Source of the DNA: Mugil cephalus
Taxonomy: Eukaryota; Chordata; Actinopteri; Mugiliformes; Mugilidae
Length of the DNA stretch: 64,000 nucleotides
Assembly: GCF_022458985.1 (NCBI RefSeq)
Contig: NC_061773.1
Coordinates: forward strand, 4,284,001-4,348,000
Direction: 5' to 3'
Of this stretch, positions 1 to 64,000 are shown in pieces. The translations under genes and the position numbers were made by a program. Position 1 is the first letter of the stretch; the number at the start of each line of letters is the position of its first letter. The notes under the pieces were generated by a model. It searched no databases, had not been told where the DNA came from, and saw nothing but the letters and a program-made list of their open reading frames with translations.

Positions 1-2179
1 GTAGGTGACTGTAATAATCACAGGGACTGATTAAGGAACAAGTCAGGGCATTTAAACCAGACTGATCACTGGAGCAGATACATGCAGTGTTTAACTAAGA
101 TTCTGTATTTATGTGCACGTTTATCACTGACACTGAGAACTATCCGATACACAACTGAATTGCTTATATGTGGTATATGTTGGCCTTGTATTTGGTTTAA
201 ATTTGTGAAGTGTGTACATGATGGAGTCATCACTGAGAGCTATTGTTAACAGTTGGAGGATGTTATGCACAAATTATGAGGTGTTAAATTGCAACATTGT
301 CCATTAAGTATGAGAACGGACCCTCAGTATTAGTTATGGGAAGTTGAATATGTGCCTCTAAGTTTGCTGCTTTTCTGTCTCACAAGTACTCTGAATTTCT
401 TTGAGGCTGAGACTTGTTTGCACGGATTTGTAACTGACACAGTTTATGTTTATGTGTATATATATAATATTGTTGCAGTTCTAGTGTAATTCATCCCTTG
501 TTAGCGCACAGGAACACAAGGAGACACGACAAGAAGACATATATATGCCAAACCGCTTTCCTGCATGTGACACTGTATTTCCTGAAAGATCGTTTTTCTC
601 TGAAACAGAAAAAGAAGATGTGCTGTTAGGACAGTAGGCCGCGCAGATGCTGCAGCCTGCATTGCTATGCAGAATCTATATATAGTCCAGGAAAACAATA
701 AATACAGAAAGTTGAGGCTGGTATTTATTCGTTTCGTCATGGACAACGCCAGGAAAGCTTTTCTAGAGCCGTGGAAAGCGTGCCTTTACTGTAACTGTTA
801 ACTGCTCCACACAAACACACTCTCGGCATCGGCCGAGGTCATCTGAGCTGTGTGTTGATTTTTCGATTTATTTATTTATTTATTTATTTTCCATCAGGAT
901 TACTGGTTGGGTGAACCCATGTGTAGCCTCTCAGCACTGGCTGGGTGCTGCAGCTGCTGATTGATATTACGTGTCTTGTGTACTGTGGCGTGGGACTGAA
1001 TGACAAGACAGAAAAAAAGCAGCACTGGGGGTTTTGCAGTTAATGCACACAGGATTATGAAGAAATGTGAATGGCTGTGCGTGGATTATTGCATCATGAG
1101 CTCATGGAGACATGCACTGAGGAGGAAATCTGTTGGGGGGGGCAGTCTTTTATTTTAATTTTTAAGGAAAGCAAGAAAATAACTGCACACATCTTATATA
1201 TGAATATGTAACTTTCTTTCCACAAGCAGGGGCTCTCTGATGGGTTGTTGCATCTTTAAGATATTTGTGGGCAATCAGCTTGTTTTAGGCTGATGTCAGC
1301 ACTGTGATGCTGAAGTGAAGAAGGCTCGTGCACATTCCTGCTGATGTCACGTGAAACATTGAGAAAGTTCATTCAGCTCTGGTGTTGCACTGTTTCCTTT
1401 AACCTGAAACTATAGCCAGACCCAGTCACAGGGAATCAACTGTGGAAGACTGTGATATCGTTTTTTCTCTTCAAATGCCCCTAAAGCTTTGCAGTTTTCC
1501 GATTCAGCTGGAGGGCAGATGTTTTTAATGGAGGAATGGTTCACTCAATAAGTAATAAGCCTACATAGGAGCGCGCACTGTGGATCAGGAGGACACATGA
1601 GGGCACTTCATCCAAAGCATCATGTTCACTTCCTCCATTACGTCTGGGCCGAACCAACCACTCCCTGAAAGAGGGGTGAAGGGATGGATGTGGCTGCGAG
1701 GCTTCGGAGGATTAGAGGATTTACAGGGAAAAAAAGCTTCGCTAAAGTTAAGCTTCGCGAAAACAGGGAAATTAAATAGAACAATTTGCAGGATTGGGAA
1801 TTTTTTGAAACCAAAATAGATTGAATGAGACGTACAGAGCAGGGATGAGGGTATTTTTGAGTTATATCCCTGCTGAGTTAAAACATACACAGGTGTGACA
1901 AATGGTCTCCTGTCTTTGCCATGGCACCCTGTGTGGCTCTGCTGACACATAGCCCAGTGTTACAATCCATTGTCTTATTACAGGCTCAACCAAGCACTAA
2001 ATGGAGGAATAATTGTGTCAGCAACTGTGTGAAGTGTTATTTAAGGAAAAGGAAGCTCTAATAATTACTGTACATCAAGGGAGAACATTGCATGTAATGT
2101 AAAATGTGGATTCTCAGCAGGATTTTTGTCTGTGAAACATATTTTTTAATTCAGTCTTTTTGTTTTTTTTCCGATGCAG
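1..2179. other. non-coding upstream or intronic sequence of slc6a17
   Basis: I see no supportable coding exon here. The open frames are short, lack splice context and match no family I recognise. A (TTTA)n run sits at about 866-890. The stretch ends at a good acceptor (T-rich tract then AG at 2178-2179) that leads into the 5' UTR of slc6a17. It is therefore most simply an intron or the upstream region of that gene. I could not identify the true first exon or promoter. Confidence 0.5.
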
Positions 2180-2354
2180 GACTGAGGCCAAGAACTGAAA
2201 CCCAACCTCAACGTCGTTCTTACGGCTGCATCCGTTCATCTCTTCTCCACCCTTTGCTTCTTCCACTTCTCTCTGTTCCTGCCCTCATCTCTCGCTATCT
2301 CTCTCTTTCTTTCTCTCTCCACCCCCACCCCCCTCCCGGCCCTCAGCCTCCCTG
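2180..2354 (+). other. slc6a17: probable 5' UTR part of slc6a17 first coding exon
   Basis: The run of T with a pyrimidine-rich stretch ending in GATGCAG at 2179 looks like a 3' splice site. From there the sequence is pyrimidine-rich (CTCTCT and CCCC stretches) with no intervening splice signal until the ATG at 2355. The 5' UTR is therefore probably split, with its upstream exon outside or unrecognised in 1-2179. This is inference from splice signals only. Confidence 0.45.
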
Positions 2355-5300
2355 ATGCCTAAGAACAGCAAGGTGACACAGCGCGAGCAGAGCAATGAGC
2401 CCGTCACAGAGTCGGTGGCTGACCTGCTCGCCAACGAGGAGCCCCTCGACTACAAGAACAGCTCCCTGAATGTTGGCGCGGCCGCCGGAAAGAAAGTCCC
2501 ACAGATTGAGGTCCCCGAGAACGATGGGCGACCGGCCTGGAACAGCAAACTGCAGTACATCCTGGCCCAGGTGGGCTTCTCTGTGGGCCTGGGGAACGTG
2601 TGGCGCTTCCCTTACCTGTGCCAAAAGAATGGAGGAGGTGAGTTGGAAGTTATACGCACAGAATTAATTGGATAAATTGCTTTTAATGCTTATTTTCAGT
2701 AACTGGTAACAGTATATGAAGTTTAGGAAGATTAATTGTTCTATTTCGACTTTCGTTAGAGTAGCTAGAATATCAGTCTAACACAGAGTGAAGGATTATG
2801 GGAATTCAGATTGTGTGGAAGCTGTAGAGACAGAGGGCGGCTCCCAGTGTACTTTGGGTTCTTGTGGACTTGAGAAACGTCATCAGTTTCTGCCTGAATA
2901 TTGCTCCAAGTCAAAGTACACATCTGACCGAGTACGATCCAAGGACGTCTCCTGTTTTATCGAGGACGCACCAGGGGGTAACTTGTGTGGACTCTGAACA
3001 AGCAGGAGTCCCAGAATGCACTCCCAATGTCCTCCAGAGTCTGTGCTTTAGAGCCGAACTTGTCAAGTCTGAACTATCACATGTGGATACGGAAAGCTAG
3101 AACGAGCACAGACAATTAAGACAGTTAATGAGTAGTGATATGTTATAGAACTTTGAGCTTTGGTTGGGACAAAGCGGCCTCGATGGAGAAAGTGTCCAGT
3201 TATCGAGGGCAGAGGACTGGTGACTGTCAGACTCATTCAGGTTTAGCCATCAATGAGATCAAACAGTTTTAGAAGCTTTCATAAAAACTGAGAGCAGCTA
3301 CACAGCAATCACTTACAATAGTTTAGTTTTATATGCAGTATCTATTGTAAGCCACTTTACACACTTTACAGTATAACTCATGTGAGCTGCTGTATAAGAC
3401 AGCGGCATCCAGCAGTTAATACAGCAGATGGAGTAGGAAATGTCAATAACACATGATTATTTATCCACTTACAGACAATATCATGATGCGTCATTTTATT
3501 CATCTGCTTCTGTAACTACCCACATGAATGAGTTTTGAGGTTTTCTATGAGCCGTGTTGTGTGGAGATGCAGAGGAGCCAAAGAACTGTTCAGTCATCCA
3601 CCTTCAGAGGCTGAGAGACCATCCTGAATCACTTCAAGATCACATTTTAATTTATAGCAAAGCAAAGTACGAGACACGTACAAGGAGTGCATCTTAGTTT
3701 ATGGTGTTTCATGATGACAGTAAACGTAGTAAGAAGTAAAAGTCCGTTACATAAACCCTATGGTTTTGCTACAGAGATGCCAGCAGAGCAGATGTATTGT
3801 TCAGAAAGCGTTCAAGCCTAATTATAGCTGCACTATTGATTACTACGGAGCGGCAGGGCAGGCCGGGCTCAACTGATACTCTGGTAAACAGAGAGGAGCT
3901 TTATAAAAAATGAATGTAAGAACATAGTGACGAGGTTTTATTTTTGTCTCGGGTGCTTGTATGTAATCGGAGGCTTACACAGAGTAAACCTGTGTGAAAA
4001 ACACCTCGCCATCGCGGACTGACAGTCGCTCTGTTAAAATACAGTCCAGATCTGATTTACACTTACATGCACGCAGGATTTATGGCCCACAGGCAGGATT
4101 TACTAACAGCAGTCTCACTGTCCCACTAGTCAGGATGTGTGACCTGGAGAGCAGCTATTTCTCATTGTGTAATTTGCTGTCTGGCAGCCAATTACAGACA
4201 CATTAAAGGTCCGTGTTGTTTGAGAGCCTTCGCCTCTCTCGTCTCCTCTCTCCCCTCCATCACACCTCTCTTCTCTTTCAGCATCCTCCGTTATTATTCC
4301 TCCGTTATCACGTCTTAATGCCCAGGACTCCGTCATATATCATATATCAGGTGGCACCGGTTTAAATGATGGAGCAGACTGAAGAGACTGGCAAAGGCCC
4401 AGAGCTGCTCACTACATTTAACTTCCTCCTTCTTGATTTAGCCTCTCTCCTCCCCTCATCACTCTGCCTCATTACTCCCCCCCACCACTATGAAATGTGT
4501 GTGCCACTGGATGTAATTCCTACTTTGATGTATTAATAGTACATGTTCTCCTGCTATAAGTCTTTATATCCGGGATGATGATGATGGTGATGATGATGAT
4601 GCACCCTACGCACGTAAAACACAGTTGCATGCTGATCACTCCTACTTCCTGGATTATGCCGTGAATTTAAGCTTCCATCAAAATTAAACGAAATTTCAAC
4701 AGATTTTGTCAAGTTAAGAGTTAAGTTATGGAAAGATTTATGTCCATTAAAATATTTTTCTTGTTTTCATAAAATGACCACAAACATGGCAACCCATAAT
4801 GCAGAACTATTTATTATCAGATTTGTGGCGATTCACCTGTGATTGCATTTCAATTCAAATTTACACCAATCAGGCATAACTTAAGACCACCTTCCTAATA
4901 TTGTGTAGGTCTCTCTTGTGCAGCTGTGACTCATCAGAGAATGGACATGGGTCTTTTGAGGGTGTCCTGTGGTGCCTGGTAACACAATGTTGTTAGTGGG
5001 GGTCTGTGGGTCCTATGGGTTGAGGGGAGGGGCCTCTGTGGATCATCCTACAGATACTTGATCAGTTTGAGATCTGGTGAATTTGGAGGCCAGGTCAACA
5101 CCCTGTGCTGTTCTTCATGTTTTTTTTTTTGTTTGTTTGTTTGTTTTTTGACTTAAAGTGTTAGTTCTCCTGTCAGCGGTCATAATGTTGTGGCTCATCT
5201 GTGTATATAAAGGTATCTGTGGCAATTTGAACAGCACTGTACACCCATCACACATTTACAAATGCCTCCGCCCACAACTAAAGATAATGTTTATTCTGTA

Positions 5301-5871
5301 TATATTTCAATCACATTGTTCATTCACAACACAGTTTAATCTTTTACCTACAATTAGCTGAGAAAAACAAACTCGACAACAGTACCCACTCATTGTATAG
5401 TTACCTTTTGTACTTACAGTCATCCTGCGTAGTTGTAGACATCAGAGGCTGTCTATGTTCACTACACACTTTAGTGATATACTCCTTTTGTATTCTGTGT
5501 TGTGATATGTTGTAGTAGAAGTAGTCAGAGTAGTAAAAGTGTCACATTTGCCATAAAATGCTTCTTCTTTTTTTTTCAGGTGCTTATCTGGTTCCTTACT
5601 TCATCCTCCTCCTCATCATCGGCATCCCTCTGTTCTTCCTGGAGCTGGCGGTGGGTCAGAAGATCCGACGTGGGAGCATCGGGGTCTGGAACTACGTCTG
5701 CCCCCGTCTGGGCGGGATAGGGATGTCCAGTCTGATGGTAAGAGAGGGGTATTCTGAATATTCACGCCTGGAACAACTGTCACTGAATGAGTTTTCTTTA
5801 AAACCAACGCGGGCCCTTAGCCCACTCCTTAGCCCACTCTGATAAGAGACAGGGAGGTTGTGATGTGGGAA

Positions 5872-5928
<57 letters not shown>

Positions 5929-6214
5929 GGGGGCACTGACGTGTGTGAGAGTGAGAGGTAGCCCTTCTTTATAGTCGCTCAGCTGGTGGAGAAATAGCTA
6001 AAAATACCCCATAGAAGATCACAGTTGAAAAGAGAGCACTTTAATTATTCATGCTTTCCTCAGCCCTATTTAGCTTGTGAGCGTCCTTGCTGGCAAGACC
6101 ACTCAGAAAACTGACAGCGGTGGAGGGGGGGACATGCACAAAGCACGGCGTCTCATTTCCATAGTTTTCACACTCTGTGCAGAGTCTAGCTGTGAAACTG
6201 ACATAATACATTTA

Positions 6215-6281
<67 letters not shown>

Positions 6282-9200
6282 TCCATGCAGGTGTGTGGCT
6301 TTGTGGGCCTCTACTACAATGTGATCATTGGCTGGAGCATCTTCTACTTCTTCCAGTCCTTCCAGTATCCTCTGCCATGGAGCGACTGTCCGATCATAAA
6401 GAACGGGACCCTCGCCAGTGAGTGATATTTGCAAACAATAAAGAAACCAAGTGCCTCATGAACACAAATGAAATGCTTTAGACTGAGTTTTTCCCATGTC
6501 CAAAGATGTACGGATTGGCTAGGAGTCATACATTTTTTAACTGAGCGTCTTCGGTAGGAATTAAATAATGGCTTCAGGGCACATTATCGTTCACATTATT
6601 AAATAAATAAATAAATAAATAGATAAACTGCAGAAACCTTAAACTATATAATGAGAATATACACATTTTACAAATTCACCAACTAGCCGGCAAAACAGTA
6701 GAAATCTTCAGTTCTGAAATATTTTTCAAGAACTCTTTTCTTTTTTGTATTTGACTTCAGTGGCAAAGGACCTTCATGGATAATGTTACACAGTGTCTGT
6801 CTGGGACTGTCTTTCACTCCCTTGAAATGATCCCACACCCTGAATTTCCTGCCAAACCAATTAACAGCAGGGTCCAAAGACCCAGCATGTTTGGTCAGCC
6901 CTGGTGATGAAATGAAAACATTAAATCCTAAAATAAAATGAAATGAAATCAATTAATACATAGAGAATGCCAAAATGCTGATGCAAACCAAGACCATCAG
7001 AATTCATGTGAGAGCATGTAAACATTGGCAGACTGGGATTTAACATCTGCTGATGAGAATGTCATTAGTTTTGCAGAGAACTCAGTCTCATGGTGGTGGC
7101 AAAGGAAAAGTCAGCAGGATTCAACTTCACGAATGCTGCTACAAGATCTCATGACTCATGTCACAAATCTACAACAATCTGTTATTTAGATTTGAAACTG
7201 TGAATACTGGGGCACATGTAAAATCACTGGGTAGCTAGTTCTTCTTGACCTACTGGGACCATCCTACAGGAATAGAAGATTTTGATTATAGCTACAGGCT
7301 ATTAAGTGCATCACATCCCTGTAGATAAATGCTTAAAACCAATATCAAGAGTCACTTTAACATCCAGGATTATGTTTAAACAACTCCCACTTGTTTTACT
7401 GGTTAGGCTGAACACAGGAGATGTACTATACACCCAACACACCTGAGCACATCAGACAACTTGTCTTTGCTGACTTGTGAATTCCTGATACTACCTCACC
7501 GACATAATCCAATCCAATCAAAATCCTTTTGATTCAGTTAGTGGTGATAATAGCACTCAGAGAAACATTCAGCATGTGTATGACTCAGCAAGGCTGACAC
7601 TGCTGGCAGAGAGACGGGGAGCAGAATGAAGGACGTTCACCATGAAGGACAGTAGCAGAATGTGAAATGTTTGACTGTTGATACCGACGTGAATCGAACG
7701 ATGAGCAGACAACACTGTCAACGAAAACAATAAACTTTATATTTAGCAGAGGAAACTGTCAGTTCACATGTAGGAATCTTTCTCTGTACCTGTGTATCGT
7801 TATCAGCCAGTGTTGGCTGTGTTTGTCTCTGCATGGATAAATCTGCACCATCCTGCAATATGATGAAGAGACTCTGATCTCAGCCACACATCTCGTATAT
7901 CATTTCTCCAAGGTAACAAGGGAAAATATTGTGTGTGCACAAAAAAAAGCGGATTGGAGGTTTGTGCGTTGCATATTAAGCGCACAGATGACCTTGTGTG
8001 GCTCACTTATGTCTGAGATGTGTGAACAGACGAGACGCTGACCCCGTGCAAACATTCTCTGCCTGTTGTGGCCCCTCGATGCAACTCGCCCTATTTATTT
8101 TCATGCATGCTCATTATCGCAAAGAAATAAACTTCCGCTTTCTCCCGTGGTGCAGTTGTGGAGCCGGAGTGCGAGAAAAGCTCTGCTACGACTTACTTCT
8201 GGTACCGGCAGACTCTGAACACGACCAGCACCATCGCAGAGAGCGGAGGGCTCAACATCAAGATGACCCTGTCTCTGCTGGTGGCCTGGATCATCGTCTG
8301 CCTCGCCGTCATTAAAGGAATCGCCTCCTCTGGGAAGGTGCGGGAGCTGAAATGATGGTTACGAGAAAAATATGAAGGCTTAGCCTACTTGAAGGGATTA
8401 TTTTCTCGTTCTCTTTCACAGGTGATGTACTTCAGCTCTCTTTTCCCCTATGTGGTGCTGTTCTGTTTCCTGGTCAGGGGTTTAATGCTGAAAGGGTCAG
8501 TAGATGGCATCGCTCATATGTTCACTCCCAAGGTAAGACTGAGAGTGTGTTAAATATATTTCATCATCCTTGCTTAGTAAACCCACCCCCCTTTTCTGCG
8601 GCTCTTCTCAGTTGGAGAAGATGCTGGAGCCTCAGGTGTGGAGGGAGGCAGCCACTCAGGTCTTCTTCGCCCTCGGTCTGGGGTTTGGAGGAGTCATAGC
8701 CTTCTCCAGCTACAACAAGATCGACAACAACTGTCACTTTGACGCTGTGCTCGTCTCTTTCATCAACTTCATCACCTCCATTCTGGCCACACTGGTGGTG
8801 TTCGCCGTGCTGGGATTCAAGGCCAACATCATGAATGAGAAGTGTGTCGTTGAGTAAGTTCAACATCTGCATTTTAATCTGACGTTCAGTGACGTTCAGA
8901 GCGTTTAAAGTGATCTATGAGGGACCTAAAACGAGTGTACTTAGGAGTATGTGTTCATTAGATTGACTTCCACCTGGAGTTGCTGTAAAGTTGTGTCATC
9001 TTTATCCCGTCACTTTTGAAGCGTGAAGTTTCTAAATCTAAATTATATTTCTGCCTCCATTTCAATAAAAAAAATCAATTAAATGGACATTTAAACAAGC
9101 TTTGGGCACAGCTAAATGTCAACGTTGGCTTATTCACTGAGACAGGGCTAACATGCTGATGTGTGGGTCAGCAATGCTGCAGATTTCACTGAGTGCATTC

Positions 9201-12200
9201 AATTCTTCTCATATTCCACCACATAGTAAATTTTACCAGTCTCTACATCAGCAAAACGTCCCCACTTCCACTCTGGACTGGTCGGATGGTTTTTCTTTGC
9301 TGATCCATAAGCCTCAAACGTCAAAGTTTAATCTCACAAAAACAGATTCATGGAAATCCAAGATACTATTCAGTTATTTTTTTGCAAACCAATTCAAATT
9401 TTATTCACTGTTTGGTCAGTAATTAAATATACAAATGAAGCTTCCAGGCTCAAGAGGCTCACTGCCTCTTTGTGCTCTAGTCTGTATAAATGCTGCTGTT
9501 CCTGCCTTGGACAGATCCAGTCAGGTGTATATTGTATTTTAGAAGACTTGTACGTCCAGGAACGTTTCCTGCTGTAGCATGAATTATAAGTATATTAGGA
9601 CTTGAATTGTCCTGGAAGTCTTTTTCTAAACTATACACTTCTTGGTCTAAACAAAGTCCTCCCTCAGCTTTCGACACACTCTCTTTATGGTTTCCATATT
9701 TATGCAGCTTGAACACCTGCATACGGCAGGATTTATGTTTGGACGACACCTGAAGTAAATGTGCTGTTATTTTAAAGTTCCTGGAGGTTTTATCGCTTTT
9801 TTGCAACACATTGATTAAACAGTAGTAAGAAATTAAAAAAACAGCACACTGACATTGCTGATAGCAGAAAAAGATTCAATCATTTGATTAAGTCACTAAT
9901 CAAACATACAAAACCTTAGACACTCAGTAGCTGAATAATTAGTTTGAAGTTTAATAGCATAACATAGCTTTGCTTGTGTTCAGGTTGACGTCTGTTTAAA
10001 TCTATATAAATGTCAATCTGACTCTGTTCACTTTCATAGAAATGCAGAAAAGATTGTGGGATACCTCAACTCTGCCGTCCTGAGTCATGACCTAATTCCT
10101 CCACACATCAACTTTTCTCATCTCACTACGTCAGACTACGCTGAGATGTACGGGGTCATCAAAACAGTGAAAGAGGGCAGCTTTGCCCAGTTAGGTCTGG
10201 AGCCTTGCCTCCTGGAGGACGAGCTCAACAAGGTTTGTCTGTGGCACACGGTCACACAGCTCAGTCCAGAGTATGTGTGTGTGTTTGACGCCTCTGACTG
10301 TCTCTCTGCAGGCGGTCCAAGGCACTGGCCTGGCCTTCATCGCCTTCACAGAAGCCATGACTCATTTCCCGGCATCCCCGTTCTGGTCAGTCATGTTCTT
10401 CTTCATGCTCATCAACCTGGGCCTGGGCAGCATGATTGGCACCATGACGGGCATCACCACACCCGTCCTCGACACGTACAAAGTCCAGAAGGAGCTTTTC
10501 ACAGGTATGTCCCACCACCACCACCACCACCACCACCTCCCCACTGACCCCCATAGCCAGGACTATTAGTAGTTGAAACTCCTTACTCGGCACTTAAAAA
10601 GGATTAAAGTACATCTGGGAATGCACTGCATTAGGCTTTGTAATATTGGTCTGACTGTGCTGAATGCTAAACAGTAACAGGAAATAAAACCACTTAGTGG
10701 CAAATGAAACTTTCTCATCTTTTCCTCTGAATGACCTCTAGACTTTCTTCTTCGCTGTGCTTGTTTCAGTGTGTTGCTGCATCGTGGCTTTCCTCTGTGG
10801 CCTGCTGTTTGTTCAGCGCTCAGGAAATTACTTTGTCACCATGTTCGATGACTATTCAGCTGGTCTGCCTCTCACTGTCGTGGTGATCCTGGAAAATCTG
10901 TCGGTCGCTTGGGTGTACGGCACTAAAAGGTAAGACTGGCTGGAGGTTAGCGTGTATGCGTCGACTGATCATTGAAAGGAAACTATTCACTGGAGCAGAC
11001 AACTCTTGTCTCTCTGTAAAGTTGTATTATTCCTACTGTAATGTTTTTGTGCGCTTTGTATTTGTCAGGTTCATGCAGGACCTGGAGGACATGTTGGGTT
11101 TCCGACCGTGCATTTTGTATTTCTACCTGTGGAAGTACGTCTCTCCTCTCTGTCTCATCGTTCTCATCTCAGCTACTGTCATAGAGATGGCCATCAGCCC
11201 GCCAGGATACAACGCCTGGGTCCAAGAGCTGGTCAGTCTGTATGGATGCTTACACCAATCAGGCATAACATTATGACCACCTTCCTAAGATTGTGTAGGT
11301 CAACAAAACAGTTGTGATCATCAGAGAATGGACATGGGTCTTCTGAGTGTGTCCTGTGGTGTCTGGTAACAGGATGTTGTTAGTGGGGGTCTTTGGGTCC
11401 TATGGGTTGAGGGGAGGGGCCTCTGTGGATCATCCCACAGATACTTGATCAGTTAGGGGTCTAGTGAATTTGGAGGCCAGGTCAACACCAGAAAAATATC
11501 ACCCATATTGTCACAAGATGATCAATGTTTTTTAATTTTCCTGTCACTGGTCATAATGTTATGCTTGATTCATGTTTATTAAACACTTTGTAGATACTTT
11601 AGTAGTTCCCAGTGCATTGACTTTATTAGATTGGTCTTAGTAAAAGTTACTGTCCTGTGTTGTTAAAATTGCAAAGCACGCAAAAATAATTGTGGATGAG
11701 CTATATAAATAAGAATTCATTATCTTTTTCATTACAGCCACAGAGAGCTTTGGCTTTTCATTATATTATCATTTAAACAAGTCCTTGTGTTCATGTCTGT
11801 GGTTATGTTAGTGTCTCCATGTACGCCAGCATGAAGTGCACCAATCCATTCCACCAGATTAAGATTACACAGGTTTCAATGTGATGCGTCTCTTCATCTG
11901 GGGTACATTGTTCTGAAAAAAAAAAAAGATTCCTTTGTATTTGTTTTGAAGTTGCACATCTTGACTTAACCTTTCTCTTCAGGCTCAGGAGCGTTTCCAG
12001 AGCTACCCTCCCTGGGCTCTGGGCATGTGCTTTTCCCTCATCGCAGTCGCCATGCTTCCTCTCCCCGTTGTCTTCATCGCCCGCCACTTTAACCTGATGT
12101 CAGACGGCTCCAATAAACTGTCTGTGTCCTATCGTAAAACTATGATGAAAGATATATCCAATCTTGAGGAGCAGGAAGAGGTCAGGTCCATCCTTGGCGC

Positions 12201-12390
12201 CAAGCCTGGTGAGGCGCCGTCATCAGTGGCGGCACGTAGACCCTTCCTGGCTCCTGGAGGGAATAAACCCACGGACCCCAACTCCCTGTCCCCAAACATC
12301 TGCTATGGCACAAGCTACCAAAACGCAGCCATTAGCCCCACCACTCCGACTACACCGACCACGCCCGTAACACCAGAGTCTGACTCTTGA
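2355..12390 (+). CDS. slc6a17: sodium-dependent neutral amino acid transporter SLC6A17 (NTT4/XT1)
   Basis: Synaptic-vesicle transporter of the Na+-coupled SLC6 (LeuT-fold) family that loads neutral amino acids such as proline, glycine and leucine. Coding exons: 2355-2637, 5580-5737, 6291-6417, 8156-8337, 8422-8532, 8612-8853, 10040-10232, 10312-10504, 10770-10929, 11069-11231, 11983-12390. All have GT-AG borders with agreeing phase, and they sum to 2220 nt (739 aa; the human protein is about 727). The start [11 protein letters not shown] and the TM1 motif [20 protein letters not shown] are diagnostic for NTT4. The large extracellular loop 4 typical of the amino-acid branch (exons 6-7, with an NFS glycosylation sequon) is present, as is NGT in loop 2. 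The cytosolic tail, rich in threonine and proline, diverges from mammals. No frameshift or missing exon was found. SLC6A15 and SLC6A16 are the nearest alternatives, but the N-terminus favours SLC6A17. Confidence 0.96.
4863..5208 (+). mobile_element. short inverted-terminus DNA element, copy A
   Basis: In slc6a17 intron 1. It starts ACACCAATCAGGCATAAC and ends with the approximate reverse complement (GGTCATAATGTTGTGGCTCA followed by CTGTGTAT). It is one of five similar copies in this window, in the same orientation as copies B and C. No intact reading frame remains. The termini and size suggest a non-autonomous DNA transposon; the superfamily is not assigned. Confidence 0.75.
5871..5928. repeat. 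(ATCT)n microsatellite
   Basis: About 14 perfect ATCT units lie in slc6a17 intron 2, about 130 bases after the donor at 5738. Confidence 0.95.
6219..6280 (+). repeat. (TG)31 tract at the 3' splice site of slc6a17 coding exon 3
   Basis: Thirty-one uninterrupted TG units end ten bases before the exon at 6291 and are followed by ATCCATGCAG. The tract occupies the place normally held by the polypyrimidine tract. In RNA this is a long UG repeat, the preferred target of TDP-43-type proteins. Confidence 0.95.
10511..10538. repeat. (CCA)n trinucleotide run in intron
   Basis: A CCACCACC run starts six bases after the slc6a17 donor at 10505. It reads as polyhistidine in one frame, but it lies outside the spliced coding sequence. 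Confidence 0.85.
11252..11573 (+). mobile_element. short inverted-terminus DNA element, copy B
   Basis: Same family and orientation as copy A, with a start of ACACCAATCAGGCATAACAT and an end of GGTCATAATGTTATGCTTGATTC. It begins only 20 bases after the donor of slc6a17 exon 10 (GTCAGT at 11232). The donor is not disrupted, but the insertion sits unusually close to an exon. Confidence 0.75.
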
Positions 12391-15300
12391 ATGCCGTCCA
12401 TCTTTCGCAAACATCCCTCTGTCCCCTGGCCCTGTAGCACAGTTTACTTTTCAGCCATGGAGTCTCCACCAGGGGTCATTGCAGCAGCACGAAACCCCAA
12501 CACTGCCCTACTAACGGCACAAAACTGTATGTAGGCAAACAGTTTATCTGAGCACACACCTCCCAAAATAACCAAGGAACCACCTGAGAAGACATCCAGA
12601 ACGAAATAGATGTTAAAAAGCAGCAATAACAAGGAAAAAAATCACTTTACGACCAACCAAACACTGGAATCAGAGTGAGATTAATAGTGACACGCAGCAT
12701 ATTTGTGTATATTTAAAAGTATAGTGTTTTTATGCTTAGGGAGCTCTGTGACCTGCTTTTCTTTGCCTTAGTTTAAGGACACCCCCCAGATAATAAAGCA
12801 CATCCCTGGCTGCACAGTGGATCTAAAGGAATGAATGTAGTGAAGTTGGTGGAGAGGCCAACACTCAGTACAGAGGCAGAGGGATCTCATATGAATGTGA
12901 GTTTGATTATTTACGCTTTTGCAAACCTGTCAGTGTATATGTTGCTGCCCGTTCTATTGTAGCAATACTAGGTGTCAAAGCCATATAGAGTATAATAACA
13001 CAGGATGTTAACATCGTGTCTAGATCCATGAAACATGTCTAGTTGTAAACACTCTGGGTTGAAAAAAAAATGCTGACAGCTGCTGTAAAGACACCTACCA
13101 GTGTACCCCATTCAGACCTTAAATCAAACTCCTGCTGTATTTTTTTGTGTGTGTGTGTAGCATGTATCGTTCTTCAACAATGTACACTGTAGTCATGTAA
13201 TATAGGATTATACAGTTTTTGTAACCTGGAGCTCAAAAACCACACTGTCATCATCTACCACACAACATGCTGCCAGTGAAGTGAGCTGTAGAAAACCACT
13301 CATGTCTTCACCAAAGAGTAAAGAAAAAAAGGAAATAAAAAAAACCACCTGAATGCAACTTCAGGTAAAATAGACCTGATTTGCTGAACTGCACTGAACT
13401 TTAAACTCATACTGACGGACCGACATTGACAGGATTTATGTGGATTTGAAACAAGTGTTAGGAATTGCTCGATGCAGTTTTTATATTTCGTTCCTGAAAA
13501 AATGAAAAAGCTACAAAAGCACAAAAGGAGGTTTTAAATTAATTATAGAGCACAATACAGATAGCGACTCTAACTGATGTTCTACCATTGTGAACTCTCT
13601 GAACCACATGGACATGTGGAATTAAAATTCTGTCATCAAATGAGCCCTGCACAGCAATTCACAATTTATCCGAGCACAAACTAGAATTCACAAACTATGT
13701 TCACTGTGCACAATGAATATAAATATATAGATAAAAAGCAATGGACCAAAAGATTTAGAAAATTCAGGAAAAACCCAAAATATGTAAATCCATCAGCTGA
13801 CTTGATAGTATGCACTTCTGAAAGCCTTAGACTCCACACATGCACAAAGTACCTGCTCAAACTTGCATATAATCCCTGTTTTCTGTATATTTGTGGTATA
13901 TTAAATGTCTTGCAGGGTTTTTGAAGCAGACAGTGACGTCGACACGACTTTGGGTCCTGGTTAAACTGAGGTTGAACCAGCTAACACACTGACCAGGCAA
14001 ATTTGAGATGGACATCTTGTCATGCTCATTTTTATAAATAACCTACTGGTGGTGGATAGTTGTGCAAAACTGTTCAGTTCAAACTGAGCACATTTGAGTT
14101 CCTGTTACATGGGAAAGGATACCTTTATTTATTTTTTTATCACAATATTCAAAGCCATGGTGTTAAGGTGTAAATAGACTATATTTATATTCTTGTATAT
14201 TTACAGTTGTGTAGAAGTGATGACAAAGATTTATCTTTTACAAGGGATCAGTAGCCTATATAGCTTATATTTTCATCTTCTGTGATGCTTATTGAAACCG
14301 TATATTTTAAGACTTACCTGTTTTGTAGTTTGTGTAGCATGTCCTATTCGCGGGATATGAAAATGCTGCAGGATGGTGGACGTAACCTGTGATCCCAGTG
14401 TGGGCAGCAGCTGGTTCTCGTTGCTCCATCCCCTGTCAGGTGACGTCCACTCACCTGTCTCCGCTTCAGGTTTACTGGTCTACTTGTTTTTAGCCATGCT
14501 AGCAGTCCCCCAACATAAAATGCTTTCAATTTTTTTTTAAACATTTAACTTCATGATAGAATGCCTCAAAGATACAAGTTTCAGATGTAGCATGCTAACA
14601 TGCTAACCTGCTAAACAGGAACTATCTAAATGTTAGCATGGCAGCTTACGTGATGCCAAATGCTAACTAACAAAGCACTTAGATCACCTGATCTCATATT
14701 TCTTTTAAAGGGAGGTGAGCCTGTGAGCGCAAAATGTTGTATACACAAAATAATTGGCATTTAGAGGAGAACATGAGCTAAAAGTTGTTAGAACACCACC
14801 ACTAGACAACTGTTCATGTCTGTATGTCTACCAAGGCTAACAATTTATAAAGCTAACAAGCGTGAACCTCACTATTTGAAATGCAGAGACATAAACGAAA
14901 GAATGCTACTAATATGAATATTAAACTCTTCATGTAATAACCATGAAATGTGTAATTAAGTTATAAAAACTGAAAGTTGAAAATATTTTCCAACAAATCA
15001 CAACTATTGAGCTTTCAGGAAATACCCATATATTTGCACCCATTTTTTTGTAAAAAAAAGAAAAAAAAAGAAGAAGAAAGAAAAAAGAAAGAAAGAAAAA
15101 CCAGTACAACAAGCCACGTCAATTTGACTTTTCACAGAGTTGTGCAAGGCCTCTAAATCTCATGATGCTTAGTGCCCAGTCAGAAGGTTAAGGTCTTTGT
15201 TGTGGTGCCACCCTCAGGCCAAACTGTACTTTTCTTTTAGTGGTAGTTTAAAGTAGTGTGTTGTTGTCTCGAGCATGCTGCTACATTCAGAAATGTTGTT

Positions 15301-15965
15301 TTCTGTTGTATACTGGTTCTAATGGTACTGCTAGTGTGGCTAAAACTTTGTTTAGTTTTTTGTGTTGTTTTAGTTTCTGTCAGCCAAGAACTTCCTGAGT
15401 GTATCGTGTAGAGATCTCTGTTTTGTTCAAGTCTGTAAATAATCTGTAACCAAACTATTATTAAGATAGTTTTTAATCATGTGGAGTATATTAATGTCTT
15501 AAAAGTTAACCGTTTTAGCAGTACATGTAACGAGAATTAATGAAAATGAATGTGATTCATGCACTTTTTCACAAGACTGCAATAAGTCAGAAGTTGTTTC
15601 GATGTCCTGATAGCAGTAAATTCAAGGTCGGTGTAAAAGCAATATCACAACATTTAAGCTGCAGATTAATGTGGCTGAAAGACATTTCTGACTACTCAGT
15701 GTCTGTCAATAGAAATCCTTATAATGAAAAGGATACTATGACTCTGTGTGTGTGTGTGTGCGTGTGTGTGTGGTTATATCGGTGTGTGCAGGGCCTTACT
15801 GAGCACACACATCAAGCACTGTCTGTAGAGGAGACACATTTAGAAATGTCCCTTTACAGATTTTCTCTTTCTCCTCTGTCATATGATGATTGTACAATCC
15901 TGACAATAACTGTAAAAATGGCGAACATGAAAAAAAAAAGAATAAAGACTGAACAAGCCGCTGTT
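12391..15965 (+). other. slc6a17: slc6a17 3' UTR (probable)
   Basis: No further exon or intron signals follow the TGA. The stretch contains short AT-rich runs, a GCTAACATGCTAA-type fish repeat near 14586-14660 and a TG run at about 15745-15771. A canonical AATAAA at 15941-15946 is a plausible end for a UTR of about 3.5 kb. The 157-residue open frame at 15540-16013 crosses the TG run and resembles no protein family. The extent is inferred from the poly(A) signal only. Confidence 0.5.
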
Positions 15966-18391
15966 GTGTTTGTGGATGTTTATGGGTCATGCATCTTTCA
16001 AGGTAAAAAGTGAATTACAAAGTGGTGATGTAAACATGACAGGAATATCAGACATGTCACCATTCATGAGGGTAACTGCAAACCACAAAAAATTGCATAT
16101 GCAGTATCTAATCTCACCATAATAGCAGTACTTAGCCCAAAACTGTAACGGTGTCACAAAAAAACTTATAAATATTTCTTCTAAGTGCTACAATGACGAG
16201 ACCTTCGCTGATTATAAATAAAATATTAAAATACATAAATAATTCAGGAACAGCTCTAAAACTATCAGATCCATATGATTGACCCTGGTCTCTATAGATG
16301 GGCGAGACGCTTCAGAAAATGGAAAAGGTTACATTTCCATCCTAGCTTAACATTTCTTATACAGTATATATTAAATAGTAGGTAACACAAGATTGATAGC
16401 AATGGCACTGTGCACACAGATGCCACTGTACTTATTAAGCAACCCATTGACTATAACTGCACCAATAGTTTACAGGAGTACCACAAAACAAACATTTTCT
16501 ATTAGGGTTGTTAGATACTGGGAAAAATCCTGATCACCCTCTCCGTTTCAAAATGGTTACAGCCTCACGTCAATGGAGCACTACTCAAGCTGAAGGTGGG
16601 GTAGCTTGCCTTCTAACCACCTTTAATCCTGACGTCTGCCCCACTACCTCTCACCCCTGGTGCTACCGCTCAGGGAGGCTTCCCACAGTCAATCAATCAA
16701 GTAATCAAAAAATGAATAGGTGTTGTAAAACCAAAAATAAAACAGATTAAACATGTTCAAATTCAATAACTTATGAGCTAGCTAGGTGGAGAATATCCAG
16801 TTCAGTCCTTTTGGGGAAGGAAGTCGACTGAGCCACATGACAAATGCAGTCACACCTGATCTGCTGCTGCCGTGCTTCAGTGGATGGGTTGTGAGGTAAG
16901 AAAGTCCCTGGTGGACGTTGTTTCAGTCCTTTTGTTGAAAAAAAGTCCTCACTGCGGTCCAATGTGTCTTCTTGACTGCGAGAAAATAATCCATCTTCAC
17001 CTGCTAAGCAGGGGGGTAACAGACAGAACCTTTACAGCCAAAATAGCACCATATAGGGGGTGGCCATGTCCAACATGAAAATCACAAAATGTACTATGCA
17101 TTTAATCCTTTATACTTCAAAGACGACTTTTAAAACATCATCATGACTGACTAACATAGTCTTTCCAACCAATACGAATTTTACACTTATAACACGTTAA
17201 TCAGGGTTTGAACATTTGGCCATTTTTCTAGAACTTTCCCCTGAACATGTCCCAACTTTCCTTGAGACACAGAAGCACAAGTTTCAGTTGCCCATTCCAC
17301 TCCTTCCTTCAGCCAGATGTTTCCTGTTTTTCTTACATTATTTCATTACTAAACCACAAGATGCATTTCTTAACCATTATTCGCTTAATGAACTCCGCTG
17401 CTTCTCAAGATCAACATAGTGAATAAACATGGTTCGAATCACATTTAATTTGGTTAAACTCAAGTCCTGAGTGCCCCTGCTTTGGCGAGCTGTTTACCTG
17501 AGATAATAACAACAGTAGCCAGTGTGTCAAAATGGATTTGAGGGGGAATCTGGCCACAAAATAATCCTCTTGAACCTTTGTCCATTTTATTTGCATTGCA
17601 CATTTTCAAATTGTACCATTGTGGACACTGTAGAGTCAATAGAAATATGGATGTTTCCTCCATGTGGCTGTTTTGTACGCATATAACTCCCCAGACACTG
17701 ATAACCAAGTAATTTTTACTGTTCACATGATGATGAATACAAATACATTTTATCTCTGCTACAAGTCATCATTGTTACTGTGAGCGTTCTGATATTAGCA
17801 TTCGGTTTAAAGCACCGCTGTCATTAGTTGTGTCCCAAACACATACAACACATACATTTACTCTTAAGAATGTCAGTAGATTCAAAACATTTCACATAGT
17901 AAGAAGCATTTTTTAAACTGTTAGTGGACGCTGTTCTTCTATATTAGAGAAGAGTTGTATTTCAGATTCGACTCTCAAGAACAGAATTTGTGACTGAATT
18001 TATAATATAAACATTTTATATATATATATATATATAAACACCTTTTTAATTACTTGTTAGAGCTACAACCTAAGACAAAAAATGAAAAGATAAAAAAATA
18101 GAATCAATATAATTAAAGTAGCATTGAGATAACAGAGACATAAAAATAATACAAAATGAAAAAATTAAGAGTTGTGTATAAGACGAAATTTTGTCTTGTG
18201 TCCAGACAGAGGTGGTGAAGCAAAAAGGGGCCTCTTAAAACTTTAATTCATGCCACTTTCACTTTCACATCTTATCTTATCTGTGATACAGTCCAGCACA
18301 TGTAAATGTGTCCTTCTGTATAATTTCCAATGCAAACCTGTGCGGACGACGCTCAACAGGATCTATGTTTTCTTTATGTGTGTGAGTCCAA
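15966..18391. other. intergenic / TRIM 3' UTR side, no gene seen
   Basis: Tail-to-tail spacer between slc6a17 and the TRIM gene. It is AT-rich, with a (TA)n run at about 18016-18036. The part nearest 18391 is probably the TRIM 3' UTR (minus strand). No open frame here has splice support or family resemblance. Confidence 0.5.
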
Positions 18392-21300
18392 CTAGTGTGC
18401 AGTCAAATCACAGATCCTGATGCAGCACTTCTCTCCGAGCCAGAAGCCTGGATACAGTGGCTCTGTGAATTTGGTTTCAAGCTTGTAAAGAAACTTCATG
18501 CTGTTTGACACTTCGTAGAAACACAAAGTGCCCTGTTTAAATTTAAGATACACCCCGATCCTGCAGTGGCTGGGGGATGCCGTGAGCTGGACGCTGTGAG
18601 TGTTGTGGCTCACAGAGTAGTATTTTGAGCGATCCAGACTCCAGGAATGTACGTTGCCCCCAAAAGCGGACAGTTTAGAGCGAGACTTTCTGTCCATTCC
18701 TTTATAGGCGAGCGCAATCTCTACTTTATCTCCCTTCACCTCTACCTCATAGTAGCAGCGCTCGGCCTCCAGTCCCTCCCTGCACAGCACCTGCTGTCGA
18801 TGCATGAACCTCTGCGGGGAGCGGAGAGCTGGAGTGTTACATTTCTGATTGCTCTGCATCACCTCTTTGGCTCCTTCAGAAATAATCAGGTTCTCGTGAG
18901 CTGTTGTGCAGTCCAGAGAAAGCTTGCATGCATCTGAGATAAAGAAGACCAAGGTTAAAATCATTTAATTTAGGAATAAAACTGTAGTCGCATGAATAAA
19001 CTTACATTGCAGAAACTCTTCTCTGGTTTTAGGCTCTTCCACTGGATTATTGGCAACTCCAGAGGAACCTAAAACACATCAAGAGAACATTTTTAAGTGT
19101 CACTGACGAAAACAAGGATTCAATTCTAGCATAGTCCCAGGAAACCAGCACTCGGACCATGGAACACAAAAAATGCGCTGGGAACTTGGGGAAAAAAATC
19201 ATTAAAAACTGTTGGATTTGCTCAGCTTCTGTTGGAGAGGCATCCAGGGACAGTTAAACAAAGACACAGCTTTATGTGGTTTCATAAGCAGCCTCTCTTC
19301 TACAGTAGCGTGCCTGTAACCAGGAACTGTCTGACAGGACGGCACACCCGTGGACACCTGTCACACAGAAGTCTATAATTACAAAGAAACAAGGTCTGGT
19401 GCTACTCTCTCATCCATCTTTGCCGAAGAAGAATGTATAAAATCCCAGATCATTCAGAGAACAGTTTGAGACACAAACCCGGCGACAGTGAAATACATGC
19501 TTCACCTCTTCACTGCACGTCATCCTCATCTTTTTCTCCTGCTGTGAAAAGCGCCAGCAAAGACACATACCGGTTTGGGTGACTGAAGCAAACTCTTCGT
19601 CACAGAATTCCTCCAGCCGCTTCCTGAGCTTTTCAACAGCTTCCTTTGTGGACTGAAAGGGGAGCAGTGGATCCTCACCAACGCAACTGACGAGGTCTGT
19701 TTCACAGAGGAGCTTCAGAGAACTCCATTTCTGTCAAGAGAGCAGAGACATTTGAATGGAGAGATGATTCGTCGAACTGGATTCATGGAATGTTTCCAGT
19801 CATGTGATGGTTGTACCCGCAGGAAGTCGACATTGTTTTCAGTCTGAGCCAGAGAGGCCAGCTCAGCTTCCCTCTTCTTCATCGCCGCCATCTTGTCCTG
19901 GTGAGTCTGCAGACGAACCTGAGCTTCGGCCGCCTCTTGCTGAGCCCTAATCATCTTTCTCACAGATTCAAAATGTCTCTGGAGGGAATCAATGACATTG
20001 ACTATGGCGGCTTCACAGTCATCCTCTGTTTGTGTGGCTGCCTCCTGCATTACGTCATATGTCAGTGGGATCAGTAAATCTGGTATATACAGTGCAATAT
20101 AAACAAAGTATGGCTCTCTGGTGCTGTCCTCACCTCAATCTCTTTGAGCACCATCCCCTTGTTCTCCTCTTTCCCTTCTAGATTCTGAAGAATCTGCCTG
20201 ATTTTCATCTGCATCGTCTTTATCTCCTCCTTCAGTTGGATTGACAAACACAACATTTACTGAGATGTGATTTGGAAGCAGAATAAGAACAATAGCATTA
20301 AAAAAGCACTGATATTATTCCGTACGTCTGGCCTCTCTGTGCTATACTCCATAACATTATGACCACTGACAGCTGATTATCTCATTATCAGTGAGTGAGA
20401 CATATAGCGCAGCATGAGTATGAGTATATTTTGTTCCCAAAGTTGCTGCATAAGCAGGAAAAACAAACAAGCGGACAATTGCTCACATACACCAATCAGG
20501 CACAACATTATGACCACCTTCTTAACATAGTGTACGTCACTCTTGTGACTCATCAAAGCATGGACATGGGCCTTCTGAGGGTGTCAATGTTAGTGGGGTC
20601 CAATGTGTTGAGAGGATGATCATCCTACAGATACTTAATCAGTTTGGGATCTAGTGAATTTGGAGACCAGGTCAACACCTTGTGCTGTTTTTCATGTTTT
20701 GTTTTTTAGTTGTTCCTAAACAGTTTTATGTGTGCGTCTATGTCAGGCTGCATCCTGCTGGGGATGAATGCTGCCATCAAGGAGTGTCACTGCTATGGGG
20801 TGGGTGCTACATGTCTAAGTAACATCCACATGAATGAATACCAGGTCCAAAAGTCTCCCAACAGAACTATGAATTGTCACAAGATGGTCAATGTTATTTA
20901 CTTATCCTGTCAGGGGTCACAATGTTGTGGCTGATCAGTGGAGTTCTGAGCTCAGTGATTAATGAAAAAAGTTTTTTTCTTTTTAAAATACATATAAATA
21001 ATAATAATAAAAAACATATGATCAGCCTAAAACGTGTTAAAGTCTTATAATTAGTCTCACACACCTGTTTCCTCCTCCGCTCCTCTATCACCACACCAAA
21101 GCTGTGCCCGCCGTGTTGAGCTGTGGCGCACAACTGGCAGATGATCAGCTCATCCGTGTAGCAGTAGACATCCAGAGGACAGTTGTGTGTCGAGCACAAA
21201 GCCTTCCTCGGTCCCGCTGGGCTCTGCTGGGAGTCCTCCGACGTCTTCCTTCTCTTACTGGCACAAACGGACTCCCTCACCACCTCCGCCAGAGTTGTGT

Positions 21301-21529
21301 TTCTGATCAGCTGCGGTCTGGAGGGAAACTGTCGGCGGCATTCAGGGCAGCGGTAGGAATGGTTGAACCTCGCGTCGAGGTCAAAACACCGCTGGATGCA
21401 ACACGTGCAGAAGTTGTGTCCGCAGGGTATGGTTGCGGGGTCTCTGAGGAGCCGTTTGCAGATGGGACAGCACAGGTGGTTCGTCCTCACAGATACGTGA
21501 GACTCTGCCATGACCGTCCGCGTCGACAT
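18392..21529 (-). CDS. TRIM-family RING E3 ubiquitin ligase (RING, B-box, coiled coil, PRY-SPRY)
   Basis: Six exons, transcribed leftward: 21065-21529, 20134-20229, 19817-20044, 19571-19730, 19006-19068, 18392-18933. They total 1554 nt (517 aa) with agreeing phases. Exon 1 holds a RING finger (CxxC at residues 21-24, then CGHNFC and CPEC) and a B-box 2 with CSTH, CQLC and HGGH. The second exon is exactly 96 bp, the usual size of the first coiled-coil exon in TRIM genes, which fixes its acceptor at AAG|GAG. The third exon (228 bp) continues the coiled coil (QEAAEAQVRLQTHQ). The last exon encodes a full PRY-SPRY ending PGFWLGEKCCIRICDLTAH. Resemblance is to fish TRIM25/TRIM16-like and finTRIM proteins, many of which act in antiviral signalling. 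I cannot assign one-to-one orthology, so no symbol is given. A second in-frame Met at residue 7 is an alternative start. Confidence 0.9.
20489..20940 (+). mobile_element. short inverted-terminus DNA element, copy C
   Basis: Inside the first intron of the TRIM gene, in the same orientation as copies A and B. It starts ACACCAATCAGGCACAACAT and ends GGTCACAATGTTGTGGCTGA then TCAGTG. It retains an internal segment that copies A and B lack (about 20740-20830), shared with copy E. A further solo terminus (CATAACATTATGACCACTGA) lies at about 20350-20370. Confidence 0.75.
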
Positions 21530-21947
21530 TACTTTGGGTTCCTGTTTCTGTTTCCTGAGCCAAAGTCCTTTATGTGGTGGTTTCTTGATGTCAGGGTGGG
21601 TGTGACTAAAATATTTGAATTGAAAACATGACGGTTTTTTGTTGTTGTTGTTGATTCATTCATGTTTCAGACACGCCCTGCGATCATAGTACTGACTCCT
21701 TAAACATGAATGCACCTTCAGATCTTTTTCAGATTGTCATAAACACCTTGAATAAACCAGCAGGTAGCTTGTTTCTATCTTCTCTTCTAATGAGACAACT
21801 GGAGAACTCATCTAAAGTTATGAAGTTATCAACACGTTATTACTCAATACAAGGGCAACTGTTGAAGCGCTGAACATTTGAAGTGATTGTTGTTGCTGTT
21901 GTTAGCTAAACTCACATCCTGTCGAGGCCTATACCCACAACCCATAT

Positions 21948-22218
21948 ACACCGATCAGCCACAACATTATGACCACTGACAGGAGAAGTGAATAACGTTG
22001 ACCATCTTGTGACAATTCATGTTGGGATTCATATGGATGTTACTTAGACATGTACCACCCCCACACACGAACCTGGCCTCCATATCCACCCAGTCCCAAA
22101 CTGATACCCTCAGTAGGCCCATGTCCATTCTCTGATGAGACACAACTGTTTTGGAGGCAAAAGAGAAATCTACTCAACATTAGGGAGGTGGTCATAATGT
22201 TATGCCTGATCAGTGTAC
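21948..22218 (-). mobile_element. short inverted-terminus DNA element, copy D
   Basis: It lies about 420 bases upstream of the TRIM start codon, in reverse orientation to copies A-C. It starts ACACCGATCAGCCACAACAT and ends GGTCATAATGTTATGCCTGA then TCAGTGTAC. It is internally deleted compared with copy E and could sit in the TRIM promoter. Confidence 0.75.
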
Positions 22219-24386
22219 ATCTGCAAAAAGACTGTCTGGGGTAATTATATTAATAAATTATAGTACAGTGGTACTGTTTCTGGAAAGTGCATGTAGCTTT
22301 TGGACGGTTCATTGCTGGGTGAGACGTCTTGCTACAGTAGAGCCGTTCAGACACTTAACAGAAGGGAAGGAGGAGGAGAAGTAGTGTCGCTCTGTTACAG
22401 AGTTTGAGCTCAAAGACCGGAACACCGTGCGCAAACACAAATGCATGTTTGTAGATTATATTGCTTTTGGAAGTCGCAGCTTTGAAATAATTGAACAATC
22501 AACATTAGCAAAAGATGAGCAAAAATCACCACAATTTCTTGACTATTGATTTAAATCACTTACATGAATGTGTTGAAAACGGCGCCAAAACATGACGCTT
22601 TCAGGGCGTCTCTGTCAGGACGCTTTGGCCAGTTCTCCAGTGACTGATTGGTTCATTTGTGAGTTTAATTATGTTGTATTCAGACAGGATGGAGAGTTTG
22701 CATGATCGTAGCACCGACAATAAAACGAAATGACTCGAGTTCCTTTTTTATTACCTCGGATGTAGCTTATGCTCGCAAAGCAATTAGAAATAAACAAGTT
22801 CAAACTGACTTCATTATTTATGAGTCACAGCAAGCTTCACTCATCATTTTCCCATGATCCCCTGCTCTCAGGACGCCCTCAGCCCCAAAGACGTTTTGAT
22901 TTGTCACAAGTGCTGACATGTTACTGATGGCTGTATTCCACTTAGGTCTGGTTTGGCTTTTGTCTCTCTGGAATATTTGCAGGAATTAAACGATCATTAA
23001 TACCTCTGAGGTTTTCATGCTGTGACAAGTCAAAGTGTCATTGAAAAAGGTTGTGTTCATATTACATGGGCATGAGTGAAAATAAACAAATCGTCTCAAG
23101 TCCTGGACATTCTTACTCTTCTTGCATAGTGAGCCACATTGGCTCTATTGTGGATATCATGTGTTTCCACAATTCATTTCCACCCAGACAGAAAGAATAA
23201 AAAGAAGTTCATTATCAAAGACTCCACTTGATTATATAGATTTGTCATTAATATCTGGAAAACATCTCTACAACCACTATTTTTTTAAAAAAAAGCAAAA
23301 AGTAGTTTAAGAAACTAAAGTAAATTGAATGGCGGACAGTATAATTTTATTACAGTATTTAAATCAATGTAAAACAAAGACATAAATAAATTTCACAATT
23401 TACATGTATTTTCATTTCCTTAACCTCTATAATAAAATCAAAGAATAATGAAAAAGGAAGATGTGTCTGTAACTGGCATCGAAATTATGTCTGGAGAGTA
23501 AAACAGTTAAATTGTGTGAAAGAAATGCTTCCACACAAAAAGCGCAAATTGTTCTTGGGTAAAAATTCAAGGCTGTATCTCCATGTACTCATGTAGGCGT
23601 GTACTCAGCACTCGGGGAAAAAAATGAAATCAACTACGAACACAATGATGAGGTTGATCTGGTAAGCAGGAGTTCATCCACCTTAGGACACAGTAACTAT
23701 CAAAAACTAGAGGGTTTATTTGTGAACACAGAAATTGTGACTAAAAAGCTCCCGTCCACTCCCTTCATCTCTCCAAAGAAGATAAACTCACAAGATGAAA
23801 GCAAGGAATGTTATATTTATGAACTTAAATGTGCTGATGTCTGCCTCTCATTAACAGTTAATACATAAAATATACTCCAAATAAATGTATTAAAGATTAA
23901 AAGTGAACATATGGTCATGTAGTGCTTCCAGGTCAGTTGCTGACCCACTGTAGCAGGTAAGAGGCACACAGAGCAAAGACCTGTTAATGGAAAGAAGGAG
24001 ATGAGTCCACAAATGGAGTTTAGCACAAAACTCATTATTAGTCATTTCGTTTAAAAAAAGTGGGGGCGAGGGAGGAAAGTCCGAGGGAACCTAAATACAA
24101 AAGGATGATCACAATAATGCTAAATTTCTTAAAGGCAAAAAGTTCATCACATAAAGCATTTGGTCGGAGGCCGGATGCAACTGTAACACCACACCAGTCC
24201 ACCCCATGAGTCAACATCTGGGTGTCTTCTGAGAATGAAAACCATCCATCACCTTCAGTCTGCACACATCTGATCAGTGAGAGCACTGTTGGTGGTTCGT
24301 CTGAACTCCTGATTAAAACGGTCTATCTTAAAAAAACAGAACAAAAACAAAATAATAATAATAATAATAAGGATGTTGGCTTATTT
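22219..24386. other. intergenic and strip1 3' UTR
   Basis: No coding exon is supportable. The part adjacent to 24386 should be the 3' UTR of strip1 (minus strand). A TTTATT at 23346-23351 reads AATAAA on the minus strand and could end it, giving a UTR of about 1 kb. This is inference from that signal. Confidence 0.4.
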
Positions 24387-25229
24387 TCACTGTAGCAGTT
24401 CTTCCCAGGAAATAGGTTTGGAGAAGACCTCGCGCTCCAGCCACAGGTCATAGTTCATTTGGAAGTCCTCCGGCAGGTCCACTCTCTGTCCCAGAACACT
24501 TTGCAGGCAGTTGTCCACAGGCAGGAAGTCTGGGTTGCTCTGGCTCTTGTCGTAGCGACGGCTGTTGAAGCGTTCGATGTTGGCCCGCAGAGCGCACTCC
24601 TCCGCCTGGAAGTCCCAGGGACGAGCATCCAGATCTGCTCCCAGAAAAAAAAAATAATATGTAATGGATTGGTTTAGTTTAAGGAATTATTAAGCTTCAA
24701 TAAAAACATGTAGTACAAATTATAAACCAGATGATACAAAAATCATCTATGATTGTTGAAGACAAAACCCTCAAAACCAGTCCTGTCAGGCAGCACTGAT
24801 CCACTTTCATTAAAGCATACATGTTTATAAGCTGTCTTAAAATATACTGACAGTGAAATCATTTTAAAATGTGGATTACCACAGCAAGAATAAGGGTCTG
24901 GCTACTACATGCTAGTATATCACTGGATGAACATGTTCAAGCTCCAGGATTTGGTTGATGAAAAATGAACAGCTTTGTGTTCTCTCACCGTTTCCATATG
25001 CCCAGTCGTCATTGAGGCGATGTCGGACTTTCTGATAGATGGCAGACATGGTCTTCATGTTGCTCTTCCTCCACTGACGCCCCAGGTATTTTGTCTGCAC
25101 TTTAAGCAGTTTGAGGACGTACAGCTGCATCATGGCCTGCTTCACCTTCAGCGCCCTCTTCAGGATGGGAGCCGACTTAAACACAACCAGCATCTGGTGG
25201 AGGAAAGATCATTGTTTACCCCCACACCA

Positions 25230-25274
<45 letters not shown>

Positions 25275-28200
25275 ATTCACATAAATACACACACGACTCA
25301 TCTATCATGTCATTTAAATGCTCTCACCATGGTCCTGGAGTGCTTCCACTTGGTCAGTTTGTTGAGGATCCTCAGGAGGTTAATACAGGAGAACAGATTC
25401 CTCCAACAAAACTGATTGTTGTCTCCTGCTTCCTGTAACAAAAATCACCCACCATTAACATTCAACAGTCAATACGACATTAATGATGACAACTGATGAA
25501 CAAAAGACAAGAGAAATATGAAAACTCACCAAACTCTCAGCAGTCAACTCTGGGAGTTCATGCACCACACAATATGGAAAGTCAAGGACTGAAATGCTGT
25601 TGAGGAGAGAACGTTGAAAACAGTGACACAAAAGCAATGGTGTTCACTATGAATAGAAAAGATGGTTTTATTCTTTGAACACGTACCTATTCTTAGCTGT
25701 GATGTAAGACATGATGTTCTGGTTGAAGAACTTCAGAATGAGTGGGATGCAGTTGGCAAACACCAGATGTTGAGCCATGTACTCAAACTATAAAAATGCA
25801 CAAAAACAACATATTCAGTCAGAGTCAGAGAGGACAGCTTCCTCAGATCTAAGGGATGTTGAAAAAAAGAGAGATTTTCTTTCTGTTCATGTAACAGGGT
25901 GTAAACGAGTGTGTGGTCAAGGCACCTGGTAGATGTGGTTAAGTTTGAAGTGCTTCAGAAGCAGCAGCAGGATGGCAGAGATGGCTTTCACAATGATCTC
26001 TTTGTGCCGATTAACATCGACGCCAAGCTTCATGCTCTGCAACACTGTGGTTCTGCAGAGTCAGACAGAAGAAATCAGCACGTCTTCAGCTACTTCACGA
26101 GCTTTATCAGGTTCTAACATAGTTCTGCTTGATAATTCTGATTAATGCTCTATTCCCCTAAATCAAAGCCCATTTCCTTGCATTTCTACGATCAGCATGT
26201 GATGCTGCACTGAATGAGGAGCAGGCTGTTAAATCCACTTACGGCATCTCCTCAGGCAGCACGTCTGCCAGGATGTTAATGGAGTCCGTTTTGGCCTTGG
26301 ACGTTGGAGCCGCAGCGAGCAGGATCTTCAGCAAAGCAATCTAACGTTCAGGAGAGACGCATCGTGATTCGATGTTGTCAGTTTGACGAGACAGTGAAGA
26401 TCAGCAGTTGATGTCTGAGCTGTAATCAACTGTGACTATTGACATTAGTAAAGATCCTTAATGTCTCACTGATGCTACAGTTTTCTTCTTTTCGTTCTGT
26501 CTACTTGTTCATCTACTGGTCCATGAACCAGAATTAAAACAGCACAATAAGGCAGTGTTAGAAACATAGATTATATTTCACTCTGATTCAAGGAGTAACC
26601 TCACAAAATATCTCATAATGTTGCATTCATGTTCAAAGAGTAATCAAAGCATGGCAGGGAGAGAGAAAGCTCTGACATGCCCTGAGCAGTACACTTTCAG
26701 CTTTCATGCGGCCAAAATTTAGAAAATAATAATAATAATAATAAAAAAACTTTTTTCAAGAAATCAAGGAGATAACTGCATCGAAAATGTAGAATAAGGC
26801 AGCAAGTGTGGGTGTGGGATTTATTCCTGTATGAACACCATGTTCAGTTTGATCTATGTGCTGAGGATTTGTACATGGCTGCTGCTGCCAGACACTTGAG
26901 AAGATGAAGTGGTCCTGCAGCAGAACCTCATAAAGCATCTGCTCATACTAACCATGTATTGAGGCAAACTGGGCAGAATTCCCTGATAGAGCAGCTCAGT
27001 GGCAGACATCTCCACTTCCTCTTCACCCTGACGACAAGGAATCACAAACACAAACAGTTTCAAACCTTCAAGGTGTGCCTTCCACAGACAGAAAGGTAAA
27101 CCTTATACTTTGTCTCATTCATAACTAATTATTAAAGCAAATGAGTTTTGTGTAGACTTACACCAGACAAAGGGGTTTTCTGAAATTCCTCCTCCTTTGT
27201 AACTTGTATTTCAGCTATAGAAACGTACTTGTGCTGAAAATTGTAATGTAGAAATGTCAGAAATGTAATAAATTAGCACACAGCTTTCCAGAATAACTCA
27301 TCAATTAATAAAGTACCGTGCAAAGTGTCGTAATACCTGCTTTAGTGTTTTGATGCTCTCATGAATCGGCCGGGGTAAACCAACCACCGTGTCTGTATCG
27401 CTGAAAGGCATGCACAAAATACTTTAACACATTACCTCAGCACATATATATATATATAAAACAATGAGAGGTACTTGGGGTCTGTTCAGTCACTACATGT
27501 CACAGCCAACTGAAAGGAAACTCACCTTCCAAGTGTGTAACCGATGAATTTACTTCGACTTGATTCCAGAAAATTTTCTATATCTTTTTCCCTGTTGGAG
27601 AACAATTCAAAAACCCAATTATTATTTCCATTTTGTGTACTTGAAGACTTGGCAAAAAAATCCACTCTAAATTTTTATTACAGTAACATAAAAATATGAA
27701 ACATTTTCTCTAAACTAGGAGTGAGTGCAAACAGAGCATCACTGACTGAACGGTACCTGACTTTAGGAGCCCAGGGCAGACCCTTGGGGAAGGACACCCT
27801 CTCTGACGGAGGGTGAGGAATAGGTGGTGGCATCACCTCGTCCCTCTCTAGAGGGAAAGTCTCTGTCTCTATAGAATTGTCGTTATCATCATTGTCATCC
27901 TCATCTTCACGGGAGTCATCAGCCTTGTAAGGATCCTTTTCGTTGAACGCGTCCAGGTTGTCCTGTTTGATCAGCGCCTGTGTGACAAATGTTAGAGAGA
28001 TTGACATTGACGTGACGCTGCAGGAGGAGGAGAACTGTGGCAGGGACAGATAATAAGGCCTTAGAAAGATGGATAAATGCACACTTAGAGGCACCTAACA
28101 GTAGAAATTGGGCATGACTATGCAGTATGGATGCATACTGCCTAAATGAAGCAACAAATAAAAAGTTGTTCCACTTAAAAATTAAAGCATTAACCTCCAG

Positions 28201-31200
28201 TTAGACTTTGCACTGGTATATTGCACAAGTAAACCTTATTATGATTAGATACATTTAGCAGTTTTAGGGCAAAAATAATATGATAACAGCACAGTGTCCT
28301 AACAGCAATATACTGCACACATACACTGATCAGGCCAAACATTATGACCACTGACAGGAGAAGAGAATAACATCAACCATCTTGTAATAATGTTCTGCTG
28401 GGAAACTTTTGGACCTGGTATTCATTCACATGGATGTTACTTAGACATGCAGCACCAACCTAGACCAGACCAGACCCCCCACCCCATAACAATGACACTC
28501 CTTGATGGCAGCAGCCATCCCCAGCAGAATGCAGCCTGACACAGATCCAAATGGTTTAAAAAGGCAACTGGACTCTGCAAGTCCACACAGACACACACAC
28601 AAAAACAGTGGGAACGACTCAAAAAGCATGAAGAACAGCAACAAGGTGTTGACTTGGCCTCAAAATTGACTCTCAAACTGATCAAGTGTCTGTGGGATGA
28701 TCCACAGAGGCCCCTCCCCTCAACTCATAGGACCCAAAGACCCCCACTAACAACATCCTGTTACCAGACACCACAGGACACACTCAGAAGACCCATGTCC
28801 ATTCTCTAATGAATCACAACTGTTCTGGAGGCACAAGGGAGACCAACACAATGTTAGGAAGGTGGTCATAATGTTAAGGATGATCGGTGTATACGTCATC
28901 ATTGAGAGTCACAGCTGACAGGGTTTCTTTTGGACCAGTGCCGTGTACCTTGTGTTCGCGGCGGGCTCGTTTCTGTTGCTGCTCTATGAGGTCGGATGCA
29001 GAAGCAGGAGGTGAAGCTGCCCTCATGCTGCGAATGACTCTGATGCTGTCCTCCGGGAGAGGAGGAAGACCCAGCTCAACACGCTTATGGACCTTTATGC
29101 TCTGGAGCTGCTCGAACCCTCCGAGTGTGAACTGAAACAGAGAGAAGGGAGGATTTCAATACATCGTGGTCTCCCAGAATTTGTGTGAATTACCGTCATT
29201 TCCATCTCTCACCAGAACGCTCTTCCACAACAGCAGTAACACCTTCTTCATGGGGAAGTGCGGGGCATGACCACTGCAGAACTTTGTAACCATGCCAAAG
29301 AGCATGACGGAAATTGGTTCGTTGTTGAACAGAGGAGATCCTGGGTGAGGGAGGTGGAATTAGTTTACATAGCACATTTTGTACCCACGATATAAATGCA
29401 GTCATTCTGGTGGAATTTACCCAGCTCTGCTCTGAAGGTCTCCCTGATGATTTTCCATTCAGGCTTGTCAGCGGGGTCGTCCTGCTGGATCGTTTCCACC
29501 ATCAGGTACATTATGTTAAGCAGCACCCTCAGATCTGTGCTATCAGCCAGGGAGATGGCTGGTTTCCTGACTGCACTGCTGCAGGCTGCACTGTTGCTGA
29601 AAAGCAGACAATGTGTCACATAATATTAGATTCTCCACACAGAACATTCGACCAACATCAAATTAACTTAAAGCCTTGCAGAGCCAACCAACCTTTTTGT
29701 TTTTCTGCTGTAATGTTACCAGGCTTATTGAAACTAATTGAAGGCTTATTTTATTCATTGGTTCAGATTCAGAACAAGTGCTAATCAAAGTCTACAGCAT
29801 CTTAAATGTCTTTTACTTTCCAGAATAATATTTTGCATCAAAAACAATAAGCTACACTGTTTTGAAATTCAAATACACTCAAACAGGGCTTGGAAACTAA
29901 TGAAGAACTTACTCAATCTCCATGTTGAGCAGTTCCACCAGAGCAGAGAAGGTCCCCACATCAAGCAACAGAAATATGTTATATCTCATCCAGTGCTGAA
30001 CCTCGGCCTCACAGCTGCACTCTGCAAACGTCCCTGGAGAGAAAAAGACACGTACAGATGTGAAGTATAACAGGATGAATAAAAGTATCCTTACTGATGA
30101 CAAACATCTAATTCTGTTTCATTTAATTCGATGTGGACTGACCCTGAGCCATGTAGAGAATGGCTCTAGCAACCTTCAGCCTCCTGTCTCGGGCGATGAC
30201 TTCCAGACTGTCCAACAGACGCATGGCGTGAGCTCTGTGCTGAGCTGCATCCAGCTCCGTCCACTTCTTATCAGACACTAAGGCACAGGACACAGTAGTA
30301 GGTGTAATAAACTAATGTACATTTAATTAGTTTAAATGCATATGTTTAACTACCCACCATGAGTTTTGAATTCATCCTCAAAGCACCTTCTGTTCAGAGA
30401 AAACTCTGGTCCTTCAGTGTAACTGTACAGCTCTGGATAAAATACAGAAAAAACAAATCTATAAATACTCCACGCACACGCATACCTACCTATGACTAGG
30501 TGAGAGGGTTGAAAAGAATGACACATTTCTAAGGGCTCGGTCACCATGACAACGACACATACCTGACAGCTCTGCTGCCCACTTGTCTGTGTCCGAATAT
30601 TCAAACTCGAGGTCTGGAGACTCAGACAGTCCCTGTGCACAACACACGAGAAAAATCAGGGATTAGAAACTAACAGATATTTTTCTCACTTAGCAGTGAC
30701 TGAAACCGCAGTCGATTAAATATTGATTGTGAATGGGTTGCAAATAAATCAAACGTTTGTGGTTGTAAATTAACCTTGGTAAACCACTACACATGCAGTT
30801 GGTAATGTGTAGAGAACATATGTATTTATTAAAAAACATTACGCTGAAGTTTTGATGGCAAATTTTGTACTTGAAATGTGATACTGAGGAGAAATATGCA
30901 CTATGAATCTAAATGAAATGCAGCAGCAGAGAATAGGGAAACCAAAACACTTGAAAACATGTGCTGACATGTGCTGATGCATCAAACTGATTTGGTTAAA
31001 GAGAAAAAACACAATATTTTGGTTTGCAATGTTTGGAATGAGAAGATTTCCATAAATACTGCAATTATTCAATTTTGAAGAACTATTTTTTCTTATTTGT
31101 CATCACCGTAATTACATTTAATGTGCTGAACTTGACTTCACTCCATTTATTATTGGCTTGCTTATCTGCCGTTTCTGATTTTTGTACAGTACATCACAAC

Positions 31201-32311
31201 ATAACAAATTAAAATAGTTAAAATGAGCTCTATTTGGATAACTTCCCTACTACCCTTCCTTTGTTTTAAGTAATAATAACAGAAAACTACAACCTGCATA
31301 ACAACTAATTCTGATGATCTGCCCCACAGTTTCTTTTTCTTAAATGTCTTCTGTTGCAATGTAATAACCATACTACCACTGCAAAAACGTGTAGAAGGAC
31401 AATCTTTGTTTACACTCAATCCACTTTTGTCATACAGTCACGTTTACATCGTCTATGGATGGTTTAGAAAGTTTCACACATTTATAGCGTGTTTTCGTAC
31501 ATTGTGTAAGGTTTTCTGAATCGGAATCTACCTTTGCTATGTTTACATTACCTTGCGGCTACCAGCAGTTTTTCTTCTCCAACCACGTTACTTTAAAGGT
31601 ATATTTTTATTATCTATAAAGACATTCTTTTGAATCATGTGTATATGTTCAGTATAACTAAGTCTTTACCAGGAACTGTCTTCTCTGCGTGATTATTTAA
31701 ACCACTACTTAAGGGGATGAAGTGGGTTCGTTGTATTAAGAATCCTCTAGACACTCAGTCTTTATATATCACAGACGGAGACCCCCACACACTGCGATTA
31801 CACTGTCATAGCAGGTTAATAAGTACAATTAAGGTTGATACAATAGACAGACGAGCTACCAGAGGACGTGGAACAGATCTCAACAGGTCCGGATTCCTCT
31901 CAGACACTTAGTCTGTCTGGCCTGTCGCCGGCTAACATCAGCTAGCCACCTCTGCTAGGCTAAAACGCTCTTTAACATTACACGACTTAACTGTGGACAC
32001 CACAATAAACAGCCCACATGTAAGTGCATTCACAAACAACCAAAACAACCTCGTTTGTTGCTGCCAGTTGCCACTTCATGTCAGAAATGCTACCAAAGCT
32101 ACAAAGCGAGCTACCGCTCCAGTAGCAGGAGCAGGAGAGGCCTTGTCTGTTTCTGCTGAACTGAAAAACCCGTGCGGACAATAAATCTCTGTCCACGTAC
32201 CTCTGAATCTTTCCTGGCGTTGCGGGTAAATTCGCCCCTGCTTTTGTTGGGCAGCATACTTCTCTGTTTATTGTTTACAGCTAGCCCACCGCCGTTCCCA
32301 CCGACGTCCAT
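24387..32311 (-). CDS. strip1: striatin-interacting protein 1 (STRIP1/FAM40A)
   Basis: Core subunit of the STRIPAK phosphatase-kinase complex, which links PP2A, striatins and GCKIII kinases and affects cytoskeleton and cell shape. Twenty exons, transcribed leftward: 32201-32311, 30563-30632, 30358-30432, 30143-30277, 29913-30033, 29421-29596, 29213-29340, 28949-29131, 27757-27977, 27526-27591, 27337-27400, 27162-27233, 26953-27027, 26243-26340, 25926-26052, 25687-25787, 25530-25596, 25328-25432, 24989-25193, 24387-24634. They sum to 2448 nt (815 aa; the human protein is about 837) with consistent phase throughout. Diagnostic stretches include [40 protein letters not shown], an acidic segment after ADDSRED (exon 9), [13 protein letters not shown], and the C-terminus [10 protein letters not shown]. 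The N-terminus is shorter and less proline-rich than in mammals. Identification is by close similarity and by adjacency to ahcyl1. Confidence 0.96.
25235..25272. repeat. (GT)n microsatellite in strip1 intron
   Basis: A dinucleotide run of about 19 units lies between strip1 exons at 25193 and 25328. Confidence 0.9.
28323..28892 (-). mobile_element. short inverted-terminus DNA element, copy E (longest)
   Basis: In the strip1 intron between exons 28949-29131 and 27757-27977, in reverse orientation to copies A-C. It starts ACACTGATCAGGCCAAACAT and ends GGTCATAATGTTAAGGATGA then TCGGTGTAT. At about 570 bp it is the fullest copy. Read on the minus strand, it keeps an open segment ([20 protein letters not shown]) that is also found in copy C, suggesting descent from a protein-coding element. 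Confidence 0.75.
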
Positions 32312-32400
32312 AATTTTTTGGGCGCAGTGAACTCTCGCGAGACGAGAATCGATCTGCGAGAATCTGGCTCCATGACATCAGCCTGGTTACAGCTGTTGCT
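32312..32400 (-). promoter_or_regulatory. strip1: strip1 core promoter with TCTCGCGAGA palindrome
   Basis: A perfect TCTCGCGAGA lies at 32333-32342, only about 22 bases upstream of the strip1 start codon. This motif is known from TATA-less housekeeping promoters in vertebrates. The neighbourhood is CpG-containing and has no TATA box. The transcription start should be close to or downstream of the motif, giving a very short 5' UTR. Confidence 0.6.
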
Positions 32401-35400
32401 ACTTTATCTCAAGGCATTTGGTCCTTTCAAGCATCAGAACTTTCTTGTCACATTTTTTTCCCTTTAGATTTAGGCTGCTTGTGTCAATGTTAAAACCCCA
32501 AACCGACTTCATGATCTTGAGATCATGGTTCTGTTAATTCACGAGTCTCAGGACTCCTTGTTGTTGCGGTGGGTGAAGATAGTTTTATGACTGTGGCAGC
32601 TGTCTGGCTTGTTTTCATGCTGCTAAATTAATTTCAAGACGGATCAGATTCCTCCCTGGTGATATTACACGTTGGATAAGAATCTAAACTTCTAAAAGTA
32701 TCAAAAACCTTCTTCTAATGTTGATTTTTACCTGGGATCTTGGTTAGTTTCTTCTATGACTGTATTTTTCTTGATGCAATCATGTAATTTAAACAACACA
32801 AGAATACCCTCCACTTCTTCATGGTCCCACTGCAAGCTCCACAATTGTGCTTTGACATATACATATTCTCTAACAAGATTACACTTAACAGAAACCCATG
32901 AGGTTTTTCAGACGGTACGTGGCATGGTTGCCTAGTGTTTGGCCTATACTCACTGCCTCATAATATCTCTGAAAAGATGTATGAAATTATGAAATGAGCC
33001 ATTTTCAGATTTAAACATTGGTTTATTAAAGATAACAGTGCACAGAATTTAATAGAGTGTATACTGCTGAAATTGTGTTCTTGAAACTACTGTGTTGAAA
33101 ATAGAGGCCTCCGTTATAACCAATACATCATTCACAGACCTTTATCTCAACTTTGTCAAAAACGTAAAACCAGCAATAATATACAATTGTCAAATCACAG
33201 TGGTATTTACTTCAGTTTGTCAAGAGTCAACCTGTTTGCTTCAGCAATAAGACATTCATTTGTCTCTATAAACTGAGTTTGAGCTCAGTTTAAACGACCA
33301 TTATTATTAGTTAAAACAAGAGACTTCATTATAGAAAGAGACAGATCACAAGTGTTATTGTGAAACTCTGATGTACGGCGGTTACTACACACAAAACTGG
33401 GATAAAAAACAAACATTAAAATCAGTGTACAAAGATAACTGAATGTATGATGTTACTTACTACTATCTCAAACAGTTTGCAATAATTACCAGCATATGTT
33501 CTGAGTAGAGGGAAACACTGGTTATACAACTCCCCACCATCACAGACGTGAAATACTTTTGACAGGATGAGGATGTTTGCTGCATAGCTATCACTATATA
33601 TTGCAAAATAACAGCAGTGTTGGGCATTAGCATACTTGGAGAGACGCACAGTTGTACATGTGAATATAAATTATTAAAGGAGTTACAAGGCACTGTCAAC
33701 TGACCAGTAACCATGGTTACAGCGCTCATGCTGCTGACAATGATGTCCTCGCTCAAAGTCCTTGGCTCTAATGCCCTTAAAGCTGTTAGTGCAAAGATGA
33801 AAGCACTTCACAGTAGCACACTGTTGACTACTATTTAATAACTGATAAAAATCTGCTTATTCATTCAGCTCTACAGCACAAATGAAAGCACCTGTATTTT
33901 TTTTTTAAAGGTGACGCAGCAGGACACACTTGGTGGGGAAAGCAATACTGTCTTAAACAGCCCAAAGACCACCAGTGTCTAATACAGAATGTCAAAAATG
34001 CATAAAGTCACAATTACCTGCACATTATGTAGTTTTAATTAAATACGAATCACTTCACTAAGTCATCTGATGTGCACACTATTTTAAAAACCATGTGAAT
34101 ATAGAGAAGTAAATGTGAACTGCATTTAGCAAGCCTCACAAAACAGTGCTGCATCCTTTCTAGCAAAAAAAAACAAAACAATAAAAAGTCTTCTGGAAAC
34201 AAAAGACATGATGTTATCAGAATAACTATAATACTACAAGATAACACAGAAAGTAAAGCTAACACCACTGCTTCATTAAATCCGTCGCCAACATATAATA
34301 TCTACTTCTAGCCCCATAGCATTTGGAGATTTTAGTTTATTCTTCTGTGGTTAAAGTTATTTCATAAAAACTGACATCTTCTAGCTGACACAACATCAGT
34401 GTCCTGTGACAAATATAACCAAAAATACTATACAGACAATGGCTCATCAGAGGGCGTACAGTATGAATATACTGTATGTAACAATGGTCAGAATGCTTTA
34501 CACAGATTAAATGTCGCTGGAAATGTCGATTTACTCTGGTGAGCAGATGACAATGACCACGGATTATAAAAATCTCTGTAGGTATTTAAGTTTCTACCGT
34601 AAATAGTCATTTTATGGCAGAGAGAGTGAAATTAGACATGGATACTAAGACCAGAGAGTGAAGAGGTAAACAATATATTTACAAATCATTTGACATATCT
34701 GAATGCCCTGAGGTGCAGAAACTACTCTAACTAGACCCTAAAGCCTCATAAATGGACAATTTCAAGGAATAAACGCCATGCTCTCCTCTAATGTTTTCTA
34801 TGGTCAGCACATGTGCACACATCTGTGGGAGGTTAGGAATAATGGTGATGATGCTATAGAGCTCAGCACATGTCTTCTTTATCTTGTGAATGGAATGTAA
34901 TGAGTGAATAATTGTTTCGATATCAAAGCAGAGAAAAAAACAAAAGCGTCAAAGAGCGACTTCTGACTAGTGGACAGCAGAAAACACACAGGAATAGATA
35001 TTTGATTTACAGTCAGCTTATCACTTTGTTATGGCTCATCTAGAAGCAAACAATTACCTACTTTTACTGTAAGTATCAAGCAGACACAAAGGAATATTTC
35101 ATGACAGCCAAGTTTGATGACTGCCTATAAAATATTCAGTATCTAGGTAGCTTTAGTTTGGTCCACCTAAATGGAGTTTTCTTCGGTTCTCATTGTGGGG
35201 AGCTGTGGTATAGTGGCTAGAGAAGTAGCTTAGGGACTTAAAGGTCACAGGTTTGCTTCCCACGTCCATGGCTGAAGGGCCTTGAGTCTCTAACCACCAA
35301 CTGCGGCCCACTGCTCTGAGTGCACACACTACTGTGTGTACAAAAGGATGGGTCAAATGCAGAAAAAGAACTACCTCATGAGGGATCAGTAGACGAAACA

Positions 35401-36000
35401 TTATTACTATAATTGTTATTTCTGCAAATCTAGATATATATTTTCATTTTTTTGGAAATGGCTGCAAGGTTTTATATACAAGGTTAATGAAACCATGAGC
35501 AAAAAGTGACAAAACAGTATTGTGTTTGGCCTTTCATATGACCCACGTTGCATTATAGAAAGGAATTTGATACAGTGCTTGTATATAAAAAATAGCGCTT
35601 AATATGAGTTTAACTGAGTCAACTAACCGTTCATATCTCAACATCTGTAACCTTCCCTCCTCACAGTCATTTGGCACAAAATATTGATTTATTATTCAAT
35701 GGCTATCAGAAAGGAACCAGCAGGTGTAGAAACACATGCAAAAAACATCTTGTGTGCCGAGTGCTCTTGTTAAACTAACTTTTCATAACTAGCTTGGTGC
35801 CATGTGCATCATCTGTAGGAAGCAGCAAGTAAAGCAACACCTGCTGCGGCCGTTAAAATACCAGTAAATAGAAGCTGTGCATCCCGAGAAAAGTATAAAA
35901 CACAATATACATAAATCTGTCTTTCATCTGGAGGACACGTGGGATCAGGAATTGTCCACACATTGTTGTTCTGAGGTGTGGCAGTGGCGTATTTTGCACA
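32401..36000. other. strip1-ahcyl1 spacer, mostly probable ahcyl1 3' UTR
   Basis: No coding exon. On the minus strand an AATAAA (plus-strand TTTATT at 33022-33027) could end the ahcyl1 transcript, giving a 3' UTR of about 3 kb that contains the SINE at about 35196. The 0.6 kb nearest strip1 would then be the intergenic part. The extent is inferred. Confidence 0.4.
35196..35420 (+). mobile_element. tRNA-derived SINE
   Basis: It has a tRNA-like head with a box A (TGGTATAGTGG) and a box B (GGTTTGCTTCC at 35250-35260). The body is GGGTCAAATGCAGAAAA-like, and an ATT-rich tail ends near 35420. Head, body and tail are as in common fish tRNA SINEs. It is decayed and is not a functional tRNA gene. 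It probably lies in the ahcyl1 3' UTR. Confidence 0.7.
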
Positions 36001-46013
<10,013 letters not shown>

Positions 46014-48169
46014 GTTGGCCGTGGCTGTCAAAACGTTACCTGGACACAAACACCAACAACAGCCAAATACGACAAGTCGACGTCACAGGCTAACGTCGTC
46101 GAGGTTCCTCGCGCTGATAACGGAAGAGAGGCGCTAAGATTGCGTTCACGTAAAACTATTTATAAACGTGATATTTAACTAGTGACTGTGTGTGCTCGAC
46201 TTTAAATGCCGTTAAGTAATCTGGTTGTGCAGAGAGCTGCCGTGCTGTCTCCCTGCTGGCTCAGCTGTCACCTGGCTGAGTAACTTTGTGGGCGTTAACC
46301 AACAGACTGACGAGGCGTCACGCAATAAGCTGCGTTCACTGTTAGTGGGACAATAAACCATAACCAACGACAACATTCCACCACGCGTTAGTTTGTTGCG
46401 TCCATTAATATCATCTTAATTAATTATCATTTGTAACATAACATTTACTGAACGAAAGCAAACAATGTATAGCTTTGTTTCAATTTCCTGTTATGTTCTC
46501 ATTTTGTTTCCTGATATTAACAGGAAGTGAGTGGAGCAACTTGAAGTACTTGCACTAATTTGCATAATATGCCGTTTTGGCAGTGAATACTCTGCATTGT
46601 ACTAACAGGAAGTTATGCACGATACCTATCATCACATCAAACTGTGATTCCGGGAAATTATTGACGGTTTCCTTGCACATTAAGAAAAAAAAAACCAAAC
46701 CGGCACTTCCTTGAATTATAATATATGACACCCTCCATGCAGACTTGTCACCATCGAGCACAACTCATTTCACATTTCAAATCAATTTTCACATGTGGAG
46801 AATACACCTTGAGATTTGTGAGTGAGATATCTTTTGTATTTGCAAGTTGGAGTGACGGTGACACAAAAAAGCAGTCAGCTCCCACTTGTTCAAACGTGCA
46901 GAAACTCTATTCAAATTGTATCTAAGCCATAACATTGTCTAACATTCCCCAATCTGTTAATTGTGCACCAATCAACCAAATCTAGAAATTTGTCGTTCAG
47001 TTTGTTTTAACTTTTTTTGTGTAAATGTACGAATACCTTTGTGTCAGTGACATTCAACCAAGGTTGATGGCCATTTTAAACCCTATTGCTTGCTGTGCCA
47101 TACATTGGAAGGATCTGAAAACATGATGTGTGGCCGTCAGTGTAAAACCTGACTGAAAGTAGTGTAAAGCATGCTAAGGTAGGCTCCTCGAAACCCTATG
47201 CATACATTTAAAGCAGGTCAAAATGATTACTCAAGCTGAACTGTAATCAATGCAGGGGTAACTTTTTAGTGGGAAACACCAACTATGTCTGAAAAGCATG
47301 AGTGATGATGTGGGTGCAGCAAAAGACAAAAAAAGCAAGACTGATCAGGACAAATTATACGTTTGGATAAAAGAGACATATGTGATAGTATGAGTGGATC
47401 TCTCACAGATCTTCAATTGCATTTAGCTGATCTTGCTCAATACAAGTTTCTTTATCCTACACCATCACAACTGAGTTTTCAAATTTTCAACGAACAGGGT
47501 GAAATAATTATGTAAATTAGCAAGTACTGTGGAGTTCTATCCTAATTTTATCTTAATATTATTCAATTCCTCTGTGCAGTATCTTATCTCTTCCTAGGAC
47601 GGCATTCTTCTGGCTTCAGGTGTTGTTCCTGGGATCTGATGGAGCCACTCTCCCAGTATGGAGCTCACTACCACGGGGGACACGCTCTTCTTAACCTTAG
47701 CCAACGCTAGCCAAATTTCAAATACATACTACTTTACTACTGTCAATAAAATTGACAGTAGTAACATTTTATGTTTGCTTAATTGAGTTTATATTGTATT
47801 TAGGTTACCTGTTTATTTAGAGATTAGTTAAATGTTAGGTTTGCGTTTATAAAATGGACGGTAAATTGCATGTTATTTTATCCAATAATGGAAATAAACT
47901 CGAAGCAGACAAAAATGTAGAAACAGCGCCACATTACATTTACTCCTACGTTGTGGTTAGAGATGGTATCGCAGGTTTACGTGATTACGTCGGAATGTGC
48001 ATCCGCTAATACTTCCCGGTTCAGCTCTGCAGGTGTGAGGTTCAGAATAAAAACATTTAACTGACTCAAATAACAGTTTTTAACAATTTGCGCGATATCT
48101 ATCGCAAGACCGTTGAATTTAAATGGTAAAGGCGGGAGGGATTAATTATTGAAATTACACACACATAGC
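46014..48169. other. divergent intergenic region between ahcyl1 and srsf3
   Basis: About 2.1 kb between the ahcyl1 start (minus) and the srsf3 first exon (plus). The ahcyl1-proximal 300 bases contain clustered CpG and an ETS-like CGGAAG, in keeping with a promoter. The middle is AT-rich with no gene. I see no exon signals that belong to a further gene. Confidence 0.5.
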
Positions 48170-48320
48170 CTGGTAATTTACCCCGCCCAACCCGGAGCAC
48201 CATCCTGGTCACTCGGCCGATAAACGTCTTTTCCGCCACGCCATTTTCCATCGACAACCAAGAGGTAGAAAGCAGCGGGACAAACGCCGACCACTTAAGC
48301 AACGAATTTCACCTCACACG
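48170..48320 (+). promoter_or_regulatory. srsf3: srsf3 promoter and untranslated first exon
   Basis: A CpG-containing stretch with CCCGCCC and CATTTTCCATCGAC ends at a clear donor (CACACG|GTAAGG, GT at 48321). The next exon starts at 49072 and holds the ATG. The start site is not determined; it is probably near 48240. Confidence 0.55.
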
Positions 48321-49079
48321 GTAAGGTTTGGTCATAATACTCAATGCCGAATCGTGCATGATTTATTTCTCTTAACAAAATGTCGAGTTCGGGTCGATTT
48401 ATTGTGTGAACCCACGCGTTTGTCGGGTTGTTTAATTTCCCTGAGTTGTAGCCGTTGGCTAACACTAGGCCTCGAGAAGGAGACAGCCATTTTAGCAATT
48501 CTTAAAACACCGCTGGCTCTCATTTTCTCCGAAACATTGTCAAATGTGAGGCTGGAAAATACAGATTTAACATGGAATTGTTGTAAAGTTTACGTTTAAC
48601 AAAAAACTAATCCCCAGAAACGAAGTTGGGAGTTAGCTTTATCTCCCATGCTTTACATTTTTGTGTAGCTAATGCAAAGTTAGCATAGGCTGCTACTCCG
48701 ACGGGAAAGTAGGCCACGCAATTTTTGTTTGCCAAACATTTTAAAGGAGTGATAATAGAGGGAGCCCTGAGATCTATAAATTGTCTTTTTAATGTTGCAT
48801 TAGGTTAGTAACAGAACATGGACTCGTATAATATTTTAGATTTGTCTTTAAACTGTAAGCTATTGTACTGAGTGCAAATTTTAACAGTGATACCCACTAT
48901 TACACCACACGCCCGACAGGTTTGGTTTTAAGTACTGGTACAAGTTTGTGAATATTTGGGCAACAGCAGTGTATTGCTTAATGAAGAGGGAAAGTGCGAC
49001 CAGTCTTTGACTGTAACTTGTGAACTCTCACTAGCATCTCTAACCAATCCTCTCTCTTTGTTGTTCTTTAGATACAGTC

Positions 49080-52000
49080 ATGCACCGTGACTGCCCCCTA
49101 GACTGCAAGGTCTACGTTGGAAATCTGGGCAACAATGGAAACAAAACAGAGTTGGAGAGGGCCTTTGGCTACTACGGTCCTCTCCGTAGTGTTTGGGTGG
49201 CCAGGAACCCCCCAGGTTTTGCTTTTGTAGAGTTTGAAGATCCGAGAGATGCAACTGATGCAGTGCGGGAACTCGATGGAAGGTATGTCGCATCCTAAAC
49301 CAGTGCAGAGGTTCAGCAGTCGGAGAAGGAGAGACGGGATAAGTCTCGCACAGTGGTTAATGATTACTGATTGTTTTTTTTAGGACGTTGTGTGGTTGCC
49401 GGGTGCGCGTGGAGCTGTCCAATGGCGAGAAGCGCAGCCGCACCCGCGGTGCTCCCCCTTCGTGGAGCAGGCGTCCTCGAGACCGAGACGATTACAGACG
49501 CCGTAGCCCACCAGCCAGGCGAAGGTGACTTACATGTTGTCGTTTGTTGGTGACCAGTAGAGAGAAACGTTTGATCTGTCTTTTACTTAAGTTCTGCTCT
49601 GGGATTGACTAATTCTACATTTTTATCCATTGTATATTTCCTGGTAACTGGTTATGAGTTTCCAGTATAGGCATTTAAAAAGTTGTTTTTCCTGCTGATT
49701 ATACATGATTTGTGACTGTTGCAGTGTCTAAGGCTTGCAGATTCATCTTCATTGACATTACTGGTCATTTTTTGTAAGTAGTCAAACGATTAGACCTCCA
49801 TACCCAAATAATGAACTGTGGAAATAGGGCATTACACGAGGTCATCTGGGGATGGGGGACATCCAAATTGTGGCCTGCAAGACCTTACTTTAGGTTCCAA
49901 TACTTCTTTGAAGTGTGAACTTCTGTGCACTCTTGACTGCTTTACATTGGCAGAATAGGCATGTTAAACAGGCTTAGGTTGTGTCGGGTAAAAAGTATTA
50001 CCTGTTTAAAGTATGGGGGGATGAAAGTGCCAAATGTGATGCATTTTCTTTTTGTTTGAGGATGCTTTTTATTTTTCATCTATATTAATAAGAATGAAAC
50101 CCGTTGCAGAGCCACCACCATGCCTCTACTCACCACCCTCAATCAACTAGTCCTCTTTCAGCATCATGTGACTGCTGATCAACGAGCCCAAATCAGCTTG
50201 GCTGGTGCTGTCACATGACCCAGGCATGGCCAGTCGTCAGGTTGCACCAGCCCATTGGTTCCTCAGCATGCCGTTCTCAACCTCCTCCTCCTTCAACCTT
50301 AACCCAAAAGGCAGCGGCCCACCTCACATTCCCGACCAATCAGCGTATTACGTTCCCAAATGTCTACAACCTACCAGCAGCAGCCTTCGGCTAACCAATT
50401 AAAGCAGGAAAAAAGCCACTGCCAGCCCCCATCTGCCAGCCACCTAATCACCTTGCAGCATCTGGCCAGTCCTATTCAGCCAATTCTACCTACCCGGCCG
50501 ACAGTCTGCCTCCTTTTCGTCATATCTAGCTTGTTGAAAACCAAAAATACTAGTAAGTTTTCCTGCTTCATTCAGTACACTGCTGATTACAGTTTTGAAA
50601 GTGAAGAGACAGCTGGTTTGCAAAGGTTGTTCTTTTTCTATTATTTGGATCATAAGTTTGTCATTTTGTCGTCCACCATTTCTGTAGTCCTTGTTTCAAA
50701 GGGGAATGGTCCAACATCAAATATCTGGAACTTCATTTTTCCAGAGATTTTGATGATAGATAATCATCTGGTATGTCTTGGGGCTCTGAGCAGAATAATG
50801 AATTCACACAAATCAAAACTCTTCTCAACCCCCCTCTATGAATATCAGATCTTTTTTTTCTTTGCTGGTTTTAGGAGATCTTAGCCTGGTTGTTTTTCAG
50901 GACTAGTTCCTTGTGACAAATCTATTGGGGTTTGATAGTAGCCTCCATTTCTGTATGGCCCCCACTTTAAAGTGTAGTGGACCAGTTCTATACAGATGGT
51001 GGCCCTTGTGTGTTTGAGTTACTCATACCAGGGGCCAGTCCACAGTACGATGTTTTAATCTTCTGCCAGAGGAAATGCTGCTACTTGGCTCATTTTTGGT
51101 TTTCTAAAAAGCCGCTTAAATGTTAATTGTTGGTCACGACCCGCTCTGCCACGTAAGGTGGAGTATAATCTACGCTGACTTAAAAGATGCACATGGTACT
51201 GTGGGATAGGTGAGAGGTGACACCTTATCACCTACCATCTTTATGTGCCAAGTCCATTGGCTTACGTTTTCTGGTTGAGATAAGTTTTCCCGGAAAAGTC
51301 TTTTACTTCCTTTTTGAGTCAGTGAGTTAGACAAAGGGCCGTGCTGAGGGAGCCCAGTGTAAGAACGAGTACAATAATGTGGAGCTCTACAGCGTGATCA
51401 TTGCATCTGTCTTCTTTCTTAACGTGTTGTATTTTCCTTGTGCAGATCCCCACGCAGGAGGAGCTTCAGCCGCAGCCGCAGCAGGTACGGTAGCTTTCCA
51501 GTTCAATCTTTGTACGTAGAAGAGATGGAATGGCTGTTTTTTTTTTTTTGTTTTGTTTTTTTTTTTTTGTTTTGATAATCGCTTACCTTGATGATAAACG
51601 GTTTATGAACATATCTTAAAGAATAGGTTCTGTACATTGGTAATTTCACAGTTACAAAAGAAACGTAATTGGTATATTAAACATTTGGCAGGTTTTATTT
51701 TGTTTTTAAGTTGCAATGTTCCTATTTCAGGTCTTTCTCCAGAGACAGGAGGAGAGAGAGGTCCCTCTCCCGAGACAGGAACCATAAACCGTCAAGATCC
51801 TTCTCCCGATCAATGAGGTACTGATATTTCTTAAAACTATTTGATCAAAATGAAAACTGCTGCAGGTCTGCCAAGATGAAAAAAAAAAAAACTACTGGTC
51901 AGTAACTATTGACACCTAGAAGCCACTGAGGCCCTTTAGCAACCAAGGCATGTGAAAGGATGAAAGGATGTTTTTGCTTATTGTAAAATTACAAAATGAC

Positions 52001-52281
52001 ACTATATTGACTTAGCTGCACACTCCTGCCATTTCTGCAGTTTCAGTATTTTGACCTTAGAGGAAATTTCCACTTGCAAGGTTGTAAATAGCCCAAGAGG
52101 GTGTAAATCCTGTGGCCTATTTAGAAAATGTTGAACATGGACCCATTTAAAGGCAGCGTAAAACATGTTTGAGGATGATATTGCTTTGCCCAAATTACAG
52201 TTCTTGGTAATAGTTGAAGGCATTAACAGTTGGGGTTTTGTTTTGTTCCACAGTCGCTCCAGGTCTAACGACAGAAAGTAG
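49080..52281 (+). CDS. srsf3: serine/arginine-rich splicing factor 3 (SRp20)
   Basis: Nuclear SR protein controlling splice-site choice, mRNA export and 3' end formation. Coding exons of the full-length form: 49080-49282, 49384-49524, 51446-51484, 51731-51817, 52254-52281. They total 498 nt (165 aa; the human protein has 164). The RRM (residues about 9-84) carries RNP2 KVYVGNLG and RNP1 [12 protein letters not shown]; the RS domain follows from about residue 86 and ends SRSNDRK. The N-terminus lacks one Ser present in mammals (MHRDCPLD). The protein is otherwise almost identical to human, so the gene is certain. Whether it is the a or b fish paralog cannot be told here. A poison exon lies in the intron at 49525-51445. 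The 5' UTR is split (donor 48321, acceptor 49071). Confidence 0.97.
50110..50552 (+). other. srsf3: srsf3 poison cassette exon (alternative, NMD-inducing)
   Basis: Acceptor CCGTTGCAG at 50109 and strong donor GTAAGT at 50553 delimit a 443-nt exon in the third coding intron. Its size and place match the autoregulated alternative exon 4 of mammalian SRSF3. Spliced to exon 49384-49524 (phase 2), it reads 35 codons and then an in-frame TGA at 50216-50218, far upstream of the last junction. Inclusion should therefore trigger nonsense-mediated decay. The body is C/A-rich with repeated CCAAT-like and CAGC-type words, unlike the flanking AT-rich intron. Confidence 0.8.
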
Positions 52282-52925
52282 GAGAAAGTCTGTCAGGACA
52301 AAAGGGAGCTGAAGATGAACGGTTTGCCCGGGCTTTGCCGTTTCATACGTTGGACTTCAACATGGCCCTGTGGTCATTTGTTTTTCTGTTTTGTTTTTTT
52401 TAATCATGCATTTTAGTGTCCCTCCCCTTTTCTTGTCATGGTAATTTTCAGTTACAGTGACCGGGCGCATACAGGTGTGAAGCCTCACCTGTGCCTCCTG
52501 ATCCACATCTGTGTTGTTGATTCTGGGACAGTTGTGCTTCCCAGCATTCCAGTTCACCATTAAGTCTATTTGCGTTCCGGTTTTTGTCAATGAATGTATT
52601 GTGTAGTTCAACTTTGTGTGAGTAGTAGTAGTTGCTCATTTTCACTGTGTAAATGCCAGCATTGTTTTAAAAGAAAGGAATCCCCTCCCTCTGTCTGTAA
52701 AGCCAACCTATTTTCAACTTTCTTCATACTGAAGGTTTCCATCTGTTTATAAAGGAAAAAAACACCCCCATTCAAGATGCAGAACAGTGGCATTGATTAG
52801 AAAAAAACAAACAAAAGCGGTGTAATGAACAGAAGTCTAATTTTTGATTTTGAATTTTGCCATTATTTTTACTTTGTTTGATACTCTGTGAAATTGTCTT
52901 TCAATTAAAAATACTGGTTGGTTTA
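52282..52925 (+). other. srsf3: srsf3 3' UTR
   Basis: It continues from the TAG without further splice signals to an ATTAAA poly(A) signal at 52904-52909. A pyrimidine/T-rich stretch lies around 52380-52440. The end near 52925 is inferred. Confidence 0.65.
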
Positions 52926-53064
52926 ATACTGGTGTTTATGTATTTCTGTTGTCTTGACTGGAGAATATTTGTCAGTTTGTTTTCCACAAGAGGGCACTCC
53001 TACAGCAGCACAGCAAGTGTCTTGTGAAGCGTTGGCTCAGGGCACAGTGTGTTTAAATAACATT

Positions 53065-53449
53065 CAGGGGTCCTACACAAGTATGGAATTAGACTTTATA
53101 CATTTCCAGGTCTGGAAATTATGGAAAATGAAATCTAGTGAATGGAAAAATATTCATGTTTCCATAGTTATTGCTGCTCAATTTTCTAAAGCAAAATTAT
53201 GAATACCTAAAATAAATGGATCAATCTGTTATTTTTAAGGTGCTTGGCAGCACAGCTAAAATGTTTGAGTGAGAGCACACAGGCTACATGGATGATCAGC
53301 TACAATAAAAATGAAATGCACTGAATTTATCTAAGTTTTGGCATAACTCATTTATGAGCTACATTTCCTAGCGTTAATCTTGGGGAGCCTGGAAATTAGG
53401 ATCTGGAAAAAGTATGGCATTTTGAAATTTCAAAGGTGTAGGAGCCCTG
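53065..53449. mobile_element. inverted-terminus DNA element (hAT-like MITE, tentative)
   Basis: It begins CAGGGGTCCTACAC and ends GTGTAGGAGCCCTG, an imperfect inverted repeat with the CAGGG-type tip common in hAT elements. At about 385 bp it has no coding capacity. I could not identify a clean 8-bp target duplication, so class and exact ends are tentative. Confidence 0.5.
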
Positions 53450-54179
53450 AACACTGACTTTGAGTCCAGTGTTTCCTGTTGGTGGATGTTGTAGCACTTT
53501 GTGTTCATTCACAAATTTTAGTAGTCCCACTTAACATTCCTAGTATCAATGTATTTACTTACTACCGTCCTCCTTTACCTTGGTTAGTGTTTTTAAATAT
53601 GATTCATTTCACTGTTTAAATTGGTTGAAACTGATGTGGAATTGCCACATAACAGCTCAGATAAACAGCTCGGTTTACGTCCGATTGATGGGGTCGTTTG
53701 GAAAAAGATCTTATTGGTTATATACTGTAAGTCAGCGAGTCGTAAACAGTTGGCAGGCTCATGCCATGAAACTCACGTGAGTTTCCCCCCTTTTTCTCCT
53801 GTACGTGTTGTCTGCTACTAGGTGCTTATATAATGTGATTGAGTAAAAGTTAAACCCTTTCACCAGGAGTGATAAGCCATCCGAATAATGGTGTCCTTGC
53901 GATGCTGATAAATCCTCTGTTTGTGTGGGGTCTTGTTTTAAATCAAGTTGAGGGGCCTTTTTTCTGCGCTCCACAACTTTTTAAAACGTTAAAAGACATG
54001 GTTTTGGGTTAAGGTTTCTAAGGTTGTGGTGAGGGTTAGGTGCTTGGTTGACGCTGAATAGTGATATTGAATGTCAATGCTAAACATAGAGGAAAAAAAA
54101 AAGGACTTTAAAATATTTCATTCATTCAGTCTCCAGCTGATATTTTTTCCCAGAATCTATCTATACGTCCCCTCCACAG

Positions 54180-54560
54180 CTCTCCCACTGTCCAATGACT
54201 TTTCTCGGTCACACCCACCAACCCACCCTTGCACAAGTCCACGAGTGTCTGTTCACGCTGACGGTCCACGTGAACCACGACAACAGAACAGGCGCTCAGC
54301 GCTCAAATCTGCGCGCGCTTTTCCCCTCGAGTTACAGAATCGCACGTGACGTCACCGGAGCCGTGACTCATGGCACCAGACAACCCCACGGCAGAGGAGA
54401 AACCTGCGAGAATCCACCAATGCGTTAGCACAACCGCGATCATTTCCACCCACTGTTATGTAACAGGCCCTGGAACCCACGGAGCACAGGACACGGCGAC
54501 TAGTGTAAAATACGAAGGTGGAGCCTGTTCGAGCTAATTTTAGTTGGGACCGCACCTAAA
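54180..54560. promoter_or_regulatory. CpG-rich element with CRE, E-box and AP-1 sites
   Basis: A local CpG-rich patch in AT-rich surroundings. It contains a perfect CRE (TGACGTCA, 54347-54354) overlapping a CACGTG E-box (54343-54348), and a TGACTCA AP-1 site at 54364-54370. No coding exon is attached. It could be an enhancer, an unannotated non-coding RNA promoter, or a relic. Confidence 0.4.
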
Positions 54561-56875
54561 ATGAAACAGCAAAACTTTGACTAATCACTCAGTTTAACAT
54601 CCAGGCATGATATGTGTTTGCTTGTTGACGTATAATATAAAATAAAACTCCAAATCAACAATTTTACATTGGGAAAATCTGTTTAAGTAACAAATATAAG
54701 GTGATTTCATTTCAGATTCAGTTTAGATTTCTGGGCACATTTACAGCTCATCACAGAGATTAAATAAATAAATAAATGTAATCATGATGAAATAAAGAAA
54801 TGTGGACAATTCCGCTTTCATTTACATACATATTTGACATATTTATTCATATTTAAACAACCGGCTACCGTAATAAATGTTGTAGTCTGGGCTCAACATT
54901 TCTTTTTTCTCATTCATAAAACATTAAAATTGGGGACATTTTTGGAGATAGCTTTAATCAGGGGACAGGTCATCCAAAACAGGGACAGTCCCCAGTCATC
55001 AGGGACGTCTGGTCACTCTAAACAAATATTACTCTTCTCTCTGTCCTTAAAAATGTCTGTTTTAAATGTATTTCTGTGTATTTGTGGTTGACGTTAAGTA
55101 ATGACCATGTGCATCCCTTCTAATATTGATAATTCAATGCATGTCACAAACAAGAAATGCTGTAAAACTGATTTGTGAGAATAACAATGAGTTCAGTGTA
55201 CTTCCACGCCAGTCAACAGATCTACAGGGGTGTTCCAGCACGACTTTTTCTGAGCATGGAGCACTGACTCTTCGCCTTACAATAGAACAAGGAGACCTAA
55301 GACACTGAAATCAGATGAAATTCAATGCATGAAAGGCAGTGTGAATAATGGAACTGTTAAAACTCTAACACGTGATTTTACAACTTGAGCAACTATTTGT
55401 GACAATACCCATGTCAGATGTAGCTATTATGTTTACAACGTCCTCCTCTAGGAATCTGTGTAGTGCAGTCCCCCGCCAGAAGAAATCAGAATGTTATATA
55501 ACCATATAGGTAATAAATCTGCAAACAGCGGGACTCTCCAGATGAATGATTAACAACATAAAACGTGTCTTTGCTTCATTTGGCGCCATCTACCCGATCA
55601 AAGTTTTCGCAGTGGACGCGGAACAGAAGCTTGAATACGACAGTTTGATGGATCCGCAGTCCCTCTGCTCTGTGCAGCTGCTTCAGAACTGGGTGATTAT
55701 AAAGTGTCTACTCAGCTGTATAAATGTAAAAGCTTTCGCTGGAGCAAACAGCTGCTGCTCAGTCTCAAACTGCATTTTGCTCCGTTTTGTTCATTAACTT
55801 CACTGCATACCTCCAGTGGATGTAACTATGCTGTACAGTTGATTGACTCTTTGTCAGTAACATCCAAGTCTGAGTGTGCCTCTCTTGTGTCCCTTTAGTC
55901 AAACACTTAACAAAGCACTCATTGTGGTGTCACTTCAGTTGGGCCTTTGTACACGGCATCCTACAGCTGGGGCTCTTGTTGTTGATGTGCTGGGAACTAG
56001 GCTGAAGGGCAGCGGGATGGTGTTGGAAAGCCTGGGGAGTTTTTGTGACCGACTCGTTGTCAGAATAAACAGGCCTGGCCCTAGTAACGACAAGAGTGGG
56101 TGGAAAAACAAAGGGGAAGCAGTGCATATGTGTGTATCAGAAGGACTACAAATCAGAAGAGAAAACTACAAAACTGTCAGCAGTTAAAAACGTGATTGAT
56201 GTTTAGCAGAACCCCACTGGGCATGTTGTTACAGCCATATGAAGGACAGACCGTTGTCACACAGATATTCAGAGGCATGTCGATGTCCTAAGGCATGAGT
56301 TATACAGACGAAACATAAACCTTAGGAGAATAGAATAAAACAAAAAAATTAAGCTTGGATCCAAGTGCAGGTGAACAAGCTGCATTTGGAACTCTGCAAT
56401 CACAATCACATAACTATAAAAAGTAGAAGTGGATATCTTGCAAAGCGTGACATCAGTGACTATGTTTTTGTGTGTGGTTTATTTGCAGATTTCTGTTGTA
56501 GTAGATCAGAACAGATCTAATTCAACTTTACTGTCATTAAACATGTTTTAGTACTCCAGAAGTGCAGAGCATGTACATGTGTACAGATATAGTCTATATA
56601 TGGATACAATTTAAATTAAAACAGACTGTATTCAAGTGTACACAATGGCTTAGACATCAGGATATGTTCACATATTAGAGCAGGGTATTTACAGTATAGA
56701 ACCATGACAACACATCTCATACTGGAGAAACATTTCCATGTGTCATATGTGTCTTAGTTTATTGTATGGTAGCATGTCAATATAATCTACTCTTATGTCA
56801 GTATTTAGCGTTATTTTTATAAACTCAGTCTTAGATATGTGCATGGACCGTAGTCACATCGTAGCAGACTTGACC

Positions 56876-57773
56876 CCCACCAGTTTGCCTGCAGAGCAAA
56901 GCGATCCACAGAGGACACCATAGCCACAGCCCTCTATGCTGCAGTGTCACACCTGGAGCAGCGGGGGAGCTATGTGCAGATGCTCCTTGTGGATTATAGC
57001 TCTGCATTCAACGCCATCCTCCCTCATAAGCTACTGGTCAAACTGGGGGACACGGGACTTCCAAGAGCGACCTGCAGGGTTAACAACCTTAACACTTCAC
57101 TAACCAAAGAACTCATCATAGACTACGGAAACAGAGTTTCCACCATTAATCATCAACGGGGACTGTGTGGAGAAGGTGGCAGACTTCCGTTTCCTGGGAG
57201 TCCACATAGAGGGGGGCTATTCCTGGAGCGTGAACACCTCTGATCTGCTGGGAAAGGCCCAGCAGAGACTGTACTTCTTGAGAATACTCGGGAGAAACAA
57301 CATCACTCAAAGACTGCTGGTGTCCTTTTATGGTGCCACCATCTAAAACATACTGACACACTACATGTGTGCATGGTACACCAGCTGCACGGTGGTTCAG
57401 TGGAAAGCTCTTCAGAGGTTCTTCAACACCACCCAAAAGGTCGTTGGCTGCCCTCTCCCAACACTGGAAGAGTTACCCAGCTCCTGTTGTCTCAAGGAAG
57501 CACAGCACATCATTAAGATCACCCACCATCCCGGTCACTACCTGTTCAAACTGTTGCCTTCAGGTACGGTATAGGTGACTTGGGTGTGTTATGTATGCCA
57601 CCAATGTTTTTTTTTTTTTTTTTTACTAATGTTTGTTTCTATGCACTGTTTGATGCACTGTTTGGAGAGCATTTTTAATTTAGTTGTACTTGTGACAATG
57701 ACAATAAAGTTCTATTCTATTCTATTCTATTCTATTCTATTCTATTCTATTCTATTCTATTCTATTCTATTCT
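56876..57773 (+). mobile_element. truncated LINE retrotransposon with (TTCTA)n tail
   Basis: Reverse-transcriptase remains read QFACRAKRSTEDTIATAL, then SYVQMLLVDYSSAFNAILPH. Further 3' there are pieces resembling the region after the catalytic domain (TKELIIDYGNR; YTSCTVVQWKALQRFFNTTQ). The copy is 5'-truncated, lacks most of the catalytic centre through an internal deletion, and is frameshifted. It ends with a poly(A)-signal-like ATAAAG and a TTCTA pentamer tail (57710-57773). The type is L2/CR1/Rex1-like; the family is not fixed. Confidence 0.8.
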
Positions 57774-57784
57774 GTGTTGATAGA

Positions 57785-58574
57785 GAGTCTGACCACTGAT
57801 CAAAGCCTTCTCCAACACATCCCAAAGATTCTCAGTGGGGTTCAGGTCTGGTGTGAAAATGCTGTCTCAAGCTCCGTGAACACAATTTACAATTCGATGA
57901 GTATTGAGTATGTTCAGTAGTCAGCTGACCTCATTCTTTGGGCATAATGTTGCTGAACCTAGATCTGAGAAACTGCAGTGATCCCGGATCATAACACACC
58001 CACAGACTGGTACTGTAGACACTAGGCATGATGGGAGCATCACTTCATCTGCCTCTTCTTACCCTGATGCCCCATCAATCTGGAACAGGGTAAATCTGGA
58101 CTCATCAGACCACATGACCTTCTTCCATTCCTCCAGAGTCCAGTGTTTATGCTCCCCAGCAAACTGAAGCCCTTTTCCCAGTTAGCCTCTCTGATTAGTG
58201 GTTTTCTTAAGGCTACTCAGCTGTTTAGTCCCAATCTCTTCAGTTCCCTTCACACTGTGTGTGTACAAATGCTCTTATGTTTTCACTATTAAACATGGCC
58301 GTGCATTCTACTGTTGTTTTTATTGATTTGATTTCACCAAAAGTTCAAGGTATCACCGATCATGATCAACAAGGACCTTTGTCCCCAACCACATTTCCAC
58401 ATTTCTACCTCAAAGACGATAGTTCTCCACTATCCTTACAGATTTTAATAAGACATTGGAAAATTTTTAACCCAGTTTCAATAGTTTCTGCTTCAGTCTC
58501 CTTAGATATTTTCTCTGCATAATGTATGCCTATGATTTGACCCATGCATTAATTGTCCATTCTTTGTCCAGGCA

Positions 58575-58575
<1 letters not shown>
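57785..58575 (-). mobile_element. degenerate Tc1-like transposon
   Basis: On the minus strand, conserved Tc1 transposase blocks can be read: VMWSDESRFTLF (about 58085-58125) and PDLNPTENLW (about 57820-57850), with helix-turn-helix remains around 58300-58500. Internal deletions and stops make it a relic. It sits directly after the LINE tail. Confidence 0.75.

Positions 58576-58579
<4 letters not shown>

Positions 58580-58613
<34 letters not shown>
58580..58613. repeat. (TG)n microsatellite
   Basis: About 17 units, at the edge of the Tc1-like relic. Confidence 0.9.
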
Positions 58614-58615
<2 letters not shown>

Positions 58616-58630
58616 AATGTGGTGAGACAG

Positions 58631-59113
58631 GAAGGGAGGGAGGCCCTACACTCTGACAGCCCAGTCTGACTAGTGGACACAGGCTCCAGCCTCACGTGGA
58701 GCGGTGGAGTGGAGTGGGCAGGTTCTCAGCTGGTTCCTCTGCAGTTCATGCATGACTCTTCTCCCGCCACGGACTTGAATCACTCCTCCTCCCAGAGCCT
58801 TGACCTCATTCCTTTCTCTGTGTCCAATGAGAGTGGAGTGGTGGTGATGGGGAGGGGGCAGCCAAAAAAACAGGCTGTGGCACTGTTCCCACATGTTGTT
58901 GACTCTACTTTCATCAATTTTGATTGAAAAACAAAAAAAAACAACAACATTTTTTTTTTTTTTTTTTTTTTACGTTTTTTAGTTTTAATCAGATTCAATT
59001 AAAAAAGACCCATCTGACCTTCTACCCTCACAGTGTACCTTGTAGTTATGTAACAGTGGGTGTGAACATGAGATAATCATACCTATGATGAAAACAGTAT
59101 CCACCCTGCCTTA
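58631..59113 (+). repeat. duplicated segment, copy 1 (partner at 60631-61113)
   Basis: About 480 bp closely similar to 60631-61113 along its whole length, from CCCTACACTCTGACAGCC to ATCCACCCTGCCTTA, including a poly(T) run at 58950-58971. It contains a CACGTGG E-box and CCAATGAGAG. It is not recognised as a known transposon. Confidence 0.8.
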
Positions 59114-59870
59114 GCCTGTACAATAGTAGTGGAATTATTCATGTTGGTCTGTGGATATTCTCACAATACTCTAAAAGCGGCACTGCCCTGTTTGTGCAGA
59201 AATGTTTTGTGCACTGTTTGTGCATTTGGAAACTCAAACTTCAAACTTTGCTCTGTACCTGTTCTTATGAGTTAATAAATGCAGTGGGAAAATTATATAG
59301 TGAAAGTGGCAATCGCTCAAGAAATACTAAATACTGCATTTAAAAACAAAGTACAGACATGTCAGATGTAAAATAACCCTACTCAGGCTAACATGAGCAG
59401 AAATAGTAATTTTGCAAAGTGGTCTCTTTCAGTGAGTTATGTTGTTGTGTGGGTTTATTTGCATATTTGTATTGCAATCGATTACATTAGATTACATTCA
59501 ACTTTGCTGTCATTACACAAGTTCACCTACACCAGAAGTGCACCAGCAGTAAGTGCAGAGCATGTACATATGTACAGATATACACATGGATATGAATGAA
59601 ATTAAAACAGACTGTCTTCCAGTGTACACAGTGACCATAGACATCAGGATATGTGCAGATATTGCAGCAGGGTGCTTACAGTATAGAAATTTAGTTAATA
59701 GAAACTTTGTTTATTTGTACATTGTGTTTTTTTGTTGTTGTTTTTTGTATGGTTTAAATCCCAAATCTGTCTTTTTTATGTTTTATCCTCCTATTTTAGT
59801 GATCTGATACAAACAGAAAGCCAGGGTTTAGTTTAGAAACAAGGGGAGAAACAGTATGCATCCTCTAGTC
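59114..59870. other. spacer with second copy of a repeat seen at 56468-56697
   Basis: No gene. From about 59450 to 59688 the sequence resembles 56468-56697 (shared GCAGAGCATGTACAT, TTAAAACAGACTGT, AGACATCAGGATATGT). The element starts TTCAACTTTGCTGTCATTAC, a phrase common in fish interspersed repeats, so the two may be independent insertions. Confidence 0.55.
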
Positions 59871-60337
59871 CAGTGTGAGGTACATCCGGGATACTGCACC
59901 CGCTGCACCAGCCAGCGCTGCGCTTCGCTCATGCGCACTGAGGCGCAGAGGAGGGGAGCCAGTGCTGCAGCCGGAGCTGGAGCTGGAACTGTGCTGGAAT
60001 TTCCACTACGTGAACCAGGGCTTCACGTGTGCACGTGTGTTTACGGGCAACATCCACGTGTGAGAGCCGGCAGACCCCGCCTGCCTGCTGGAAGTAGACC
60101 GCCCCCGCCCACCGGAGGTCATAAAAGTTTCCCGTCCTCACGTCTGAGAGAAAACTTGAGGGGAATTCAAGGAGTGTTATTCGAGGCATTGATCCGAGTA
60201 CCATCAGCGTCTTCTTCTATCTGCTGTGAAACTTGAAGTTCAGAAACTACAGGGAGGAGCGAGGATATCGATAAGCACGCTTCATTCATCTTCATCTTTG
60301 GATTTTTGGTTGGATTGTATTGAACTTGGCTTGACAT
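59871..60337 (+). promoter_or_regulatory. promoter-like CpG-rich block with putative first exon (distal cdkn1a promoter?)
   Basis: A CpG-rich island in AT-rich sequence with GC boxes (CCGCCCCCGCCC, about 60099-60110), an ATAAAAG TATA-like box at 60121-60127, and a strong donor GTAAGT at 60338. A first exon from about 60150 to 60337 is predicted. The next acceptor on this strand with a known exon is cdkn1a exon 2 (62544). An upstream alternative cdkn1a first exon or a short non-coding RNA is therefore plausible. No protein is supported. Confidence 0.45.
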
Positions 60338-60630
60338 GTAAGTAAAACCGACCCATAACATGACACTTTTATGTGTCATATGTGTCTTAGTATATTGTAT
60401 AGTAACATGTGTATAGCCTTGAACATAATCTAATCATATGTCAGTATTTAGTTTCATCTTTAGATTCTCAGTGTTAGATATGTCCATATTTCATACAGGA
60501 CTTCTTTCAATCTTCTTTCACTTATTCAGTGCTCTATCTACACATTCAAACCAAAAGTTTTGAATCCTCATTCAGGCTCATATTTATTTCCATATATTGT
60601 ATATACATATATATCTGTGCATGTGACTGT

Positions 60631-60942
60631 GGAGGGGAGGGGAGGGAGCCCTACATTCTGACAGCCCAGTCTGACTAGCGGACACGGGTCCCGGCCTCAC
60701 GTGGAGCGGTGGAGTGTAGTGGGCAGGGTCCCAGCCGGTTCCTCCACGTTCATGCATGACTCGCTCTTCTCCCGCCACGGACTTGAATCACTCCTCCTTG
60801 CAGAGCCCCGCCCTCATCTCTGTCTTTGTCCAATGAGAGCGAAGTAGGGTGGGGGTCACATAAAAAAACAACTTCAACAAAAAAGTTTTGTCAGAGTTCC
60901 CCCAAACCCTACTTTACTTAATTTTAATTAAATAATAATAAT

Positions 60943-60977
<35 letters not shown>

Positions 60978-61113
60978 TTTTTTTTTAGTTTTTAATTAAA
61001 ATTTCTTTGAACCCACCTGGCCTTTTACCCTCACACTGCTGTGTACCTTGTAGTTATGTAACAGTGGGTGTGAACATGAAACAATGATGTAAAACAGAAT
61101 CCACCCTGCCTTA
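60631..61113 (+). repeat. duplicated segment, copy 2 (partner at 58631-59113)
   Basis: Second copy of the roughly 480-bp unit, with a long poly(T) run at about 60944-60975. The preceding 60366-60490 also has a partner at 56737-56850 (shared GTGTCATATGTGTCTTAGT and TATGTCAGTATTTAG). This suggests duplication of a larger unit later split by transposon insertions. Confidence 0.8.
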
Positions 61114-62174
61114 TACTATAGCAGGTAAAATATTAATTATTAAATATATTTGACCCTAGGTCTCATTCTTTAAACCACATCAGATCCTGGATCCAGTCAT
61201 AATGTTTCATCTGTGACTGTAAATCTTATATATATATAATATATATATATATATGTATGTATATAATAAAAAAAAACTATTAATACACTGAATATTGTTA
61301 ACGATCAGATGAAAGTTGCATTTAAGCAGTTTAGCAAATATAGACATGTCTGATGAAATGTCTAGGAGATGTCGCTGAAAGTCCCTGATACATGATTATT
61401 GTTAAATCAAGACTTGTAGGTTAATTAGCACTTATTAGCTGAGTCCAGATAAAACTTTCTGTGTAATTATTTGTTATTTACGTGTAAACTTTAGAGAATT
61501 TGAGTGTTTCAGTGACTGAATAAATGAATGAATGAGTTCTTGGATAAGATCCTTGTTACATGATCTCAGACTGCTCTGCTCTGCTGTGCATTGCCGGCAC
61601 GGCCAAGTCACATGACGTAACGGGACATGTTTTACCAGACTCCTGTTGAATTTTAACTTTTTAATATCAAACTAAAGAGCCGGCGTAAGCCTACCATTAC
61701 TGTAAAGGTTTGAGCTCACACATAGAGTTGATGGATTTAACTTTATGTTTCATCAGTGGAAAAACTTGAACAACTTCCTACTTAATCAGCCACAGGTAGC
61801 TTCATTAGTTTTCCTCCGTTAAATCACTCCTCTAAACACAATGACTTCTCTCCTCCTGCCGTGCCTTAGCTGGATAAGTAGATTTAGCTTGGATGGGTTC
61901 CTCTTGAAATGGAAATCCTGGGAGTCCTGTCCAGCCCTTCCTGAATGTCAGTAATTACTTACTTCTCCTGAGACTCAGCGGACCGACTCTTTCCTGTAGC
62001 CCGTAAACTCTTATGTAGAGGGGGTTTGTGTATAATTAGCATGTAAATATGCAGAGGGGGAAATTATTGTTTTTCCAAGAAATCCAGCCACCCTTTGAGG
62101 TTTGACTTGTTGTGTTGAGCCTTAAATGGTGTGACACTACTGCCATCTCTTGGTGAGTCACTGAGAGCTGCTCA
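61114..62174. other. upstream flank of cdkn1a, no gene seen
   Basis: AT-rich, with a (TA)n run at about 61208-61255. No exon is supported. The final few hundred bases are less AT-rich and lead into the cdkn1a promoter. Confidence 0.5.
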
Positions 62175-62220
62175 GGACTTGTCCTTACATGTCTGTTGGA
62201 GATTATGTCCGGGCATGTAC
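62175..62220 (+). promoter_or_regulatory. cdkn1a: p53-type response element of cdkn1a
   Basis: Two decamers abut without spacer: GGACTTGTCC (62175-62184, a perfect RRRCWWGYYY half-site) and TTACATGTCT (62185-62194, core CATG intact, two purine positions off). A third half-site-like GGGCATGTAC lies at 62211-62220. p53 control of CDKN1A is well established in vertebrates. Confidence 0.65.
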
Positions 62221-62246
62221 CAGTAGACTGAAGCAGTAGGACTCAC

Positions 62247-62270
62247 TGAGTCACTGGCTGCCTTATAAAA
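62247..62270 (+). promoter_or_regulatory. cdkn1a: cdkn1a core promoter: AP-1 site and TATA box
   Basis: TGAGTCA at 62247-62253 and TATAAAA at 62264-62270. A start about 25-30 bases downstream (near 62295) gives a first exon of about 33 bases ending at the donor GTAAGC (62328). Confidence 0.7.
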
Positions 62271-62552
62271 GGCTGCCCACTGACATCAGGCAGTTAGTTC
62301 AGGAGGTTCAAAGCGATCGCAACGATGGTAAGCATGAGCTGTAGTTTTATGTTTAAATGGAAGTGCGGAGGGGTATTTAAAAGATTATTGTCATGTTTGA
62401 GAATAAATTTGGTGTCGGGATTTTTGCATCTTTAATTTGTGCATCGGGTGTATTTATTGAGTAAAATGCTCGACAGAGGTAAAATCTGAGGACTCGTCAA
62501 CTTTTCCCTGGTAACTAGATGTCTTCTCTCTGTTTCCTTTTAGTGCAGAGTA

Positions 62553-63129
62553 ATGGCTTCTCACAAGCGGATCCTGAGCTGCCTGGGGAACGGGCCGGCC
62601 CGACGAAACCTGTTCGGCCCCGTGGACCGGGAGCAGCTGCAGGCGGAGTACCGGGCCGCCCTGCACAAAGACTTGGAGGAGGCGTCGGAGCGCTGGGGCT
62701 TCGACTTCATGTCGGACAAGCCCCTGGAGAGCAGTGATTTCCAGTGGGAGGGCGTCCAAGGCGCCAGGGTGCCGCTGCTCTACAGGTCCTGCGTGCTTGA
62801 CCCCAGAGGGGTGGAAGGTCCGAAGGCTGCGGAGGCGACGGCTGCTCCCAAGGCAGGGAGGAGTGAGAAGGAGAACATCCCTTGTATGCCGGAGAGGTGT
62901 GCTGTCAAGGCCGAGGCCCTGGAGAAAACGCCGGAGAAAAGAGGGCACACAGGGTTGAAGAGGAAACAGACAAACCTCACAGGTATGTGCCGTGACTCTG
63001 CCCACTTCTTATTTCATGTCACATTGCACTGATCTAGATTTACAGTTTTTTTTTTCCTTTTATTTTTGAACAGATTTCTATCAGGCCAAAAAAAGAGTGG
63101 TCGGGACGCCGCGCAAATCCGGCCAGTGA
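62553..63129 (+). CDS. cdkn1a: cyclin-dependent kinase inhibitor 1A (p21/Cip1)
   Basis: Inhibitor of cyclin-CDK complexes and of PCNA, acting in the nucleus downstream of p53. Coding exons 62553-62982 and 63074-63129 give 161 aa (the human protein has 164). The CDI domain is clear: cyclin-binding RRNLFGPVD, then EASERWGFDF and PLESSDFQWEGV. Near the C-terminus a PIP box (QTNLTDFY, residues 139-146) is followed by AKKR, giving the PCNA-dependent degron pattern. The basic KRK before it can serve nuclear import. The middle (ATAAPKAGRSEKENIP) is variable. The 5' UTR exon (to 62327) ends in an ATG that is in frame after splicing to 62544 and would add MCRV; I prefer the internal MASHKR start. The gene order srsf3-cdkn1a supports orthology. 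Confidence 0.95.
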
Positions 63130-64000
63130 TATCCAGATCGTCCCGCTGTGAAGGTGCCAATATTCAAGGAGGAACACACAGACTCTCAGGAATCATTTCG
63201 TGATCTGCACAGACTCTGCACAGGCGCTCACCAGGAAGTACCCAGTGACTCATCAGACAACAGAAGGGACCTCAGCTACATTACTATAAGGATAATTAGG
63301 GTACCGTGTTCTCTCTGAGGGTCTTGGTGTTTTTCCCAGCGGTAAGAAGGGGACGTTTGAGCAGAGAAGATTAACACTAATCTCTCAAATCGGTGGATTT
63401 ACACTCATTTGGATGAAGGCGTTGCCAAAGTGCTGACTGACGTTTCCTACTGTAGAATCCACAGCGCTGAAAAGGTGGCTCAGCTTTGCAGGAATTTTTG
63501 TACACTCTTGCAGCCTGCAGATACGATTGTTTAAATTATTCTGCCTCGTAAAGAAATTGAGCAGTGCCTACGACAGCGCTGCGGGATGACTTTTAGTAAA
63601 TGGAGGAAGCGCTTTGGCTCCTTTATTCACATCCACTACTGTGTTTCTTTTCTTAATGTATATCACAAGGGCTCCGAGTCATGTTTTTTTTATACTTTTT
63701 AAAGTGTATTATCCTTTCTATATCCGAGCTGTACAAATCGTGCTTTATGTACCATCATGCTTGAAGAGTTGTGATATCTTGAACATGCAGTTGCTTTACT
63801 TAGAATTTTTAAAAGACAGAAGTGCCATCATGTCCTCCTCCATCCTCTCTACTGTATGTCGTTAGATTTTTAAAGCACCACAGCCGCTGCCCTGTCCAGG
63901 CTCTTACCATTCCAACAGCACCATATATTATAGGTTAGTGTAAGTGTAGCACACCTTAAAAAAAAAAATAAAAATATATATATATGTGAGAGATTTATCT
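63130..64000 (+). other. cdkn1a: cdkn1a 3' UTR
   Basis: No coding continuation. An A-rich stretch with AATAAA at about 63967-63972 is a candidate poly(A) signal near the window end, making a UTR of about 850 bases. Short T-rich stretches are scattered through it. Its end is uncertain because the window stops. Confidence 0.6.

Follow-up and report, generated by a model that had tools for sequence, protein, structure and literature searches.

Positions 50110–50552 of the DNA analysed here hold, with a probability that we put at about 0.88, the fish equivalent of exon 4, the poison exon of mammalian SRSF3, together with the feedback in which SRSF3 protein raises inclusion of the exon and inclusion sends the mRNA to nonsense-mediated decay (NMD). 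Whilst this kind of exon is already known, what is new is that its stop codon has been relocated and that neither of the two srsf3 copies in the genome has lost the exon. The window, as the whole 64-kb stretch is called below, is positions 4284001–4348000 of contig C4, plus strand, from a genome of 634.8 Mb in 24 contigs; the genes present suggest a teleost.

The srsf3 locus and its neighbours

The window contains an srsf3 gene, the reading frame of which begins at ATG 49080 and encodes an RRM (Pfam RRM_1, 3.5e-17). The spliced protein is 165 aa long and possesses a single RRM and an RS tail, and because the zinc knuckle is absent from it the gene was assigned to srsf3 and not to srsf7. An SRSF7 identity was rejected, as the zinc knuckle missing here is present at two other loci, the srsf7-like genes at C2:30229580–30229768 (−) and C9:2469870–2470052 (−). 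The coding exons are as follows, some with the basis for the assignment in brackets.

49072..49282, plus strand: exon with the start codon (ATG 49080) and the bulk of the RRM (translation, Pfam RRM_1, acceptor)
49384..49524, plus strand: coding exon 5' of the poison exon, ending in phase 2, AG/A (translation)
51446..51484, plus strand: RS domain exon after the poison exon, with an in-frame junction if the poison exon is skipped
51731..51817, plus strand: further RS-domain exon
52254..52282, plus strand: coding portion of the last coding exon, to the normal stop of the 165-aa protein (end read from the sequence)

On the 3' side of srsf3, a Pfam CDI match at 62544–63032 marks a gene for a cyclin-dependent kinase inhibitor, which we read as cdkn1a, a neighbour of SRSF3 in mammals too. 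Pfam searches with gene pieces also placed a sodium:neurotransmitter symporter, a DUF3402 protein and an S-adenosylhomocysteine-hydrolase-like gene, at window positions 2199–12390 (+), 24387–30655 (−) and 36218–46082 (−), respectively; by eye the second of these resembles STRIP1 and the third AHCYL1. The human counterparts of these three lie on chromosome 1 and SRSF3 lies on chromosome 6, and their linkage with srsf3 here may be ancestral or rearranged. A TRIM-like gene at 18392–21655 (−) was recognized from PRY/SPRY domains (Pfam) together with a RING finger and B-box seen by eye, and frames at 56854–57472 resemble, also by eye, a reverse-transcriptase fragment of a LINE-type element.

Borders, reading frame and premature stop

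50110..50552, plus strand: the 443-nt poison exon, a homologue of exon 4 in human SRSF3
50216..50218, plus strand: first in-frame stop, TGA, exon nt 107–109 (translation; a TGA has the same position and frame in the second srsf3 copy)
50553..50558, plus strand: donor GTAAGT of the poison exon

The acceptor AG of the poison exon ends at 50109, and the exon length of 443 nt is no multiple of three, so that inclusion shifts the frame, whereas skipping joins 49524 to 51446 in frame. When the exon is included (49080–49282, 49384–49524 and 50110–50552 translated together), the first stop reached is TGA 50216, giving a product of 150 aa. These positions of acceptor, exon, donor, stop and junction partners are those given in the preliminary description, and all of them held. 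A stop is a candidate for NMD when it lies more than about 50–55 nt before a junction; this TGA precedes the 3' end of the exon by 334 nt, with three more coding-exon junctions downstream.

The presence of a stop was rejected as evidence in itself, since an in-frame stop also turned up in 992 of the 1000 mononucleotide shuffles made from the exon, which makes an in-frame stop alone weak evidence. It is homology, to fragments of human exon 4 and to the second srsf3 copy, that raises the exon above chance.

Homology to human SRSF3 exon 4

In human, exon 4 measures 456 nt and yields a truncated product of 124 aa (PMC10321290), and it was compared here by means of four printed fragments that amount to 92 nt. 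The first 34 nt were obtained from an antisense oligonucleotide that spans the junction of exons 3 and 4 (PMC10592454), combined with a reverse primer (PMC11193772); they end in the human stop (RVTIMSLLTTL-stop), with which an antibody peptide agrees (PMC10592454). Placed without gaps on both strands of the 64 kb, this fragment has its best position at 50110, with 27/34 identities and a runner-up of 21, and upstream of the human stop the match is 27/31. The gapped scores of the exon-start fragment and of primer oGJH759 (PMC4586487) both exceed those of all 500 control windows. The match of oGJH151 is weak, with 4 of 500 control windows scoring as high, and that of oGJH153 is at chance level (14/500), so that two of the four human fragments are clear, one is weak and one is at chance.

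50196..50217, plus strand: site aligned with oGJH759, a primer in human exon 4; a run of 12 identical nt is followed by a 2-nt gap and one mismatch (exon nt 87–108)
50517..50533, plus strand: counterpart of the human PTBP1/2 splicing-suppressor (pull-down) oligo, 14/17, from exon nt 408; equalled by 4 of 500 control windows

The intron position, behind the second coding exon of the RRM region, and phase (AG/A) are the same as in human, where the antisense oligonucleotide crosses the same junction in the same phase (PMC10592454). The preliminary description had the exon matching its mammalian counterpart in size and location: the location agrees, but the size does so approximately (443 nt, against 489 in the second copy and 456 in human). 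The alignment to the human exon that it proposed did reveal homology, from 92 printed nt of 456.

The second srsf3 copy and the pattern of conservation

C4:5880878..5881366, minus strand: poison exon of the second srsf3 copy, 489 nt
50144..50215, plus strand: core block, exon nt 35–106, 67/72 identical to the second copy and lying 3' of the second copy's stop

A second srsf3 gene, encoding 168 aa, is found 1.55 Mb away on the opposite strand of the same genome, with its 489-nt exon at the homologous place. A search of the ∼635-Mb genome with the window exon retrieved this copy with E = 2.1e-56, and as the two candidates scored were the exon itself and the second copy, there are no further copies in the genome by this search. 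Together with the human exon 4 fragments, this match confirms the earlier claim that an srsf3 poison exon has been kept in this fish.

Both srsf3 copies are on one chromosome (C4:4333080, plus strand, and C4:5882404–5882601, minus strand), not on two. The second adjoins an FKBP5-like gene, named by eye from its open reading frames, and the window copy adjoins the cdkn1a-like gene. Just 3' of the second copy, at C4:5862610–5878623 (−), are long repetitive open frames of 1135, 768, 557 and 737 codons, and a SGIDDATE-type unit recurs in the first three of these (1135, 768 and 557 codons).

Comparison of the two srsf3 regions by blastn (E ≤ 1e-3) gave six matches, of which four fall on coding exons and the other two on the poison exon, this being the only non-coding stretch aligned. 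Conserved non-coding DNA can be an enhancer, and a conserved DNA element of such a kind, exon-like in looks only, could in principle account for the similarity. This is very improbable, given that the conservation coincides with the exon borders, the matches beginning 27 nt before the acceptor and finishing 7 nt past the donor, and that an exon known to be spliced in mammals agrees with it in splice sites, in size and in position.

Within the exon, 321 of 440 alignment columns are identical between the copies and 52 are gap columns. The conservation is blocky, with a diverged and length-variable middle, and just one of the eight indels is a multiple of three, the other seven breaking the frame. 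An ultraconserved element is defined as over 200 bp with 100% identity between human, mouse and rat (PMC4064129), and the human and coelacanth exons are 91.92% identical in a passage that includes no teleost (PMC10321290). The term ultraconserved, applied to the mammalian exon in the preliminary description, fits mammals but fails when extended to this fish, with 321/440 columns identical between the copies and 27/34 nt shared with human at the exon start.

Synonymous sites of the two copies differ by 57–66% (pS 0.57–0.66) and are near-saturated, and dS is 1.59 for the complete CDS, 1.34 for its RRM part and 1.08 for a 177-nt segment, on which the srsf7 pair gives 1.49. This suggests that the srsf3 duplication is old, its age being bracketed by dS of about 1.1–1.6.

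Beyond the srsf3 pair, blastn between the two srsf7-like genes (9.9 kb against 9.9 kb, E ≤ 1e-4) found two stretches of the RRM region and no shared poison exon, and the srsf3 exons had no convincing match in the 9.9 kb at either srsf7-like gene (best E 0.15). An exact 31-nt pattern from the core block had no matches in the genome contigs collection and none in the viral contigs, and those collections therefore supply no additional vertebrate copies. Relatives of the RRM exon in the viral contigs were limited to two distant loci, one with 34% identity and the other matching over 11 residues, which were set aside.

Probable turnover of the stop codon

50141..50143, plus strand: site at which human has its in-frame stop, exon nt 32–34; AAT here

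The window copy does not carry its stop at the mammalian position, as exon nt 32–34 read AAT and the TGA is 75 nt further in. Its in-frame stops are TGA at nt 107 and TAA at nt 191, and those of the second copy are TGA at nt 26 and at nt 107. With gaps allowed, the human TGA at nt 32 aligns with the first TGA of the second copy, at nt 26–28. The number of complete exon codons before the stop is 10 in human, 8 in the second copy and 35 in the window copy, with truncated products of 124, 126 and 150 aa. Judged from these alignments, TGA 50216 is a different stop from the mammalian one. The simplest reading would be that the early stop is ancestral and was lost in the window copy, where the later TGA took over. 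Aligned with the second copy, the window exon can be read as having lost the stop through a 6-nt in-frame deletion, though this is one reading among others.

The core block lies 3' of the stop in the second copy and 5' of it in the window copy, and coding therefore cannot explain its conservation in both. It might be argued, as has been proposed for the human truncated form, SRSF3-TR, that the truncated protein is itself the selected product and that the exon serves as an alternative C-terminal coding exon, given that SRSF3-TR is translated and detectable under impaired NMD (PMC10592454) and that the window frame stays open over 35 exon codons. The three tails are, however, unequal in length, the best-conserved block of the second copy is behind its stop, seven of eight indels break the frame and the mRNA would still be a candidate for NMD, all of which leaves us with very little belief in selection on the protein. 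With differing stops and one in-frame indel in eight, selection looks to have acted on the RNA and not on the truncated peptide or the position of its stop, and from its pattern of conservation the exon looks like a constrained untranslated RNA segment. The earlier proposal that conservation of this exon implies selection at the RNA level is hence supported by the core block, the frame-breaking indels and the shifted stop. No description of a moved stop in a teleost srsf3 exon was found in the literature searched, from which subscription journals would be missed.

Splicing signals, motifs and RNA folding

50083..50109, plus strand: acceptor region of the poison exon, the stretch of intron over which blastn still aligned the two copies (ATTAATAA...CCCGTTGCAG)
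50164..50218, plus strand: predicted hairpin with a 9-bp outer stem, TCATGTGAC/GTCACATGA (z −1.14)

The poison exons of both copies combine a GTAAGT donor with an acceptor poor in pyrimidines. In the window copy pyrimidines make up 6 of 17 positions at −20 to −4, compared with 12–15 at five further acceptors of the gene that were measured; the second copy has 8/17, and ten other acceptors across both genes have 10–15. The donor of the coding exon 5' of the poison exon (49525–49530) is GTGACT, off the donor consensus GTRAGT, and in the second copy it is GTATGC.

The exon is C-rich and G-poor, with a C-over-G skew above that of all 6356 overlapping 443-nt windows on both strands. In mammals SRSF3 can be crosslinked to the exon of its own gene, has a preference for CU-rich, G-free sites and raises inclusion (PMC3439968; PMC4586487), and the skew fits this CLIP motif. 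Counts of SRSF3-like motifs in the window exon are no higher than composition predicts, with 15 CWWC against 13.5 in dinucleotide shuffles (76/200 at least as high) and 44 CHHC against 41.2 (63/200). The second copy alone exceeds its shuffles, for both motifs (2/200 each).

PTBP1/2 repress the mammalian exon through UUUCU (PMC4586487). The core of this silencer, near the 3' end of the exon, is altered in the window copy, which has UAUCU at 50523–50527 where the second copy and human have UUUCU. Two hnRNP L motifs of human exon 4 (PMC6885243) were sought in both copies and found in neither.

The altered silencer core, the motif enrichment confined to the second copy and the loss of the ancestral stop (AAT at nt 32–34) are what would be expected if the window exon were a decaying relic, little used, with autoregulation left to the second copy. 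Such decay is improbable, though somewhat less so than the other two alternatives weighed above, because the core block is 67/72 identical despite near-saturated synonymous sites, the AG and GTAAGT are intact and an in-frame stop has been kept; a dead exon would not remain 93% identical there while the introns turned unalignable.

The idea that conservation reflects a special RNA fold was rejected for now. The fold of the whole exon is ordinary (z −0.15), and the predicted hairpin is not significant, with 28 of 200 shuffles folding at least as well; as its outer arms are identical in both copies, covariation cannot be asked of it.

Proposed mechanism and its meaning

In mammals, exon-4 mRNA rises on UPF1 knockdown or cycloheximide treatment (PMC4586487), and by analogy SRSF3-promoted inclusion, NMD and negative feedback are likely in this fish too. 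The weak acceptor would keep the poison exon mostly skipped, until SRSF3 protein becomes plentiful and, by binding to the exon, favours its inclusion. This would bring in the premature stop and send the mRNA to NMD, and SRSF3 would fall back. The early stop, apparently ancestral, seems to be lost from the window copy, in which the TGA 75 nt beyond the human position would do the job, so that the decay outcome is retained while the truncated reading frame has changed.

A further possibility, which we regard as rather doubtful, is that the two copies have divided the feedback loop between them, both keeping an SRSF3-responsive core, with the window copy, through loss of the early stop and of the PTBP silencer core, less sensitive to PTB, making a different product and answering to different inputs. 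If this were true, a poison exon could exchange its stop for one on the other side of its best-conserved RNA block with function kept. The pair offers a natural test of what selection sees in a poison exon, as one duplicate has the old stop and the other a later one. The RNA between the two stops is 93% identical, which argues for selection on RNA sequence and decay outcome, and against selection on the position of the stop or on the truncated SRSF3 protein, the function of which is debated in human. Stop turnover is therefore a useful natural experiment, and the gene pair is open to direct assay.

Comparison with known systems

In the sister SR gene SRSF7, the mouse poison exon is bound by SRSF3, over-expression of which raises inclusion in a minigene (PMC3439968). 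Unlike SRSF7, the window gene lacks the zinc knuckle, and its exon has no convincing match at the srsf7-like genes of this genome (best E 0.15).

Zebrafish srsf3a provides a possible likeness at the level of the gene and not of the exon, its RNA being up in smg9 mutants (PMC11133409) and, of two EJC mutants, in one at least (PMC7310861), in passages that do not resolve the exon. The same holds for reports of alternative splicing of fish srsf3 genes in response to cold, heat or salinity (PMC7093569, PMC8869236).

The second copy shares with the window exon its borders, pyrimidine-poor acceptor, GTAAGT donor, C-richness, core block and in-frame TGA at nt 107. It differs in its length of 489 nt, in the TGA at nt 26–28 aligned with the human stop and in the UUUCU core, and its gene, unlike the window gene, has a further exon upstream that supplies an N-terminal extension (MGDPSFN).

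From exon 4 of human SRSF3 the window exon differs in its first stop (nt 107 vs nt 32) and truncated reading frame (150 vs 124 aa), in its altered PTBP1 silencer core and absent hnRNP L motifs, and in not being ultraconserved along its length. The exon nevertheless shares with human and mouse SRSF3 (SRp20) exon 4 its gene, intron position, phase (AG/A), in-frame stop and frame shift, as well as a similar size (443 vs 456 nt), a homologous start and an internal block.
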